From Rhodopseudomonas julia (GTDB lineage Bacteria; Pseudomonadota; Alphaproteobacteria; Rhizobiales; Afifellaceae), in assembly GCF_030813515.1 (NCBI RefSeq), contig NZ_JAUSUK010000002.1, forward strand, positions 1,674,001 to 1,738,000: a stretch of DNA of 64,000 nt, written 5' to 3'. A model generated the notes under the pieces. It was given only the letters and a program-made list of their open reading frames with translations. It was not told the DNA's origin and did not search any database. The position numbers were made by a program, and so were the translations under genes. Below are positions 1 through 64,000 of the stretch, in pieces (positions within the stretch are counted from its first letter, which is position 1; each line of letters starts with the position of its first letter).

Positions 1-194
1 TCCCCCGCTTCGGTCAGAGCGACGCTCCTCGTCGTGCGTGCGAAGATCGCCTGGCCGAGTCTCTCTTCTACGAGCCGGACGGCGTGGCTCACCGCCGAAG
101 GGCTCATACCCAGTTCGCCGGCCGCTGCAGCAAACCCCTTTCGCCGCGCCACGGCCGCCACGACGAACAGGTGGCTGAGAAGATCACGCTCCAT
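1..194 (-). CDS. LysR-family transcriptional regulator, N-terminal fragment (runs off the left edge)
   Basis: Only the first 64 codons lie in the window; the rest is beyond base 1. They encode the N-terminal winged helix-turn-helix of a LysR regulator: the helix pair around residues 20-45 (GFAAAAGELGMSPSAVSHAV) and the following wing ending RSVALTEAG are typical. The ATG at 194 faces away from the aldo/keto reductase at 313, so the 118-bp gap is probably a shared divergent promoter, and the reductase is the obvious candidate target. No inducer can be inferred because the effector domain is not visible. Confidence 0.85.
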   Translation of the reverse strand, partial: MERDLLSHLFVVAAVARRKGFAAAAGELGMSPSAVSHAVRLVEERLGQAIFARTTRSVALTEAG

Positions 195-312
195 TGCTGC
201 ACCCAATCGCACAATGCATGCGAGGGAAACATCTTATCGCATGAAACCTGATCGCTCATGCTTCTTCCTCTCCAGGCAAGGCTCCCGGCATCCGGTGGAG
301 GGGATGATGACG

Positions 313-1407
313 ATGGATTACTACACGCTCGGAAGAAGCGGCCTCAGAGTAAGTCGCCTCACCCTCGGCACGATGACCTTCGGAACGGAATGGGGCTGGG
401 GCGCAGACCGAGAGACGGCACAGTCCCTCGTCAATGCGTATGTGGAGACAGGCGGCAATTTCTTCGATACGGCCGACCTCTATACGGAGGGCACCAGCGA
501 GGAATGGCTGGGCGCATTCATCGCCGAACGGGGCCTTCGAGATCGCGCGGTGATCGCCACGAAATTCAGCTACAACGCCGAGCCCGGCAATCCGAATACG
601 GGCGGGAACGGTCGCAAGAATATCCTGCGGGCCCTCGAAGGCTCTCTCAGGCGGCTCAGGACCGACTATGTCGATCTCTACCTTCTGCATACCTGGGACC
701 GGCTGACGCCAGCCGAAGAAGTGCTGCGCACCCTTGATGATCTCGTTACGGCGGGCAAAGTCCGCCACATCGGTCTCTCCGACGTGCCAGCCTGGTATGC
801 GGGACGCACCCAGGCCATCGCCGAGCTGAGAGGCTTCGAGCCCGTCTGCACGCTGCAGCTCGAATACTCGCTGGCAGAGCGCAATATCGAGCACGAATTC
901 GTGCCCTTTGGGCTTGCGAGCGGCGCGGGCATCATGGCCTGGAGTCCACTCGCGTCGGGCCTTCTCTCCGGCAAATATCATCCGGGAGCGCAGGCTTCAG
1001 GACGGCTTGAGACTTTGAGGGGATCGTCCAATCCCGGCTTTCAAAAACTCACCGAGCGGAACTTTTCGATCGTCGCCGAGCTCGAAACGGTGGCGAACCT
1101 ACTCGACCGTTCGATGGCGCAGGTCGCCATCAACTGGGTGGCGACGCAGCCCGGCGTCGCCTCGGTCATCCTCGGAGCGACCAGGCGGGCGCAGCTCGCC
1201 GACACTCTCGGCGCACTCGATTTCGTCATTCCGCCAGAACTTCGGGCGCGCCTCGAGCATGTGAGCCAACCCGCCACCCCCTTCCCCTACACCTTCTTCG
1301 GTGCAGAGCTGCAGGGCGGCATTACGGGGGGCACGACGGTCGGCGACAAACCGGCGGGCTATGCTCCGCCGATGATGATCGCCGGTGCATTTGCGGGTGT
1401 CGCGTGA
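313..1407 (+). CDS. Aldo/keto reductase
   Basis: This 364-residue cytosolic NADPH-dependent oxidoreductase belongs to the aldo/keto reductase (TIM-barrel) superfamily, which reduces aldehydes and ketones or oxidises alcohols. The catalytic tetrad is visible: D52 and Y57 in FFDTADLYTEG, K84 in IATKF and H126 in DLYLLHTWDR. The frame is open much further upstream, but the ATG at 313 is preceded by GGAGGGG at 297-303 with 9-base spacing and gives the usual N-terminus MDYYTLGRSGL. ATGs at 304 and 307 sit too close to the Shine-Dalgarno. It is divergent from a LysR gene, its likely regulator. The physiological substrate is not deducible. Confidence 0.9.
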   Translation: MDYYTLGRSGLRVSRLTLGTMTFGTEWGWGADRETAQSLVNAYVETGGNFFDTADLYTEGTSEEWLGAFIAERGLRDRAVIATKFSYNAEPGNPNTGGNGRKNILRALEGSLRRLRTDYVDLYLLHTWDRLTPAEEVLRTLDDLVTAGKVRHIGLSDVPAWYAGRTQAIAELRGFEPVCTLQLEYSLAERNIEHEFVPFGLASGAGIMAWSPLASGLLSGKYHPGAQASGRLETLRGSSNPGFQKLTERNFSIVAELETVANLLDRSMAQVAINWVATQPGVASVILGATRRAQLADTLGALDFVIPPELRARLEHVSQPATPFPYTFFGAELQGGITGGTTVGDKPAGYAPPMMIAGAFAGVA

Positions 1408-1439
1408 AGCGAGACGCGACCCGGGGTCTCAATGGGCAC

Positions 1440-1524
1440 GGCCGGGCAAAGCCCGGCCCTCCTGACAGAGAAAGCAGTTGGAGCGACAGCGAGAGCGCAT
1501 CCGATCGGCGGGACAGCCGATCGG
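1440..1524. other. Two inverted repeats between convergent genes (possible bidirectional terminator)
   Basis: The 131-bp gap between the convergent aldo/keto reductase and mmsA holds two perfect inverted repeats. One has an 8-bp stem with an AAA loop (1440-1447 with 1451-1458). The other has a 9-bp stem CCGATCGGC/GCCGATCGG with a 6-base spacer (1501-1509 with 1516-1524). Neither is followed by a T-run on either strand, so they are not textbook intrinsic terminators. They may protect 3' ends or act with Rho. Confidence 0.4.
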
Positions 1525-1538
1525 ATGCGATCCGCCTT

Positions 1539-3035
1539 CTACCGCATGGTCGGCATGATGAATTCGGCACCATCCTTGATGCCGGAGGGCCAGCGCGAGG
1601 TCACCGTCTTCGTCTTCGTGTAAAAACGAATGGAATCGGGGCCGTGCTGATTGAGATCGCCATAGCCTGACCGCTTCCAGCCACCAAAGGTGTGATAGGC
1701 CAGCGGCACCGGGATCGGCACGTTGATGCCGACCATGCCGACTTCCACCTTCGAGGCGAAATCGCGGGCGGCATCGCCGTCGCGCGTAAAGATCGCGACG
1801 CCGTTGCCGTATTCGTGCTTCGTCGGCAGATCGAGCGCTTCCTGATAATCCTTGGCGCGGACGACGGAGAGAACAGGCCCGAAGATCTCCTCTTTGTAGA
1901 TGCGCATGTCCGCCGTGACGCGGTCGAACAGGCAACCACCCATGTAGAAGCCATTCTCGTAGCCCTGCATGGTGAAGCCGCGGCCGTCGACGACGAGGTC
2001 GGCGCCCTCTTCGACACCGAGATCGACATAGCCGCGAACCTTCTTCACCGCCTCGGCGGTGACCAGCGGACCGAAATCGGCGTCCGGATCGGTCGAGAGG
2101 CCGATCTTCAGACTTTCCACCCGCGGAATGAGCTTTTCCATGAGCCTGTCCGCGGTCTCCTCGCCGACGGGGACGGCAACGGAAATCGCCATGCAGCGCT
2201 CGCCGGCAGAGCCGTAGCCTGCACCGATCAGGGCATCGACGGCACGATCCAAATCGGCGTCAGGCATGACGATCATGTGGTTCTTGGCGCCGCCGAAACA
2301 CTGCACACGCTTTCCGGATGCGCAGCCCTTTCCATAGATGTACTCGGCAATCGCGGAGGAGCCGACGAAGCCGATCGCCTTGATGTCCGGATCCTCAAGA
2401 ATTGAATCAACGGCCTCCTTGTCGCCGTTGACGACGTTGAGAATTCCAGCCGGCAGACCCGCCTCGATCATGAGCTCTGCAAGGCGCATCGGCACGCCCG
2501 GATCGCGCTCGGACGGTTTCAGGATGAAGGCATTGCCGCAAGCGATCGCCGGAGCGAACTTCCACATCGGGATCATGGCAGGAAAGTTGAACGGCGTAAT
2601 GCCGGCGACGACGCCGAGAGGCTGGCGCATGGAATACATGTCGATGCCCGGCCCGGCGTTCTCGGAAAACTCGCCCTTCATCAAATGGGGAATGCCGCAG
2701 GCGAACTCCGCCACTTCGAGGCCGCGCTGAATGTCGCCTCGCGCATCCGGAACGGTCTTGCCATGCTCACGCGCCAGAAGCTCGGCGAGACTGTCGTATT
2801 CCTGATGTACGAGTTCGAGAAACTTCATCAAAACGCGAGCGCGCTTCTGCGGGTTCTGCGCCGCCCAACCAGGCTGCGCCGCCTTGGCGTTCTCCACCGC
2901 CTCACGCATTTCCGCGCGCGAGGCGAGCGCCACTTTCGCCTGCACCTCGCCGGTCATCGGCAAGAAAACGTCGGCCGTGCGCCCACTCTTGCCCGCCACG
3001 TTGCGACCGCCGATGAAATGTCCGATTTCGCGCAT
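1539..3035 (-). CDS. mmsA: CoA-acylating methylmalonate-semialdehyde dehydrogenase
   Basis: MmsA/IolA converts methylmalonate semialdehyde to propionyl-CoA, and malonate semialdehyde to acetyl-CoA, with NAD and CoA. It acts in valine, beta-alanine and inositol breakdown. The protein has 498 residues, the family's usual length. The catalytic cysteine is C281 in AGERCMAIS. The position that holds the general-base glutamate in hydrolytic aldehyde dehydrogenases reads FGGAKNH here, which is the mark of the CoA-dependent subfamily. AAGGAG precedes the ATG at 3035 with good spacing. The gene stands alone and convergent with the aldo/keto reductase. No mmsB or valine-pathway neighbour is present. 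Confidence 0.95.
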   Translation of the reverse strand: MREIGHFIGGRNVAGKSGRTADVFLPMTGEVQAKVALASRAEMREAVENAKAAQPGWAAQNPQKRARVLMKFLELVHQEYDSLAELLAREHGKTVPDARGDIQRGLEVAEFACGIPHLMKGEFSENAGPGIDMYSMRQPLGVVAGITPFNFPAMIPMWKFAPAIACGNAFILKPSERDPGVPMRLAELMIEAGLPAGILNVVNGDKEAVDSILEDPDIKAIGFVGSSAIAEYIYGKGCASGKRVQCFGGAKNHMIVMPDADLDRAVDALIGAGYGSAGERCMAISVAVPVGEETADRLMEKLIPRVESLKIGLSTDPDADFGPLVTAEAVKKVRGYVDLGVEEGADLVVDGRGFTMQGYENGFYMGGCLFDRVTADMRIYKEEIFGPVLSVVRAKDYQEALDLPTKHEYGNGVAIFTRDGDAARDFASKVEVGMVGINVPIPVPLAYHTFGGWKRSGYGDLNQHGPDSIRFYTKTKTVTSRWPSGIKDGAEFIMPTMR

Positions 3036-3203
3036 TCAGTTCTCCTTGTCGCGCTCCTTCAATCCTGCTGCAGACATCCCGGAGCCTTCAGCGAGTGATC
3101 GCCGCAGAGGAGGAGAAAAACAACCCCGGGCAGCGCACTCTTGCCGTGTGGCGATGACAATCCACCTGTTGTGGACCTATGGTCGGTCCATATGCGGGGT
3201 TCG

Positions 3204-3941
3204 ATGAGCACGAACTATCTCGATTTTTACATGATCGACGGCAGCGATATCGTGATCCGCCCGGCCGCGCGTGAGCGCCGATGGATGGATCAGACGAGCC
3301 ATCGCTTCGCCTATCGCTGCCTGCCTCTCGCCATCGCCAACTCGCATTGCTGGGAAATTCTGAACCCTGCGAAATTCACAGCCAGCTGGGATGGCACCGA
3401 TGCGCTGGAGGCTATCGATATCAGCTACCGAGAGGCGCACCGGCACCCCGCGATGAGCCATTTCGGCCACGGCATTCTCACATTTACGGTCCCGGCCTTG
3501 ATCCGCACCCCACCGGGATATGATCTTTGGGTCATGGGGCCGCCCAACCTCATCAAGGCCGATATCCAGGCGCTCAACGGTGTGGTGGAGACAGACTGGG
3601 CGACCGCCACCTTCACCATGAACTGGCGCTTCACCCGCCCCGGGGCCAGCGTCACCTTCGAGAAGGACGAGCCGTTCTGCGCTTTCTTTCCGGTCCGCCG
3701 GGGAGAAATCGAGACTTTTGAGGCCCGCCGCCGGGCGCTCGGTGACGATCCGGAGCTTGCCGCCGCCTATCACGAATGGGCGGAAGGACGGCGAAGCTTC
3801 AACGAAGAGCTCGCCTCGCCGGATTCTGAGGCCGCGCGCAAGAAGTGGCAGCGCGACTACTTGAAGGGGCCGCAAGAGGCGCTGTCGCCGCCGCATCGTA
3901 CCAAGGTCGTCTTGCGCAAAACGAAGAAAACGGACGACTGA
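3204..3941 (+). CDS. DUF6065-like conserved protein
   Basis: This is a 245-residue soluble protein of unknown function. The pattern resembles DUF6065: a hydrophobic N-terminus (LDFYMIDG), a central PGYDLWVMGPPN segment and IVETDW-type residues (GVVETDWATATFTMNWRFTRPG) followed by a charged helical tail. No catalytic motif, signal peptide or membrane segment can be seen. The ATG at 3204 is chosen because GGGG lies 5 bases upstream; an in-frame ATG at 3192 is also possible. It is divergent from mmsA and has no obvious operon partner. The family assignment is from memory of its motif layout and is moderately sure. Confidence 0.7.
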   Translation: MSTNYLDFYMIDGSDIVIRPAARERRWMDQTSHRFAYRCLPLAIANSHCWEILNPAKFTASWDGTDALEAIDISYREAHRHPAMSHFGHGILTFTVPALIRTPPGYDLWVMGPPNLIKADIQALNGVVETDWATATFTMNWRFTRPGASVTFEKDEPFCAFFPVRRGEIETFEARRRALGDDPELAAAYHEWAEGRRSFNEELASPDSEAARKKWQRDYLKGPQEALSPPHRTKVVLRKTKKTDD

Positions 3942-4092
3942 GCCGATCAGGATCTTCGCCTGCGCGAAGCCCATCCGAGACCTTCATGGAATTTGCACGT
4001 CGAACGAGCCGGGAACCGCAACGATCCCGACGGCGTTTCTTGCTGCAAAAGAGCCGGCCCAACGGGGGCGCCGGACAAAACGAAGGTTCTCC

Positions 4093-4251
4093 ATGTCGGT
4101 CGGAACAATTCTTCTTATCATCTTGATCTTGATCCTGCTCGGTGCAGTGCCGGCCTGGCCCTATAGTCGCGGCTGGGGCTACGGACCATCCGGGATCGTC
4201 GGCCTCATCCTGGTCATCCTCATCATCATGCTTTTGCTGGGATATGTCTGA
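4093..4251 (+). CDS. DUF3309-type 52-residue membrane protein
   Basis: This tiny protein has two hydrophobic helices (residues 3-19 and 34-49) joined by a short polar turn rich in Trp, Tyr, Gly and Pro (PAWPYSRGWGYGPSG). That layout is characteristic of the DUF3309 family, common in alphaproteobacteria and of unknown function. GAAGG lies 5-6 bases before the ATG. A strong intrinsic terminator follows at 4323-4354, so it is probably a single-gene transcript. Confidence 0.85.
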   Translation: MSVGTILLIILILILLGAVPAWPYSRGWGYGPSGIVGLILVILIIMLLLGYV

Positions 4252-4322
4252 GGCGGCGTAGATCGGTCGCACCACCGCCTCGCTTGATGGACGGGGCGCG
4301 GTCTTCCATATCAACAACGACA

Positions 4323-4354
4323 GGGCGGCGGTCTTTCACGGCCGCCGTCTTTTT
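4323..4354 (+). terminator. Rho-independent terminator after the DUF3309 gene
   Basis: The left arm at 4323-4331 (GGGCGGCGG) pairs with the right arm at 4342-4350 (CCGCCGTCT), allowing two G-U pairs. Five T residues follow at 4350-4354. It separates the small membrane protein gene from the cytochrome gene at 4380. Confidence 0.75.
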
Positions 4355-4379
4355 GATTTGGAGTGCGTTGGAGACGATG

Positions 4380-4652
4380 ATGAAAAGAGCGATGTTGTTT
4401 GCCCTGGCTGCCGTGGCTTTCGGGGCGGCCGCAGGTACCGCACAAAGCCAGGATTTTGACGCCGCCTCCGTCTTCACGAGCAAATGCGCCGCCTGCCACG
4501 GCACGCTGGCTCCGAACAAAGCGGCCATGGCGGAGCTGGACCTTGAGCAGTTTCAGCAAAAGATCGCCACCCATCCCAATCTCGGCGGGGTTGTAGAGGG
4601 GCTGACCGAGCCTCAGATCGAGGCCCTGCACACCTACGTCCAGGAGAAATAG
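4380..4652 (+). CDS. Small periplasmic monohaem cytochrome c
   Basis: The 90-residue product has a Sec signal peptide (about residues 1-22, ending near GTAQSQ) and a single haem-binding site C36-A-A-C39-H40. The mature domain is only about 66 residues and contains a Leu/Gln-rich helix. No clear distal methionine can be assigned; M50 is the only candidate. The start at 4380 has GGAG 6 bases upstream; the ATG at 4377 is only 3 bases from it. A tetrahaem NapC-type gene follows 127 bp downstream in the same direction, so the two may exchange electrons. The partner enzyme is not in the window. Confidence 0.8.
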   Translation: MKRAMLFALAAVAFGAAAGTAQSQDFDAASVFTSKCAACHGTLAPNKAAMAELDLEQFQQKIATHPNLGGVVEGLTEPQIEALHTYVQEK

Positions 4653-4734
4653 AAGCCGGTGCGCCCCAGGCGACCGCGCGCCGCACTTCTTACTCCCCTC
4701 GCTGCCGCCTAAGTCTCTCTTGTCCGACAAAGAA

Positions 4735-4756
4735 GGCGCGTCCGCCCGGACGCGCC
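4735..4756 (+). other. Perfect 9-bp inverted repeat in the leader of the tetrahaem cytochrome gene
   Basis: GGCGCGTCC (4735-4743) and GGACGCGCC (4748-4756) form a perfect stem with a GCCC loop, 24 bases before the start codon of the NapC-type gene. No T-run follows. It could be a leader hairpin affecting translation or the 3' end of the upstream cytochrome transcript. Confidence 0.45.
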
Positions 4757-4779
4757 GATCGGGCAACGGGGGATTTTTC

Positions 4780-5379
4780 ATGAAATGGGCAGCACTCGGC
4801 CTCGTGGCGGTTGGCGGCGTTATCGGCCTGGCCGTTGCAGGCGCGACCACCACCGTGGTCGAGAAGACCGGCACCAACGAATTTTGTCTTGCCTGTCACG
4901 AAATGTCGTGGCCGCAGGAGACCTACACCCAACAAGCGCACTACAAGAACGCCTCCGGCGTCCGTGCGCCTTGCATCACCTGTCATGTCGATAGCCACCC
5001 ATGGACCGATTACCTTTGGGGCAAGGCGACGGCAGGCGCGAAGGACGTGTGGGGCCACTTCACCGGCGAACTGTCGACACGCGAGGAATACGACGCCAAG
5101 CGCGAAGAGATGTCGGAACAGGTCTGGGCCTATCTGGAGCGCACTGATTCGGAGACTTGCCGCACCTGTCATGACGAAGCGGCCATGGCGCTTGAGAAAC
5201 AGAGCCAGGCGGCACAATTCGCCCACCAGCAGGCGCAGGGCGCCAACCTCACCTGCATCGCCTGTCACAAAGGGATCGGTCACGGCCCGGTCGGCGATCA
5301 GGCGGCCTCACACGGACACGCCAACGAGATGGCAGATCTTGCAGGAGAACTCGCGGACGTGCTTGGCTCCCAAAAGTGA
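4780..5379 (+). CDS. NapC/NirT-family tetrahaem cytochrome c
   Basis: This 199-residue membrane-anchored cytochrome carries quinol electrons to periplasmic reductases in its family. An N-terminal helix (residues 4-24) is the membrane anchor. Four CxxCH motifs follow: C36-x2-C39-H40, C65-x2-C68-H69, C127-x2-C130-H131 and C159-x2-C162-H163. The start at 4780 is supported by GGGGGA 6 bases upstream; an upstream in-frame start would add polar residues before the anchor. It is preceded by a small cytochrome c and followed by a strong terminator. No nitrate, TMAO or nitrite reductase gene is adjacent, so its electron acceptor is unknown. Confidence 0.88.
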   Translation: MKWAALGLVAVGGVIGLAVAGATTTVVEKTGTNEFCLACHEMSWPQETYTQQAHYKNASGVRAPCITCHVDSHPWTDYLWGKATAGAKDVWGHFTGELSTREEYDAKREEMSEQVWAYLERTDSETCRTCHDEAAMALEKQSQAAQFAHQQAQGANLTCIACHKGIGHGPVGDQAASHGHANEMADLAGELADVLGSQK

Positions 5380-5384
5380 TGGCA

Positions 5385-5429
5385 CGTGGCCGGCGGCGTT
5401 TCTGATGGCGGCCGGCCACGCAGCTTTTT
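5385..5429 (+). terminator. Intrinsic terminator after the tetrahaem cytochrome gene
   Basis: A perfect 10-bp stem (CGTGGCCGGC at 5385-5394 with GCCGGCCACG at 5411-5420) encloses a 16-base loop. CAGC and five Ts follow (5425-5429). It ends just before the Shine-Dalgarno of the RatA-like gene, so that gene may partly depend on readthrough or on its own promoter. Confidence 0.7.
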
Positions 5430-5437
5430 GAGGCCCA

Positions 5438-5917
5438 ATGTCCCGACACCTTGAGACGACGCGTTTCGTTGCGCTGCCCCAGGAAGAGGTCTTCGACCTC
5501 GTCTCCGACGTTGAGAGCTATCCCGAATTCCTTCCCGGCTTTCTGGAGGCGCGGATCCTCGAGCGCGACGGCGATGCACTCCTCGTCATGCAGCGCGTCG
5601 GACTGCCGGGCCTGACGATTGCGTTTCGTAGCCGTGCCGAACTGACGCGGCCGGACCGTCTTCTTATCACCTCACACGACAAACCGTTTCGTTCGCTGCG
5701 CCATGAATGGCACTTCGAGGCGATCGAAAAGGCGCGCACCAAGGTGACGATGCGTGTCGACTTCGCCCTCGTTGGTGCGGGATTTGGCGGCTTCAAGGAA
5801 GCCGTGGTGCGCCAGCTCTATGCTCGCTCTGTGGAAGCGTTCGAGGCACGCGCCCGCGAGCGGGCACTCGCGCAAGCCCGCAAAATCCAAACCGGCGGCT
5901 CCAGCGGTGGCACATAA
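5438..5917 (+). CDS. RatA/Coq10-like START-domain protein
   Basis: This 159-residue SRPBCC/START-fold protein belongs to the group annotated as RatA toxin or Coq10 ubiquinone-binding protein. The start RHLETTRFVALPQEEVFDLVSDVESYPEFLPG is the hallmark; the rest gives the helix-grip fold with a final long amphipathic helix. In alphaproteobacteria these proteins are thought to chaperone ubiquinone, and a toxin role is unproven. GAGG lies 4-5 bases before the ATG. The cytochrome genes upstream make a link to the quinone pool plausible, but that is inference. Confidence 0.85.
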   Translation: MSRHLETTRFVALPQEEVFDLVSDVESYPEFLPGFLEARILERDGDALLVMQRVGLPGLTIAFRSRAELTRPDRLLITSHDKPFRSLRHEWHFEAIEKARTKVTMRVDFALVGAGFGGFKEAVVRQLYARSVEAFEARARERALAQARKIQTGGSSGGT

Positions 5918-6025
5918 GGTGTGCGCGGCCGAGAGATAACGGCGCACCGCGGCTTGACGGTGAAAAAACCCCACCGTATATCGCACGCGGTCCGTTAGCC
6001 TTGCATCGCGAGGCGGCCTGCGGGC

Positions 6026-6102
6026 GGCGGAGTAGCTCAGTCGGTTAGAGCAGCGGAATCATAATCCGCGTGTCGGGGGTTCGAGTCCCTCCTCCGCTAC
6101 CA
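6026..6102 (+). tRNA. tRNA-Met (anticodon CAT), elongator type
   Basis: This is a 77-base cloverleaf with an encoded CCA end (6100-6102). The acceptor arm is GGCGGAG (6026-6032) with CTCCGCT (6092-6098), containing one terminal G-U pair. The D-arm has GCTC/GAGC, the anticodon CAT is at 6060-6062 with GCGGA/TCCGC flanks, and the T-arm has GGTTCGAGTCC. The G1-U72 pair and the body sequence match elongator Met rather than initiator tRNA. A CAT-reading Ile2 tRNA is less likely. A run of Ts follows the CCA within a few bases. Confidence 0.95.
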
Positions 6103-6156
6103 GCCTTTTTATCACGAAAAATCAAACGGTTATGCGTCTCTCTTAATGTGGCGACT

Positions 6157-6195
6157 GGGATACATCTCCCGGTCATGTACGGGAAGATGTAACCC
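6157..6195 (+). other. Long near-perfect hairpin between tRNA-Met and the TPP riboswitch
   Basis: GGGATACATCTCCCG (6157-6171) pairs with CGGGAAGATGTAACCC (6180-6195) except for one A-A mismatch and one bulged base. The loop is 8 bases. It lies in a 254-bp non-coding stretch between the tRNA and the riboswitch. No T-run follows, so it is not a clear terminator. It may be part of a small RNA, a processing site or an operator. Confidence 0.5.
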
Positions 6196-6356
6196 ATGGC
6201 GCGCACCTCCTGCTTGCTACGCCGCGGCGGTCGGTCGCCGCACCGAGGGCCTGGACGATTCCGTCTGCGTTGTCCGTCGAGGTCATTGTGAAAATAGCCG
6301 GCAGGCGGCCGCAGCGATGCTTGCCGGGCCGGCGCATATCCACTAGGTCTGAAGTT

Positions 6357-6445
6357 GCTCACACGGGGTGCCCATACGGGCTGAGAGGCTTATCCGCCAA
6401 CCCGCTGAACCTGATCCGGCTCGCACCGGCGGAGGGATGGAGAGC
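6357..6445 (+). promoter_or_regulatory. TPP (thiamine pyrophosphate) riboswitch / THI element
   Basis: The conserved core is plain to read: ACACGGGGTGCCC near 6361, GGGCTGAGAGG near 6378, then ACCCGCTGAACCTGATC near 6399 and CGGCGGAGGGA ending near 6437. GCTC (6357-6360) and GAGC (6442-6445) can close the P1 helix. It sits directly upstream of thiB, so TPP should repress thiBPQ expression. There is no intrinsic terminator before thiB, which suggests control of translation initiation or Rho access. Confidence 0.95.
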
Positions 6446-6498
6446 TTTCGTTGCCGCGAATGCGCCCCTTCCCGCTTTCAAACGACAAGGAGGCGCCC

Positions 6499-7527
6499 TT
6501 GGGCTCGCTGCAATCCCCTTCCATCTTCGTCATCTCAGCCGCCGCCGCGATTGTCTTCGGCACATCCGCCCCCGCCGCGGCGCAGGAGGATAAGCCCTCT
6601 CTGACGGTCTACACTTATGAAAGCTTCGTCGCCGATTATGGGCCGGGCCCGCAGATCAAGGCCGGTTTTGAGAAGACCTGCGGCTGCACAGTGAGATGGG
6701 TCGGGCTGGAGGATGGCGTTGCGATCCTCAACCGTTTGAAGCTCGAAGGTGCCTCGACGTCGGCGGAAGTGGTGGTTGGGCTCGACACCAACCTGATCGC
6801 TGAGGCCAAGGCGAGCGGGCTCTTCGTATCGCATGGCACCGACACATCTGCGGTCGACGTGCCCGGCGGCTTTTCCGATCCGGTTTTCGTGCCCTACGAT
6901 TATGGCTGGTTCGCCGTTGTCTACGACAGCCAAGCGATCGACGTGCCTCCGCAAAGCCTGGAGGCGCTGGTCAGCGGCGATCCGGAGGAGAAGATCGCCA
7001 TCGAAGACCCCCGCAGCTCGACGCCGGGTCTCGGGCTGCTTCTGTGGATGAAGAATGTCTATGGCGACCGCGCCGAGACGAAATGGCGGGAGTTCTCCGA
7101 GCGTATCCTGACAGTGACGCCCGGCTGGAGCGAAGCCTATGGGCTTTTGACGAGTGGCGAAGTTCCGATGGTGCTGAGCTATACCACCTCACCCGCCTAT
7201 CACCTGATCGAGGAGAAGAGCGACCGCTACCGCGCTGCAGCCTTCGATGAGGGCCATTACATCCAGATCGAGGTCGCTGCCCGCATCGCGAACTCCGACC
7301 ATCCAGATCTCGCCCGCGACTTCCTCGCTTATCTGATCTCGCCCGCGGCGCAGGACGTGCTGCCGACCACAAACTGGATGCTGCCGGCCGCAGCGACGGC
7401 CTCGCCGCTGCCCGACGCCTTCGAACAACTTGTGATCCCGGACAAGACCCTGTCTTTCGATCCGCAAACGGTGGCCGACAGCCGCCGTGGCTGGACGCAG
7501 GAATGGCTGCAGGCGCTCGGCAACTGA
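6499..7527 (+). CDS. thiB: Thiamine ABC transporter, periplasmic binding protein ThiB
   Basis: ThiB captures thiamine, TMP or TPP in the periplasm and delivers it to ThiPQ. The 342-residue product has a signal peptide ending near APAAAQ, then the family's start SLTVYTYESFVADYGPGP and the ligand-lobe segment TPGWSEAYGLL. I choose a TTG start at 6499 because AAGGAGG (6487-6493) stands 5 bases before it and it leaves a normal signal peptide. In-frame TTG 6451 and ATG 6460 would add a charged leader and overlap the riboswitch end. The upstream TPP riboswitch and downstream thiP and thiQ confirm the role. Confidence 0.93.
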   Translation: MGSLQSPSIFVISAAAAIVFGTSAPAAAQEDKPSLTVYTYESFVADYGPGPQIKAGFEKTCGCTVRWVGLEDGVAILNRLKLEGASTSAEVVVGLDTNLIAEAKASGLFVSHGTDTSAVDVPGGFSDPVFVPYDYGWFAVVYDSQAIDVPPQSLEALVSGDPEEKIAIEDPRSSTPGLGLLLWMKNVYGDRAETKWREFSERILTVTPGWSEAYGLLTSGEVPMVLSYTTSPAYHLIEEKSDRYRAAAFDEGHYIQIEVAARIANSDHPDLARDFLAYLISPAAQDVLPTTNWMLPAAATASPLPDAFEQLVIPDKTLSFDPQTVADSRRGWTQEWLQALGN

Positions 7528-7543
7528 GGTTTTCCCCCGCGAG

Positions 7544-9175
7544 ATGACAGGTTCGACCGATCGACGTTGGCGTGTCGCGGCGGGGCTCGCCGCAATTGCC
7601 GCGCTTGCCGTGTTCTTGGGCGGCGCGTGCCTCGCGCTGCTCGCCCAAGCCGATGCGACGCCGGACCTATCTGCCTTGGCATCGGACCGCTATTTGCGGG
7701 GGGTGGTGCTGTTCACGCTGGAACAGGCCACGCTTTCCACCCTACTTGCCGTGACCGGTGCCCTGCCGCTTGCTGTCGCCCTGCACAGGGCGCAGTTTCC
7801 CGGCCGCGGCCTCGTCTTGCGGTTGTTCCTGCTGCCGCAGGCTTTACCGGTGCTGGTGGGTGCCCTGGCGATCATCGCGGTGTGGGGCCGCAACGGCGTC
7901 GTCTCGGATCTGGGCGCTGCGCTCGGCTTCGAGCGCCTCAATGTCTATGGGCTCTCCGGCATTCTGATCGCCCACACCTTCTTCAACATGCCTCTCGCCG
8001 CTCGCCTCATGGTCGCCGCGCTCGACGGCGTCCCGACGGAAAGCTGGAAGCTCGCCGGGCAGCTTTCTCTCACGCCCCTCACCACCTTCCGCGTCCTCGA
8101 ATGGCCGGCAATCCGTACCGCGCTGCCCGGCGCGTCGAGCCTCATCTTCATGCTCTGCGTCACCAGTTTCACGCTGGTCCTGACATTGGGCGGCGGACCG
8201 GGCGCCACTACCCTGGAAGTCGCGATCTATCAGGCGCTGCGCTACGATTTTAATCCAGGCCTCGCGGTTTTCCTGGCGCTGACACAAATCGGGCTGACCG
8301 CCCTGGCGCTCGCCGCCACACTGCGGCTTGGCCAGACAACGCCCGGCGGCTTTACCCTCGGGCGGCGGGCACGGCGCTACGACCCTCCCCTGGGCTTCGT
8401 TCGGGCGCTCGACTTCGCGGCTCTGACCGTGGGGATCGCCTTCGTCCTCTCGCCGTTCATCGCCACGATCGTTGCCGGTCTGCGTTCCGATCTGGTCGCA
8501 TTGCTGGCCGATCCAAACGTCCAGCGGGCCGCGATGACCAGCGGCGTCGTGGCGATCGCGGCGGCGACACTCGCCATCTTGCTCGCAGCACCTCTCCTCC
8601 TGGCACGACAGGCATTGGAAAGATCGCCGTCTTCGAGGCGACCGCGAGAGAGGGGGCGCATCGCCTGGCGGGGGCTCTTCGAGCTGTCCGGCAGCCTCGT
8701 GCTCGTGGTGCCGCCGATCGTCATCGGCGCCGGCTGGTTTCTTCTGCTGCGACGGGTGACCGACGTTTTCGCGGCGGCGCCCTTCGTCGTTGTCGCCACC
8801 AATGCCGTGATGGCGATGCCGTTCATCGTGCGTATTCTCGCGCCGGCGCTTGCCGTTTCGGCACAGCGACACGATCGCCTTGCCGAGAGCCTCGGCCTCT
8901 TCGGGCTGGCCCGGCTGCGCCATGTCGAATGGCCTGCGCTGAAAGCTCCCTTGGCTCTCTCCTTTGCCTTTGCGCTCGCCCTGTCCCTCGGGGATCTCGG
9001 CGCGATGGCGCTTTTTGGCAGTCAAGATTTCATCACCCTGCCATATCTGCTCCTGCAGCGCATGGGCAGCTATCGCACCGCCGACGCAGCCGGACTGGCA
9101 CTGCTGCTCGGTGTCTTGTGCCTCGGCCTGATGGCGCTCGCCGAGCGCGGATTTCGCCGGGAAGAAGGCTTATGA
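7544..9175 (+). CDS. thiP: Thiamine ABC transporter, permease ThiP
   Basis: ThiP is the inner-membrane channel of the thiamine importer. The 543-residue protein has about twelve hydrophobic segments in two fused halves, each with a binding-protein-dependent permease domain. EAA-like loops appear around ESWKLAGQLSLTPLTTFRVLEWP and AESLGLFGLARLRHVEWPALKAP. The start at 7544 lies 16 bases after the thiB stop; the Shine-Dalgarno is weak, so coupling to thiB is likely. Its stop codon overlaps the thiQ start by four bases (ATGA). Length is normal for ThiP. Confidence 0.95.
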   Translation: MTGSTDRRWRVAAGLAAIAALAVFLGGACLALLAQADATPDLSALASDRYLRGVVLFTLEQATLSTLLAVTGALPLAVALHRAQFPGRGLVLRLFLLPQALPVLVGALAIIAVWGRNGVVSDLGAALGFERLNVYGLSGILIAHTFFNMPLAARLMVAALDGVPTESWKLAGQLSLTPLTTFRVLEWPAIRTALPGASSLIFMLCVTSFTLVLTLGGGPGATTLEVAIYQALRYDFNPGLAVFLALTQIGLTALALAATLRLGQTTPGGFTLGRRARRYDPPLGFVRALDFAALTVGIAFVLSPFIATIVAGLRSDLVALLADPNVQRAAMTSGVVAIAAATLAILLAAPLLLARQALERSPSSRRPRERGRIAWRGLFELSGSLVLVVPPIVIGAGWFLLLRRVTDVFAAAPFVVVATNAVMAMPFIVRILAPALAVSAQRHDRLAESLGLFGLARLRHVEWPALKAPLALSFAFALALSLGDLGAMALFGSQDFITLPYLLLQRMGSYRTADAAGLALLLGVLCLGLMALAERGFRREEGL

Positions 9176-9900
9176 CCACCCAGCCCGCCCTCGTCCTGGA
9201 TGGCATTGAATACACCTATGAGAGCGCGCCAATGCGTTTCGACCTCACGGTGGCGCCCGGCGAATGGCTGGCGATCATCGGCCCGAGCGGTGCCGGCAAA
9301 TCGACCCTCCTCGACATCATCGCCGGCTTTCTGCCGCCCGAGCGCGGCCGGGTGACAATCTCCGGCGCCGACATGACGGGCGTGCCACCCTCGCAACGCC
9401 CGCTCAGCTTTGTCTTTCAGGAGAACAATCTCTTTGCCCAGCTGAGCGCCATGCAGAATGTGGGGCTCGGGATTTCCCCGAGGTTGCGACTGAGCGCGGC
9501 CGAGCGGAAGCGCGCGGCAGAAGCACTGCAGGCTGTCGGACTGGCTGGCTTCGAAGACCGAAGGCCGGGAGAGATGTCCGGCGGCGAACGTCAGCGGGTC
9601 GCGCTGGCGCGCGCCTTTGTCCGCCAGCGCCCGCTGCTCCTGCTGGACGAGCCGTTTGCCGCGCTCGGCCCTGCCCTGCGCCGCGAAATGCTGGCATTGT
9701 TGCGCGATCTGCGGCGTCGGGCGGGAACAATGACGGTGCTGATGGTGACACATCATCCGGAGGATGCCCGAGGCTTCGCCGACAACGTCGCCTTCCTCGA
9801 CAAGGGGCGATTCGTCACCGTTGGACCGACCGAGGAAACCCTCTCAGCCTCGGGCATCGCCGCCGTAGAGAGCTATCTCGGAACGCATACCCCCTCGTAA
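9172..9900 (+). CDS. thiQ: Thiamine ABC transporter, ATPase ThiQ
   Basis: ThiQ is the cytoplasmic ATPase of the importer. It has 242 residues. Walker A is GPSGAGKST at residues 37-45, the signature MSGGERQRVALARA starts at 135, and Walker B LLLLDEP is at 155-161, followed by an H-loop in MVTHHPED. The ATG at 9172 overlaps the thiP stop, so translation is coupled. It closes the riboswitch-controlled thiBPQ operon. No clear terminator is seen downstream. Confidence 0.95.
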   Translation: MTTQPALVLDGIEYTYESAPMRFDLTVAPGEWLAIIGPSGAGKSTLLDIIAGFLPPERGRVTISGADMTGVPPSQRPLSFVFQENNLFAQLSAMQNVGLGISPRLRLSAAERKRAAEALQAVGLAGFEDRRPGEMSGGERQRVALARAFVRQRPLLLLDEPFAALGPALRREMLALLRDLRRRAGTMTVLMVTHHPEDARGFADNVAFLDKGRFVTVGPTEETLSASGIAAVESYLGTHTPS

Positions 9901-10248
9901 CGGGGCATGCAGCAAAGCGGCGAAAGGTCAGGCAGAAGCGCCTCGGGGCCGCAGAAGAGACGGCCCAAGAGAGGAGACAAGCCGGCACTTTGTCTTCGAA
10001 TAGAAGCGAACGCGCCTATACGCATTTTGCCCTCTCTTGCGTTTGCCACCACATTCATCGAATACTTTCGTCTGGCAAAATACGGGACACCATAACAATC
10101 ATCGCAGGTGCAGCCAGGCGATTGCACTAATCGTGTCTCAAAATACGCAAGGAGAACGCAAGAACCTAGAATCGGACGATGTGCCTAGACAAGCCGAATA
10201 CAAAAAACGGTCCATGCACATCGAAACCCCAATGGGAGGAAACTTGGG
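9901..10248. other. 348-bp non-coding stretch between thiQ and the GAF-Fis regulator
   Basis: No gene is supported here. The second half is AT-richer than its surroundings and probably holds the regulator's promoter. GGGACAC (10082-10088) and GTGTCTC (10133-10139) form an imperfect inverted repeat about 120-160 bases before the regulator start, and each copy is flanked by AAAATACG. This is a possible autoregulatory site. No terminator for thiQ is evident. Confidence 0.4.
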
Positions 10249-11271
10249 ATGTCCGAGACTTGTCCCCACGTCGATGTGGTTCACTCTGCGATCGCGGCCG
10301 GGGCTGCCGCGCAATCGCCGATGGTCGCGTCCTGGAGCCGCTCGGCGCGTCTCTACGGGCTCGATCCGGCCAACAGGCACCCGCCGCATCGGCTGACGGC
10401 GAGCGAATTCGCCATGGTGCGCGAGCGAATGGAGCCATGGATTCGCGCGGCAAAAGCCAGTCTTGATCAACTCTTCAGCGCCGTCGGCGCGGCGGGCTGC
10501 TGCGTGCTCCTTGCCGATAGCGACGGCGTACCGGTCGAGCGCCGCGGCGAGGCTGGCGACGATGCGACCTTCGACGATTGGGGATTGTGGCCAGGCGCGC
10601 TGTGGAGCGAGGCAACGGAAGGCACCAACGGCATCGGCACCTGCGTCATCGAGCGCCGCCCCGTCACCGTGCACCGGGACCAACACTTCTTTGCGCGCAA
10701 CGGGGCGCTCGGCTGCATGGCAGCACCGATCCATGACCACAACGGCCAGCTCGCCGGCGTTCTCGACGTCTCCTCCTGCCGCACAGATCTCACCGAGACC
10801 TTCGCCGGGCTTATCGCTCTCAGCGTCCGCGAAGCGGCACGGCGGATCGAAGCCGAAGCCTTCCGCCGAACGTTTGCGCATGTGCGGATCCTCGCCGTAT
10901 CGGGGTTGGAGCATAACCCCGCGGCGCTCGTCGCCGTGAATGCCGACGATCTCGCAGTCGGCGCATCCCATAGCGCGCGCGTCGCATTGGGGATCAAAGG
11001 CAACCTCTCCAAAGCGCCGGTGCCGGCTTCCGATCTCCTGAGTATCCCGGGTGCGGAAAGCCTGGAGGATGCGGAGCGTGCCGTCCTTGCCCGCGCACTC
11101 GCCCGCACCGGCGGCAACGTCTCGGCAGCGGCGCGCATTCTCGGCATTTCGCGCGCGACCTTCCATCGCAAACTCGGCGCAAAGCGCCCGGAGGAGGTGA
11201 CACAAGATCCCGCGGCTCCCTGTCGCATTCCTGCGACAGATGCCTCATCCCTCCCGCGTGACGGGGGCTGA
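10249..11271 (+). CDS. AcoR-like GAF-Fis regulator lacking the AAA+ domain
   Basis: This 340-residue regulator has an AcoR-type N-terminus ([11 protein letters not shown]...GLDP), a GAF sensor domain at about 70-200 with the conserved [24 protein letters not shown] segment, and a Fis-type helix-turn-helix at about 283-310 ([22 protein letters not shown]). The sigma-54-contacting AAA+ module that normally sits between them is absent. It therefore cannot activate sigma-54 promoters by itself and must work differently. GGAGGA precedes the ATG by 8 bases. It lies directly upstream of aldehyde and alcohol dehydrogenase genes, its probable targets. The likely effector is an alcohol or aldehyde. Confidence 0.88.
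11220..11239. promoter_or_regulatory. Perfect palindrome CTGTCGCA-N4-TGCGACAG, candidate operator
   Basis: An 8-bp perfect inverted repeat with a TTCC spacer lies inside the last codons of the GAF-Fis gene, 125 bases upstream of the aldehyde dehydrogenase start. Fis-type dimers bind such two-half-site dyads, so it may be an activator site for the dehydrogenase gene. The assignment rests on symmetry and position only. Confidence 0.4.
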
Positions 11272-11304
11272 CAAGCCCCAGGGGGCCATCGATCCTGCTG
11301 TCCA

Positions 11305-11346
11305 GGGCGCCCGAGAGGAACCGCTTTCCTCTCGCCAAGAGCGCCC
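11305..11346 (+). other. Leader hairpin upstream of the aldehyde dehydrogenase gene
   Basis: CGAGAGGAA (11312-11320) and TTCCTCTCG (11326-11334) form a perfect 9-bp stem with a 5-base loop. An outer GGGCGC (11305-11310) / GCGCCC (11341-11346) pair extends it. The structure ends six bases before the GGGAGAA ribosome-binding site of the next gene. There is no T-run. It may tune mRNA stability or translation. Confidence 0.5.
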
Positions 11347-11363
11347 GGTTAGGGAGAACAGCA

Positions 11364-12884
11364 ATGGATCAATTGGAACGGCCGTTCGGCGAAACGCGAC
11401 TGCCTTTCGCCACGCGCTACGACAATTACATCGGCGGCAAATGGGTGGCGCCGAAGTCGGGTCGGTATTTCGACAACGTCACGCCGATCACCGGCCAATC
11501 GCTGTGCGAGGTCGCACGCTCGGATGCGGCCGATATCGAGGCAGCACTCGATGCCGCCCACGCGGCCAAAGATGCCTGGGGCAAGACCAATGTCGCCCAG
11601 CGAGCCTTCATCCTCAATCGCATCGCCGACCGGATGGAGGAGAATCTCGATCTCCTCGCCACCGCCGAGACCTGGGACAACGGCAAGCCGATCCGGGAGA
11701 CGAAGGCCGCGGACCTGCCACTCGCGATCGATCACTTCCGCTATTTCGCCGGCTGCGTGCGGGCGCAGGAAGGCACGCTGTCCGAAATCGATCACGAGAC
11801 CATCGCCTACCATTTCCACGAGCCGTTGGGCGTCGTCGGCCAGATCATCCCGTGGAACTTTCCGATTCTCATGGCCGTGTGGAAGCTCGCTCCGGCGCTC
11901 GCCGCAGGCAATTGCGTGGTGCTGAAGCCGGCCGAGCAGACGCCCGCCTCGATCATGGTGTTGATGGACGTCATCGGCGACCTGCTGCCTGAGGGCGTGC
12001 TGAACGTGGTCAACGGCTTCGGGCTTGAAGCCGGCAAGCCCCTCGCCTCCTCCAATCGCATTGCGAAGATCGCCTTCACCGGCGAGACGACGACCGGCCG
12101 GCTGATTATGCAATATGCCAGCCAGAACCTCATCCCGGTGACGCTGGAGCTTGGCGGAAAATCTCCGAACATCTTCTTCGACGACGTATGCGCGGAAGAC
12201 GACGATTTCTTCGACAAGGCCATCGAAGGGTTCGTGATGTTCGCGCTCAATCAGGGCGAAGTCTGCACCTGCCCGTCGCGGGCACTTATCCAGCACTCCA
12301 TCTACGACCGCTTCATGGAGCGGGCATTGGAGCGCGTGAAAGCCATCAAGCAGGGCAATCCGCTCGACCCGGAGACGATGATCGGAGCGCAGGCGTCGAG
12401 CGAACAGCTCGAAAAGATCCTCTCCTATATCGACATCGGCAAACAGGAAGGCGCCGAAATCCTCACGGGTGGTGAGCGCAACCATCTCGGCGGCGAGCTG
12501 GAAGGCGGCTATTTCGTCCAGCCGACCGTGTTCCACGGCAACAACAAGATGCGCATTTTCCAGGAGGAGATCTTCGGTCCTGTCGTGTCCGTGACGACCT
12601 TCAAGGACGAGGAAGAAGCGCTGCATATCGCCAACGATACGCTCTACGGCCTGGGATCCGGCGTGTGGAGCCGCGATATGAACCGCTGCTACCACTTCGG
12701 CCGCAACATCCAGGCCGGGCGCGTCTGGACCAATTGCTACCACGCCTATCCGGCCCATGCGGCTTTCGGCGGCTACAAGCAATCGGGGATCGGCCGCGAG
12801 ACCCATTCGATGATGCTCGACCACTACCAGCAGACGAAGAATCTGCTCGTCAGCTACAATCCCAAGAAGCTCGGCTTTTTCTAA
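11364..12884 (+). CDS. NAD-dependent aldehyde dehydrogenase (AldB/ExaC/AcoD type)
   Basis: This enzyme oxidises acetaldehyde and related aldehydes to acids in the cytosol. It has 506 residues, normal for the AldB/ExaC group. The general base is E262 in [10 protein letters not shown], the catalytic cysteine is C301 in [11 protein letters not shown], and the Rossmann-type GxTxxG appears as [15 protein letters not shown] precedes the ATG. The adjacent GAF-Fis regulator and the AdhP gene point to ethanol oxidation through acetaldehyde to acetate. A strong terminator at 12902-12935 follows. Confidence 0.94.
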
Positions 12885-12901
12885 ACGAGCCACCAACGAG
12901 G

Positions 12902-12935
12902 GCCCGGCGGCTTGGGGGCCGCCGGGCTTCTTTTT
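12902..12935 (+). terminator. Strong Rho-independent terminator after the aldehyde dehydrogenase gene
   Basis: A perfect 10-bp stem, GCCCGGCGGC (12902-12911) with GCCGCCGGGC (12918-12927), has a TTGGGG loop and is followed by TTCTTTTTC. It separates the aldehyde dehydrogenase gene from adhP, so adhP probably has its own promoter or receives limited readthrough. Confidence 0.9.
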
Positions 12936-12962
12936 CAAGACAAAATCCAAGGGAGGAAGACA

Positions 12963-13994
12963 ATGGCGAAGACCATGAAGGCCGCAGTTGTGCGCGAATT
13001 CGGCAAACCGCTGAGCGTGGATGAGGTGCCGGTTCCCGAACCGGGGCCAGGACAGATCCAGGTTGCGATCCAGGCATCAGGCGTCTGCCACACCGATCTT
13101 CACGCGGCCGAGGGGGACTGGCCCATCAAACCAAATCCGCCTTTCATTCCGGGCCATGAAGGCGTCGGTTACGTCTCGGGTGTCGGGGCGGGCGTCACAC
13201 GCGTCAAAGAAGGCGACCGGGTCGGCATCCCGTGGCTCTACACGGCCTGCGGGCATTGCGAGCATTGCGTAGGCGGCTGGGAGACTTTGTGTGAATCGCA
13301 GCAGAATACCGGTTACTCGGTAAATGGCGGTTTTGCCGAATACGTGGTGGCCGATCCCAATTATGTCGGACACCTTCCGGACAATATCGGGTTCACCGAA
13401 ATAGCTCCGATCCTGTGTGCCGGCGTGACGGTCTATAAGGGCCTGAAGATGACCGATGCCCGGCCGGGCAATTGGGTCGTCATCTCGGGCATCGGGGGCC
13501 TCGGCCACCTTGCCGTCCAATACGCCAAGGCGATGGGCTTCAACGTCGCCGCCGTCGATATCGACGATCACAAGCTCGATCTCGCACGGAATCTTGGCGC
13601 CACTCTGACAGCCAATGCAGCCAAGGAGGACGCTGCAGCGAAGATCAAGAAGGAGACGGACGGGGGCGCGCACGGCGTTCTCGTCACGGCCGTCAATCTG
13701 AAAGCTTTCGAGCAGGCCGAGAACATGGTCCGCCGCGGCGGCACGATCGCAATGAACGGTCTGCCGCCGGGCTCTTTCCCAATCTCGGTCTTCGACATGG
13801 TCCTGGCGGGCATCACCGTTCGCGGCTCGATTGTCGGAACCCGCCTCGACCTTCAAGAGGCGCTCGATTTTGCCGGGCACGGCAAGGTCAAGTCGATCGT
13901 CAACCCGGTGAAACTCGAAGACGTCAACAGCGTCTTCGAGAAGATGCACAAGGGCCAGATCGACGGCCGAGCGGTCATCGAGATCGCCGCCTGA
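12963..13994 (+). CDS. adhP: Zinc-dependent alcohol dehydrogenase AdhP
   Basis: AdhP interconverts ethanol or other short alcohols and their aldehydes with NAD. The 343-residue medium-chain dehydrogenase shows all expected ligands: catalytic zinc at C42, H65 and C152, and structural zinc at C96, C99, C102 and C110. The nucleotide-binding GIGGLGH segment follows. GGGAGGA stands a few bases before the ATG at 12963. It lies between the aldehyde dehydrogenase and a DUF779 gene and completes an ethanol-to-acetate module. Confidence 0.95.
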
Positions 13995-14005
13995 GACATC
14001 TGCTG

Positions 14006-14030
14006 GGTGGGGCGGCAAAGCTGCCCCACC
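14006..14030 (+). terminator. 11-bp hairpin between adhP and the DUF779 gene
   Basis: GGTGGGGCGGC (14006-14016) pairs with GCTGCCCCACC (14020-14030) through an AAA loop with a single G-U pair. Only TTCCC follows, so termination would be weak. It may act as an attenuator or a 3' stabiliser of the adhP message. Confidence 0.45.
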
Positions 14031-14068
14031 TTCCCGCTCTGCCCTTTGAAGTTCGCAAGGTGAAAGCC

Positions 14069-14416
14069 ATGGGCTCAGTCTCCGCAACGCCAGCCGCACG
14101 CGAGCTGCTGCGGGAGATCGTTGCCGATCACGGCCCGGTCCTGTTTCATCAATCGGGCGGTTGTTGCGATGGCTCCTCGCCGATGTGCTACCCGGCGAAC
14201 GGGTTTCTGATTGGCGACGCCGACGTGAAGCTCGGCGAGATCGACGGTATGCCCTTCTATATCGGCGGGGCGCAATACGAGCGCTGGAAGCACACAGATC
14301 TCGTCCTGGACGTGGTTGCGGGGCGTGGCGGCATGTTCTCCCTGGACAATGGCCGCGAGCGCCGCTTCCTCATCCGTTCGACGCTCTGCGAGGCGCCAGA
14401 CACTGCGGACCGGTAA
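14069..14416 (+). CDS. DUF779 protein
   Basis: The 115-residue protein belongs to DUF779, a small cysteine-containing family of unknown function that is often encoded next to aldehyde or alcohol dehydrogenase genes. The diagnostic stretch HQSGGCCDGSSPMCYP is present at residues 32-47, and GGAQYERWKHTDLVLDV follows. The ATG at 14069 has AAGG 8 bases upstream; an in-frame GTG at 14060 is possible. The family's position beside AdhP suggests an accessory role in alcohol oxidation. The role itself is unknown. Confidence 0.88.
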   Translation: MGSVSATPAARELLREIVADHGPVLFHQSGGCCDGSSPMCYPANGFLIGDADVKLGEIDGMPFYIGGAQYERWKHTDLVLDVVAGRGGMFSLDNGRERRFLIRSTLCEAPDTADR

Positions 14417-14470
14417 GCCTCCGTCCCTCTCACTTTCAAATTCTTCTCTCAGGTGTTTAGGCCCGCGGCA

Positions 14471-15763
14471 TCAGAAGCGCTCGAAGCGATAAGGCGCAGG
14501 ATCCACGATCGGCGTTTCTCCGGTCACCAGCTCGGCCGCGAGCTGACCTGCGGCAGGCGACGTGCCGAAACCGTGGCCCGAGAAGCCGGTCGCCAATGTC
14601 AGCCCCGGAATGCGGGCGACGGGGCCAATCACGGGATGAGTGTCCGGCGTGATATCCATCGTTCCGGCCCACGCAGATTTTATCTCGACACCTTTGAAAA
14701 GCGGCCAGGCCGAGCTGAGATTGGAGACAGCCTCTCGATTGAAATTGGAGATCGTCGGTGGGTCCATCACACGACGCTTTTCGAAGGGGCTTTCGTCTGC
14801 AGGCCCCCAACGGCGCCGCAGTTTCAGATCATCGATCGTTTCGCGTCCGACCTTCATCCGCACGATGCCGCGGTTTCCACGCAGCTGAGAAAGATACCGC
14901 ATGCCGATCAGCACATGATCGAGCGTCAAAGGCGCCATCAGCGCGGCACGCTGGGTCATGATGAAGCTGCCATCATAATGCTGGCAGAAGGAGAAATCCG
15001 GTCCGGCAACGCCGATCTTGCACGGCCCCTGCATTGGCGGGGAGCGAAAGGCCGAACAGACGAGCGACAAGGTCGGCAAGCTGATACCGAGATTGCCGAG
15101 GAAGCGGCGCGACCACAGCCCCCCAGCGAGAAGCACCTGGTCGCAGCGGATCTCTCCGCGCTCGGTCACCACACCGGCGACCCTGCCAGCCTCCAAAGAC
15201 AAGGTGCGCACGGCGCAATTTTCCACGACGACCGCACCTTTGGAAATCGCAGCTTTCGCGATCGCACTCGCGGCCAAGGTCGGGTCGGCGTGACCATCCG
15301 ACGGCGTATAAAGGCCACCGGCCCATTTGCCCGCACCACCCGGCACCAATTCGTCGATCTCTGAAGGCGTGACAAGGCGCGAATCGAGAGACAGATGGCT
15401 CACCGATTTCAGCCAGTCCTCATGCCCGGCCACATCCGCTTCGGTGCGGTCGAGATACATGATGCCGGTGCGCCCATAACCCACATTCGCCCCGACCCGC
15501 GTCGCCATCTCGGCCCACAAACGGTCGGCCGCCATAGCCAGCGGTACATCCGGCGCAGCTCGGATCGTCTTGCGGACCCAGCCGAGATTTCGCGACGATT
15601 GCTCGCCCGCGAGCCGTCCCTTCTCCAAAACGAGGACGGGGATATTCTTTTCGGCCAGCGTCAGGGCGGCCGTCAGTCCGACGATACCGCCACCGATAAT
15701 GACGACGCTGGTGCGAGGCGGAAAATCCTGCGCCGTCTCAACGGGCATGATCGTGGGGGCCAT
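14471..15763 (-). CDS. FAD-dependent oxidoreductase, DadA/glycine-oxidase family (paralogue A)
   Basis: This 430-residue FAD enzyme probably oxidises an amine or D-/N-substituted amino acid. The dinucleotide-binding motif GGGIVG lies at residues 24-29, EQSSRNLGWVR follows the second strand, and the C-terminal substrate/FAD segment ends TGFSGHGFGTSPAAG. The start at 15763 has AGAAGGAT 7 bases upstream; the longer open frame has no such support. It is the last gene of a permease, cyclodeaminase-homologue, oxidase run. It strongly resembles the enzyme encoded at 19836-21161. It may stand in for the catalytic subunit expected beside the tyramine-oxidase-B-like gene. Confidence 0.85.
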   Translation of the reverse strand: MAPTIMPVETAQDFPPRTSVVIIGGGIVGLTAALTLAEKNIPVLVLEKGRLAGEQSSRNLGWVRKTIRAAPDVPLAMAADRLWAEMATRVGANVGYGRTGIMYLDRTEADVAGHEDWLKSVSHLSLDSRLVTPSEIDELVPGGAGKWAGGLYTPSDGHADPTLAASAIAKAAISKGAVVVENCAVRTLSLEAGRVAGVVTERGEIRCDQVLLAGGLWSRRFLGNLGISLPTLSLVCSAFRSPPMQGPCKIGVAGPDFSFCQHYDGSFIMTQRAALMAPLTLDHVLIGMRYLSQLRGNRGIVRMKVGRETIDDLKLRRRWGPADESPFEKRRVMDPPTISNFNREAVSNLSSAWPLFKGVEIKSAWAGTMDITPDTHPVIGPVARIPGLTLATGFSGHGFGTSPAAGQLAAELVTGETPIVDPAPYRFERF

Positions 15764-15843
15764 GAGGATATCCTTCTGACAGGCCTTGCCCGAGGCAGAG
15801 CCTCGTTCAGCGGCCAAACGCAATGAGCTCGTTTTCGCTGTCG

Positions 15844-15878
15844 GATCGAGGGACGCCGCAAGCCGGCGTCCTTCGATC
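15844..15878 (-). other. 15-bp intercistronic hairpin
   Basis: GATCGAGGGACGCCG (15844-15858) pairs with CGGCGTCCTTCGATC (15864-15878) at 14 of 15 positions around a 5-base CAAGC loop. It lies in the 161-bp gap between the cyclodeaminase-like gene and the downstream FAD oxidoreductase gene. No T-run follows on the minus strand, so it is more like a stabilising or attenuating element than a terminator. Confidence 0.55.
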
Positions 15879-15924
15879 TTGCGGAGAGCATCTTTCGATA
15901 GCGGGCACGTGTGGTGGAGGCGCC

Positions 15925-17064
15925 TCAGCGCAGCGCCGGCTCGTCCCATAGGTTGAGCTTCTGACCGATGCCCTTCTCCACGGCATTGCGATAGATCACG
16001 GTGCCCCAGGCCACATCCTCGACCGGCATGCCTCCGACCGACATCAAGATGATCTCTTCATCGTTGATCCGGCCTGGCGCATCGCCCGCGACGATCGCCC
16101 CGAGATCCTCAAGTTCCTCGCGCTTCATGCTGCCCTCGGCGAGCATATCCATGAACTTCACCCCGATGACCGGGATGGTGCGATGCGCGGGCTTCGGAAC
16201 CTCCTCGTACCAAGCCTCGTAGAGACCGGTATTGTCCAGAACCTTGCGCACATCGGGTGCTTTCATCGCTTCGTCGATTTCGCAAAGGGCCGGCATCGCC
16301 AGGAACGCGCCCGGCTTCACCCATTCGCGCTTGACGATCGGATAGGTCTCCGGATCGCCGACTTCGCCGGAGGCGCAATAGGTGACGATATCGCAATCAC
16401 GAACGACCGCCTCGAGGTCGTTCACGATCTCGATCTTGGTGATCTGCGGGTAATGCTCTTTCACCCAGGCGATGAAGACATCGAGGCTTTTCTGCCCGCG
16501 CGCCTTGACCCGGACGGTGTCGATCTGCGGACAAGCCGCGATGAAGGCCGCAAGCGCGGTGCGTGCCATCACACCAGGCCCGAGGATGCCGACGATTTTT
16601 GAATCCTTGCGCGCAAGGTGACGCGCACCGACACCCGGCACCGCCCCGGTGCGGTAAGCAGAAAGCAGATTGGCCGACATATAGGCGAGCGGTGCGCCCG
16701 TATCAGCATCGTTGAGCGTGAACATCAGGATCGAGCGGGGCAGATCCTTGTCGCGGTTTGCGATGTTGGAGCCATACCATTTGACGCCCGCGGTGCAGAA
16801 ATTGCCGCCGAGATAGGCCGGCATCGCCATGAAGCGACGATCCGCCGTGGGCTTCGGCATATTCGGAAAGGGCGAGTTCTCCGGGAACACGATCATGGCG
16901 CCGTGGCTGTCGCTATTGGGGCCGGCCATTCGGTAGTCGCCGTGATGCAGCAGGGCAAACATCTCTTCCATGCAGTCGACGCAGGCGGGCATGTCGGTCA
17001 CGCCGGCACGGATCATGTCTGGTTCAGAGAGATAGAGAAAATCGATTTTCGGCAGACCTGTCAT
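15925..17064 (-). CDS. Tyramine oxidase subunit B-like protein (ornithine cyclodeaminase family)
   Basis: This 379-residue NAD(P)-binding protein belongs to the ornithine cyclodeaminase/mu-crystallin superfamily. It fits the branch annotated as tyramine oxidase subunit B: DFLYLSEPDMIRAGVTDM at the start, PRSILMFTLNDADTGAPLAYM in the middle and GGMPVEDVAWGTVIYR at the end. The Rossmann GxGxxA segment is GILGPGVMARTA. AAGGA lies 8 bases before the ATG at 17064; longer in-frame starts lack this. An amino-acid permease gene lies upstream and an FAD oxidase gene downstream, so an amine substrate is likely. The exact reaction is unproven. Confidence 0.85.
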   Translation of the reverse strand: MTGLPKIDFLYLSEPDMIRAGVTDMPACVDCMEEMFALLHHGDYRMAGPNSDSHGAMIVFPENSPFPNMPKPTADRRFMAMPAYLGGNFCTAGVKWYGSNIANRDKDLPRSILMFTLNDADTGAPLAYMSANLLSAYRTGAVPGVGARHLARKDSKIVGILGPGVMARTALAAFIAACPQIDTVRVKARGQKSLDVFIAWVKEHYPQITKIEIVNDLEAVVRDCDIVTYCASGEVGDPETYPIVKREWVKPGAFLAMPALCEIDEAMKAPDVRKVLDNTGLYEAWYEEVPKPAHRTIPVIGVKFMDMLAEGSMKREELEDLGAIVAGDAPGRINDEEIILMSVGGMPVEDVAWGTVIYRNAVEKGIGQKLNLWDEPALR

Positions 17065-17160
17065 GGGTTTGGTCCTTGTGTTCGGCCTCGTATCGCGCAG
17101 GCGTCTGCGCACCGCGCGACTTGAGACGGTGGATCGAAGGAAGGGTGAAGGAGGTGAAGG

Positions 17161-17203
17161 CCGGCAGGCATTGCGCTCCAAATGCAGAACGCCTGCCGGT
17201 TTT
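17161..17203. other. 9-bp inverted repeat between the permease and cyclodeaminase-like genes
   Basis: CCGGCAGGC (17161-17169) and GCCTGCCGG (17191-17199) are perfectly complementary around a 21-base loop. Four Ts follow on the plus strand, but the flanking genes are both on the minus strand. A role in intercistronic regulation is possible and unproven. Confidence 0.35.
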
Positions 17204-17212
17204 CTGGGAGGC

Positions 17213-18655
17213 CTAGTCGAGCATGCGCCCGAGCCCGGCGTAGAGATCGGGTCGCTTCGCCTTGATGCGATAGCCGAAGAGGATGCCGGCCACGCAAACC
17301 AGGACGATCGCATAGGGAAACGAAGCGACGACGGGGCTGTCGCTGCCCGACAGCAGCGAGAGATTGTTGATCACCAGTGCAAGGGCTCCGAGCAGTCCCA
17401 CAAAGGCGACGCTCGGCGCCACCAGCGTGGTCCAGCGACCATGCTGGTCAGGATGGCGATGAAAATACAGGATGATCGCCACCGAAACCAAAGCCTGCAC
17501 CGACAAGATGCCGATCACAGCGAGAGCCGACATCCAGGAGAAGACCACGGCGTAGGGATCGGCCCCCGACAACACGAAGACGAGAAGGATGGCGGCCGCG
17601 CTCAGGCTTTGGACGACGCCGGCGATGTGCGGCGACAGATGCTTTTCATGCACCCGACCGAGGGCCCGCATCGCCAGCCCTTCCCGACCGAGAGCAAAGA
17701 AATAGCGGTTGAGCGTGTTGTGAAACGAGAGCACGCAGGCAAACAGGCTCGTGATCAGCAGAATGTTCATGGTCTCGCTGGCCCAGCGCCCGAGCACCGC
17801 ATCCATGGCGGCAAAGAAGAAATTGTCGAGCCCGGCTTCGGCGACCGCCTGCACCTGCGAGGCGCCGTAATGCTGTACGATCGCCCAGGTCGAAAACGCG
17901 TAGAACAAGGTGATGAGAAGGACGGCGACATAGGTCGCCTTCGGAATGGTCGTCTCCGGGTTTTCGGCCTCTTCGCCGAAGATCGCGGTCGCCTCGAAGC
18001 CGATGAACGAACCGATGACGAAGACGAGTGCCGCGCCCAGCCCTGGAGACAGGACGGTGGCAGGCGCGAACGAGGTCAAGCCGATGCCCTCCGGCCCACC
18101 GCCTTGGAGGAGGATCCCAACATCAAGCAACAAGAGAATGACGATCTCCGCCACCATGCAGACGCCGAGGATCTTGCCTGAAAACGCGATGTTGCGCTGC
18201 CCGCAGAGATGGACCACGGCCAAAGCGGCAAACGACCAGACCCACCACGGCAATTCGATGCCGTAAGGCGCGAGCCCCGCAGCGACGAAGACACCGAAAA
18301 GCGCGTAGATGGCGATCTGCACGGCGCTGTAGGTGATCAGTGCCATCAAGGCTGCACCGACGCCCGTCGGCCGGCCAATGCCTTGGGAGATATACGCATA
18401 GAATGCGCCGGCCCCTTCAACGTGGCGGCTCATCGCTGTGAACCCCACGGAGAATACCAGGTACAAAAGCCCGGCCAGGAGATAAGCCCCGGGGACACCC
18501 GCGCCATTGCCGAAGGCGAAAGCAACCGGCGAAGCTCCGACGACGGCGGTCAAAGGAGCGGCGGCTGCGACGACGAAGAATACGATATGGGCAAGCCCGA
18601 CCGAATTCCTTGCCAGTCTCGGACTGGCGACAGGATTGGCGATTTCCAACGTCAT
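17213..18655 (-). CDS. APC-family amino acid/amine permease
   Basis: This 480-residue inner-membrane protein has about twelve hydrophobic helices and the APC-family N-terminal pattern (FFVVAAAAPLTAVVGASPVAFAFGNGAG). GFEATAIFGEEAENPETTIPKA, which follows the sixth helix, is typical of amino-acid and polyamine permeases. The ATG at 18655 has GAGGGG just upstream; an ATG at 18667 overlaps that site. It is the first gene of a minus-strand run with the cyclodeaminase-like and FAD oxidase genes and is divergent from an AraC regulator gene. It probably imports the amine that the two enzymes degrade. Confidence 0.9.
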   Translation of the reverse strand: MTLEIANPVASPRLARNSVGLAHIVFFVVAAAAPLTAVVGASPVAFAFGNGAGVPGAYLLAGLLYLVFSVGFTAMSRHVEGAGAFYAYISQGIGRPTGVGAALMALITYSAVQIAIYALFGVFVAAGLAPYGIELPWWVWSFAALAVVHLCGQRNIAFSGKILGVCMVAEIVILLLLDVGILLQGGGPEGIGLTSFAPATVLSPGLGAALVFVIGSFIGFEATAIFGEEAENPETTIPKATYVAVLLITLFYAFSTWAIVQHYGASQVQAVAEAGLDNFFFAAMDAVLGRWASETMNILLITSLFACVLSFHNTLNRYFFALGREGLAMRALGRVHEKHLSPHIAGVVQSLSAAAILLVFVLSGADPYAVVFSWMSALAVIGILSVQALVSVAIILYFHRHPDQHGRWTTLVAPSVAFVGLLGALALVINNLSLLSGSDSPVVASFPYAIVLVCVAGILFGYRIKAKRPDLYAGLGRMLD

Positions 18656-18768
18656 ATCACCCCTCATTGGAACTGCTATTTGCCGAAGCTACGAGGGGGA
18701 AATTGGTCCCGATATTGCATGTTACGCCAATGAATCGATAATTCGCGCCGAGAGGGGGTTTGGCGATT

Positions 18769-19788
18769 ATGTCAACGGCAAATGCCCTACACTTAGACAG
18801 TCGTATGCCAGCGATTGCATCAATTCGTGCTTCCGCGCTGGCGCCGATCATTCAAGAACTGGACAAGCGCACCGCCAAGACCGATGTTTTACTGGCGGGC
18901 CACGGTATATTGCGGGCCCAGCTCAGCGATCCCTATGCCGTTGTCCCCATCGCGCGCTATCTCGCCGCGTTCGAAGAGGCAGCCGTCGTGGTTCGCGATC
19001 CTTTTCTCGGCGCTGAGCTCGGCGTGTCGATCAAGCCGGCGGATCTTGGGCCGATGGGCATGCTCTTCTCGATGACCTCGACCATCGAAGCCGCCTTCAA
19101 GCGCCTGTGCCGTTCGATGGCCGCGCTGCAGGGCGCCAGTCATTCGTCCGTCTCTTGCGAAGACGAGACGCTGATATGGTCCTACGGGATCACTGACACG
19201 TCGTTATCTCCGCGCCGGCAGGACAGCGAGTTCACGCTGGCAACGACCTGCCATCTCGTCAGGCAGTGCTTCTCAAGCAGCTGGCGCCCCCTGGAGGTTC
19301 ACTTCGAACACGGCGCCCCGCGCGATCCGAAGCCTCTGGAGCGCATCTTTCAGGCACCTCTTCTGTTTGGGCAGTCGACCAACAGATTGGTGATGGACCT
19401 TGCCGGCGCACGCCGCGTCTATCGCAAGGAGGATCCGGCACTTGCCAGCGTCCTGGAGCGGCATATCAGCGATCTCCTCGTCGCAACCGAGGCGCCCACC
19501 ACCTATTCCGAACGCGTCCTGGCGCTCATCGCCATCCATCTCGGCTTCACGAACATCACGCTTGCCACCATCTCCAAAGAGCTCGGCATCCCTCCGCGAA
19601 CACTTCAGCGCCGCCTCGCAGACGAAGGTACCTCCATCCGTAAGCTGGTACAGGACTACAGGAAGTCCCTTTTGCGCCGGCATAATACAGCCCATGGAGG
19701 AAACCGGTCTCGGCTCGCTCAGGCACTCGGATATGCGGACAGCACCGCCCTGTGGCGCGCTGAAAAGCGCTGGGAGGAGGGCGACTAG
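18769..19788 (+). CDS. AraC-family regulator (AraC-type N-terminal ligand-binding domain)
   Basis: The 339-residue protein has an N-terminal domain of the arabinose-binding-like type used by many AraC regulators of amino-acid and amine catabolism (about residues 20-215). A C-terminal HTH_18 region begins near 250. The first helix-turn-helix reads ITLATISKELGIPPRTLQRRLADEGTS as expected. The second is poorly conserved: after VQDYRKSLLRR comes HNTAHGGNRS where the family has a regular LxxG/SIAEIA-type helix. GAGGGGG lies about 11 bases before the ATG. It is divergent from the permease operon, which it probably controls. Confidence 0.85.
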   Translation: MSTANALHLDSRMPAIASIRASALAPIIQELDKRTAKTDVLLAGHGILRAQLSDPYAVVPIARYLAAFEEAAVVVRDPFLGAELGVSIKPADLGPMGMLFSMTSTIEAAFKRLCRSMAALQGASHSSVSCEDETLIWSYGITDTSLSPRRQDSEFTLATTCHLVRQCFSSSWRPLEVHFEHGAPRDPKPLERIFQAPLLFGQSTNRLVMDLAGARRVYRKEDPALASVLERHISDLLVATEAPTTYSERVLALIAIHLGFTNITLATISKELGIPPRTLQRRLADEGTSIRKLVQDYRKSLLRRHNTAHGGNRSRLAQALGYADSTALWRAEKRWEEGD

Positions 19789-19835
19789 GCTCGAGCTCGG
19801 AGATCCGCCGGCATGGCCGCGAGCGGGCGGCGCAT

Positions 19836-21161
19836 TCAGAATTCGGAGACCTTTCCCCGGAGCCCCCGCCCGAACCGCGACAGAGCATATTGCGCAAACT
19901 CGACAAGGGGCTGCGCTCCGCTGACGAGATCGGCGATGAGATGCCCCGCCCCCGGACCGATCCCGAAACCATGGCCGGAAAAGCCGGCAGCCAACAAAAA
20001 CCCTTCCGGTCCCACGCTCGGATCGATCACCGGCACCCCGTCAGGAGTGCTGTCGATATAGCCGGCCCAGAGCGCCTGCACAGGCACGTACTGCAAGGGC
20101 GGCAAGAGCTTGCGTGCCCGCGACAAGGTTCGGTCGGTCGCACGCATGGACGGCGCGGGATCGAGAATACGCATCCGCTCCATCGGCGTCGGCCGGTCGA
20201 GAGACCAGTGCCTGATCGTTTCATGTCCGGCCCGCAACGCCGTGAGATCACCCGGCGAGAGGCTGCGCCAACGCTTGGCAAACATCGGCAAAAAGTGCCG
20301 TGCGAAGCGAAGCTGCTGCAGCGTGGGATCCGTCTTTGCCATCCCCGACACCGCGAGCGTGTAGCCTCCGTCTCCGCGTCGCGTCACGGTCACCTCCGCC
20401 GTGTGCAAGGCGTCCGGAAGGCCTTCAGCTCCCGGCTCCACCGAAAGGACGGAGGAACGAACCGACGCCTGCGGAAAGACAACGCCGAACTGCCGGCAAA
20501 ACGATGAGGCCCAGGCCCCGCCGGCCATCACCGCCTGGCGCGTCCGGATAACACCTTTTTCCGTCACGACCGCGGAGACGCGCCCGGCCTCCGTCTCGAT
20601 ACCGCGTGCGGCACAGGATTGATGGACGGTGCCGCCGAAGCGAACGATGCCTTCGGCGATCATCGGTGCCGCACGGGCGGGGTCAGCAATGCCGTCAGAC
20701 GGCGAAAAGACGCCGCCCTTCCAGGATTTTCCCGTGACAGTGCCGCGAGACGTCGCCTCCTCTCGGCTGAGAGGATGGCTCGTCACGCCCATCGTCGAGG
20801 CAAAGCGGCACCATTCCGCCCAACCTTCGATCTCCTTTTCGTCGTCAGAAAGATAAAGCAGACCAGAGCGCCGGAAGCCGAGATCGGGTCCAAGCTCAGC
20901 ACCAAGCTCGTCCCAGAGCCCCAGGCTCTTGGTCGCCATCGGCAATTCACGCGCATCACGGTTTTGCTGTCGGCACCAGCCCCAGTTGCGGCTCGACTGC
21001 TCGGCCGCGATCATCCCCTTCTCCAGGAGAGCGACCGTGACGCCCCGCTTTGCCAGATAATATGCCGCCGTCACTCCGATGATCCCGCCTCCGATCACGA
21101 CGACATCGGCGGCCGCCGGCAATTTCGGGGAGGAGGGAATGGTCAACAAAGGAACGGGCAT
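19836..21161 (-). CDS. FAD-dependent oxidoreductase, DadA/glycine-oxidase family (paralogue B)
   Basis: This 441-residue FAD enzyme has GGGIIG at residues 24-29 and the shared family marks EQSSRNWGWCRQ, SPSDGIADPARAA and WAGYIDSTPDGVPVIDP. It ends with AAGFSGHGFGIGPGAG, the C-terminal FAD contact. These blocks are nearly the same as in the enzyme at 14471-15763, so the two are paralogues. GGAGAG stands 5 bases before the ATG at 21161. The divergent neighbour is an Lrp/AsnC regulator gene, the typical arrangement for amino-acid oxidases. The substrate is probably a D- or N-alkylated amino acid. It appears monocistronic. Confidence 0.88.
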   Translation of the reverse strand: MPVPLLTIPSSPKLPAAADVVVIGGGIIGVTAAYYLAKRGVTVALLEKGMIAAEQSSRNWGWCRQQNRDARELPMATKSLGLWDELGAELGPDLGFRRSGLLYLSDDEKEIEGWAEWCRFASTMGVTSHPLSREEATSRGTVTGKSWKGGVFSPSDGIADPARAAPMIAEGIVRFGGTVHQSCAARGIETEAGRVSAVVTEKGVIRTRQAVMAGGAWASSFCRQFGVVFPQASVRSSVLSVEPGAEGLPDALHTAEVTVTRRGDGGYTLAVSGMAKTDPTLQQLRFARHFLPMFAKRWRSLSPGDLTALRAGHETIRHWSLDRPTPMERMRILDPAPSMRATDRTLSRARKLLPPLQYVPVQALWAGYIDSTPDGVPVIDPSVGPEGFLLAAGFSGHGFGIGPGAGHLIADLVSGAQPLVEFAQYALSRFGRGLRGKVSEF

Positions 21162-21298
21162 AAATCTCTCCAATCGCCCCGAATCTAGCATCGTGAGCGG
21201 GCCGGATTGGCGGCAATCCCCAGCATCGGCAGCATAAAATGCTTCTGAACCTGCAACCGACGACAGCTTCTGTTTCAGCGATGCACGTGCAGACCGGT

Positions 21299-21330
21299 TG
21301 TCAGATGGGTCAAGTTGGCACAAGCTGACA
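21299..21330. promoter_or_regulatory. Inverted repeat TGTCAG-N20-CTGACA, possible Lrp-type operator
   Basis: Two perfectly complementary 6-base half sites (21299-21304 and 21325-21330) are separated by about two helical turns. They lie in the gap between the divergent FAD oxidase and Lrp genes. Lrp-type proteins often bind spaced dyads like this. The support is position and symmetry only, and six bases can match by chance. Confidence 0.3.
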
Positions 21331-21383
21331 GCATCTTATGCCGCGCACCGCCGGAGGAGGTCCCCCTGCCCACCAATTCGCGC

Positions 21384-21872
21384 ATGAAGCTCGATATGAT
21401 CGACGTGAAGATCCTCTGCGAGTTGCAGAAGAACGGGCGTATCACCAATGTCGAGCTGGCCGAGCTCGTCAATCTCTCGCCAAGCCCCTGCCTGACCCGG
21501 ATGAAGAAACTGCAGGCCGCCGGTTACATCACCGGCTATTCTGCCCAAATCGATGTGAGCAAAATCGGCGAGACGCTGACCGTCTTCACCGAATTCACCT
21601 TGAAGAACCACCGACATACGGACTTTTCGCGATTTCAGGCGACAGTGGAGAAAATCGATGCCTGCGTGGAATGCCACATCGTCTCGGGTGGCTACGACTA
21701 TCTGGTCAAATTCGTGACAGCCGGCATCGTGCATTACCAGACGATCATGGAAAAGCTCATCGACGACGACATCGGCATCGACAAATATTTCAGCTTCGTG
21801 GTGATCAAATCGCCCTTCATCAAGGCGCATCTGCCGCTGACGTCGCTGTTCCGCGATAAGCTTCACGCCTGA
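21384..21872 (+). CDS. Lrp/AsnC-family transcriptional regulator
   Basis: The 162-residue regulator has an N-terminal helix-turn-helix (DMIDVKILCELQKNGRITN then ELAELVNLSPSPCLTRMKKL) and a C-terminal RAM/AsnC effector-binding domain (GYDYLVKFVTAGIVHYQTIMEKL). It likely senses an amino acid and controls the divergent FAD oxidase. The start is uncertain. ATG 21384 is the first ATG but lacks a ribosome-binding site. A strong GGAGGAGG (21353-21360) stands five bases before an in-frame CTG at 21366, and a TTG lies at 21315. Confidence 0.88.
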   Translation: MKLDMIDVKILCELQKNGRITNVELAELVNLSPSPCLTRMKKLQAAGYITGYSAQIDVSKIGETLTVFTEFTLKNHRHTDFSRFQATVEKIDACVECHIVSGGYDYLVKFVTAGIVHYQTIMEKLIDDDIGIDKYFSFVVIKSPFIKAHLPLTSLFRDKLHA

Positions 21873-22184
21873 AAAGCAGCTGCCGCAGCTGCGCTCAGCG
21901 TCCGGCGACAGCCTGCATCAGCTCGTGATCGGGCGCCGGGCGATCGAGCCAGATGATATCAAGCCGAGCCACAGAACAGCATCGCGCAGAGCTCGATGAA
22001 GTGTATCGCGGGTCGCAACGGCATCCACCAGCGGCTTGGCGACACCCCGATAGTTTATGCCCGATGATGATTCACCGCCGGATCGTGCGCTTCAGGAGAG
22101 CCATCTCGACATAGGACATGGATCGTGTCGATCACGGCGGCGCGGGGCAGAAGGATCATAGTCCGGATCTTGCTCGCGCGCTTC
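21873..22184. other. 312-bp stretch without an intact gene; possible decayed coding remnant
   Basis: No intact gene is supported. On the minus strand, short open pieces look protein-like, such as ARLDIIWLDRPAPDHELMQ ending at a stop near 21899 and IDTIHVLCRDGSPEAHDP around 22100. They lie in different frames and are interrupted. This may be the remains of a gene that once followed the GhrA-like gene. I do not recognise the family. Confidence 0.3.
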
Positions 22185-23114
22185 TCAATAGCCGCGGGCC
22201 TTATCGACCAGGCCTGGGATCGGTCGCCCTTCCTCATGCGCGCGCAGGCATTCCACTGCGGCCAAGGCCCCCTCTTCGAAATCGGTCACCGTGGCGACAT
22301 GCGGTGTCAGCACGAGGCTCGGATGGCTCCAAAAGCGATGCTCGACCGGTAGCGGCTCAGGCTCCGTCACATCGAGGAACGCACCCTCGAGATGACCGGT
22401 ATCAAGAGCATCCAGGAGCGCATCGTGGTCGAGCTGCCTGCCTCTTCCTGCGTGGACAAGCGCGGCGCCTTTCGGCAACGCCGCAAAGAGCTGGGCATCG
22501 AGGATGTCTTCCGTCTCCTTCGTCAGCGGCAGAAGGCAAACGAGAATATCGGTCCCTGCGAGGAAGGCCGGAAGTTCTTCTTGCCCGGCAAAGGTCGCAA
22601 CCCCGTCGAGCGCGCGGGGCGATCGACCCCAGCCGGCGAGTTTGAAGCCAAAGGGCCGAAGCGCCTCCAGCACAGCCGTTCCGAGCTGACCCAGCCCCAT
22701 CACACCGACGGTCTTCCGACGCGCAAGGTCGACACGGCCGCCACTCCACACTTTGTCGCGCTGCTGTGCGATGTAACGCGGCAACTGCCGGTGCATCGCC
22801 AGCACGCCGAGTACGACATAGTCACGCATCATTTCGGCGATGCTCGGCGTGACCATGCGCGCGACCTTCACATGCTCCGGCAGAGAGCGAAAGTCGAACT
22901 GGTCGACGCCGGCACCGACCGAGAGGATCATCTCAAGGTTCGGATAGGTCTTCACCGGATCGGCCGGGGCGTTCCAAGTTGCGATGAAACGCACCTTCGA
23001 GGGGTCACGCACCGCCTCGAGGCCATCGTAGAATTCCAGTTCCGGCAATTCGCGCGCGAAGATCGGCTTCCAGACCTCGCCACGCTCTTTATGCGAAAGA
23101 TAAAGCAGTGCCAT
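22185..23114 (-). CDS. GhrA-like glyoxylate/hydroxypyruvate reductase (D-2-hydroxyacid dehydrogenase family)
   Basis: This 309-residue cytosolic NAD(P)H enzyme matches the GhrA branch. A short catalytic domain is followed by a Rossmann domain with GVMGLGQLGTAVLEAL near residue 137. VHAGRGRQLDHDALLDALD follows, then the catalytic Glu (DVTEPEPLP) and the His in LTPHVATVTD. It would reduce glyoxylate or hydroxypyruvate. The gene starts 3 bases after the aminotransferase stop, so they are co-transcribed. A transamination that yields a 2-oxoacid or glyoxylate followed by reduction is a sensible combination. Confidence 0.88.
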   Translation of the reverse strand: MALLYLSHKERGEVWKPIFARELPELEFYDGLEAVRDPSKVRFIATWNAPADPVKTYPNLEMILSVGAGVDQFDFRSLPEHVKVARMVTPSIAEMMRDYVVLGVLAMHRQLPRYIAQQRDKVWSGGRVDLARRKTVGVMGLGQLGTAVLEALRPFGFKLAGWGRSPRALDGVATFAGQEELPAFLAGTDILVCLLPLTKETEDILDAQLFAALPKGAALVHAGRGRQLDHDALLDALDTGHLEGAFLDVTEPEPLPVEHRFWSHPSLVLTPHVATVTDFEEGALAAVECLRAHEEGRPIPGLVDKARGY

Positions 23115-23117
23115 CGC

Positions 23118-24497
23118 TCAGGCGTCCTTCATGGCCGCGCGCACATCCGCATCGGCCAGTGTTTCGTCGAGAACGCGCCGCGTGCGCGCCACGATTTCGT
23201 CGATCTCCTCATCGCTGCAGCAAAGCGGCGGCGCAAAGCCGATGACGCCCTGTGCGAAGGCGCGGACGATCAGCCCGTTCTTGTAAGCACGATCAAAAAC
23301 ACGTTTGCCGGCTTCAGCCGCAGCGGGAAGCGGTGTCTTTGCACCCTTGTCGGTCACCAATTCGATGGCGGCCAACATGCCACGACCGCGCACATCGCCG
23401 ACAAGCGGATGTTCGCCGAGGCTTTCAAGGCCCGCCATCAACCGCTTCCCTGCCCGACGGCCATTGTCCAGTAGCCCACCTTCGTAAAGCTTCAGAACTT
23501 CCAGACCCACGGCCGTGCTCACCGGATGGCCGGAATAGGTGTAGCCATGGCCGATCGCGGCATCGCCTGCCCCATCGGCGATGGTCTGATAGACGTGATC
23601 GGCCATGAAGACCGCGCCGAGCGGCGCATAGCCGGCGGTGAGCCCTTTGGCGACCGTCATGAAGTCCGGCACCACCCCCTCTTCCTCGCAGGCGAAAAGC
23701 GGCCCCGTGCGACCGAAACCGGTGATCACTTCATCGGCAACGAAGAGAATGCCGAGTTCGCGGCACCTCTCAGCCATCGCCTTCACCCAACCCAGCGGCG
23801 GCACGAGCACGCCCCCCGAGCCTTGGATCGGCTCGGCGTAGAAGGCCGCAACACGGTCTTTGCCGATCTCCTCCACCTTGGCGGTCAGCGCCGCGACCGA
23901 GGCAGCAATCACCGTCTGGGGATCGCTTCCGACCGGATTGCGGTAGAGATAATGGGACGGAATTTTGTGCTGCCACTCGAAAGGCACGCCGAAGCCCGTG
24001 TGGAAGCCTTTGAGCGCCGTGAGGCCTGCGCCTGCGGTCGAAGAACCGTGAAAACCCTGCTCCAGCGAGATGAACTGATCCCGCTCCGGCGTGCCGCGCG
24101 CGTGGTTGTAGTAGCGGATGAAACGGATCGTGCTGTCGACCGCGTCCGATCCCCCGAGCGTAAAATAGACATGGTCGAGATCGCCTGGCGCCCTCTCCGC
24201 GAGCGCCTCGGCAAGCTTGATCGCCGGCTCGGAGCCCAGATCGAAATAACCGGTCGCGTATGGCAGACGACGCATCTGTTCAGCGGCCGCCTCCACGATG
24301 CTCTCATGACCATAACCGACATTGACGCACCATAGGCCGGCAAAGCCGTCGAGCAGCTCATGTCCCTCGCGGTCCGTCAGCCACACCCCCTTTGCGGAGG
24401 CCATGACACGCACGCCTTCCCGCTCATGCCCGCGAAACGAGCTCAAAGGATGAACCAGGTGCTCGCGATCAGCCTCGAGCAAAGAATTTGAAAGCAT
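23118..24497 (-). CDS. Class III (omega-) aminotransferase
   Basis: The 459-residue PLP enzyme belongs to class III aminotransferases, which act on omega-amines such as putrescine, beta-alanine or GABA with pyruvate as a common acceptor. The PLP lysine lies in TVAKGLTAGYAPLGAV. The preceding acidic residue (LFVADEVITGFGRTG) and the phosphate-binding SGHPVSTAVGLEVL segment are intact. The length fits the putrescine/beta-alanine-pyruvate group. GGAGAA precedes the ATG. It is co-transcribed with the GhrA-like reductase. Nearby PuuB-like and semialdehyde dehydrogenase genes fit polyamine or GABA breakdown. Confidence 0.9.
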   Translation of the reverse strand: MLSNSLLEADREHLVHPLSSFRGHEREGVRVMASAKGVWLTDREGHELLDGFAGLWCVNVGYGHESIVEAAAEQMRRLPYATGYFDLGSEPAIKLAEALAERAPGDLDHVYFTLGGSDAVDSTIRFIRYYNHARGTPERDQFISLEQGFHGSSTAGAGLTALKGFHTGFGVPFEWQHKIPSHYLYRNPVGSDPQTVIAASVAALTAKVEEIGKDRVAAFYAEPIQGSGGVLVPPLGWVKAMAERCRELGILFVADEVITGFGRTGPLFACEEEGVVPDFMTVAKGLTAGYAPLGAVFMADHVYQTIADGAGDAAIGHGYTYSGHPVSTAVGLEVLKLYEGGLLDNGRRAGKRLMAGLESLGEHPLVGDVRGRGMLAAIELVTDKGAKTPLPAAAEAGKRVFDRAYKNGLIVRAFAQGVIGFAPPLCCSDEEIDEIVARTRRVLDETLADADVRAAMKDA

Positions 24498-24514
24498 GTC
24501 GTTCTCCAGAAGCG

Positions 24515-24841
24515 TTAGCCGAAGGCTTGAGAGACAAGGGCGAAAGTCGTGGGTTCTGCGTCTCGGATCGTGTGGGGCTCTTCGCCGCGCGCCATCGCCA
24601 CTCCGGATCCGGCCTCAAGAAGGCCGCTCCAGGAGCCAAGGTGACAGGCCGGTATCGCGGCGAAGGGTGTGGTGAATGCCGTGCCGACGACGCGCTCGTC
24701 CGTCGTTGCGACGAAGCCTTGCGAGGCCGCGACGACCATCGCCCAGTCTTCGGCTCGGTGCGGCCATTTCTCGGCCTGAGACAGGCGAACGGCCGCCTCA
24801 AGATGCGCGTCCGAAAAAGGTTCAAGCAGAATATCGCTCAT
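24515..24841 (-). pseudogene. GNAT acetyltransferase with a large internal deletion
   Basis: The first 70 residues match the start of a GNAT-family acetyltransferase (DAHLEAAVRLSQAEKWPHRAEDW, then GFVATTDERVVGTAFTTPF). The acetyl-CoA-binding R/Q-x-x-G-x-G/A region that should follow is missing. The sequence passes instead into a tail ending FALVSQAFG, which looks like the C-terminus of the same family. The frame stays open for 108 codons, so the deletion is in frame. The product would lack the cofactor site and is probably non-functional. It lies 17 bp upstream of the aminotransferase gene start. Confidence 0.5.
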
Positions 24842-24999
24842 CTCGTTCAACAGAATTCTCGGCCCTCGCAATTGGTAGCAGCAAAGGAGAGAACGAAATG
24901 CCCGGTGCACCCGCCACCGGCGACACATCCAGCCGTCCGGTCGATCTGCTGCCGCAGCTTATACCGACGCGCGACGCATCCGGTGAGCTCTGGAGCAAT

Positions 25000-26148
25000 T
25001 CAGAGGGCGCGCCCCGTCTCCCCGGATGCGGCCCCAGCCGCAAGCCTGCGTCCAAGCCGGAGCACCATCGCCTGGGCATCATTGAGCTCATCGACGGTGA
25101 TATATTCTTCCGGCTTATGCGCGCGGGAGATGTCGCCCGGCCCACAGACGATGGAGGGCACTCCGGCTGCCTGAAAAAGACCGGCCTCCGTCCCGTAGCT
25201 GACGGCTTCGACCAGGGCTTGGCCGGAGAGCTCCGCGGCTAGCCCAGCGAGTGGATGGTCCTCATCCAACGACAGCGCAGGGTAGCTCGCGATGACCTCT
25301 GCTGCGAGAGCCTCGCTCGCTTCGACCTCTGCAAGCGCGCCCTGCAAAAGCGCCAGCGGATCGAGGCCAGGCACGGCCCGCGCCTCAAACTCCGCCTCAG
25401 CGTGGCTCGGGATGATGTTGAGCGCCTCGCCGCCCGAAATCACGCCGATCTGCAAGGTGCTGTAGGGCGGCGCGAAATGCGGATCTCTCGGGCCACTCTT
25501 TTCCTGGTTCGCCGCCTCATCAGCGACCGCCTTCAAAGCGGGCAACAAGGCGTGAATGGCATTCTGACCGAGGTCCGGCCTGGAACTGTGGCCGGCCACG
25601 CCTTCCGCCTTGATGCGGATCGCAGCCTTGCCCTTGTGGCGCAGCACGGGCTTCAGGCCCGAAGGCTCGCCGACGATGCAGCCGAGAGGCGGAGCGCACA
25701 AAGTCGGCAGCTTTTCGATGAGATGCGGCACGCCGCGGCAGCCTGCCTCCTCATCGTACGACAGTGCGATATGGATCGGCTGCTGCAGCTCCAACGCCGC
25801 CAGCTCCGGCACAGAGGAAAGCACGGCCGCCACGAAACCTTTCATGTCGACGGCACCTCGACCGATGAGCCTGTCCTCCACGTTGCGCAGGCGAAACGGG
25901 TCGGATGCCCATCCCGTCTCATTCGCCGGAACGACATCGATATGGCCGGAGAGAATGTAGCCCGGGACGTTTTTCGGGCCGATCGTCGCGAAGAGGTTGA
26001 AGCGGTCGCCTTCCGGCCCGGAGATCACCGCAGAGGCGATGTCGTAGCTGGCGAGATAGTCGCGGATATAGTCGATGAGTGCCCCATTGCGCGTTCCCAC
26101 GACGGAGCGGAAAGCGACAAGGGCAGAGAGCATACCTTCGGCGGACAT
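25000..26148 (-). CDS. argE: ArgE/DapE-family deacylase (acetylornithine deacetylase-like)
   Basis: The 382-residue cytosolic metallohydrolase removes acyl groups from amino acids such as N-acetylornithine. The M20 metal ligands are visible: H in LSGHIDVVP with the catalytic D two residues on, D in GRGAVDMKGF, EE in SYDEEAGCRG, E in VGEPSG and the last H in DISRAHKPEEY. A dimerisation domain lies between (GVAGHSSRPDLGQNAI). AAGG lies 7 bases before the ATG at 26148; longer in-frame starts are unsupported. In this amine-catabolic context it may act on an acylated amine rather than in arginine synthesis. Confidence 0.88.
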   Translation of the reverse strand: MSAEGMLSALVAFRSVVGTRNGALIDYIRDYLASYDIASAVISGPEGDRFNLFATIGPKNVPGYILSGHIDVVPANETGWASDPFRLRNVEDRLIGRGAVDMKGFVAAVLSSVPELAALELQQPIHIALSYDEEAGCRGVPHLIEKLPTLCAPPLGCIVGEPSGLKPVLRHKGKAAIRIKAEGVAGHSSRPDLGQNAIHALLPALKAVADEAANQEKSGPRDPHFAPPYSTLQIGVISGGEALNIIPSHAEAEFEARAVPGLDPLALLQGALAEVEASEALAAEVIASYPALSLDEDHPLAGLAAELSGQALVEAVSYGTEAGLFQAAGVPSIVCGPGDISRAHKPEEYITVDELNDAQAMVLRLGRRLAAGAASGETGRAL

Positions 26149-26379
26149 CGGCGGGCCTTCCCAGGCAGGAGCGCAACACGGCGCCATCCTTTGGCAACGA
26201 TCGCGCATCGGGATCAAGACTGGCAGGAAAGCATCGGCAGCCTTTGCCGTGTGCACAGCCCCTTTCGGAAGAATCTGCTTTGCTTGCGAGGCGGACCATG
26301 AAAACGCGCGCGAAATCGCCGCTACGCTCACATTAGAACAGCCCCCAACGCGCCGTTATCGTCGGAGTGAAGAAAGGCC

Positions 26380-27048
26380 ATGCCCGTGTTCCGCCCGAAA
26401 TACATCACCTTCGACTGCTATGGCACGCTCACCCATTTTCAGATGGCCGAGAGAGCCAAAGAAATCCTCGGAGAAAGGCTGTCGCCGGAGAAGCTCGCCA
26501 CTTTCATCCGCAATTTTTCCGCCTACCGGCTCGACGAGATCATGGGCGACTGGAAGCCTTATGAAGAGGTGGTCATCAGCGCGTACGAGCGCACCTGCAA
26601 ACGCAACGATGTCACTTTCGATCTGGCGGAGGCCCGTTCATTCTACGAAGCCGTGCCGACCTGGGGTCCGCATCCGGACGTGCCGGCGGGCCTTGCGAAG
26701 GTGGCCAAGGAATACCCCCTGGTCATTTTGTCGAACGCCATGAATTCTCAGATCATGTCGAACGTGGAAAAGCTCGGCGCGCCGTTTGCCCATGTCTTCA
26801 CGGCCGAGCAGGCAGGCGCCTACAAGCCGCGCTTCCGCGCCTTCGAATATATGCTCGATCAGCTCGGCTGCGGCCCTGATGAGATCCTGCATTGCTCATC
26901 GTCTTTCCGCTACGACCTGATGTCGGCGCACGATCTCGGCATCGAGCACAAAGTCTGGGTGAACCGCGGCCATGAGCCCGCTAATCCCTATTACGGCTAC
27001 ACCGAGATCGCCGACATTTCCGGTCTGTCGGCTGTGGTCGGCCTCTGA
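26380..27048 (+). CDS. HAD-family hydrolase, haloacid dehalogenase type II
   Basis: This 222-residue enzyme has the nucleophile D12 in ITFDCYGTL, motif II in VILSNAMNSQ and a lysine in AGAYKPRFRAFEY. Motif IV appears as HCSSSFRYDLMSAHDLG. The family includes L-2-haloacid dehalogenases, but many members are phosphatases of unknown substrate. The Ser/Arg set of true dehalogenases is only partly visible. It lies 23 bp upstream of a PuuB-like oxidase gene in the same direction, suggesting one operon. It is divergent from the ArgE-like gene. Confidence 0.85.
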   Translation: MPVFRPKYITFDCYGTLTHFQMAERAKEILGERLSPEKLATFIRNFSAYRLDEIMGDWKPYEEVVISAYERTCKRNDVTFDLAEARSFYEAVPTWGPHPDVPAGLAKVAKEYPLVILSNAMNSQIMSNVEKLGAPFAHVFTAEQAGAYKPRFRAFEYMLDQLGCGPDEILHCSSSFRYDLMSAHDLGIEHKVWVNRGHEPANPYYGYTEIADISGLSAVVGL

Positions 27049-27071
27049 GCCGCGTCCCAGGACCCGCGACG

Positions 27072-28349
27072 ATGCAGCTCAAATCCTATTGGCACGAAAC
27101 CGCGCCCCGCTTCTCCGGCGGCGCGCGAGGCCCTGTCGAAGGCCGTTACGACGTCGCCGTCATCGGCGGAGGTTTTACCGGTCTGTCGGCCGCCCGCAGC
27201 CTTGCGAAAGCCGGGCTTTCCGTCGCCCTCCTCGAAGAGCGGCATGTCGGCTATGGCGGCTCGGGTCGCAACGGCGGCCACCTCAACAACGGCCTTGCCC
27301 ATTCCTATCCTGCGGCAAAGGAAGAGCTCGGGGCGGACCGGGCGAAGGCCCTCTACCGCGCCTTCGACGATGCGATCGACACGATCGAGAGGATCGTCGC
27401 GGAGGAGAAGATCGATTGCAGCTTCCGTCGCGCCGGTAAGCTGAAGCTCGCCTCGAAGCCGGAGCATCTCTCAGCGATCGCGAAAAACTTCGAGGCAGTG
27501 CACAACGAAGTCGATCCCGAAACCGCCCTCCTGTCGAAAGACGACCTTCGCAGCGAGGTGGGCTCCGACGCCTTCCATGGCGCGATGCTCTTCAAAAAGA
27601 GTGCCATGATGCATATGGGCCGCTTCGTCCACGGCCTTGCAGTGGCCGCGCGCCGCCATGGCGCAACGATCTTCGAGGACGCACCGGTCCGCGACCACAC
27701 GAAGACCGCCTCCGGTCACCTGCTGACGACGCCGCGGGGCACGCTCGCGGCGGAGCGTGTGTTCCTCGCGACCGGAGCCTATACGAGCGGGCCCTTCCGT
27801 TATTTCCGCCGCAGGGTGATCCCGGTTGGCAGCTTCGTCATCGCGACGCGGCCGCTCAGCCCGGCGGAGGCAGAGGCTCTCATGCCCGGCAACCGGACTT
27901 GCGTCACCTCTCGTAACATCGGCAATTACTTCCGCCTCTCGCCCGACAACCGTCTCATCTTCGGCGGTCGCGCCCGTTTCTCCGCCGTCTCGGACGCCAC
28001 GTCCGACGAAAAGTCTGGTCATATCCTCAGAGCCAACCTGGCGGAGGTTTTCCCCGACTTCTTCGATATCGACATCGATTATTGCTGGGGCGGCCTCGTC
28101 GGGATGACGAAGGACCGCTTCCCCCGTGCCGGCGAAGCCGACGGCCTCTATTATGCCATGGGCTATTCCGGCCATGGCGCCCAGCTCTCCACCCATCTCG
28201 GCGCCATCATGGCCGACGTGATTCTCGGTCGTGACGACCGCAATCCGATGAAGGGCGTCGACTGGCAGGCCGTGCCCGGCCATTTCGGCAAGCCCTGGTT
28301 CCTGCCGCTTGTTGGGCTCTATTACCGGGCTCTCGACCGGATCCAGTGA
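27072..28349 (+). CDS. FAD-dependent amine oxidoreductase (PuuB/gamma-glutamylputrescine oxidase-like)
   Basis: The 425-residue FAD enzyme begins with the PuuB-type head SYWHETAP and has the dinucleotide motif IGGGFTGLSAARSLAKAG starting at residue 31. GYGGSGRNGGHLNNG follows, as does the C-terminal YYAMGYSGHGAQLSTHLG. PuuB enzymes oxidise gamma-glutamylputrescine to the aldehyde, and other members oxidise related amines. The ATG at 27072 lies 23 bases after the HAD stop. It faces a semialdehyde dehydrogenase gene across a perfect terminator hairpin. No gamma-glutamylputrescine synthetase gene is nearby, so the true substrate is open. Confidence 0.87.
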   Translation: MQLKSYWHETAPRFSGGARGPVEGRYDVAVIGGGFTGLSAARSLAKAGLSVALLEERHVGYGGSGRNGGHLNNGLAHSYPAAKEELGADRAKALYRAFDDAIDTIERIVAEEKIDCSFRRAGKLKLASKPEHLSAIAKNFEAVHNEVDPETALLSKDDLRSEVGSDAFHGAMLFKKSAMMHMGRFVHGLAVAARRHGATIFEDAPVRDHTKTASGHLLTTPRGTLAAERVFLATGAYTSGPFRYFRRRVIPVGSFVIATRPLSPAEAEALMPGNRTCVTSRNIGNYFRLSPDNRLIFGGRARFSAVSDATSDEKSGHILRANLAEVFPDFFDIDIDYCWGGLVGMTKDRFPRAGEADGLYYAMGYSGHGAQLSTHLGAIMADVILGRDDRNPMKGVDWQAVPGHFGKPWFLPLVGLYYRALDRIQ

Positions 28350-28373
28350 CGGGAGCCTCGTGCGAGGCTCCCG
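28350..28373. terminator. Bidirectional hairpin between convergent genes
   Basis: A 10-bp perfect stem (CGGGAGCCTC with GAGGCTCCCG) with a GTGC tetraloop starts directly after the PuuB-like stop codon and ends 16 bases before the stop of the convergent dehydrogenase. GCTTCTC follows on the plus strand. It is suited to end both transcripts. Confidence 0.65.
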
Positions 28374-28388
28374 CTTCTCAAAGCTATT

Positions 28389-29846
28389 TCAGCCGAGGCC
28401 GCCGATGTGAAAGGTCTTGGTCTCGAGATATTCCTCGATGCCGACCTTCGCACCTTCACGCCCGAGCCCCGACTGTTTTACGCCGCCGAAAGGCGCGACC
28501 TCCGTCGAAATAAGACCCGTGTTGAGCCCGACGATGCCGAAATCGAGCGCCTCGCCGACGCGGAATGTGCGGGCGAGATCGCGCGTGTAGAAATAGGCGG
28601 CAAGCCCGAACGGCGTTGCGTTTGCGGTCGCAACCGCTTCCTCCTCACGCTCGAAGCGGAAGATCGGTGCAATCGGCCCGAACGTCTCCTCCGAAGCGAG
28701 CAGCATGTCCGTATTCGCCTCCGTCAGAACGAGAGGCGCGACGTATTGCGGACCGTCCGGCAGCTCGACAGGGGCGTGAGCGCGCTTCGCACCCCGAGCG
28801 AGCGCGTCCTCCACGTGGCGTTCGATTTTCTCCAAGGCGGCGCGATTGATCATCGGACCGATATCGGTGCCTTCATCGAGACCCGACCCCACACGCATCG
28901 CCGCAACCCGCAGCGACAACTTTTCCACGAAGGCGTCGTGGACGCCCGCCTGAACGAGGATGCGGTTCGAACAGACGCAGGTCTGGCCGCCGTTTCTGAA
29001 CTTGGAGGCGATCGCTCCCTCGACCGCGAGATCGAGATTCGCGTCGTCGAAGACGAGGAACGGGGCATTTCCGCCGAGTTCGAGGCTCAGCCGCTTCACG
29101 GTCGGCGCCGACTGCGCCATCAACAGCGACCCGATGCGCGTCGAACCGGTGAAGCTCAATTTGCGCACGATCTCGCTGCCGGTGAGCTCGCCGCCGATGT
29201 CCTTCGGCATGCCGGTGACGATGTTGATGACACCCGCCGGGATACCCGCTTCCTCGGCCAGAACGCCGAGTGCCAGTGCCGAAAATGGCGTGAATTCGGA
29301 CGGCTTCACCACCACGGTGCAGCCCGCGGCGAGCGCCGGCGCCACCTTGCGGGTGATCATGGCGTTCGGAAAATTCCAGGGCGTGATGATCGCGGCCACG
29401 CCGACCGGCTCTTTCAGCGCCAGGATACGACGGTCCGGCGTCGGTGACGGGATCGTCTCGCCGCCAATTCGCCGCGCCTCTTCGGCGAACCAGCGCACGA
29501 AAGATGCCCCGTAGCGGATCTCGCCCCGCGCTTCGGCGAGAGGCTTTCCCTGTTCGCGCGTCAAGAGCGTCGCAAGTTCCGTCTCGTGTGCGAGCATCAG
29601 CCCGTACCAGGCAAGGAGCTTTTCGGCACGCTCCGCATGCGTCGTACGCCGCCAGGACGCGAACGCCTTCTCCGCCGCCTCGATCGCCCGCCGCGTCTCG
29701 GCCGCACCCATATCCGGGACCGTGCCGATGACGGCGCCCGTCGCCGGATCGATCACCTCGATCGTGGCGCCTTGGTCTGCTTCGATCCAAACCCCGTCGA
29801 TAAGCCCCGCCTGCCGCAAAAGGCTCGGAGAGATATTGCCGTCCAT
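28389..29846 (-). CDS. NAD(P)-dependent succinate-semialdehyde dehydrogenase-like enzyme (GabD family)
   Basis: The 485-residue aldehyde dehydrogenase resembles GabD. The general base is in SLELGGNAPFLVFDDA, and the catalytic Cys is in FRNGGQTCVCSNRI. The C-terminal GLNTGLISTEVAPFGGVKQSGLGREG is the SSADH hallmark. Three ATGs stand in a row at 29852-29844; the third has GAGGA six bases upstream and is taken as the start. The first overlaps the stop of the tartrate dehydrogenase-like gene, so translation is coupled. It would convert GABA- or putrescine-derived semialdehyde to succinate or a similar diacid. Confidence 0.9.
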   Translation of the reverse strand: MDGNISPSLLRQAGLIDGVWIEADQGATIEVIDPATGAVIGTVPDMGAAETRRAIEAAEKAFASWRRTTHAERAEKLLAWYGLMLAHETELATLLTREQGKPLAEARGEIRYGASFVRWFAEEARRIGGETIPSPTPDRRILALKEPVGVAAIITPWNFPNAMITRKVAPALAAGCTVVVKPSEFTPFSALALGVLAEEAGIPAGVINIVTGMPKDIGGELTGSEIVRKLSFTGSTRIGSLLMAQSAPTVKRLSLELGGNAPFLVFDDANLDLAVEGAIASKFRNGGQTCVCSNRILVQAGVHDAFVEKLSLRVAAMRVGSGLDEGTDIGPMINRAALEKIERHVEDALARGAKRAHAPVELPDGPQYVAPLVLTEANTDMLLASEETFGPIAPIFRFEREEEAVATANATPFGLAAYFYTRDLARTFRVGEALDFGIVGLNTGLISTEVAPFGGVKQSGLGREGAKVGIEEYLETKTFHIGGLG

Positions 29847-29848
29847 CA

Positions 29849-30907
29849 TCATTCCTCGTTGATTGCCGTCAAAACGGCGTCCGTGATCGCATCCGTCGTT
29901 TGGGCGCCCGGCCGAATGCCGAAGCCGCGAGCGGTCGCGGCCTCCATCGCCATCAAAATGCGCGTCGATGCCTGCCCTTCACCGAGATGATCCAGCATCA
30001 TCGCAGCCGACCAGATCGCGGCGAGAGGATTGGCAAGGCCCTTTCCGGCGATGTCCGGGGCCGAACCGTGGACCGGCTCGAACATGGAGGGGGCCGAGCG
30101 CGTCGGATTGAGGTTCGCGGAGGCGGCGAAGCCGAGACCGCCCTGGATCGCCGCACCCAGATCCGTGAGAATGTCTCCGAAGAGATTGGAGGCCACGACG
30201 ACATCGAGCGTCTCAGGCGCCATCACCATGCGCGCCGCCATCGCATCGATATGGTAGGAGGTCACCTCCACCTCTGGATAATCGGCCGCGACGAGACGCG
30301 TGATCTCGTCCCAGAAGACCATGGAGTGCTTCTGGGCGTTCGACTTCGTCACCGAGGCGACACGTCCACGCCGCCCTTTTGCCGCCTCGAACGCAAAGCG
30401 CAGGATGCGCTCCACGCCGGTGCGGGTGAAGATTGCAGTCTCCACGGCAACTTCCTGGGACGTGCCCTGATGCACGCGCCCGCCGGCGCCGGAATATTCG
30501 CCTTCGGTGTTTTCGCGGATACACAGAATGTCGAAGATCTCCGCCTTGAGAGGACCTTCCACGCCCGGCAGAAGCCGGTGCGGGCGAATGTTGGCGTACT
30601 GATCGAAGGCCTTCCGGATCGGCAGGAGAAGCCCGTGCAGCGAAACCGAATCGGGGACGGTCGCCGGCCAGCCAACCGCGCCGAGCAGGATGGCATCGTG
30701 GCCGCGCAGCTTTTCGATGCCGTCCTCCGGCATCATCCGCCCGGTTTCGAGATAATAATCGCAAGACCAGGGATAGGTCGTACCCGCGAGAGCGAATCCA
30801 TCTTTCCCGGCCGCAGCTTCGGCGACCGCCCAAGCTGCTTGCGTCACCTCGGGTCCGATACCGTCTCCCGGCACGAGGGCGATGTCGTAGGTTTTACCTG
30901 CGCTCAT
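29849..30907 (-). CDS. Tartrate dehydrogenase/decarboxylase-like (isopropylmalate/isocitrate dehydrogenase family)
   Basis: The 352-residue NAD-dependent beta-decarboxylating dehydrogenase has the family's IALVPGDGIGPEV start and SLHGLLLPIRKAFDQYANIRPHR. CIRENTEGEYSG and the metal site EVEVTSYHIDAMAARM match the tartrate dehydrogenase subgroup rather than LeuB. The start at 30907 has CGGAA upstream; an in-frame ATG at 30925 is possible. It is followed directly by the semialdehyde dehydrogenase gene. It may act on tartrate or D-malate-like acids, or on a catabolic hydroxydiacid. Confidence 0.85.
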   Translation of the reverse strand: MSAGKTYDIALVPGDGIGPEVTQAAWAVAEAAAGKDGFALAGTTYPWSCDYYLETGRMMPEDGIEKLRGHDAILLGAVGWPATVPDSVSLHGLLLPIRKAFDQYANIRPHRLLPGVEGPLKAEIFDILCIRENTEGEYSGAGGRVHQGTSQEVAVETAIFTRTGVERILRFAFEAAKGRRGRVASVTKSNAQKHSMVFWDEITRLVAADYPEVEVTSYHIDAMAARMVMAPETLDVVVASNLFGDILTDLGAAIQGGLGFAASANLNPTRSAPSMFEPVHGSAPDIAGKGLANPLAAIWSAAMMLDHLGEGQASTRILMAMEAATARGFGIRPGAQTTDAITDAVLTAINEE

Positions 30908-30921
30908 GTCATTTCCGTTCT

Positions 30922-31041
30922 TCATAGGTCGACCAACACCGACTTCTTCCGCCGGCTGGCGAGATAGGTTTTGCGGCCGAGATCATTGCCGAGCCCGGAT
31001 CCCTTGTAGCCGCCTGTCGGCAGGATGTGGTCCTCGGGAGA
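30922..31041 (-). pseudogene. C-terminal remnant of an aldehyde dehydrogenase gene
   Basis: About 39 codons end in a stop at 30922 and read like the extreme C-terminus of an aldehyde dehydrogenase: the hallmark PTGGYKGSGLGNDLGR is followed by a short tail ending KKSVLVDL. No catalytic part exists upstream. The sequence before it belongs to other frames and to the end of the MFS gene. It appears to be the leftover of a deleted dehydrogenase gene between the MFS and tartrate dehydrogenase-like genes. Confidence 0.4.
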
Positions 31042-31184
31042 CCGCTTGGAGAGTTGCGAAAGGCTAACCGCATCATGCCGACAGGACATGACGAAGTGGC
31101 GGCATGCTTGGCAGAATCGTCTGCAGCAGGTGCTTCGCGAAGCGGATAATGACGTGCATGGCACCGACAGATGGACAACCCCGC

Positions 31185-32426
31185 TCATTCGCCGTGCGAG
31201 AGATCGGCCGTGCCTCGTCCCGTCCAGAGCGCGACGGCAAAGGCCAGCTGCGACGCGAGGATCAAAAGCAGGATGGAAACCGCAAGGCGCAGAACGCTCG
31301 GCGTGCCAAACTGCAGGACGAAGACCGTCGCAAGCCCGGCCACCGCCATCTGCAGAAGCCCGAGAAATCCCGCGCCCGCGCCTGCGCGCGGCGGATCGAT
31401 GCTGAGGGCGCTGGCGATGCCGTTGGGCTGCGTGATCCCGTTGCCCAGGACATTGACCGACATGACCAGGAACCACAAAAGCGGCCCGCCCGCCCCGCTC
31501 TCGGCGACGGCTGTGAAAAGACAGGCGCCGACAAGGGACACGATCCCACCGGCGAAAATCATACGGTCGCTGCCGAAACGCCCCGAAAACCGTCCGGAGA
31601 GGAAATTGCCGGTGGCGTAGGCAGCAAGCACCAGCATGACGAGGAGCCCGTAGGTCGATTGCGGCAGCCCCTCCACCTCCACGAGGATGAACGGCATGCC
31701 GGCGATGAAGGTGTACCAGGCAGCCATGGTGAACGCCGTGTTGAGCGAATAGGCGAGGAAGGCTGGGCGGATGGCAAGACGGCCATAGGCGCGGAACCAG
31801 CCGGACAGATCGAGCTCCGAAGTGGCTCTCCGCGTCTCCGGCAGGAGCAAGGCCGCCCCGAAGGTCGCCGCGACCCCGAAAAGGCTCAAAAACACGAAAG
31901 ACCAGCGCCAGGAGAGCCAGAGGTCGAAATAGCTGCCGATGGTGGGCGAGACAGCCGGCGCAAGGGCCATCGCCATGGTGATATAGCCATAAAGGCTTGC
32001 CGACCGACTCCGTCCGAACAGATCGCGCACGATCGCCCGCGACATGACCATCCCCGCACAGCCTCCGACCGCCTGAAGCGTCCGGCAGACGAGAAGGATC
32101 TCGATCGATGGCGCGAACGCACAGGCGGCGCTCGCCAAAGTGTAAAGACCAAGCCCCGCAAGCAGCACAGGCCGTCGCCCGAAACGCTCCGACAAGAGTC
32201 CATAGCCGAGCTGGGCGACACCGATCCCGGCGAGAAAGACGGTCAGCGTGAGTTGCAACCGCCCATAATCGCCGCCGAAGGAACGTTGCAGACCCGGCAC
32301 CGCGCCAACGAGGATATGGAGCGCAAGCGGACCCGTCGCCGTCACGAGAACGAGGAGCCAGACGGGGGGCGGCGCCTCGCTTGCCTTCCCCCGCCTTTCT
32401 GCCTCCAACACGTCTTCCCCGCTCAA
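31185..32426 (-). CDS. MFS transporter, Bcr/CflA drug-resistance type
   Basis: The 413-residue inner-membrane protein has about twelve hydrophobic helices. It carries the Bcr/CflA pattern: LQLTLTVFLAGIGVAQLGYG followed by LSERFGRRPVLLAG, then ACAFAPSIEILLVCRTLQAVGG. Such pumps export small drugs or metabolites. The start is a TTG at 32426 that overlaps the hydantoinase B stop codon, with GAGG 9 bases upstream. It therefore seems to be the last coupled gene of the operon reading down from 46400, and may export a product or substrate analogue. Confidence 0.85.
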   Translation of the reverse strand: MSGEDVLEAERRGKASEAPPPVWLLVLVTATGPLALHILVGAVPGLQRSFGGDYGRLQLTLTVFLAGIGVAQLGYGLLSERFGRRPVLLAGLGLYTLASAACAFAPSIEILLVCRTLQAVGGCAGMVMSRAIVRDLFGRSRSASLYGYITMAMALAPAVSPTIGSYFDLWLSWRWSFVFLSLFGVAATFGAALLLPETRRATSELDLSGWFRAYGRLAIRPAFLAYSLNTAFTMAAWYTFIAGMPFILVEVEGLPQSTYGLLVMLVLAAYATGNFLSGRFSGRFGSDRMIFAGGIVSLVGACLFTAVAESGAGGPLLWFLVMSVNVLGNGITQPNGIASALSIDPPRAGAGAGFLGLLQMAVAGLATVFVLQFGTPSVLRLAVSILLLILASQLAFAVALWTGRGTADLSHGE

Positions 32427-34417
32427 GCGGGCACCGCCTCCTGGATCTGAGGAAGCTCATCAAGAAGGCCCTGGTAGGCGCGCCGGACCAGTTCCGCGCT
32501 GTCGTGCTCTGTGTCGCCGACCTCTTCGAGCGCCCGGAAGATGCGATGCTTGATGAAGAAGCGCCATTCGACCGGCAGAGAAAACATGATCTCCGTCAGC
32601 GCGTCATAAGCTTCGCGGGTCCAGACCTTCTCATATTCCTCGCGCTCAGGGCCGAAGTCGAAGAAGGCGGTGGTGTCGGTTTCCGCGCGCATCTCGTCGC
32701 GGCGTGTTTCGGTGGCCGCCTCGTCGACGGCTCCGGACACGATGACGACACCATATTCCTCCAGCGCGAGCTTCTCCGACAGGAAGCCGCGTTCGACGTC
32801 GCGCAGCACGCGGGCTGGCTCCCGTTCGAGAGGCGAGCCCCGCCCTCCTCCACCTGGCGAGAAGATACGGAAAACGTCACCCGGCTCCGCGATCACGAAA
32901 TCCTGGTTGCCGAGGAACGTCTCGCGGGGGGTGTCCGGATTGAGGATCGAATCCGAGGGTTTGCCGGCCTTGCCGCCGAGGATTCCCCAAGGGCGGAAGC
33001 GGCTGCGGTCGCGATTGCGGATGGTGATGCGGGTGTGGGGGGAGAAAACCTTGAACTCGAGCATCGTGCCGAGCCCGCCACGCCAGCGGCCGGCGCCGCC
33101 GGAATTGGGCGCAAGCCGGTAGCGGATGATCTCGATCGGCACCTCCGCCTCGTTGATCTCCACCGGCGTGTTCTTGAGATAGGCGCCGTCCGCACCGGAA
33201 CCATCCGTTCCATCGCGTGTCGGCATGCCGCCCGAGCCGCCGACGATCGGATCGATCGCGGCAATGATGCGCCTCCCCGTCTTCGGCTCCGTCGTCATGA
33301 CGTTGACGATCGAGCTCGATCCGGCGGGCGCCGCGGGCATCCGCTCCGGGATCGCCTGTGCGAACGCTCCAAAAATCAGGCTGCGCAGCCGTCCGCAAGT
33401 CAGGCTGCGCATGCCGACCGCCGCAGGGAAGACCGGATTGACGACGCTGCCCTCCGGCAAGATGCAGGTGAAGGGACGCGTCAAACCGGCGTTCAACATC
33501 AGGTTCTGATTGAGGCTGTAGAGGATGTAATAGACACCGACGAGCATCAGCGTGTGGCGCGGATTGCCGCCCGTCGGCACATTCAACGACGAGGTGAGCT
33601 GGGTGTCCGTGCCGGTAAAATCGAGTTCCGCTTCACCATCTGAAATCGTCAGCTTCAGCGCCAGCCGGCAAGGATAGCCGTTGACCGAATCCTCGTCGCA
33701 ATAATCGGAGAATTCATAGACCCCGTCCGGCATCGAACGCAGGATTTCGCGGGCCTGGCTTTCACCATAGTCGAGCATGTCGTGCATGCCCTGCGTCACC
33801 GCCTCCACGCCAAACTTGGCGACGATCTCGCGAACTTTCCGTTCGCCCGTGTTGAGCGCGCCTACGAAGGCCTTGAGGTCTCCCCAGTTCTGTTCGGGCT
33901 GACGAACATTCGTCATCATGATGTCGAGGAGTTCCTGGTTCAGGACCCCCTTGTCGTAGAGCTTGCAGGGCGGGAAGCGGATGCCCTCCTGATGGATCTC
34001 GGTCAGCGTCCGCGACAGACTGGCCGGGACGGCTCCACCCATATCAGTGTTGTGGATGTGGCCGACAGCGAAGCAGACGAGCTGCCCGTCCACGATGATC
34101 GGCTTCCACATGTGGATATCGGGCGTGTGGGTGGCGAGAAAGCCGCTGTAGGGATCGTTGGTGAGGCAGACGTCGCCCTCGTTATACTCGGAAATCCGTT
34201 CGATCCCCGGTCCGTAATCGAGCCCCGGATACCAGGTCGCGCCGTAATCGAGCGGCACCGAGAAGGTCGTTCCTTCCGGCGTGACGAGCGCGATGGTGAA
34301 GTCCTCCGTCTCCTTGACGAAGGCGGATTGGGCCGTGCGGTAGAGCGTATAGGCCATGCTTTCCGAGGCGGCCCGGAAGTGGTTGGCGAGGATCTGCAGA
34401 GTAGCCTTGTCGGTCAT
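32423..34417 (-). CDS. hyuB: Hydantoinase B/oxoprolinase family protein
   Basis: The 664-residue cytosolic subunit works with HyuA-type ATPases to open cyclic amides (hydantoins, 5-oxoproline) or, in acetone carboxylase relatives, to carboxylate ketones. It shows ILANHFRAASESMAYTLYRTAQSAFVKE and the metal-site HTPDIHMWKPI. The C-terminal GRWRGGLGTMLEF and SPGGGGRGSP complete the match. GGGAG precedes the ATG at 34417. It lies 18 bases after hyuA. Length is normal (about 550-700). Confidence 0.9.
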   Translation of the reverse strand: MTDKATLQILANHFRAASESMAYTLYRTAQSAFVKETEDFTIALVTPEGTTFSVPLDYGATWYPGLDYGPGIERISEYNEGDVCLTNDPYSGFLATHTPDIHMWKPIIVDGQLVCFAVGHIHNTDMGGAVPASLSRTLTEIHQEGIRFPPCKLYDKGVLNQELLDIMMTNVRQPEQNWGDLKAFVGALNTGERKVREIVAKFGVEAVTQGMHDMLDYGESQAREILRSMPDGVYEFSDYCDEDSVNGYPCRLALKLTISDGEAELDFTGTDTQLTSSLNVPTGGNPRHTLMLVGVYYILYSLNQNLMLNAGLTRPFTCILPEGSVVNPVFPAAVGMRSLTCGRLRSLIFGAFAQAIPERMPAAPAGSSSIVNVMTTEPKTGRRIIAAIDPIVGGSGGMPTRDGTDGSGADGAYLKNTPVEINEAEVPIEIIRYRLAPNSGGAGRWRGGLGTMLEFKVFSPHTRITIRNRDRSRFRPWGILGGKAGKPSDSILNPDTPRETFLGNQDFVIAEPGDVFRIFSPGGGGRGSPLEREPARVLRDVERGFLSEKLALEEYGVVIVSGAVDEAATETRRDEMRAETDTTAFFDFGPEREEYEKVWTREAYDALTEIMFSLPVEWRFFIKHRIFRALEEVGDTEHDSAELVRRAYQGLLDELPQIQEAVPA

Positions 34418-34435
34418 GTTTTTCTCCCGGGCCAA

Positions 34436-36493
34436 TCAGATGAGGGTCTTTTCCGCAGTCGCCTGCAGCATGATGTTGCCGAAGCCGTCGACGGAGGCTG
34501 AAAAGCCTTCCGGAATGCAGGTCGTGCTGTCGGACTGGAGGACGATCGCGGGACCTTCGAAGAAATGTCCCGGAGCGAGATCGTGACGGAGATAGAGGCC
34601 GGCCTGCACCGTCTTGTCGGCGAAGGTTGCCGGGACGTAACGGGCCGGCTCAGCGGGTGCCCGGACGACCGGCACACTCTTCAGTTCCGGACGCGGGCCG
34701 GCAGCCGTCACGACGAGACGCAGATTGACGATGTTCACCTCCGCATCGGCGTCATGGAAGTCGTAGAGCTGCACATGGCGGGCGTGGAAGGCGTCGATGA
34801 TCGCCGTCACCTCCTCCCCCTCGAGCCAGTCTGCCTCAAGGTCGGTTTCGATCTCGAAGGATTGGCCGGCGTAATTCATGTCGGCGGAGAGAAGAAAAGT
34901 CGGCTCGCCTTTGAACTTTTGTTCCTCGCGCAGCCATAGGAGCGCCTCGCGCTTCAGCTCCTCAAATCCCGCGCGGATCGCCTCCATATTGTTCGACGCC
35001 ACGGTCAGATAATGGCTGGAGATAAAGTCGTTGCGGATGTCGGAGACGAGGCCGCCGAGTGCGCTGACGACACCGGGCGTGGTCGGCACGAGGACCTGGC
35101 GAATGCCAAGCTCGAGCGCCAGCATGGGCGCCAGCATCGGACCCGCACCGCCGAAGGCAACGAGCGTGAAGCTTCGGACATCGATGCCATGGCGGGCGAT
35201 CAGCTTGTTGATCTCCAGATACATGCCGGAGATCGCGACGTTGATGATCGCCTGCGCCGTCGCTTTCAGGCTCCAGCCGAGCTTCTCCGCGATCGTGCCG
35301 ACAGCGGCACGCGCCTTGTCCACGTCGATGGAGATGCTGCCATAGGCGAGGCTGTCATGGCCGATCAGGCCGCAAACGGCGAAAGCATCCGTGATCGTCG
35401 GCTTCGTGCCGCCGCGCCCGTAGCAGGCAGGGCCTGGATCGGAACCGGCACTTTCCGGTCCGACCTTGAGGACGCCGAAATCATCGACCCAGGCGACAGA
35501 GCCGCCGCCTTCTCCGATCGAGGAAACCGCGACTGCGGGAACGTAGAGAGAATGCGGCCCCACCTTCTCGCCGGCGGCGAATTGCGGCTTGCCGTCGATG
35601 ATCACCGCAACGTCGGCACTGGTGCCGCCGATATCGATGGTGAGCGCATCGGAGCAACCGGCTCGACTTGCGACGAAGGCACCGCCCATGACGCCCGAAG
35701 CCGTGCCGGAGAGCAGCATGCTGACGCAGTTCTCCTTGCCGAGCTCGGCATTCATGATGCCACCGTTCGACTTGGTCACCAGCGGTTCCGGCTGTACCGC
35801 ATGCTCGCGCAGGGCCGCTTGTAGCGAGGAGATGTAATGGGCGACGCGCGGATGCACGTAGCCATTGATGACGGCCGTCGTGGTGCGCTCATATTCGCGG
35901 ATCACCGGCCAGATGTCGGTGGAGGCGAAGACGAAGAGCTCCGGCGCCACCTCTCGCACGATGCGCACCACTTCGCGTTCGTGATCGGCGTTGCGATACG
36001 CGTTGATGAGGGCGACGATGATGCCCTCCGCCCCTTTCTCCCTGGCGCGCGCGACCGCTTCCACAACGCTGTCGCGATCGAGCGCCCGCAACACCTTGCC
36101 GTCGCTGCGCATGCGCTCGCGGATGGAGAAGACGAGGTCTTTCGCCACGAGCGGGTCCGGGCGAGAGGATTGCAGATTGTAGGTCTCCGGCATGCGCAGG
36201 CGCGCCAGCTCGAGAACGTCTTCGAAATTCTCGGTGGCGAAGAGCGCAAGGCGCGCGCCGACCCCCTGGATCAGAGTGTTCACGCCGACGGTCGTGCCGT
36301 GGACGAAGCTCGTGATCTCGGAGGGCTCGATGCCATGGCGGCTTTGCGCGATCTTAAGCCCTTCCATAACCTCCGAACCCGGCTTCGAAGGCGTGGTGAG
36401 AACTTTGAGGGTGAAAATGTCGTCCGTCTGCTCGTTGAAAAAGCAGAAATCGATGAAGGTCCCGCCGATATCGACACCGACTCGATAGCTCAT
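34436..36493 (-). CDS. hyuA: Hydantoinase A/oxoprolinase family protein
   Basis: The 685-residue subunit has the ASKHA-type ATP-binding start VGVDIGGTFIDFCFF, the FVHGTTVGVNTLIQ segment and TIDIGGTSADVAVI at about residue 290. AGSDPGPACYGRGGTKPTITDA and FGGAGPMLAP follow. With HyuB it forms an ATP-dependent hydrolase or carboxylase. AAGGAG lies 8 bases upstream of the ATG at 36493. It is separated from the PrpD gene by 103 bp and followed by hyuB at 18 bp. A substrate with a cyclic amide or imino group would fit the oxidase and peptide-type importer genes upstream. Confidence 0.9.
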   Translation of the reverse strand: MSYRVGVDIGGTFIDFCFFNEQTDDIFTLKVLTTPSKPGSEVMEGLKIAQSRHGIEPSEITSFVHGTTVGVNTLIQGVGARLALFATENFEDVLELARLRMPETYNLQSSRPDPLVAKDLVFSIRERMRSDGKVLRALDRDSVVEAVARAREKGAEGIIVALINAYRNADHEREVVRIVREVAPELFVFASTDIWPVIREYERTTTAVINGYVHPRVAHYISSLQAALREHAVQPEPLVTKSNGGIMNAELGKENCVSMLLSGTASGVMGGAFVASRAGCSDALTIDIGGTSADVAVIIDGKPQFAAGEKVGPHSLYVPAVAVSSIGEGGGSVAWVDDFGVLKVGPESAGSDPGPACYGRGGTKPTITDAFAVCGLIGHDSLAYGSISIDVDKARAAVGTIAEKLGWSLKATAQAIINVAISGMYLEINKLIARHGIDVRSFTLVAFGGAGPMLAPMLALELGIRQVLVPTTPGVVSALGGLVSDIRNDFISSHYLTVASNNMEAIRAGFEELKREALLWLREEQKFKGEPTFLLSADMNYAGQSFEIETDLEADWLEGEEVTAIIDAFHARHVQLYDFHDADAEVNIVNLRLVVTAAGPRPELKSVPVVRAPAEPARYVPATFADKTVQAGLYLRHDLAPGHFFEGPAIVLQSDSTTCIPEGFSASVDGFGNIMLQATAEKTLI

Positions 36494-36596
36494 CGTTACG
36501 TCTCCTTGTCGTCAAAGCCGGTCCCTTCGCCGCCCGCCCTTCGGCAGACCGGCGCTCTGGTCGGCATCCATCTTGAGTTTCTCGTTTGGCGCGCTG

Positions 36597-37967
36597 TCAG
36601 TGATGCACTTGGATGTGCCTCATCATCTCCGCGACGCGCCCCACGCCCGGAGGACCGTGCACGGCGCGCCAGATCGCCTCGGTGTCCACCGCGAGCGCCG
36701 AGCGCGCCGCACAGGCAAGGAATTTCGTCTTGAGAGCGTCTTCGCTCAGAGGCTGCTGCGGGTGGCCCGTCGGAACCGAGACGACGCGCTCACACATGCC
36801 CCCGCCTCTCTTCGTCACCCGCACGCGCGCCCGTTCGGGCGTTTCAGACACGGCACCCGTCCCCGAAAGCGCCGCGTCCCGCGTCACCGTCACCCGTTCG
36901 GCAAGGGCCAGGACGTCGTTTCGTCGGATCGCCTCGGCCGTAAATGTCCTCGTATCGACCCGGCCGTCGATCAGTGCCGCCGCCGCGCAGTAGGGCAGGC
37001 TGAAGCGCGCCTCGGCCACATTCTGCGGCAGCCGGTAGCGGAGATTGGTGGCTGCTGCGAACGAGACGACCGCCTCAACCTCGACGACATCCTCGGCCGC
37101 CAGCCCCTCCTCCGCGCGCATGGCAAGAAGCGCATCGATCGGGCGGTGAGTACTCCCGCAGCACGGGTAGAGTTTGCGCCAGGCGCCATACTCCGAGATC
37201 GCAGGCTGTCCGCCAAGTTTTTCGTCAATCACCCTGGTGCCCGGCGCCGCCTCGCCCGCCGTCATGGCGACGATGCCCCACGGCCCGTCGATAGCTTCCT
37301 CCGCCGCCGTCACGCCGCTCTGCGCCAGCCGCGCAGCCATGAAACCGTTTTTCGCGGCAAGGCCTGCATGAATGGGCTTAGCCATTGTGCCGAACTGCTG
37401 TTTGGAGCCCCCGGCCATGCTGGTTGCAAGGCTGATCGCCGAGGCCGTCTGCGCCGCATTGAGACCGATCAGCCGGGCAACCGCAGCAGCCGTCGCGGGC
37501 GCTCCGAGCGAAAGCGTGCTGTGCCAGCCATTGTTGTAATGCGCGAGGTTCATCGCCTCGCCGAGCCGTGCCATCACCTCGAAGCCGACCAGGAACGCGT
37601 CAAGACATTCGTCCCAGGACCGATCTTCCTCCTCGGCAAGCGCGAGGAGCGCCGCCGTCAGCGGCGCGCTCGGATGCGCCATCGCCGGGTCGAGAACGTC
37701 ATCGTAATCGAGCGCGTGCGCGGCCGTTCCGTTGGCAAAGGCGGCAAAGGGAGGCGGCAAGCGCCTCGTTTCTCCGAGGACGGTCGCTTCGCCCGTTCCC
37801 CAGGCGGCAACCGTCGTCACGACCTTCTCGCTCGCCGGCTCGACAGATCCGGCAAGCATGCAGCCGATCGTATCGATCAGGCAGAGCCTCGCCTCTCTCA
37901 GACAGGGGTCCGGCCAGTCGCGAGAGGTCTCCGCGGCCCATTCGCCGAGGCGCGCCGTCGTCCTCAC
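36597..37967 (-). CDS. MmgE/PrpD-family protein
   Basis: The 456-residue protein belongs to the 2-methylcitrate dehydratase/cis-aconitate decarboxylase fold. The family pattern is clear: AFANGTAAHALDYDDV, then HPSAPLTAALLALAEE, NNGWHSTLSLGAPATAAA and YPCCGSTHRPIDALLAM. The GTG start at 37967 overlaps the stop of the ABC ATPase gene (GTGA), with GGAGG seven bases upstream. Its place between a peptide/opine-type ABC importer and hydantoinase genes suggests a dehydratase or decarboxylase step on the imported compound. The substrate is unknown, and methylcitrate is unlikely given the neighbours. Confidence 0.88.
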   Translation of the reverse strand: MRTTARLGEWAAETSRDWPDPCLREARLCLIDTIGCMLAGSVEPASEKVVTTVAAWGTGEATVLGETRRLPPPFAAFANGTAAHALDYDDVLDPAMAHPSAPLTAALLALAEEEDRSWDECLDAFLVGFEVMARLGEAMNLAHYNNGWHSTLSLGAPATAAAVARLIGLNAAQTASAISLATSMAGGSKQQFGTMAKPIHAGLAAKNGFMAARLAQSGVTAAEEAIDGPWGIVAMTAGEAAPGTRVIDEKLGGQPAISEYGAWRKLYPCCGSTHRPIDALLAMRAEEGLAAEDVVEVEAVVSFAAATNLRYRLPQNVAEARFSLPYCAAAALIDGRVDTRTFTAEAIRRNDVLALAERVTVTRDAALSGTGAVSETPERARVRVTKRGGGMCERVVSVPTGHPQQPLSEDALKTKFLACAARSALAVDTEAIWRAVHGPPGVGRVAEMMRHIQVHH

Positions 37968-38985
37968 TGCACCGCCTCCTCTGCCTGCGAGACTTTTTCG
38001 GTCTGACGCCAACCTTCCGGAAAATGGCAGGCTGCCTCTACTCCGGAGACGGATCGCAATACCGGGGGCTCGGCCGCACATTTCGGCTGCGCGATCGGGC
38101 AACGCGTATGGAAACGACAGCCCGCAGGCGGATTGGCCGGCGACGGCACGTCGCCTTCGAGCAGAAAACCCTGCCGGGAACGCGCCACATCCGGATCGGC
38201 GATCGGGCTCGCCTGCAGGAGGGCGCGTGTGTAGGGGTGCTGCGGCCGGGTGAAAACCCTCTCCGTCGGACCGCGCTCGACGACCTGTCCGAGATACATC
38301 ACGGCGACGGTTTCGCAGAGCGAGCGTACGACACTGAGATCGTGGGTGATGAAGATCGAGGCGAGATCAAGCTCCCGCGTCAGCTTGCGGAACAGCGTCA
38401 GGATTTGCGCCCGGATGGACACGTCGAGCGCGGACACCGCCTCGTCGGCGATGATGACCTTCGGCCGCGAGGCGATGGCCCGAGCGATGCAGATGCGTTG
38501 CCTCTGGCCACCGCTGAATTGATGCGGATAGCGGCCAAGATAGGCTTCGGCAGGCGACAGCCCGACGGCATTGAGCAGCCGGATAACCTCGGCCTTCAGT
38601 TCTTTGCGTGGCACGATCTTGTGGATGCGCAAGGGCTGCGCGATCGTCGAGAAGACCGTTTTGCGCGGGTTCAGGGAATCGAAGGGGTCCTGGAAGACCA
38701 TCTGCACGGAACGACGGAAATTCTGACGCTCCTGCGCATTGAAATTGCCGACGTTGCGCCCCGAATAGATGATGTCGCCGGCGGTCGGTTCGGTGAGGCC
38801 CACGAGCGTGCGCGCGATCGTCGACTTGCCGCAGCCGGATTCCCCGACGAGAGCGAGAAGCTCGCCCCGTTTCAATTCGAGGCTCACGCCATCGACGGCC
38901 CGCACGGGCAGGCTGCCCGCACTGAACAGGCCGCCACTCGTCTCGTAATGGACTTTGAGTTCGTGGATCGTCAGGAGAGCGTTGG

Positions 38986-38989
<4 letters not shown>
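37964..38989 (-). CDS. Dipeptide/opine-type ABC transporter, ATPase (DppF/OppF type)
   Basis: The 341-residue ATPase has Walker [10 protein letters not shown], signature [14 protein letters not shown] and Walker [13 protein letters not shown]. Its C-terminal oligopeptide-transporter extension carries [15 protein letters not shown], typical of OppD/F-type subunits. The ATG at 38989 overlaps the stop of the DppD-like gene, and its own stop overlaps the PrpD start, so three genes are translationally coupled. It energises import together with the other four transporter genes here. Confidence 0.93.
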
Positions 38990-39960
<971 letters not shown>

Positions 39961-39963
39961 GGC

Positions 39964-40830
39964 TCACCTCGCTCGCGCACGGGGATTGAAAAGATCGTTG
40001 AGGCCATCGCCGACGAGATTGGCGGCGAGGACGGCGAAGAAGATCAGGCTTCCCGGCAGCGCCGTGGCCCACCAAGCCGTGCGCATGATCTCCTGGGATT
40101 GATGCAGCATCAGTCCAAGGCTGATGCGGTTCGGATCACCGAGGCCGAGATAGCTCAGACCCGCTTCCAGAAGCATTGCCTGGCCCACCTGCAGCGTGGC
40201 GTTGACGATGACCGGGCCGAGCGCATTCGGAAGGATCTCGCCGAAGATGATGCTCGCGGTGCTCGCCCCTGCGATGCGGGCGGAGGAGACGTATTGCCGG
40301 TTCTTCAGGCTCATCACCTCGGCACGAATGACGCGCGCACTCTCCGGCCAGCTCAGGAGGCCGATGGCAATGACGATGTTGACGATGCTCGCCCCGAAGA
40401 AGGCAACGAGCAGGATCGCCAGAAAGAAGCGCGGGATGACCTGAAAGATCTCCGTCATGCGCATCAGGACGTCGTCGACGAAGGCACCGAAATAGCCGGA
40501 GATGCAGCCGATCAGAATGGCGATGGTGCTCGACATGGCGGCTGCGACGAAGCCGACGAACAGCGATACGCCGACGCCGAGGCTCGCCCGGCTGAAGATG
40601 TCGCGCCCGAGCTCGTCCGTGCCGAAAAGGTGGGTGAGTGACGGCGGCGCCATCGTCTCGCCGACGCCCACGCTCAAGGGATCGTAGGGCGACAGAACCG
40701 GGCCGAGAACGGCCAGGAGCAGGAGCAGAACGAGGAGGACCGTGCCCACTGCCGAAGCGCGGTTGCGAAAGAAGATACGCAGGCCGCTCGGCTGGGAGGC
40801 AACAGTGAAGCTGGATGTCTCGATCGTCAT
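39964..40830 (-). CDS. Dipeptide/opine-type ABC transporter, permease (DppC type)
   Basis: The 288-residue inner-membrane permease has an N-terminal helix (VLLVLLLLLAVLGPVL), the DppC-type FGTDELGRDIFSRA motif and the EAA loop ARIAGASTASIIFGEILPNALGP. About six helices are visible. The ATG at 40830 has GAGAGG five bases upstream; the GTG at 40836 is too close to it. It lies 9 bases after the stop of the DppB-like gene. Confidence 0.93.
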   Translation of the reverse strand: MTIETSSFTVASQPSGLRIFFRNRASAVGTVLLVLLLLLAVLGPVLSPYDPLSVGVGETMAPPSLTHLFGTDELGRDIFSRASLGVGVSLFVGFVAAAMSSTIAILIGCISGYFGAFVDDVLMRMTEIFQVIPRFFLAILLVAFFGASIVNIVIAIGLLSWPESARVIRAEVMSLKNRQYVSSARIAGASTASIIFGEILPNALGPVIVNATLQVGQAMLLEAGLSYLGLGDPNRISLGLMLHQSQEIMRTAWWATALPGSLIFFAVLAANLVGDGLNDLFNPRARAR

Positions 40831-40839
40831 CGCCACCTC

Positions 40840-41904
40840 TCAGCGGTAGAGAATGCGCGGATCAATGAGCGCATAGATGATGTCGGTGAGGACGTTCGCG
40901 ATGATCACGAAGAGCGAAATCACCACGAAGAGGCCGAGAAGGAGCGGATAATCGCGGGCATTGATCGCCTCGTACATGAGGCGTCCGAGGCCCGGCCAGC
41001 CGAAGACCGTTTCCACGAGCACGGAGCCGGCGAGCATGAAGCCGAAATTGTAGCCGATGACGGTAATGACCGGCAGGATGGCGTTGGGCAGGGCGTGCAC
41101 GAAGAGCACCCGCCTCTCCCCCGCGCCTTTGGACCGTGCCGTGGTGATGAAGTCCTGCACCAGCACGTCCATCATCTTGATGCGCGTCATGCGGAAGATG
41201 AGCGTCAGATGATAGATGCCGTAGACCGTTGCCGGCAGCACCAGGTGGTGGAGCACCGAGGCGATGTAGCCCCAGCCGTGGCTCGGGGCACGAAGCGACA
41301 CCATGCCCTGAACGGGGAACCAGGGTAGCTTGAGCGCGAAGACGAGCAAAACGAGCTGGCCGAGCCAGAAGACCGGTATGGAAAAGCCGGCAAGTGCGAA
41401 AATCGTCGCCGCATTGTCGGTCCAGCCGAAGGGACGACGCCCCGCGATGACGCCGAGACCGATCCCGAGAATGCTGCTGATGACGAGGGCCGTACCCATC
41501 AGGAGGAAGGTCGCCGGCACCCGTTCGAAGATGAGGCCCGACACGTCCTGACGGAAACGGAAGGAATAGCCGAGATCGAAGGTGGCGATCTTGGCGATAT
41601 AAGAAAGGAATTGCTGCGGCAGCGGCTCGTCGAGGCCGAACTCCTCGCGCACCTGGGCGATGTATTCCGGCGTCGTCTCCATTTGACCGATCAAGGCATA
41701 GACCGGATCTCCCGGCGCCGCCTGGATCAGCGTGAAGTTGATGAGCACGATGACAACGATGATCGGCACCGCCTGCAGAAGGCGCCGCACGACATAGCGG
41801 GCATAGCGAAAGCGGATGCCGCGTTTGGCCCGCGCCTTCCCTGCCGCCGCGACATCTGTCGCGACGGCATCGCCATCAATTGCAGTGGAGGTGGCCTCGA
41901 CCAT
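40840..41904 (-). CDS. Dipeptide/opine-type ABC transporter, permease (DppB type)
   Basis: The 354-residue permease carries the DppB start VVRRLLQAVPIIVVIVLINF after an unusual 40-residue Ala/Lys-rich cytosolic leader. PGDPVYAL follows the first helix. The EAA loop reads ARSKGAGERRVLFVHALPNAILP. The ATG at 41904 is taken as the start; an in-frame TTG at 41922 overlaps the binding-protein stop. Length is slightly above the usual 310-340 because of the leader. Confidence 0.92.
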   Translation of the reverse strand: MVEATSTAIDGDAVATDVAAAGKARAKRGIRFRYARYVVRRLLQAVPIIVVIVLINFTLIQAAPGDPVYALIGQMETTPEYIAQVREEFGLDEPLPQQFLSYIAKIATFDLGYSFRFRQDVSGLIFERVPATFLLMGTALVISSILGIGLGVIAGRRPFGWTDNAATIFALAGFSIPVFWLGQLVLLVFALKLPWFPVQGMVSLRAPSHGWGYIASVLHHLVLPATVYGIYHLTLIFRMTRIKMMDVLVQDFITTARSKGAGERRVLFVHALPNAILPVITVIGYNFGFMLAGSVLVETVFGWPGLGRLMYEAINARDYPLLLGLFVVISLFVIIANVLTDIIYALIDPRILYR

Positions 41905-41918
41905 GATCCGCCCGCGCC

Positions 41919-43511
41919 TCAATCCTTGAACCAGGCGTTATGCCGGCTCTGGAAGTAACCGTAGGGTCCGGTCACCGCGTCCATCAGCCGGGCGTTGGCG
42001 AGATGCCCGTCGGGGAATTCGAAGACGGGGATCGCCGGCAGATCCTGCATCAGGATCTTCTGCGCCTCGTCCCAATTCTCCTTGCGCTTCTCTTCGCTCA
42101 CCTCCGAGGCGTCTTCGTCGAAGATCTTGTCGAGCTCCGGGTTGGAGTAGCCCATGGCGTTGGTGAAGGGGGAATGGTTGATCTGCTTGGTGTGATAGCG
42201 GGTCACGACGCTGATCGCGGGATCGGGACCGGTGCTGTAAAGCTGCATCGCCGTATCGAAATCCCACTGGTCGAAGACCTTCTCGATGAAGGTCGGCCGG
42301 TCGTAGGTCTTCACATCGGCATTGACGCCGACGTCGCGCAGCTGATCGCGGATGATCTCCGCCGACTTGCCGTCATAGGGGCGCCCTGCGGCCCAAAGGA
42401 TGTTGATGGTGAAGCGAGTGCCGTCGCCGCCGCGCGGATAACCGGCTTCATCGAGCAGCTGGTTCGCCTTTTCGACATCGCGGTCGTAGACGTCGTAGCT
42501 GCCGTTAAAGGCCCATTTCAGATTGCTGTTGAGGAAGCTGTGGGCGGGCCGGCCGGCTCCGAAGAGCGCCTTTTCGGAAATATCGTTGACATCGATGGCG
42601 TAGGCGAGCGCCTGCCGCACTTCCTTTTTGGCGAGGGGCCCCTTGCGGACGTTGAGAAGCCACATGCCCTGCACGGCGATGGCATCCGCGCCGGTCAGAA
42701 GCTTGAAGCGCGGATCCTTGGCAAGCCGCGCCACTTCGTTGTGGGGTACCGCCGTATAGTCGATGAAATCGACCTCGCCGCGTTCGAAAGCGAGGATGCG
42801 GGTGTTCGGATCAGGAATGAACTGGAAGATCAGCCGATCAAGGTAAGGCTTTCCTTCCATGAAGTAATCGTCGTTGCGTTCAAGAACGACATGGCTTCCT
42901 TTCGACCATTCCACGAACTTGAATGCGCCACTGCCGATCGGATGCTCGTTGGCCGGATTGGTCATCGGGTCGGAGCCCTCGTAGATATGCTTCGGCAGGA
43001 TCTCCGCGCCACTCCGCAGCTGGTAGGCAAGAAGGGTGAGAAGCGGCGGAAATGGCTTCTTCAACTTCATGACGAAGGTGTGCTCGTCTTCCGCGGTGGC
43101 CGATTCCACGTTCGGCCACCAAGAGCCGCGGCTTGGATGATACTTCGCGACGACATCGTTGAAGGTGAAGGCCACATCCTCCGCCGTCACCGGCACGCCG
43201 TCGTGGAAGCGTGCATTCGGGTCGAGATGGAAGGTGTAGGTGAGACCGTCGTCGGAGACCTCCCAGGAACGGGCGAGCTCGGGAACCGGTTCGAAATCTT
43301 CATTGAGCCCGACGAGGCCGCTGAAGATGTTGGCTGCAATGCTGTGGCCGCCGGTGTCGGTGTGTAGAAAGCCGACGAGTGCGCTCGGCTCGCCGCTCAA
43401 GGCGATCACCATGGTGCCGCCTCGCTGTTGCGCAACCGCCGGCGGCGTCGCCGCAACGAAAGCTGCGCAGAATGTACTGGCCGCGATGGCCAGCATCCTC
43501 ATCCATTTCAT
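41919..43511 (-). CDS. Dipeptide/opine-type ABC transporter, periplasmic binding protein
   Basis: The 530-residue protein has a signal peptide (about residues 1-28, ending PAVAQQ) and belongs to the extracellular solute-binding family 5 (DppA/OppA/NikA). Typical blocks are ELARSWEVSDDGLTYTFHL, FHDGVPVTAEDVAFTF and RQALAYAIDVNDI. AAGGGG stands 8 bases before the ATG at 43511; a longer open frame upstream is antisense-like and unsupported. It defines what is imported and lies just after the oxidase genes. Peptides, opines or similar amino-acid derivatives are plausible ligands. Confidence 0.93.
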   Translation of the reverse strand: MKWMRMLAIAASTFCAAFVAATPPAVAQQRGGTMVIALSGEPSALVGFLHTDTGGHSIAANIFSGLVGLNEDFEPVPELARSWEVSDDGLTYTFHLDPNARFHDGVPVTAEDVAFTFNDVVAKYHPSRGSWWPNVESATAEDEHTFVMKLKKPFPPLLTLLAYQLRSGAEILPKHIYEGSDPMTNPANEHPIGSGAFKFVEWSKGSHVVLERNDDYFMEGKPYLDRLIFQFIPDPNTRILAFERGEVDFIDYTAVPHNEVARLAKDPRFKLLTGADAIAVQGMWLLNVRKGPLAKKEVRQALAYAIDVNDISEKALFGAGRPAHSFLNSNLKWAFNGSYDVYDRDVEKANQLLDEAGYPRGGDGTRFTINILWAAGRPYDGKSAEIIRDQLRDVGVNADVKTYDRPTFIEKVFDQWDFDTAMQLYSTGPDPAISVVTRYHTKQINHSPFTNAMGYSNPELDKIFDEDASEVSEEKRKENWDEAQKILMQDLPAIPVFEFPDGHLANARLMDAVTGPYGYFQSRHNAWFKD

Positions 43512-43546
43512 CGATCGTTCCCCTTTTTCTTGCTCGTGAGGAGATC

Positions 43547-44719
43547 TCACCGGGCGCCACCCGACGAGGGCGCTGCGGGCGAGGTTTTCGCGGGTCCGTT
43601 GCCCGCGAACCTTTGGATCGAGAAAGGCTCGATCGGGACTTTCGTGTCGCCGGTCGCGGCGAGATCGGCGAGGACGGATCCGACGCCTGGACCGAGCTGG
43701 AAACCGTGGCCGCTGAAGCCGAAAGCGTGCAGAAGACCTGGAACCTTCGCGCTCCAGCCGAGCGCCGGCAGCTTGTCCGGGAGATAGCCTTCGACGCCGC
43801 TCCAGGTGCGCACCACCTGAACGCCGGCCATCGAGGGGAGAAATCTCGTAAGCGAACGAAGCTGTGTGAGGAGATGGGTGGGACGCGGCCGCGGCCTCGG
43901 ATCGGACAGATCGACCGCGACATGAGCGCCACCTCCGAAGACGACGCTGCCGCGCTTCACCTGGCGCATGTAGAAACTGGAATCGCCCGTCCCGAGCACT
44001 GGCGAGACGAAATAGGGAAGCGATTCCGTCACGCCCATCTGCGGGCCGCGGGCTTCCATCGGGACGGATTCGCCAAAGCCAGCCGCGAAGCGATTGCTCC
44101 ACGCTCCGGCGCTGTTGATGAGGATCGGGGCACGCAGAATGCGCCCGTCCGCCGTCTCGATGATGAAGCCTTCGCCTTGGCGGGTGGCGCCGATCACTTC
44201 GCATTGTTCGAGGATATGCGCCCCCGCCCGACGCGCCGCCCGCCCGAATGCCGGCGCGACGAGCCGTGGATTGGCGTGTCCGTCCTCGGGTGAGAAAGAG
44301 GCGCCGAGAGCGCCGGACCCGAGAAACGGATACTCCGCGCGCAGCCGGTTCACGCCGACGAGTGTCAGCGACAGGCTCCAGTGCCGGGCTTCGGCGTTGT
44401 AGGCCTCAAGGGCAGCAAGCGACTCCTCGTCGAAGGCGATCTTCAAATGCCCGGTCGGCAGGAATTCGCAATCTTCGCCGATCAATGCCGGCAGCCGCCC
44501 CCAGATATCACGGGCATGATGCGCGAGCGGCAATTGGATGAAGGGGCGTCCCTGGCGGCGCACATTGCCGAAATTGACGCCGCTCGCCTGAGCGCCGACG
44601 CGCCCGCGCTCCAGGAGCGCCACGGAGGCGTTGTGGCGTGTCGCCAGGAAGAAGGCTGCGGACGCGCCCATCAGCCCGCCGCCGACGATGACCACATCGT
44701 ATTTCGTTGCGTCCGTCAT
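43547..44719 (-). CDS. FAD-dependent oxidoreductase, HcnC/OoxB-like (catalytic subunit)
   Basis: The 390-residue FAD enzyme has the dinucleotide motif VGGGLMGASAAFFLA at residue 12. QASGVNFGNVRRQGR and a C-terminal FGFSGHGFQLGPGVG segment follow. DadA-like subunits encoded next to HcnA- and HcnB-like partners form the heterotrimers of HCN synthase, opine oxidases and D-amino-acid or hydroxyproline dehydrogenases. The ATG at 44719 overlaps the stop of the HcnB-like gene (ATGA). This subunit is expected to oxidise the C-N bond of the imported substrate. Confidence 0.88.
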   Translation of the reverse strand: MTDATKYDVVIVGGGLMGASAAFFLATRHNASVALLERGRVGAQASGVNFGNVRRQGRPFIQLPLAHHARDIWGRLPALIGEDCEFLPTGHLKIAFDEESLAALEAYNAEARHWSLSLTLVGVNRLRAEYPFLGSGALGASFSPEDGHANPRLVAPAFGRAARRAGAHILEQCEVIGATRQGEGFIIETADGRILRAPILINSAGAWSNRFAAGFGESVPMEARGPQMGVTESLPYFVSPVLGTGDSSFYMRQVKRGSVVFGGGAHVAVDLSDPRPRPRPTHLLTQLRSLTRFLPSMAGVQVVRTWSGVEGYLPDKLPALGWSAKVPGLLHAFGFSGHGFQLGPGVGSVLADLAATGDTKVPIEPFSIQRFAGNGPAKTSPAAPSSGGAR

Positions 44720-46092
44720 TCGCCGGCCTCCGTCTGAATGGCGGCAGGCAGCGGCTTCACCGGTGCCTGCCCGCGCAGACGTCCGACGGAAGCGAGTTCG
44801 ACACCGAGCGTTTGGGCGGCGACGCGCGCCGCCGAAGCACCGCACATGCGCCCCTGGCAGCGCCCCATGCCGACACGGCAGAAGGCCTTTGCACGATTGA
44901 CTTCATCGGCGCCCTTGTCCCGCAAGGTGGCGCGAAACGTGCCGACCGAGACCTCCTCGCATCGGCACAGGATCGTCTCATCGGCCAGGTTCTCGTAGAG
45001 ATGCTCGGGAAACGGGAAGGCATCACGCAACGCCGACGCGAAGGCCGAACCTCGCCGCATGGCCTTGAGCGCTTGACCGCGCACGGCAGCATCGAATGGC
45101 ATGCCCTGATCCTGGAGGCACGCCAGGGCGGCAAGGGCGCCGGTCGCTTCCGCCGTATCGGCTCCACGCACCAAGGCGCCGTCGCCGGCGAGGTAGACGC
45201 CAGCCACCGAAGAGCGACCCATCTCGTCCTGGCGCGGAAGCCATTGCCCGGCGCGGGCATCGAAAGCGAAATCGCAGCCGAGAAGATCGGCAAGCTGCGT
45301 CTCCGACTGGACATGATAGCCGGCCGCGATCGCATCACAGGCGAAAGTCCGCTCCCGCCCCGCGCGATCGCGCAAAACGAGGCGGGCGACACGCCCCTCG
45401 CCTTCCGCACGGAGCGGCGCCACGCCATGCAGCATGGGAACGCCGTGTGCCGCCAGCCAGGCAAGATAGTAGAGCCCCTTCGCCGTGTTGGCGGGATTTG
45501 CCGCCATTCTCGGTAGACCAGCAAGCTCGCGCGAGAGCGGCGTCGTATCGAAGATGCCGGCAAGGTTCCCGCCGGCGCGGCGATACTGGTAGGCGACGAG
45601 ATAGAGGAGCGGTCCGGAACCGACGAGGGCGACGTTCCTCCCGATCAGGCAGGCCTGGTATTTGAGAGCGATCTGGGCGCCGCCTAAGGTATAGACACCG
45701 GGCATCGTCCAACCCTCGAAGGGAACGATGCGGTCGACGGCGCCGGTGGCGAGGATGAGGGCGTCGAAACCGATGACGTCTTGGCGGCCGTCGCCGTCGG
45801 CAAGGTGGAGATTGCGCCCCTCCGTGCCCCAAACCATCGTCCTCGGCCGATAGTCGATCTTGTCTTGAAGACGGTCGAAGGTTTCGTGAAGACGCGCAGC
45901 CTTGCCAGCCTCAAACCCGTAGAGTTTTTCCGGGGGACGCCTGAAACCTTGCGGCTGACGGCGATAGATCTGGCCGCCGCTCCTCGGTGCCTCGTCCACA
46001 ACGACCGGCTTCAATCCGGCGGCAACCAGCATTTCCGCGGCGCGCGTGCCGGCCGGTCCGGCACCGATCACGACAACCCGTGGCGTGCTCAT
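44716..46092 (-). CDS. HcnB/OoxA-like FAD/NAD(P)-dependent oxidoreductase with BFD-like [2Fe-2S] domain
   Basis: The 458-residue subunit has an N-terminal dinucleotide fold (VVIGAGPAGTRAAE at residue 7), a second one (VALVGSGPLLYLVAY near 155) and AGVYLAGDGALVRGAD. A C-terminal BFD-like iron-sulphur domain has cysteines in LCRCEEVS and FCRVGMGRCQGRMC. This composition is that of HcnB, opine oxidase subunit A and related dehydrogenases. The ATG overlaps the stop of the small ferredoxin-like gene upstream, and the stop overlaps the HcnC-like start. It shuttles electrons from the catalytic subunit. Confidence 0.92.
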   Translation of the reverse strand: MSTPRVVVIGAGPAGTRAAEMLVAAGLKPVVVDEAPRSGGQIYRRQPQGFRRPPEKLYGFEAGKAARLHETFDRLQDKIDYRPRTMVWGTEGRNLHLADGDGRQDVIGFDALILATGAVDRIVPFEGWTMPGVYTLGGAQIALKYQACLIGRNVALVGSGPLLYLVAYQYRRAGGNLAGIFDTTPLSRELAGLPRMAANPANTAKGLYYLAWLAAHGVPMLHGVAPLRAEGEGRVARLVLRDRAGRERTFACDAIAAGYHVQSETQLADLLGCDFAFDARAGQWLPRQDEMGRSSVAGVYLAGDGALVRGADTAEATGALAALACLQDQGMPFDAAVRGQALKAMRRGSAFASALRDAFPFPEHLYENLADETILCRCEEVSVGTFRATLRDKGADEVNRAKAFCRVGMGRCQGRMCGASAARVAAQTLGVELASVGRLRGQAPVKPLPAAIQTEAGE

Positions 46093-46400
46093 TCCGGGCG
46101 CGCCCCTTTGAAAGGCGAACGCGTCCTCAACCGCATCTCCGGCTCGATCATCGTGGAGCAGGCACGGACTCTTTTGCCCTCTTCAGTCCAAATCCAGCAA
46201 TCCTGACACGCCCCCATCAGGCAGAAGCCAGCCCGCGGTTGTTCCTGGATTTCGCTCAGACGGACTCGGTCATCGTGGGTCAGGAGAGCCGTCAGCACGG
46301 TGTCTCCAGACAGCGCCTTCGCTGGGTGCCCGTTCAGAAAGAAAGGCACGATCTCACGATCTGGCTCGGCGACACGAAGGAAGAGCGACTGTTCGTCCAT
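46089..46400 (-). CDS. HcnA-like (2Fe-2S)-binding subunit
   Basis: The 103-residue protein is a ferredoxin-fold subunit of the HcnA type. Its cluster ligands are C60, C65, C68 and C81 (GFCLMGACQDCW, then RACSTMI), the plant-type spacing. It provides the third electron-transfer part of the HcnABC-like dehydrogenase. The ATG at 46400 is preferred; a TTG lies three codons upstream. It is the first gene of the minus-strand operon and is divergent from the LysR gene at 46530. Confidence 0.9.
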   Translation of the reverse strand: MDEQSLFLRVAEPDREIVPFFLNGHPAKALSGDTVLTALLTHDDRVRLSEIQEQPRAGFCLMGACQDCWIWTEEGKRVRACSTMIEPEMRLRTRSPFKGARPE

Positions 46401-46482
46401 GACATGCAAAACCGCTGCGTCTCGTTGTCGCGATTGAAGAGCGAGATACAGACGAGATCAAATTCCGATGTGTCGACAAACA

Positions 46483-46497
46483 ATAGCCTGAGGCTAT
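46483..46497. promoter_or_regulatory. ATAGCC-TGA-GGCTAT dyad, T-N11-A LysR box
   Basis: A perfect 6-bp inverted repeat with a 3-base centre contains T46484-N11-A46496, the classical LysR recognition geometry. It lies in the 129-bp gap between the HcnA-like gene and the LysR gene, 33 bases before the LysR start. The position suits autoregulation of the LysR gene and activation of the divergent catabolic operon. Confidence 0.65.
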
Positions 46498-46529
46498 AGG
46501 TTGGCGGAACAAAGCCGGGCCAGAGACCG

Positions 46530-47420
46530 ATGAACGCGCGCCAGCTCGAAGTCTTTCGCACGATCATGCAGACAGGCAGCGTCACCGACGCGGCCAAGCT
46601 TCTCAACGTGTCGCAGCCGACCGTGAGCAAGATCCTCCATCACATGGAGGACCAACTCGGTCTCCGGCTCTTCCGGCGCATCCGCGGCCGTCTTCATCCA
46701 ACGCCGCAGGCGGAGATGCTCTTTCCGGACGCCGACCGCGTCTTCCGTGATCTCGGAGCGTTGCGGCTTCTTGCAGAGGAGTTGCGCGCCGGCTCAGGCG
46801 GCGTATTGCGCATCGCCGCCTCCTCCTCGCTCGCCGCCGCGATCGTGCCGCGCGCGATCGCATCGTTTCGTGCGGCAAATCCGCGGGTCAAGATCGTCTC
46901 GCATCTCCTGCCGGGAGCCGAGACTGCGGAGATGGTGCGCTCCCATCAGGTCGATCTCGGCCTTTGCCTGTCACCACAGGATCTTCACACGCTCACCATG
47001 AGGAGCCTCGGCCAGGTGGAGATGATCTGCATCTTCCCGCGCGGGCACCGCCTTTCGGCCCTCACCCACGTCACGCCGCCGGACCTCGCCGACGAGACGT
47101 TCATTTCCTTCAACTCCTTGAACCATTTCGGGGGGCTCCTCGACGAGGCCTTCCTGCAGTACGACGAGACCCGACGCGTCGACATCCAGGCGACGATGTC
47201 GATCGTTGCGGCCGTTCAGGTGGCCCAGGGGACGGGGGTCGCCATCGTCGACCGCTTCGCCATGCTGATGGCGCCGGAAAACGTCGACTGGCGACCGTTC
47301 CGACCCGTCCTCTCCCTGCCCATCAATCTGCTTCTGTCGGAGACGCTGCCCTGGTCGCGCTTCCGCAACAGCATGATCGAACACCTTCAGAAGGCGGTGG
47401 AGAAATATCTGGAAAACTGA
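46530..47420 (+). CDS. LysR-family regulator, NocR/OccR-like
   Basis: The 296-residue regulator has the N-terminal winged helix (MNARQLEVFRTIMQTGSVTDAAKLLNVSQ) and a full C-terminal periplasmic-binding-like effector domain. The head sequence resembles the opine regulators OccR and NocR. GAG-type ribosome-binding bases precede the ATG. It is divergent from the HcnABC-like and ABC importer operon and carries a T-N11-A dyad in front, so it is the probable inducer-responsive activator. The inducer is probably the imported compound. Confidence 0.9.
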   Translation: MNARQLEVFRTIMQTGSVTDAAKLLNVSQPTVSKILHHMEDQLGLRLFRRIRGRLHPTPQAEMLFPDADRVFRDLGALRLLAEELRAGSGGVLRIAASSSLAAAIVPRAIASFRAANPRVKIVSHLLPGAETAEMVRSHQVDLGLCLSPQDLHTLTMRSLGQVEMICIFPRGHRLSALTHVTPPDLADETFISFNSLNHFGGLLDEAFLQYDETRRVDIQATMSIVAAVQVAQGTGVAIVDRFAMLMAPENVDWRPFRPVLSLPINLLLSETLPWSRFRNSMIEHLQKAVEKYLEN

Positions 47421-47472
47421 CAGGGCCCCGGGCGAAGCGAACTCCAAAGAAAGCAGAATGAACTTGCCGGCC

Positions 47473-48237
47473 TCACGCCGGTTTGGGCCGCCAGCGGTTG
47501 GCGTGCCGCTCAAGCGGCTGCACTACGGCTAGCTCGATCAAGAGCATGATGCAGACGAAAACGAGCGTGTAAGCGAGGATGGCGCGCACGTCGAAGACCT
47601 GGAAGTAGAGGTGGATCTGGAAGCCGATGCCGTTGGAACGGCCGAGAAGCTCGACGACGAGCACGATTTTCCAGATCAACGCCAGGCCGGAGCGGCTCGC
47701 CGCGGCGATATAGGGCTGCAATTGCGGTAGAATGACATGGCGCAGCGTCTTCATTCGTCCGAAGCCGTAGACGCGTGCCATCTCCATAAGGTGAGTGTCG
47801 AGCGCCCTCGCTCCTTCCCGGATGGTGACAGTGGCGTTCGGGATTTTGTTGAGCGCCACCGCCAGGATCGCCGCACTCTCGTTGAGGCCGATCCAAATAT
47901 AGGCGAGCACGATGACGATGAGCGCCGGGGCATTGAGGAACAGAATGAGCCATGGCTCGCCGAGGTCGTTGGCGATCCGACTGCGTCCCATCATGAGGCC
48001 GGTCGCCAGACCGATCGACATGGCAATCGCAAAGGCGGCGATCACCCGGAGAAGCGTGATCGCAAGATGATAGGGCAGTTCGCCCGAGGCGATCTCCTTT
48101 GCCGCGAAGGCAAAGACGCTGACCGGCCCCGGGCAAAGGCGCGGACCGAACGCATAGGAGGCCAGAACCCAGACGACGACGAAGACTGCGATCGAGATCG
48201 CCCGCAGCCCGATCGGCCCCGTGAGGAAGGACCTCAT
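47473..48237 (-). CDS. Taurine/nitrate/sulfonate-type ABC transporter, permease
   Basis: The 254-residue inner-membrane permease has six hydrophobic segments and a SsuC/TauC-type EAA loop near residues 148-166 (MARVYGFGRMKTLRHVILP). GGGAG lies six bases before the ATG at 48237. It is the last of three genes (binding protein, ATPase, permease) on the minus strand. The ligand is unknown. It lies between the opine-like and PQQ clusters and may belong to the latter. Confidence 0.88.
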   Translation of the reverse strand: MRSFLTGPIGLRAISIAVFVVVWVLASYAFGPRLCPGPVSVFAFAAKEIASGELPYHLAITLLRVIAAFAIAMSIGLATGLMMGRSRIANDLGEPWLILFLNAPALIVIVLAYIWIGLNESAAILAVALNKIPNATVTIREGARALDTHLMEMARVYGFGRMKTLRHVILPQLQPYIAAASRSGLALIWKIVLVVELLGRSNGIGFQIHLYFQVFDVRAILAYTLVFVCIMLLIELAVVQPLERHANRWRPKPA

Positions 48238-48282
48238 GCGCCGCTCCCGTCATCCTTTGTCGAGGCAATTAAGCCGTTTCGT

Positions 48283-49122
48283 TCACTCCAGCGCAAGGCT
48301 CGGAAAGCGGTGGGCAAGATCGACGAGAAGATGGCTAAGCGCCCCGCCGCTGCGGCCGGCATGAGGGAGAGAGATCTCGGTGGTGCCGGCGACATGCGCG
48401 GGCGGCGGAGAGAGGACGATCAGCCGGTCGGCGAGCCGCGCCGCCTCACGGATATTGTGGGTGACCATGAGCACCGTGACAGGCCGCGACTGCCAAAGTT
48501 CCAGAAGCAGGTGGCGAAGCCGGTTCGCCGTCATCTCGTCGAGCGATACGAAGGGCTCATCGAGAAGCAGGATCTCCGGCTCGACGGAAAACGCGCGCGC
48601 CAGCGCCACTCGGCGCGCCATGCCGAGCGACAGTTCGGACGGATAGGCGCTGCGGAAGGCGTTGAGTTCCACCGCATCAAGCACCGGCGTGAGGTCCTTC
48701 TCCGCCATTTCAGGCGGCAGAGCGAGACGGATGTTGTCCTCCACGCTGCGCCAGGGCAAAAGCCGCGGCTCCTGGAAGACGGCGGCAAACCGTGCGCGCT
48801 GGAGCGCCGGCGAAACGGCACCGGAGAAGTCAGCGTCGAGCCCCAGCATGATCTTCAGCGTCGTCGTCTTACCGCATCCTGACGGGCCGAGAAGGCAGGT
48901 GAAGGTATGCGGCGTCAGCACGAAGGACAGGTCGCGGATAACCTCGACCTCTCCGCCATTTGCCCGCTTGAAGCGTTTGGCCTCGATGCGAACCGAAAAG
49001 GCATGATCCTCCACTTTGTCAGCATGGGGCACGCCGAGTTGACCGTGTAAGGCGGTATGAAAAGGAAGCACCTTCGCGCCCACGAGCTCCTCCTGTGGTG
49101 GGATTGGCCCCTCCTTGGTCAC
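48283..49122 (-). CDS. Taurine/nitrate-type ABC transporter, ATPase with divergent signature
   Basis: The 279-residue ATPase has Walker A GPSGCGKTT, Q-loop VFQEPRLLPW, Walker B ILLLDEPFVSLDE and H-loop VTHNIREA. The ABC signature reads LSLGMARR instead of LSGGQxQR, and there is a 45-residue N-terminal extension not usual in SsuB/TauB. The GTG start at 49122 overlaps the stop of the binding-protein gene and has GGAGGG upstream. It should power the permease encoded at 47473. The changed signature could lower or alter its ATPase activity. Confidence 0.88.
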   Translation of the reverse strand: MTKEGPIPPQEELVGAKVLPFHTALHGQLGVPHADKVEDHAFSVRIEAKRFKRANGGEVEVIRDLSFVLTPHTFTCLLGPSGCGKTTTLKIMLGLDADFSGAVSPALQRARFAAVFQEPRLLPWRSVEDNIRLALPPEMAEKDLTPVLDAVELNAFRSAYPSELSLGMARRVALARAFSVEPEILLLDEPFVSLDEMTANRLRHLLLELWQSRPVTVLMVTHNIREAARLADRLIVLSPPPAHVAGTTEISLPHAGRSGGALSHLLVDLAHRFPSLALE

Positions 49123-50108
49123 TCGCCCTCCTTCAGCACCGACCAGAAGGTTCCGGGCGACAAGGTTTGCGCGGAGCCAACCAGCTTCTCCCCGCCGATC
49201 GCTGCGAGCCTGCGATAGATCTTTTCGGTATCGGCCTCCTCCTCGGCCATCGGCCGGCTCGGAATGCCCTCACGGTAGCGTCTGACCAGATTGCGGAAGA
49301 TGGCGTCGTCTTCTGCATTCATGCTCGGACGGAGCCTGTCCCAGGCGGCGTCCGAGGTCCCGAGAAGCTCCTTCGCCTCATGCGAGGCGGCCACGAAACC
49401 GAGCATCGCGTCCTTGTGCTCGGCCGCCCATTCCTCGTTGAAAACATAGCCGATCGCCGAGATCGGTCCGGTCGCGCCGAAGGCTTTCGCGGCGTCCTGA
49501 CCGCTCACGAGCTCTCGGTAGCCTTCCGTCTCCAGCCGGGCGTTGTAGTGCCAGAAGTTCGACGCAGCGGCGAGCTCGCCATCTCTCAACTTCTCCGCGA
49601 GAAATGGCGGTGCGGCGAAGGCGGGCTGCGTCTCCTCGGCGAGGTCGAAGCCGTATCTGTCTTGCGCGAGGGCCCGGAACATAAGCCAGTTCTTATCGAG
49701 CGGGCCGCCGGCAACGCCGACACGACTGCCCCTCAAGTCTGCAAGCGTCTTCGCGATGCTGTCATCTGGCACCATGATGGCGCCGACCGATGTCGAATAA
49801 GGCACAAAGGTCAGCGGGATGCCTTCCGCCCGCTGGCGGGAGACGAAAAGCCAGTCGCTGACGATGACATCCACCTCGCCGGCGTTGATGCCGATGCGGC
49901 CGGCATCGCTACCGGCAAGCACCACCGGCTCCAGGCTGAAGCCATGCTTTTTGTCGAAACCGTTTTCGACAATGGTGTCAATCTCCCAGTTGACGGTCCC
50001 GAATTTCAAGACGCCGACGCGCACGATTTCTGCGTCTGCCGCACTCGCCCGAGCGCCGGCAACACAAAAAATGCATGACACCGCGAGCGCCAAGATTAGA
50101 TGGCGCAT
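49119..50108 (-). CDS. Taurine/nitrate/NMT1-type periplasmic substrate-binding protein
   Basis: The 329-residue protein has a signal peptide ending about ARASAADAE. It has an NMT1/SsuA-like fold: VRVGVLKFGTVNWEIDTI, AGEVDVIVSDWLFVSRQR and LRGSRVGVAGGPLDKNW. Of two adjacent ATGs, the one at 50108 is chosen because GGAGG lies five bases upstream; the other is at 50111. The ligand cannot be inferred. The neighbouring quinoprotein genes suggest a compound or cofactor precursor tied to alcohol oxidation. Confidence 0.87.
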   Translation of the reverse strand: MRHLILALAVSCIFCVAGARASAADAEIVRVGVLKFGTVNWEIDTIVENGFDKKHGFSLEPVVLAGSDAGRIGINAGEVDVIVSDWLFVSRQRAEGIPLTFVPYSTSVGAIMVPDDSIAKTLADLRGSRVGVAGGPLDKNWLMFRALAQDRYGFDLAEETQPAFAAPPFLAEKLRDGELAAASNFWHYNARLETEGYRELVSGQDAAKAFGATGPISAIGYVFNEEWAAEHKDAMLGFVAASHEAKELLGTSDAAWDRLRPSMNAEDDAIFRNLVRRYREGIPSRPMAEEEADTEKIYRRLAAIGGEKLVGSAQTLSPGTFWSVLKEGE

Positions 50109-50234
50109 CATCTCCTCCCCATTGCCGTCGTTTCTTTTCGCCGCGCGCACGCGACACCGGCTTCTTCTATAAACTTAGCAGTATCCGTGGCGCTGCCAAG
50201 CTGTGACTGCACCAGACTGACGTGATCCGCATCG

Positions 50235-51038
50235 CTACGCCTGCGCCGTCCGAGCGCGTATCTCCATGCCATGCACCGGCTTGTAGCCCCAGATTGCAAG
50301 CACCAGAAAAACCGCCAGACAGCCGAGGACGACGGCAAGCGAGGCGGGCTCGAGCTTGCCGTAGAGCGCAAAACGCACGAGTTCGACCGCATGCGTGAAA
50401 GGGTTTGCGGCGGAGATCTTGTAGAGCGCGACGCTCGCCTCGCGCATATGCCACAGGGGATAGAGCGCCGAAGACAGGAAGAAGGCCGGAAAGATGACGA
50501 AGTTCATCACCCCGGCGAAGTTTTCCAACTGCTTGACTGTCGAGGAAATGAACATGCCGACGGCGCCAAGCATCAGCCCGCTCACGACAAGCGCCGGCAG
50601 GATGAAAACGTAACCGAGCGGATCGAATTCGATGCCGAAGAGCCAGGCGATCAGAAGGAACGTATAGACCTGGAGGAGCGAGACGGCGGTCCCGGCTGTC
50701 AACTTCGCCACCAGAAGAAACCAGCGCGGCAAAGGCGTCGTGAGAAGCACACGCATGGAGCCCATCTCGCGGTCGTAGACCATCGATAGCGAAGATTGCA
50801 TGCCGTTGAAGAGCTGAATCATGCCCACAAGTCCCGGCACGATATAGACCTCGTAGGTGATGTAGGTCTCGTAGGGGGGGATGATCGAAATACCGAGGAC
50901 GGCGCGGAAGCCAGCGGCGAAAACGATCAGCCAGACGAGCGGGCGCACCAGAGCGGCGAGAAAGCGTTCGCGCTGATAGAGGAAGCGCATGATCTCGCGC
51001 CAGACGATCGCCGTGAAGGCGCGGGTGTAGACGCTCAT
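50235..51038 (-). CDS. PQQ-system ABC transporter, ABC-2 permease (PedC/LutF-like)
   Basis: The 267-residue ABC-2-type membrane protein has six helices and the family pattern REIMRFLYQRERFLAALVRPLVWLIVF. FNGMQSSLSMVYDREMGSMRVLLTTPLPRW, typical of PQQ-associated permeases, is also present. The ATG at 51038 overlaps the ATPase stop. In Pseudomonas putida (PedABC) and Methylobacterium (Lut), such transporters sit with PQQ dehydrogenase genes and are needed for growth at low lanthanide levels. Whether this one imports lanthanide or exports an alcohol-related compound is inference. Confidence 0.85.
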   Translation of the reverse strand: MSVYTRAFTAIVWREIMRFLYQRERFLAALVRPLVWLIVFAAGFRAVLGISIIPPYETYITYEVYIVPGLVGMIQLFNGMQSSLSMVYDREMGSMRVLLTTPLPRWFLLVAKLTAGTAVSLLQVYTFLLIAWLFGIEFDPLGYVFILPALVVSGLMLGAVGMFISSTVKQLENFAGVMNFVIFPAFFLSSALYPLWHMREASVALYKISAANPFTHAVELVRFALYGKLEPASLAVVLGCLAVFLVLAIWGYKPVHGMEIRARTAQA

Positions 51039-51853
51039 GCCCGCTCTCCCGCAGAACTCTCCCGCGTCGGCGTCGTCAGCATTGTGAAGGTGGTGTCGAG
51101 AGAGCCGGGACCTGAGCGCGCGACGATATCCGCGGATATGCCGCGTGCCACCACCCTGCCCTCATGGAGAATGACGAGCGCATCCTCCTCGCGGATCTCG
51201 TCGATCAGATGGGTCGCCCATAAAATGCCGACGTCACGCTCGCCCGCCAGCGCATGCACATGGCTCACGATCGCCTTGCGCGAGGGCGCATCGAGCCCGA
51301 CCGTCGGTTCGTCGAGCAGGAGAAGGTCGGGATCGTGCAGGAGCGCGCGGGCAATCTCCACACGACGCCGATGCCCCCCGTTGAGCGAGCGCACCGTCTC
51401 GCGCGCGCGCTCAGCCATGTCGAAGCGGGTGAGTTCGCGATCGATCCGCCTGCCCGCCTCCTTGAGCGAAAGCCCCCGCAGCCGCGCGAAATATGCCAGG
51501 TTCTGACGCACAGTGAGATCAAGGTCGAGCGTCGGCTGCTGAAAGACGATGCCGAGCGAGGCAAGTGCTGCCGCGCCAGCCTCCCGCGTATCGCGGCCGG
51601 CAATCAGGATGCGCCCAAGGGACGTCTCAAGCAGCCTTGTGATCAGCGAGAAGAGCGTCGTCTTGCCGGCGCCGTTGGGACCGAGAAGCGCCGTGAAGCG
51701 CCCCTTCTCCACCGCGAAGCCGACATCGTCGAGGACCGGCTTGTCGCGATAGGAAAACGAGAGATTCTCGATGAGAAGGGCCTGTCGTTCAGACTGTGCA
51801 GGCGCCTCGCCGAGAAGATCGCTCTGTGCCGAGACCGCCCGCAGGACCACCAT
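51035..51853 (-). CDS. PQQ-system ABC transporter, ATPase (PedB/LutE-like)
   Basis: The 272-residue ATPase has Walker A GPNGAGKTT, Q-loop IVFQQPTLDLDL, signature LNGGHRRRVEIARAL and Walker B LLLLDEPTVGLD, followed by WATHLIDEI. The Gly-Gly-His signature is the form seen in the PQQ-dependent alcohol dehydrogenase ABC subfamily. The ATG at 51853 follows a 70-codon gene by 3 bases. The first 25 residues are an extra leader. It forms a transporter with the ABC-2 permease at 50235. Confidence 0.87.
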   Translation of the reverse strand: MVVLRAVSAQSDLLGEAPAQSERQALLIENLSFSYRDKPVLDDVGFAVEKGRFTALLGPNGAGKTTLFSLITRLLETSLGRILIAGRDTREAGAAALASLGIVFQQPTLDLDLTVRQNLAYFARLRGLSLKEAGRRIDRELTRFDMAERARETVRSLNGGHRRRVEIARALLHDPDLLLLDEPTVGLDAPSRKAIVSHVHALAGERDVGILWATHLIDEIREEDALVILHEGRVVARGISADIVARSGPGSLDTTFTMLTTPTRESSAGERA

Positions 51854-51856
51854 CGC

Positions 51857-52069
51857 TCAGATCTTCTCTTCTCTGTCATTCACCCAGGCGCAATGAAATC
51901 CGGCAATGCGCCATTTCGGATGCTCTCCCGCCCATTGCGCCATGGTCGGCATCGCCTCCCACAGGCAGGTCTTCAGCGAGCTGCGCGACTGGTAGTAGAG
52001 ATGCTCTTCGTGGCATGTATTCGGGTTGTTCACCAGACACACGGCGAGGATCAGATCGACGACATCCAT
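51857..52069 (-). CDS. Conserved 70-residue cysteine-containing protein
   Basis: This short gene has GGAG about seven bases before the ATG at 52069 and ends 3 bases before the ABC ATPase. The protein has four cysteines (C11, C19, C35, C60) and a repeated AxxxWAGEHPKWRIAGFHCAW-like end. Similar short proteins occur in alphaproteobacteria without assigned function. It has no clear signal peptide, though residues 2-13 are hydrophobic. Position and coupling suggest a factor of the PQQ/lanthanide transporter. I cannot name a family. Confidence 0.75.
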   Translation of the reverse strand: MDVVDLILAVCLVNNPNTCHEEHLYYQSRSSLKTCLWEAMPTMAQWAGEHPKWRIAGFHCAWVNDREEKI

Positions 52070-52239
52070 GTCATCTCCTCTCGTACCGGCGCCTCCCATA
52101 GAGGAACCTCGGATCCGTCTTCCGACGGTCACTTCGGTGCATGCAGACGGATGTCGCCTCGGCGGCGCTCGATTGTAAATATCGCAGAAATCGTCCGCGG
52201 TAAGACCAGCACCCGCCGTTCCTGCCGGGATGACTGCCG

Positions 52240-52746
52240 TCATTGAGCCGTGTCTTTCGGCAGAATGCGATTCACCAGGAGCCAATCGAGCCCCTTCTGC
52301 CAGGAACGATCGGTGTTGGAACGGATATCGGCATTGAAGCCGGCGATGATCCGGCCCGTCTTCACGTCGCGCACGGCGATCGAAATGTTCAGGATCAGCT
52401 CCGACATCTTGTGAATGACGGGGACCATGGAGAGATCGGCGCCGACCGTCTCCGCGAAGCTGCGATCGCAATTGCCACAAGCCTGCAGCCGCGTCTCGGC
52501 AACCCTCTCGCGGACCGGAGCGATATCGACGACCGCAAACGTTTTGTCGGCGCCGAGCGCCTCCCGCAGCCGATCGGAGAGCATCGCGAGCCTTTGCTTT
52601 TCGGCTGCATTAGGAGGGTCGCCGGTTGAGGTGTTGACCAGCTCGAAATCGAAGACTGCGATTTTTAAGGGCGCCGCCTCCGCCGAGAAGCCGGCGAGCA
52701 CGGAGACAACGCAAAGAGCCAGGCGGAACAGCGTCATGCGCGACAT
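52240..52746 (-). CDS. DUF2380/DUF3280-like secreted protein
   Basis: The 168-residue protein has a signal peptide (about residues 1-24, ending GFSAEA). A mature part follows with KIAVFDFELVNTSTGDPP, a Leu/Arg-rich helix and ACGNCDRSFAETVGADL. It matches small periplasmic DUF families found near PQQ dehydrogenase genes. GGGAG lies seven bases before the ATG. The gene overlaps the downstream end of the response regulator by 13 bases, so they are co-transcribed. Its function is unknown. Confidence 0.75.
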   Translation of the reverse strand: MSRMTLFRLALCVVSVLAGFSAEAAPLKIAVFDFELVNTSTGDPPNAAEKQRLAMLSDRLREALGADKTFAVVDIAPVRERVAETRLQACGNCDRSFAETVGADLSMVPVIHKMSELILNISIAVRDVKTGRIIAGFNADIRSNTDRSWQKGLDWLLVNRILPKDTAQ

Positions 52747-53486
52747 CGGACATCTCCCGCTACAGATTGAGACGGCTCTCGGGCAGTCGCCTTGGAGGCT
52801 GCGAGGCCACCGCCCGCAGCAAGCTTGTAGCCGAAGCCGCGCACAGTCTGGATCAGAGGCTCAGCCTCGCCCTCGTCGATCTTGCGCCGCAGATAGCGGA
52901 TATAGACATCGACCGTCTTGGTGCCCGGCTCGAAGCTGTAGCCCCAGACATTGGCGAGGAGGCGTGTGCGGCTCACCACCTTACCGGCATGCCGCATGAG
53001 ATAGAGGAGAAGGGAGAATTCACGCGCCGTCAGCGCGATGTCTCGCCCCCCGCGACGCACAGAATGGCCGGACGGGTCGAGCGTCAGATCGCCGACGATA
53101 AGCGGTCGCTCCTCATCCAGATGCGGTCCGCGGCGCAAAAGCGCCTGCAGCCGCACCACAAGCTCGTCGAAGGCGAAGGGCTTGGTGAGATAATCATCGG
53201 CGCCGCTCGAAAACCCGTCCACCTTGTCCTTTAAGCTGTCTTTCGCCGTCAGCATCAGGATCATGCTGTGCGAGCCGTGAGCTCTGAGCTCCCGGCAGAC
53301 CGCGATGCCGTCGACGCCCGGCAGCATGCGGTCGAGGATAATCAGCGGATAGGCGGCCTCGGCGGCAAGAGCCAATGCCTCGCGGCCGCTTTCAGCGAGA
53401 TCGACCACATAACCTTCTGCTTTCAGCCCCCGACGCACGAAACCGGAGATGCGTGGATCGTCCTCCACCAGGAGAAGCCTCGTCAT
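52734..53486 (-). CDS. OmpR/PhoB-family response regulator
   Basis: The 250-residue regulator has a receiver domain with acidic pocket E8/D9/D10, phospho-acceptor D52 (LIILDRMLPG) and K102 (YLTKPF). A C-terminal winged helix follows (IALTAREFSLLLYLMRHAGKVVSRTRLLANVWGY and TVDVYIRYLRRKID). GAGCGAAG precedes the ATG at 53486. It follows the sensor kinase gene, reading from it on the minus strand. Within the quinoprotein cluster it may respond to alcohol, PQQ or lanthanide status. Confidence 0.93.
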   Translation of the reverse strand: MTRLLLVEDDPRISGFVRRGLKAEGYVVDLAESGREALALAAEAAYPLIILDRMLPGVDGIAVCRELRAHGSHSMILMLTAKDSLKDKVDGFSSGADDYLTKPFAFDELVVRLQALLRRGPHLDEERPLIVGDLTLDPSGHSVRRGGRDIALTAREFSLLLYLMRHAGKVVSRTRLLANVWGYSFEPGTKTVDVYIRYLRRKIDEGEAEPLIQTVRGFGYKLAAGGGLAASKATAREPSQSVAGDVRCRA

Positions 53487-53541
53487 GATCTTCGCTCCCT
53501 GTTTCGTTCGGTCATCGACCCACATCCCTCACGCATGGCGC

Positions 53542-55224
53542 TCACTCTGCGGCCGGCAGATAGGCCGGTGTCCGATCGTTCGTCTCACGCGCCTCATTCG
53601 CAAGCGCGGAAGCCGTGGTATCCAGCTCAAGCGCGGCTGCCGGCAGGCGCAGCAGGACTTTGAGCCTGTCGGGCCCGTCGCGGCCGAGCGCGATCGTGCC
53701 GTCGTGCTTCTCCACCAGCCACCGTGCGATTGCGAGGCCGAGGCCGCTGCCGGCGGAACCGGCCATCGCCGCTTCGCGACCCCGATAAAAACGGTCGAAG
53801 AGACGCGGCAGCTCTTCCTCGGCGATGGGTCCGCTGCGATTGACGACAACGAGCTCGGCCACACCCTCGCTGTAGCCGAGGCGGAGACGAACAATTTCGC
53901 CGTGCTCGGAATATTTCACGGCATTGTCGAGCAGGATCATCAGCACCTGCTTCAGCCGCGACCGGTCGCCGATCACGATCGGCGCGGCCGAGATCTCCGG
54001 CTCGATCCGAATTGCTCGCGGCCGTGCAAGGCTCGCCGCCTCACGCACGGCGTCTCCCAAGATTTCCGCCAGATCCACGGGATCGGCGGCGAGAGCCACC
54101 TCATCCGTTTCGGAACGGGCAAGCACCATCAAATCCTCGACCAGCCGCCCCATCGCCTCCGCCTCTTCGACGACGCGAATAAGCGCCTCTCGACAATCGG
54201 CAAGTTGCAGCGGTTTTGAGCGCAAGGTCACCTCCGCCTCACCACGCAGAACGGTCAGGGGCGCCCGCAATTCGTGGCTGACATCGGCGAGGAAGCGGAC
54301 CCGCGAGCGGTCGCGTTCGCGAAGTGCTGAATTCGCACCTTCAAGCTCTCGCGTGCGCGCCGCCACCTCCGCCTCGAGGCCCGCTTGCGCCTGGAGCAAC
54401 TGTGCCTGCTGCTCCTCGATGCGCGTCGCCATATCGTCGAAACGGCGGGCGAAGACGCCGATCTCGTCATCGCCGAGCGGCCCGAGCCGGAAAGAGAGCT
54501 CGCCGCGCCCGATCGCTTCCGCCCCGGCGCTCAGCCTCCTGATCGGGCGCGCCAGCGAGCGATGCAGCACATAGCCCGCAATCAGTGCGGCCGACAGAAG
54601 CACCGCCGAGACGAGCCCGATCCCCCAGCCGAGCCGGCCGAGAAGCTCGCGCGCCTCGCTGTCGGCCATCTCGATCTCGGCGATCTCATCCGCCATGGCC
54701 GCATCGATGAGTGCGGAGAATTCTTCGTCTGCGCGCCGATCGATCGTGCGGAAGAAAACACGGGCCGCGGCCTCGCCCTGCCCCACCTTCTGCATGGCGA
54801 GAAGCGCTTCGCCGCGGCGGTTCATGTCGTCATAGAGGCTTTTGAGGCGGCCGATCCGCACCGCCTCCTCCGCCTGGCCATGCGCGTCCCCGCGTGAACC
54901 GAGGAAGGCCGTCTCGTCGCGCGTCGTCTCCGACAGCGTCTCGAACGCGGCCCCGATGCCGGTTTGAAGGCGCACCACTTCGCCAGCCGCGGGCTTGCCC
55001 GTCATCAGCAACGCGGCGAGCGCCCTGGAATAATGATCGACGTCACGCGCCAGAGCGGTGACGGCCGCAAGCTGGCGATGGGCGAGCGCGCCGCGTGACA
55101 GGTGGAAGTGAAAAGCCTGGATCGCCAGAAAAGCGGCGACGATGAGGACAATGACGGCCGTCCCGACGATCAGCTGAAACGCCAGGATGCGCGTGCGGAT
55201 CGTCATCGGCGGAAATATCCGCAT
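53542..55224 (-). CDS. Sensor histidine kinase
   Basis: The 560-residue membrane kinase has a first helix (about residues 13-36), a periplasmic helical domain of about 150 residues and a second helix (LVSAVLLSAALIAGYVLH). A HAMP region, coiled coil, HisKA box (FLADVSHELRAPLTVLRGEAE) and HATPase_c with N-box LLDNAVKYS and G-box GSAGSGLGLAIARWLVEKH complete it. The ATG at 55224 has GAGGG five bases upstream; others at 55206 and 55248 are less supported. The sensor domain suggests a periplasmic signal. It is divergent from the PQQ-associated binding-protein gene at 55476. Confidence 0.92.
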   Translation of the reverse strand: MRIFPPMTIRTRILAFQLIVGTAVIVLIVAAFLAIQAFHFHLSRGALAHRQLAAVTALARDVDHYSRALAALLMTGKPAAGEVVRLQTGIGAAFETLSETTRDETAFLGSRGDAHGQAEEAVRIGRLKSLYDDMNRRGEALLAMQKVGQGEAAARVFFRTIDRRADEEFSALIDAAMADEIAEIEMADSEARELLGRLGWGIGLVSAVLLSAALIAGYVLHRSLARPIRRLSAGAEAIGRGELSFRLGPLGDDEIGVFARRFDDMATRIEEQQAQLLQAQAGLEAEVAARTRELEGANSALRERDRSRVRFLADVSHELRAPLTVLRGEAEVTLRSKPLQLADCREALIRVVEEAEAMGRLVEDLMVLARSETDEVALAADPVDLAEILGDAVREAASLARPRAIRIEPEISAAPIVIGDRSRLKQVLMILLDNAVKYSEHGEIVRLRLGYSEGVAELVVVNRSGPIAEEELPRLFDRFYRGREAAMAGSAGSGLGLAIARWLVEKHDGTIALGRDGPDRLKVLLRLPAAALELDTTASALANEARETNDRTPAYLPAAE

Positions 55225-55241
55225 GCCGGCCCTCTGTCGCG

Positions 55242-55259
55242 GCGGCACGAAGGTGCCGC
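55242..55259 (-). other. Perfect 7-bp hairpin upstream of the histidine kinase gene
   Basis: GCGGCAC (55242-55248) pairs with GTGCCGC (55253-55259) around a tetraloop, 17 bases before the kinase start codon and close to its GAGGG ribosome-binding site. It lies in the 251-bp divergent gap between the kinase and binding-protein genes. It may affect translation of the kinase. Confidence 0.35.
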
Positions 55260-55475
55260 TTCCTCCCTATCGCGCCTTTTTTCTTTGCCTTTTTTACGAA
55301 CTTTCATGACGCCGGACGAATGTTACCCGTTCAATTCTTCTCGGCAAGTGTGCAACCATATCTTTCTCAGTTTCGAAGCACGACGGCACGACAAACCGAA
55401 GTGGCGCCAGAGCTCTCTCCGCATTCTAACCTTGGCTTAATTGCTCTCTAACGCGAGATGACGTGAGGTAGAGAC

Positions 55476-56729
55476 ATGGCAAATGGGTGCTTCATCCGGA
55501 TCGACATTCTGCGCAATCTCCTCGCGACTCTTTCTCTCGTCGCGTTCACTCTGGCGTTTGGCGACATCACGCCCGTTGCGGCAGAGGATGCGGCGGGCGC
55601 TGAGAATGCCGACAGCGAAGTGACGATCGGCTATCTCCGCTCGCCCCTGCCGGACTGGCTCCCCATTTCTTTGAGCGAGCGTCCGCGTGAGGACGACGGC
55701 ATCGCCGGCGCGCGCCTTGCCATTACAGACAACAACACGACGGGCCGTTTCACCGGTCAGAAATACGAACTTGAAGATGCCGCTGTGAGCGACCAGCAGC
55801 AGGCACTGGACGCCCTCGGCGAGATGAATGCCGAGGGCGTCCGTTTTGTCGTCGCGGATCTTCCCGCCGACACGCTTCTTGCCATCACCGATGAGGCCGC
55901 GAAGACGGACACGCTCGTCTTCAATATCGGCGCCGCCGACGATCGGCTGCGCGAAGCCGATTGCCGAGGCAATCTCATTCACGTGACGCCGAGCCGGGCG
56001 ATGCTCGCCGATGCGCTCGTGCAATATCTCGTCACCAAGAAATGGACGCGTCTCTTCCTTCTCGTCGGCTCACACGCCGCCGACGAGGATTATGCGGCCG
56101 CTGTCGAACGGGCCGCGAAACGCTTCGGCGCCAAGATCGTGGAAAAACGCGTCTTCACCGACACCGGCGGCGCCCGCACCACCGATTCCGGACTCGTTCA
56201 GGTCGATGCCCAGATGGCCGTCTTCACCCAATCGGCACCCGATCACGACGTGGTCGTCGTCGCCGACGAGAGCGAGATTTTTGGGCCCTATGTCCCCTAC
56301 CACACCTGGGATCCGCGGCCGGTCGCCGGCACCTCCGGGTTGAAACCCACGAGTTGGTCGGCAGCCCACGACCAATGGGCCGGGATCCAGATTCAAAACC
56401 GCTTCGTCGCCGCCTATGACCGGCAAATGACGGCAAAGGATATGGACGCCTGGACGGCCGTCAGGATGATCGGCGAGGCGGCGACGCGCAGTTCCAGTAC
56501 CGATGCCGCGACCATGGCCAATTTCATCAAGGGACCGAGCTTTGAAGTGGCGGCCTTCAAAGGGCAGAAGCTGACACTTCGCGACTGGAACTGGCAGCTC
56601 CGGCAGCCGATCCTGCTCGCCGATGGCCGCATGGTCGTCTCCGTCTCGCCTCAGGAAGGCTTTCTGCATCAGACCTCTACACTCGATACGCTCGGCTACG
56701 ACCGACCCGAGAGCGGGTGCCGGCTATGA
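55476..56729 (+). CDS. PQQ-associated ABC transporter periplasmic binding protein (PedA/LutA-like)
   Basis: The 417-residue protein has a long signal peptide (about residues 1-36, ending PVAAED). A branched-chain-amino-acid-binding-like fold follows with EVTIGYLRSPLPDWLP, EMNAEGVRFVVADLPAD and VRMIGEAATRSSS. It corresponds to the periplasmic component family of PQQ-dependent alcohol dehydrogenase ABC systems. In P. putida and Methylobacterium the homologues are part of lanthanide-linked transport. The stop overlaps the next gene's start (ATGA), so translation is coupled. Confidence 0.87.
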   Translation: MANGCFIRIDILRNLLATLSLVAFTLAFGDITPVAAEDAAGAENADSEVTIGYLRSPLPDWLPISLSERPREDDGIAGARLAITDNNTTGRFTGQKYELEDAAVSDQQQALDALGEMNAEGVRFVVADLPADTLLAITDEAAKTDTLVFNIGAADDRLREADCRGNLIHVTPSRAMLADALVQYLVTKKWTRLFLLVGSHAADEDYAAAVERAAKRFGAKIVEKRVFTDTGGARTTDSGLVQVDAQMAVFTQSAPDHDVVVVADESEIFGPYVPYHTWDPRPVAGTSGLKPTSWSAAHDQWAGIQIQNRFVAAYDRQMTAKDMDAWTAVRMIGEAATRSSSTDAATMANFIKGPSFEVAAFKGQKLTLRDWNWQLRQPILLADGRMVVSVSPQEGFLHQTSTLDTLGYDRPESGCRL

Positions 56730-57733
56730 TGCACGACCGTCACGGAAGAGGCCGCAGGGCGCTTCGCAGCATTGTCGGGCTCACGCTCGCGGGGATGATG
56801 CTGTCGCTGCCGGCGCCCGCTTTCGCCTATAAAATCTTCGTTTCCAACGAAGGCGACAACACCATGACGGTGCTCGACAGTGCCTCCATGGAGGTGATCG
56901 AGACCGTCCCCGTCGGCCAGCGCCCGCGCGGCATCACCATCACCAACGACGGCAAATACGTGCTTCTGTGCGCGAGCGACGACGACACCGTGCAAATGAT
57001 CGATGCCGAAACCTACAAGGTCGTCGCCACGCTTCCCTCCGGCCCTGATCCCGAGCTCTTCGTCCTCGATCCGGACGGACGCCTTCTCTACATCGCCAAC
57101 GAGGACGACAACCTCGTCACGGTCGTGAACGTCGAAGAGCGTTCGCTCGTCAGCGAAATCCCGGTCGGCGTGGAGCCCGAAGGCATGGGCGTGTCGCCGG
57201 ATGGGTCGGTGATCGTGAACACGTCGGAAACGACGAGCATGGCCCATTTCATCGACGCCGAAACGCACGAGATCACCGACAACGTGCTCGTCGATTCCCG
57301 CCCGCGCTTCGCGGAGTTCAAGCACGACGGTTCGGAGGTCTGGGTCTCCGCCGAGATCGGCGGAACGGTCAGCGTCATCGATACGGCCGCCCACGAGGTG
57401 ACCCACAAGATCACCTTCGACATTCCAGGCCTGCGGCCCGAAGCAATCCAGCCGGTCGGGGTGCGCATCACCGGCGACGACAAAACCGCCTTCGTTGCGC
57501 TTGGCCCGGCGAACCGCGTCGCCATCGTCAATGCCGAAACCTATGAGGTGGAGGAGTACCTACTCGTAGGGCAGCGGGTCTGGCAGCTCGCCTTCTCGCC
57601 CGACGAGAGCCTCCTTTTCTCGACCAACGGCATCTCCAACGACATTTCCGTCATCGATGTCGCCGATCGCGAAGTGATCAAGAGCATTCAGGTCGGGCGA
57701 TTGCCCTGGGGGGTGGTGACGACGTCGGAATAG
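56726..57733 (+). CDS. PQQ-dependent catabolism-associated YVTN beta-propeller protein
   Basis: The 335-residue protein has a signal peptide (to about APAFAYK). Several YVTN-like blades of about 40 residues follow, such as VSNEGDNTMTVLDSASMEVIETVPVGQRPRGI, IANEDDNLVTVVNVEER and ISNDISVIDVADREVIKSIQVGRLPWGV. It fits the beta-propeller family seen beside PQQ-dependent ABC systems. The ATG at 56726 overlaps the stop of the binding-protein gene. A periplasmic scaffold or ligand-sequestering role is possible. It lacks catalytic motifs. Confidence 0.88.
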   Translation: MMHDRHGRGRRALRSIVGLTLAGMMLSLPAPAFAYKIFVSNEGDNTMTVLDSASMEVIETVPVGQRPRGITITNDGKYVLLCASDDDTVQMIDAETYKVVATLPSGPDPELFVLDPDGRLLYIANEDDNLVTVVNVEERSLVSEIPVGVEPEGMGVSPDGSVIVNTSETTSMAHFIDAETHEITDNVLVDSRPRFAEFKHDGSEVWVSAEIGGTVSVIDTAAHEVTHKITFDIPGLRPEAIQPVGVRITGDDKTAFVALGPANRVAIVNAETYEVEEYLLVGQRVWQLAFSPDESLLFSTNGISNDISVIDVADREVIKSIQVGRLPWGVVTTSE

Positions 57734-57833
57734 GCGGTGACCGGCAGCTCGGGCCGAGACACCGCAAAGCGAGGGAACGGAACGACACGGTCGAAAAGCG
57801 CCAGGGCGAAGAACGACAGGGGGAGGAAGAACT

Positions 57834-58262
57834 ATGCAGATGAAGAGGAGCGCAGAACTTGCCATTCTGGCGGCCGCCGCGGCTTTCGCGCCGGCGCTCG
57901 CACATGCTCAGTCCGGGCTCTTGACCCGACCGATCGATGTCGGGCCGATCACACTGTCTTCGGGCAAGCCATTGCTCGAGGCACCAATCGAGCTTGAATC
58001 CGGCAAGCAATACAAACTGACGATCGAGGCCGATGGCACGGCCGAACTCGCCGTGCACGGCGCCGATTTCTTCCGCAATGTGTGGGTAAACGAGATCGTC
58101 ATCAACGACATCGAGATACGCCCGCTCGGCGTCGATTCCATCGAGTTCGACGCCGCAGGTGAAGTTGAGATGACCTTCGTGCCGATCCGGCCTGGAAGGT
58201 TTGAATTGCGCATTCCGAACACCACCGGCGAGACGCAGGGCGCCCAGATTCTGGTCAAATGA
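57834..58262 (+). CDS. Secreted conserved protein of the PQQ cluster (unknown function)
   Basis: The 142-residue protein has a signal peptide (ending HAQSG) and a beta-rich mature domain. Alternating polar and hydrophobic strands are visible (YKLTIEADGTAELAVHG and MTFVPIRPGRFELRIPN). No metal-binding cysteine is present. GGGGGAGGAAG precedes the ATG at 57834. It lies 100 bp after the beta-propeller gene and continues into the next gene. A periplasmic binding or structural role is likely. I do not recognise a family. Confidence 0.75.
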   Translation: MQMKRSAELAILAAAAAFAPALAHAQSGLLTRPIDVGPITLSSGKPLLEAPIELESGKQYKLTIEADGTAELAVHGADFFRNVWVNEIVINDIEIRPLGVDSIEFDAAGEVEMTFVPIRPGRFELRIPNTTGETQGAQILVK

Positions 58263-58336
58263 GGGGTGGGGGCGGGGGCCGGCAGCATTGCTCTGACGGG
58301 CTTGCGGCCGGCCCCATCGGCGCGCATTCTGGTTGC

Positions 58337-58963
58337 ATGGTCGTCTCGGGATGCCGCTTCCTGATCGTTGTCGCCGCCGTGCTCACTCTGACGGGCGCAT
58401 CGGCCATAGCCCAGCCACGCAAAGATCCCGACTGGCCCTGCATTCAGCCGGAAGTGCCGACGCTCTCGGTCGTGCAGGTATGGACCGGCCCTTCGGTCGA
58501 TGAGGCGGTGACGGCCTGGCGCGACGACGAGGCGATCGCAGTACTCGCCCGCAGGCTCGCCGCACGCCGCATGCCGATCGAGGACGCGAAAGCTGCAATC
58601 CGGGACTTTTCCGCCGGCCTCGATAAATCCGAGAAGGAGGCGCGGCTGACCCGGCTCTTCGCCGGCATTTTCGCAACGCTGAACGCAGAGCGCAGCGAGG
58701 TGATGAGCGGCATCAAGCATTATGCGCGCCGGCAGAAGGCGATGGCTGAGGAGATCCGCACGCAGCAATCGACCCTGAGCGACCTTCGCCAAAAATCGCC
58801 CGATTCCGAAAAAGCCCAGGAGCTGAAAACCGGCCTTCTCGTGCAGGTCCGCATTTTCAACGACCGGCGCCATTCGCTCAAATATGTCTGCGAAGTGCCC
58901 TCGCTGATCGAGCAACGCCTTTTCGCACTCGCAAGGGAGATACAGGCCGAGCTTTCGGATTGA
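58337..58963 (+). CDS. Secreted helical protein with conserved DWPC motif (unknown function)
   Basis: The 208-residue protein has a signal peptide (MVVSGCRFLIVVAAVLTLTG, ending near AIAQP). The mature protein starts with PDWPCIQPEVPTLSVVQVWTGP, then charged, mostly helical segments that may coil. A second cysteine lies in YVCEVPSL. The start at 58337 gives a normal signal peptide. An in-frame ATG at 58259 overlaps the previous stop and could be the coupled start, but would add a Gly/Arg-rich stretch. Its place suggests a PQQ-cluster function. Confidence 0.65.
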   Translation: MVVSGCRFLIVVAAVLTLTGASAIAQPRKDPDWPCIQPEVPTLSVVQVWTGPSVDEAVTAWRDDEAIAVLARRLAARRMPIEDAKAAIRDFSAGLDKSEKEARLTRLFAGIFATLNAERSEVMSGIKHYARRQKAMAEEIRTQQSTLSDLRQKSPDSEKAQELKTGLLVQVRIFNDRRHSLKYVCEVPSLIEQRLFALAREIQAELSD

Positions 58964-59064
58964 GCGGCCACACGCTTGCCTCGCCTGCGACCTCGCCGAA
59001 ACCCGAAGATCCCTCCCCGAACGAAAACCTCTTGGGCTGAACGCAGCGGTCGAAGCGTGTCAGA

Positions 59065-59928
59065 TCAATGGGTGATCGGCTTTTCGTGGGCGTCGAGGAT
59101 GGGCACGCCATAATCGAGCAGGATTGCATCGATCGCGTTCTGGTTCTCTCGGATCAGCCGATTGAGCGTGCGCTTGAACTCCTGATCGGTCGGGCGCACG
59201 CCCATGGTGATGCGGTAGACCATGCGCGAACCGCCCTCCTCGCTCAAAAGCGCAGTGACGGTGAGAGGCGGATCAGCCTGGCTTGCGAACCAGCCGGCGA
59301 GCGGCCCCCACAGCGCAGCCACGTCGATCTCGCCGGCCTTCAGATCGGCGATCATCGCCTCGGCGCTGGTCCCCCGACGCGTATCGACCATCAGCTGATA
59401 GGGCTTCGCTTTCTTGAGAAGCCCGTGCATGGCCATATTGGTCGCGGGCGGTGTGCGCGCGACGACGCCGATGCGCTTGTCCTTGAGGCGCGGATCGGCG
59501 AGCGTCGTCACTTCCCCAAGGCCGGAATCCGGCATCGTCACCAGCGCATAGGCGGTCTGGTAATAGGCGTTGGTGTTCTGCACCAGTTCGTCGCCCTGCG
59601 CATAGCTCATGATGACATCGCATTCATGAGCGCCGAGCGTATGCCGCACGAAGCCCATCACTTCGGGAAAGTAGGTATAGGCGACCGTCTTCCCGAGTTT
59701 TTCTGCAAAGAGCTCGGCCAGCTTCTGCTCATAGCCTTCCTCCTTTTGATTGGAGAAGGGCATGTTGCTGGGATCGGCGCAGACGCGAAAGACGTTCGGA
59801 TCGACGAGTTCGATCGCTTCGCCGAGCCCCGTCGTCTGGGCCAGGCCCTGCCCCTGTGTTGCAGAAAGCCCAAGGATTGCGGCCGACATCGCGATCGCCA
59901 GGCGGATGTGCGTGGGAGCCGGTATCAT
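59065..59928 (-). CDS. xoxJ: XoxJ/MxaJ-like quinoprotein-associated periplasmic binding protein
   Basis: The 287-residue protein has a signal peptide (about residues 1-30) and an extracellular solute-binding family 3 fold: FRVCADPSNMPFSNQKEEGYEQKLAELFAEKLG, then MSYAQGDELVQNTNAYYQTAYALV. It matches the MxaJ/XoxJ group, thought to help activate methanol dehydrogenase. The ATG at 59928 overlaps the xoxG stop (ATGA). The gene order xoxF-xoxG-xoxJ is the usual one. Reading through a longer upstream frame would be wrong. Confidence 0.93.
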   Translation of the reverse strand: MIPAPTHIRLAIAMSAAILGLSATQGQGLAQTTGLGEAIELVDPNVFRVCADPSNMPFSNQKEEGYEQKLAELFAEKLGKTVAYTYFPEVMGFVRHTLGAHECDVIMSYAQGDELVQNTNAYYQTAYALVTMPDSGLGEVTTLADPRLKDKRIGVVARTPPATNMAMHGLLKKAKPYQLMVDTRRGTSAEAMIADLKAGEIDVAALWGPLAGWFASQADPPLTVTALLSEEGGSRMVYRITMGVRPTDQEFKRTLNRLIRENQNAIDAILLDYGVPILDAHEKPITH

Positions 59929-60446
59929 GTGCCGAGACAATCGTTTTCCGCCTTCATGAAGGACTCCGGCTTCTTTTCCTTCTTGGGCGGACGGCCGCGT
60001 GGCAGATCTCCTTGCGCTCGCGCCCTCAGATAGACGTAGATGTCGTCGATGTAGCACATCACGTTCGGGTTGGTGCCGAAGGACGGCATGACGTTCTTCT
60101 GCGAGCTGGAGACATTCTCGCGTCCACCGGCGACGACCGCCAGGAAATGCGCGTAATCGAGACGTTCGAGCGAATGGGCGAGTGCCGGCGCATAGCTCGA
60201 CCCAAGACCGTCGGGGCCATGGCAGACATGGCAGGCGGCATGATAGCGGCGATAACCGGAGAACGTATACCAGTCGACTTCCCCGTTCTCGAACTTGAAA
60301 GTGGGCGTCCCGTCGGCGTCGAAGTATTTTCCGTCTCGGTCCTCCGCGATGGCGGGATCCCCCGGAGTATCCTGTGCAACAGCGGCAGAAGCCAGAAATC
60401 CACAGACAAGAGCAAAGACAAGCGCGACCATGCTGCGAGCGAGCAT
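59925..60446 (-). CDS. xoxG: XoxG-type c-type cytochrome
   Basis: XoxG is the periplasmic electron acceptor of XoxF. The 173-residue protein has a signal peptide (ending VAQDTP), the haem site C72-H-V-C75-H76 and a likely axial M120 (VMPSFG). Extra cysteines C131 and C170 match the four-cysteine methanol-metabolism cytochrome family, where they can form a disulphide. The gene lies 77 bp downstream of xoxF and overlaps xoxJ. Confidence 0.93.
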   Translation of the reverse strand: MLARSMVALVFALVCGFLASAAVAQDTPGDPAIAEDRDGKYFDADGTPTFKFENGEVDWYTFSGYRRYHAACHVCHGPDGLGSSYAPALAHSLERLDYAHFLAVVAGGRENVSSSQKNVMPSFGTNPNVMCYIDDIYVYLRARAQGDLPRGRPPKKEKKPESFMKAENDCLGT

Positions 60447-60478
60447 CGTAACTCCTGACAGGTTGATGAGGCATCTGT

Positions 60479-60509
60479 GGAGAGCCCGGCAAAAGGCCGG
60501 GCCCTCTCT
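60479..60509 (-). other. Imperfect hairpin between xoxF and xoxG
   Basis: GAGAGCCCGGC and GCCGGGCCCTCTC form a stem of about eleven pairs with a small bulge and an AAAA-centred loop. It lies in the 77-bp gap downstream of the xoxF stop. No T-run follows on the minus strand. It could be a processing or partial termination site that raises xoxF over xoxG expression. Confidence 0.4.
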
Positions 60510-60523
60510 TCAGCTCGCCAGTC

Positions 60524-62422
60524 TCAATCGGGAAGCGCGAAGACCGTCAGCACGCCACCGAGATTGGTGAAGTTGGCAAGGCCCGAATAGCCGCCGACCG
60601 CGCCAAGGCCGGCCGTACCGACCTGAGCCTCCGTATCCCCCTGCTCACGCCCCTGATCGACAGCCTCGTGCCAACCTGCAGCCGTTTCGGGCGACAGGAG
60701 ACCCGCCGCAAGCCCGATGCCGGCCCAGCCCCCGACACCCGAAAGGACGGCGATATACTGCTTGCCGTCATGCTCGTAGGTGTTGACGTTGCCGATGATT
60801 CCGGAAGGCGTCTTGAACCTGTAGAGCTCCTTACCGGTCTCGATATCGACCGCCTTGAGATACCCTTCGAGCGTGCCGTAGAAGACGACGTCGCCGGCCG
60901 TGGCGAGTGCACCGCCCCAGGCTGAGAACTGTTCGGGGATCGACCAGACGATCTCGCCCTTCCTGGCATCCCAGGCGATGAAATTGCCCATGCCGCCATG
61001 GCTGTCCGGTGCCGGATACATCGACACGGTCGCACCCACATAGGGCTGGCCGGCGGTGTAGCTGACGCGGAACGGCTCGTAATCCATGCACACATGGTTC
61101 GTCGGGACATAGAACATCTGGGTCTTCGGCGAATAAGCGGCCGGCTGCTGGTCCTTGGTGCCGAGCGCCGCTGGGCAGATGCCCTCGACGTTGGTGTCCT
61201 CACCCTGCGCATCGGTGGAATAGTCGCTCACCACCGTGGGCCGACCATACGTCTCGCTGTCCTTGTCCATGTCGACGCCGCTCGTCCAATTGACTGCGGG
61301 GTCGTATTTCTTGGCAAGCAGGAGTTCGCCCGTCTCGCGATTCATGGTGTAGGCAATCCCGTTGCGGTCGAAATGCACGAGCGCTTTCACCATCTCGCCG
61401 TCGATTTCGAGATCGACCAGGATCATCTCGTTGACGCCGTCATAATCCCACTCGTCGTGCGGCGTCATTTGATAGAGCCACTTCGCCATGCCCGTATCGG
61501 CATCGCGCGCAAAGATCGTCATCGAGTATTTGTTGTCGCCCGGCCGCTGGTTCGGGTTCCACGTCGATGGATTGCCCGTTCCGTAATAAATGAGGTTCAG
61601 ATCCGGGTCATAGGCGTACCAGCCCCAGGTGGTGCCGCCACCGGTCTTCCACTGGTCGCCTTCCCAGCTTTGAAGGCTGGAATCCTTGCCGATCGGCTTA
61701 CCGAGCGCCATCGTCTTTTCCGGGTCGACGAGCATGTCTTCGTCCGGACCAGTGGAGAACGCCTTCCAGGCGACCGAGCCGTCGGCAAGACTGTAGACGG
61801 TGACCCGGCCACGCACGCCGAATTCGGCACCGGAGACGCCGATCAGCACCTTGTCCTTGTAGACCAGGGGCGCCGAGGTCGCACTTTCCGCCTTGCCGGG
61901 GTCGCCGTTTTTGACCTTCCAGACCTCTTCGCCGGTTTCGGCGTTGAGGGCCACGACCGTCGTATCCGCCTGACTGAGGATCAACATCGCCGGATGGCCC
62001 TCGCCTTCCGGCGCATAGGCTGGGCCGCGATTGACCGTGTCGCAGCACATGATCGGGATCACGCTCGAATCCTGAACCGGCTCATATTTCCATTTGATGG
62101 CGCCGTCGTTGTTGAGGTCGAGCGCATAGACGATGTTCGGAAACGGCGTATGCACGTACATCATGTCATTGATGACGAGTGGTCCGCCTTCATGACCACG
62201 CAGGACGCCGGTTGAAAACGTCCATGCGACCTGCAGATCGCCGACATTGTCCTTGTTGATTTGATCGAGCTCGGAGAAGCGGTGATTGGCATAATTGCCG
62301 GTGGGCATGACCCACTCTTTCGCGTTCTTCTCCATTTCAATGAGTTTTTCATTAGAGAATGCTGGCCCCATCAATATGACGAGCCCAAGCCCGGCGCAAA
62401 GCGCCGTCACGATGCGACCCAT
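60524..62422 (-). CDS. xoxF: Lanthanide-type PQQ methanol dehydrogenase XoxF
   Basis: XoxF oxidises methanol (and often other alcohols or formaldehyde) in the periplasm with PQQ and a lanthanide ion. The 632-residue precursor has a signal peptide (ending MGPAFSNE). Key sites are the vicinal disulphide C126-C127, metal ligands E200 (SGAEFG) and N284 (GTGNPSTWN), catalytic D326 and the extra D328 ([11 protein letters not shown]) that marks lanthanide enzymes. Tryptophan-docking blade repeats run through the protein. GGGAGGG precedes the ATG at 62422; a longer ATG at 62443 would add seven residues. It heads the xoxFGJ operon. Confidence 0.96.
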
Positions 62423-62727
62423 TTGACCCTCCCATTGCGACATTAGCGTCGTCTATGGTTTCGTTACGTACAGCCGCGGCCGAACGCACGAACGCTTATT
62501 GAAAAGGGTTTTCGACAATACGAAACGACATCGAGCTACGCTTTCATTTGCGCACTCGAACTGACCTTCGACAGCATCCAATTCCCAGGTTGGATTCTTT
62601 TTAAGTCGAAAACCTAATGAGTACTGTACGGGCATTCTGCATTCTCGGCAAGGATACTGATGACTCCTTGTCGCACCCAGATGCCTTGAAGACCCGAAAA
62701 GCCCGCCAAAGCCGATACTTCGGGCGC
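62423..62727. other. 305-bp non-coding stretch upstream of xoxF
   Basis: No gene is supported. It should contain the xoxF promoter. A 13-bp palindrome GAAAA-GGG-TTTTC at 62501-62513, about 80 bases before the xoxF start, is a candidate regulator site. A weak inverted repeat CCCGAA...TTCGGG spanning 62695-62726 could end the upstream 62728 gene. I see no clear -35/-10 pair. Confidence 0.4.
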
Positions 62728-63090
62728 TCAGTTACCCTTGAAGCAGCGCACATCCGCCTCAGCCTGGGCGCGGCGCAGATCCTGGATCGACGCATTCGAG
62801 CGTGGGCTGTTGCGAAAGATATCGGCACCTTCTCCGTGCAATTGGTGCATGCTCAAGAAGGTGCTCGCGGTCAGATAACGCTCATAGGTGAGGAGCGAGG
62901 CGACGACGTCGATCGAACAGGCGCAGGCGGACAGGACCGGCCGCGTCTCGCCATTCGCCTTCATGCAGGCATAGACATATTCGGCGATCGCCTCGCTCGG
63001 ATAGTCGTTGCCGGCCGAGGCGGCCATCGCCAATGCCGGGCTCGTGCAAAGAGTGGCGGCAAGGACGGGACCAAAGATTGTGTGACGCAT
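62728..63090 (-). CDS. Small secreted cysteine-rich protein beside xoxF
   Basis: The 120-residue precursor has a signal peptide (about residues 1-23) and a mature protein with four conserved-looking cysteines: C42, C56, C58 and C116. The stretch LSACACSIDVVASLLTYERYLTAST and the end VRCFKGN are distinctive. Comparable proteins occur near xoxF genes in other alphaproteobacteria, in my recollection without known function. GGGAGGG lies seven bases before the ATG at 63090; a longer ATG at 63105 overlaps it. It is upstream of xoxF in the same direction. Confidence 0.75.
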   Translation of the reverse strand: MRHTIFGPVLAATLCTSPALAMAASAGNDYPSEAIAEYVYACMKANGETRPVLSACACSIDVVASLLTYERYLTASTFLSMHQLHGEGADIFRNSPRSNASIQDLRRAQAEADVRCFKGN

Positions 63091-63819
63091 CGTTCGCCCT
63101 CCCATCTCGCCGAAAAGTTGCCGCGTTGCTCAAAAGCTCCACCTTGGCCAGGCTGGTGACGAGCCTTCAGCGCGCGGTACGGGAACGCAGCTTGGGTCGC
63201 CTCATTCATCCCGGCAGGACGCCATCTAGACGTGCTCCACCACAAACATCGGCACTATGGGCTCGTCACCACGCCCGAGAGCCCCACAAACTTCCAAGGG
63301 AAAGCGTCTTCCTTCCAGGGGGAAGCGTCTTCCCAGATCGACGACATTCGACATGTCCCAATACGACGTCGGTCGTGCGGCGTTTGAAGCGTGACCTTCC
63401 TTTCTGCCGCGCCGCAACAGAAATAAACTCGCAAGACGGCAGATAACTTCGGAAATGAACGAACTCTGTCTTTCTAGATAAGTCTAAAAAATTGTCGGCC
63501 GCAACGCTTACCTCGTACTTCTGGCGCCTGGAAGGTGTCAGCCGACACGATCTCACGCTTCGCCAATTGCGTATCTTGTGGACCAACGCCGACGGCTGTG
63601 CCCGGATCACCAACGCGCCGTCGGCCTTCAACGCGAAATGCGCTGCGGCACGGCCGGTGACGGGCGATCCGGAAAACACCGATCCGGCCTGCAGTCTGTC
63701 GTCCCATCATGCCGAGATGGAGAAACTCGCCCGGAACTGGGCCACGGACAGGCGCCCGAGGCGCCGCCACCCTTCACCTATCGCCGCTTCCGGTAGCCGT
63801 TGCCGGAGACCGGCCTCAC
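63091..63819. other. 729-bp stretch without a convincing gene
   Basis: Open frames exist on both strands but have no ribosome-binding sites and low-complexity Arg/Pro/Ser-rich products, so none is called. The stretch holds a 21-bp tandem repeat at 63291-63332 and an AT-rich patch around 63425-63500 that may be a promoter region. The left end probably carries the promoter of the small secreted protein gene. Confidence 0.5.
63291..63332. repeat. Tandem 21-bp repeat with internal dyad
   Basis: Two adjacent 21-base units (63291-63311 and 63312-63332) differ at only two positions. Each contains a near-palindromic (G)GAAGCGTCTTCC core. They lie about 200 bases upstream of the small secreted protein gene on the minus strand. 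Two identical dyads in tandem resemble paired operator sites. Replication slippage is the other explanation. Confidence 0.55.
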
Positions 63820-64000
63820 CTAGAGGCCGAGGGAGCCCGTCTTCAGAAACTGCCTCATGAGAGCAGCGACGAACGACCGGTCGAGCGCCGTTTCGCGAAT
63901 CCGGTCGGGCAGAGACTTCCGCATCGCCTCGGGCAATGCGGCGCCGCGTTCGGCGAGAAGCCCACTCACATAATCCGCATCGAATTCCGGGTGTGGCTGG
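63820..64000 (-). CDS. Class I glutamine amidotransferase domain protein, C-terminal fragment (runs off the right edge)
   Basis: The last 60 codons of a minus-strand gene are visible. They start with QPHPEFDADYVSGLLAERG, where the HPE is the catalytic His-Glu pair of class I glutamine amidotransferases. An Arg/Leu-rich tail ending KTGSLGL follows. The catalytic cysteine half lies beyond base 64000. The protein would release ammonia from glutamine for a partner reaction, and many such stand-alone proteins resemble the GMP-synthase amidotransferase half. Its identity cannot be resolved further. Confidence 0.75.
   Translation of the reverse strand, partial: QPHPEFDADYVSGLLAERGAALPEAMRKSLPDRIRETALDRSFVAALMRQFLKTGSLGL

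Follow-up and report, generated by a model that had tools for sequence, protein, structure and literature searches.

A lanthanide import and methanol dehydrogenase cluster of Rhodopseudomonas julia with a probable PQQ transporter and seemingly lost PQQ synthesis genes

The region analysed here is a real cluster for rare-earth import and methanol oxidation, of an already described kind. Its unusual part is that the PQQ-making genes have seemingly been lost, while a transporter that likely captures PQQ has been kept beside the cluster. We propose, with a probability of about one half, that R. julia combines a full Lut/Ped importer, xoxFGJ and a PqqT-type ABC transporter with the loss of its pqq genes, and that its XoxF runs on scavenged PQQ. 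The ligands, the activity of XoxF and the scavenging of PQQ we infer from sequence.

Results

Lanthanide importer and methanol dehydrogenase genes

The Lut and Xox genes were identified by their bit scores against the curated NCBIfam cut-offs (Table 1). In the window, which is the whole stretch of 64,000 nucleotides that was analysed, all four families of the Lut/PedA1A2BC set (binding protein, propeller, ATPase and permease) were above these cut-offs. The genes named in a first-pass annotation proved to be open frames where it had placed them, with small differences in their starts: its ABC-2 transporter at 50235 and 51035 matched TIGR03861 and TIGR03864, its PQQ-type periplasmic binding protein at 55476 matched TIGR03863, and its xoxFGJ matched TIGR03075, TIGR03874 and TIGR03871, each over the cut-off. 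Its YVTN propeller also matched TIGR03866 above the cut-off, but the start is a GTG at 56717, and 56726 is a later in-frame start. Rfam gave no match at the gathering score in 46000-64000.

Table 1. Features of the lanthanide cluster and its surroundings (positions in the window; scores are bits against the curated cut-off where two are given)
Position	Strand	Feature	Evidence
47473..48237	-	ABC permease, PqqT-type transporter	PF00528; homologues beside PqqT-like proteins
48283..49122	-	ABC ATPase, PqqT-type transporter	PF00005
49119..50150	-	PqqT-like periplasmic binding protein, probable PQQ ligand	269 bits to PDB 9b1u/9b1v
50235..51038	-	LutF/PedC ABC-2 permease	TIGR03861 PedC permease, 409.9 vs 241.35
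51035..51853	-	LutE/PedB ATPase	TIGR03864 PQQ_ABC_ATP, 332.1 vs 302.25
52240..52746	-	DUF3280 secreted-looking protein	PF11684, 139.8 bits
52734..53525	-	OmpR-type response regulator, possible sensor pair	PF00072, PF00486
53542..55248	-	Sensor histidine kinase	HisKA, HATPase_c, HAMP
55476..56729	+	LutA/PedA1 periplasmic binding protein	TIGR03863 PQQ_ABC_bind, 480.9 vs 413.6
56717..57733	+	YVTN propeller, PedA2 type; putative LutB by gene order	TIGR03866, 515.6 vs 287.3
57834..58262	+	Secreted-looking protein, putative LutC position	No family
58259..58963	+	Secreted-looking protein, putative LutG position	Start perhaps Met at 58337
59065..59868	-	XoxJ	TIGR03871 (XoxJ type), 302.9 vs 212.15
59925..60446	-	XoxG cytochrome c	TIGR03874 (XoxG type), 225.2 vs 161.75
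60524..62443	-	XoxF lanthanide methanol dehydrogenase	TIGR03075, 741.8 vs 480.05
62728..63105	-	Secreted-looking four-cysteine protein, unnamed	No family; four invariant Cys
63636..63746	+	Remnant, 3' part of pqqE	Profile of 18 relatives, E 4.8e-07; next best 0.4
47533..64000	.	Window part of the ~22.9 kb segment missing from G001 (slightly more from G002)

Among solved structures, XoxF matched best the XoxF of 6oc5/6oc6 (959 bits), and it keeps the aspartates, including the extra lanthanide Asp (WDYD at 332-335). An odd-looking stretch of 24 residues near its C-terminus was set aside, as it is common to four of the seven matches listed (Ensifer, Sinorhizobium and Mesorhizobium). The genome also encodes two more PQQ enzymes, which scored 1139.2 and 986.2 bits with TIGR03074. 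A sequence search of the PDB at E 0.01 gave no relatives of LutA. Of the 80 named lutA loci, 44 have the DUF3280 protein. The first-pass annotation had also spoken of sensing; for this, the adjoining two-component system at most suggests a role, and at the thresholds used the system was found in none of the 94 compared loci. That system (52734-55248), the pqqE remnant (63636-63746) and the PqqT-type ABC transporter (47473-50150) were absent from the first-pass annotation, and the transporter lies outside the coordinates that it covered.

A PqqT-type transporter beside the cluster

The match between the binding protein at 49119-50150 and PqqT spans residues 41-336 with 269 bits, as against 23 bits for the solved sulfonate binder 2x26. 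Lys153 of the protein was conserved in all 55 spanning matches; it would be K142 of PqqT if the leader has about 27 residues, and K142 is presumably the lysine that contacts PQQ. The predicted ligand is probably PQQ. PqqT-like proteins (E 1e-40) were found in 15 of the 61 relatives, in 10 of the 11 with XoxF (hypergeometric 3.3e-7) and in 13 of the 17 with LutA (hypergeometric 3.2e-8). One member of the family, G008, lacks PqqC but carries a LutA relative and a PqqT-like protein (67%). PqqT alone is no proof of scavenging, because PqqT-like proteins occur in PQQ makers too.

Absence of PQQ synthesis genes and the pqqE remnant

In the R. julia genome (99.06% complete, five contigs, not closed), neither PqqB nor PqqE was found over the cut-off (best 28.3 vs 245 and 110.6 vs 381.35, respectively), and PqqC had no match. 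The same PqqC model recovered the protein in 12 of 16 genomes, and PqqC was over the cut-off in all 10 other relatives with an XoxF of at least 61% identity and also in Lutibaculum and Alsobacter. The reading frame of the pqqE remnant shifts within a stretch of about 50 codons, and the place and direction of the remnant are those of the pqq genes that stand after the 62728 homologue in G047. A weak PqqD-like string to the left of the remnant was left out of the count. The 16 cluster genes are open frames over 4,765 codons; because they are open while the pqqE remnant has decayed, the comparison suggests that selection kept them.

All four genus mates are without matches to LutA, XoxF, PqqT, 58259 and 62728. 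In G001, the missing segment runs from 47533 to C2:1744413, and about 60 bases of the 3' end of the PqqT permease are kept, fused to roughly 19 bases from the end of the regulator gene on the far side. A recent insertion of the segment was rejected, since these scraps of its ends argue for loss in G001 instead.

Secreted-looking proteins, TonB receptors and lanmodulin

Among the 61 genomes, 58259 and 62728 were each found in precisely the 11 genomes with XoxF; a homologue of 57834 was found in 15 of the 80 named lutA loci. Foldseek searches of the PDB with the AlphaFold models of 62728 (pLDDT 77.7) and 58259 (pLDDT 85.7) gave no match at E 0.001 or better, and in Pfam the members of the two alignments (20 and 26) gave weak scattered matches only (best E 0.017 and 0.0037). 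The 58259 protein is probably the counterpart of LutG, whose mutant is described as growing poorly (PMC7391723). We consider 62728 and 58259 to be candidates for a part in the maturation of XoxF or the handling of lanthanide.

The first-pass annotation had seen neither a TonB receptor nor a lanmodulin gene in the window. The TonB part agrees with the genome, in which Pfam recognises three TonB barrels above its cut-off, all of them on contig C1 and none in or near the lut cluster. For lanmodulin, a search for EF-hand patterns in the window and the next 18 kb gave one match, in a frame antisense to the LysR gene. One of the barrels is of the heme type over the cut-off, and the other two (scanned as partial frames) look siderophore- and B12-like below it; judged by family type, no PqqU-like receptor was recognised among the three.

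Discussion

In the proposed mechanism, LutA, the propeller and LutEF would bring lanthanide inward, and XoxF with XoxG and XoxJ would oxidise methanol in the periplasm. PQQ from neighbours would cross the outer membrane, PqqT would capture it and keep it in the cell, and XoxF would thereby run on scavenged PQQ. It counts against scavenging via PqqT that no PqqU-like receptor was recognised among the three TonB barrels and that, because XoxF is periplasmic, import of PQQ into the cytoplasm is not obviously needed. More tentative, and a little short of even odds in our judgement, is the fuller idea that R. julia is an alphaproteobacterium living on the PQQ of its neighbours, captured by an in-cluster PqqT-type ABC transporter and not by PqqU, with 62728 as a partner specific to XoxF. 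If the proposed mechanism holds, a shared cofactor can sustain lanthanide methanol oxidation, and PqqT, standing next to xox and lut, would give alphaproteobacteria an uptake route; PqqU is reported to be nearly absent from them.

Because G001 and G002 are without the segment, decay fits as well. The cluster would then be a relic in which PQQ synthesis was lost first, XoxF was left without its cofactor and the rest is to follow as in the genus mates, and the end scraps in G001 and the empty record of all four mates speak for such a course. With 16 genes still open beside a decayed pqqE remnant, and with the XoxF aspartates intact, we regard it as rather unlikely. It is also improbable that the transporter at 47473-50150 carries another ligand, sulfonate- or nitrate-like, and stands beside lut by chance or shared regulation: its permease and ATPase do resemble SsuC/TauB-type families (below the cut-off) and Pfam assigns the binding protein to NMT1, but the scores for PqqT and 2x26, the conserved lysine and the linkage to LutA and XoxF in relatives argue for PQQ. 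Least probable, in our view, is that PQQ is still made, by an operon in an unassembled part of the genome or one too divergent for the models. The incomplete assembly would allow this, and 14 control genomes gave no PqqC signal; against it are the success of the PqqC model elsewhere, the remnant that marks the place of loss and the joint absence of PqqB, PqqC and PqqE.

The present binding protein resembles the published PqqT (PDB 9B1V; PMC12828617, PMC12124388) in its score and putatively in its conserved lysine, its ligand being predicted; the PqqT of Methylorubrum extorquens AM1 is described there as a supplement to the cell's own PQQ synthesis. The PqqU-dependent scavengers described in PMC12124388 likewise have PQQ enzymes without PQQ synthesis, but they have the PqqU receptor, whereas none was recognised here. 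The survey in that paper reports just one alphaproteobacterium with PqqU, and the paper describes PQQ as crossing the outer membrane inefficiently by diffusion (PMC12124388).

Lanthanide uptake adjoining lanthanide methanol oxidation is not new, as seen from the loci compared and from published clusters. Of the named lutA loci, 64 are covered by at least 19 kb of sequence; 57 of these have xoxF, xoxG or xoxJ, and 24 have xoxF itself. The adjacency of uptake and use in the first-pass annotation is thus borne out by the curated families and by the mutants reported for homologues (PMC7391723, PMC6839425), but not as a novelty. By analogy with these homologues, for which alone it was shown, the Lut/PedA1A2BC set may be needed for lanthanide-dependent growth here (PMC7391723, PMC6839425). 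As described, the lut cluster of AM1 likewise serves lanthanide use with a periplasmic binding protein, an ATPase, a permease and exported proteins, but it includes lutH (TonB) and lanM (META1p1778-1787) and xoxFGJ is at META1p1740-1742 (PMC7391723), whereas here no TonB receptor is near and xoxFGJ adjoins lut. The pedA1A2BC genes of Pseudomonas putida KT2440 similarly encode a binding protein, YVTN propeller, ATPase and permease, but in the published account they serve the ethanol dehydrogenase PedH, not XoxF, and its authors found nothing homologous to the TonB receptors of methylotrophs (PMC6839425). TMED127 is described with lutABEFCG inside a methylotrophy island (PMC12542740). On pSymB of Sinorhizobium meliloti 2011, lanthanide uptake is likewise beside xoxF, and XoxF, uptake and PQQ synthesis are reported within 28.5 kb (PMC12628762); PQQ synthesis is thus retained in that region but seemingly lost in the present genome. 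The R. leguminosarum pSK01 cluster also has lanthanide uptake beside xoxF, a PqqT-type ABC transporter and a homologue of 62728, which is annotated as hypothetical. Nearly alike in order and directions is the locus of Lutibaculum baratangense AMV1 (PqqT ABC, LutFE, DUF3280, LutA, propeller, 57834, 58259 and xoxJGF). It differs in that the ATPase and permease of its PqqT ABC are swapped, the two-component system is absent, and pqqB, C and E stand beside its PqqT ABC.

A XoxF-Lut cluster in a genome apparently without PQQ synthesis genes

The R. julia cluster (Table) is a variant that retains XoxF and the Lut system, with a PqqT-type transporter, after the apparent loss of the PQQ synthesis genes; the ligands and activities are predictions. 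Among the matches listed, the titles, abstract openings and paper passages contained no published description of this variant.

Table. Features of the cluster and its flank (window coordinates unless marked)
Feature	Position	Remark
PqqT-type ABC transporter	47473-50150	binding protein at 49119-50150
LutF	50235	
LutE	51035	
DUF3280 protein gene	52240-52746	divergent from lutA
Response regulator and histidine kinase	52734-55248	between DUF3280 gene and lutA
LutA	55476	
Propeller	56717	probable LutB, by gene order
Protein 57834	57834-58262	probable LutC, by gene order
Protein 58259	58259-58963	probable LutG, by gene order
xoxJ, xoxG, xoxF	59065-62443	
Protein 62728	62728-63105	
PqqE-like fragment	63636-63746	
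Far part of segment missing in genus mates	L127:524-6432 (C2:1738524-1744432)	L127, ~18 kb next to the window

The cluster is of a known kind. The first-pass annotation had placed lanthanide uptake and a lanthanide-dependent methanol dehydrogenase together here, and the genes that it named are open frames scoring over curated cut-offs. The family scan passed the models for the PedC permease, PQQ_ABC_ATP, PQQ_ABC_bind, the PQQ-associated propeller, the XoxJ and XoxG types, and the methanol/ethanol dehydrogenase family. Because the permease scored 409.9 bits with PedC versus 115.8 with the next family, it is not nearer to another family, the outcome that the annotation had named as speaking against its view. 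The dehydrogenase has XoxF 6oc5/6oc6 as its top solved match (959 bits), carries the WDYD aspartates, and is the single close match in the genome. The distant matches, at loci L002 and L003, are both membrane PQQ dehydrogenases and belong to the glucose/quinate/shikimate family; they sit in this same genome lacking PQQ synthesis.

The annotation also rightly tied homologues of the transporter to lanthanide-dependent growth, as reported for AM1 lut mutants (PMC7391723) and pedA1A2BC (PMC6839425). AM1 lacking mxaF and either lutE or lutF showed no growth on La-supplemented methanol before suppressors appeared, lutA, lutB and lutG mutants grew at a slower rate, and ABC mutants retained La in the periplasm (PMC7391723), while absence of pedA1A2BC raised the La requirement ~100-fold (PMC6839425). 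The genes lutA, lutB, lutE, lutF and lutG have homologues in Bradyrhizobium and Sinorhizobium strains, with no obvious lutH described in S. meliloti, whose pSymB holds XoxF, lanthanide uptake and PQQ synthesis within 28.5 kb (PMC12628762). A lutABEFCG set is reported in a methylotrophy island (PMC12542740).

Conservation of the neighbourhood

From 583 LutA relatives in named genomes the best 80 were kept; these are mostly Bradyrhizobium, so the sample leans toward that genus. Among the 64 of these loci with at least 19 kb of sequence, the propeller occurred in 64, LutE and LutF in 62 each, a 58259 homologue in 60, a 62728 homologue in 47 and a PqqT-like protein in 46. At least one of xoxF, xoxG and xoxJ was present in 57 (singly, xoxF at 60% identity in 24, xoxG in 25, xoxJ in 48), and in many Bradyrhizobium loci xoxJ lay within reach and xoxF beyond it.

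The second sample comprised 61 genomes, R. julia and 60 relatives (50 from 50 different families and 11 from one family). LutA was found in 17, and 13 had a XoxF match at E 1e-150, two of them weaker (G005, 50%; G040, 52%) and the other 11 with a best match of at least 61%, a division drawn after the data had been seen. Proteins 62728 and 58259 each occurred at E 1e-4 in exactly these 11 genomes and were absent from the other 50, G005 and G040 included (chance of exact overlap 2.4e-12 for each, assuming independent genomes). Seven of the 11 have lutA and xoxF no more than 10 kb apart, convergently in 6 of the 7, the window included. Protein 62728 looks secreted; its start resembles a leader, and four cysteines are invariant. 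It matched no family in the family scans, and its R. leguminosarum pSK01 homologue is annotated as hypothetical.

PQQ synthesis genes

In the R. julia genome the best PqqE match reached 110.6 bits (cut-off 381.35), and a different radical SAM family gave that protein a slightly better score; PqqB reached 28.3 bits (cut-off 245) and PqqC had no match. PqqC was over its cut-off in 12 of 16 genomes, namely the 10 other XoxF-positive relatives, Lutibaculum and Alsobacter, and not in R. julia, its genus mate G001, or the family members G005 and G008. Since G005 and G008 have LutA relatives (G008 also a PqqT-like protein), R. julia may share the absence of PQQ synthesis with other members of its family.

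A PqqE profile built from 18 relatives, searched against 2,035 six-frame pieces of the window and L127, picked the fragment at 63636-63746 with E 4.8e-07 (runner-up 0.4), and the PqqB and PqqC profiles gave nothing better than E 1.4 in these pieces. After the fragment, a different frame holds a PPPFTYRR tail, resembling PPPFEYRR of the PqqE of relative G047. In G047, pqqB, C and E directly follow the 62728 homologue with the same relative orientation; Lutibaculum has these genes at the opposite end of the locus, and relative G014 has them in the opposite direction.

The PqqT-type transporter and outer membrane receptors

The binding protein matched PDB 9b1u/9b1v with 269 bits over residues 41-336. 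9B1V is PqqT with PQQ and Gd, and PqqT enables uptake of exogenous PQQ (PMC12828617) with a Kd of 50 nM (PMC12828617; PMC12124388). Lys153, probably K142 of PqqT given an assumed leader length, is kept in 55 of 55 spanning hits, some from overlapping loci. At E 1e-40, PqqT-like proteins occurred in 15 of the 61 genomes, including 10 of the 11 XoxF-positive (G014 being the exception) and 13 of the 17 LutA-positive ones; G019 and G049 have one without LutA. In G008 (locus L131, contig C86) a PqqT-type ABC transporter is convergent with LutFE in a genome with no XoxF match at E 1e-150 and no PqqC; thus PqqT is tied to PQQ alcohol systems more widely. Among the matches listed, the passages of PMC12828617 and PMC12124388 do not place the PqqT gene beside xox or lut.

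Three TonB barrels in the genome were over the cut-off. One is of the heme type, over its own cut-off and HasR-like; two, scanned as partial frames, resemble siderophore and B12 types below cut-off. PqqU is reported in one alphaproteobacterium, and inward diffusion of PQQ as possible but inefficient (PMC12124388).

Absence of the segment in genus mates

In G001 the left flank up to 47532 runs directly into the match of C2:1744414, and in G002 the flank up to 47421 into that of C2:1744445, so ~22.9 and ~23.0 kb are missing, respectively. G001 retains ~60 bases that resemble the PqqT permease gene at its 3' end; directly joined to them are the final ~19 bases of the far-end regulator gene. For the outer genes at least, these scraps speak for loss in G001 rather than a recent gain in R. 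julia. G003 and G004 had no flank match and are hence uninformative on this point; the cluster genes searched for were not found there. By ORF reading, the far part of the segment seems to carry genes for an ABC transporter of polyamine-like type, for a peptidase-like protein and for a regulator resembling IclR.

The response regulator and histidine kinase had no counterpart at 38% identity in the 94 loci compared, and therefore are possibly lineage-specific and a candidate sensor. A DUF3280 homologue, neighbouring lutA in divergent orientation, occurred in 44 of the 80 named lutA loci (best 80 of 583).
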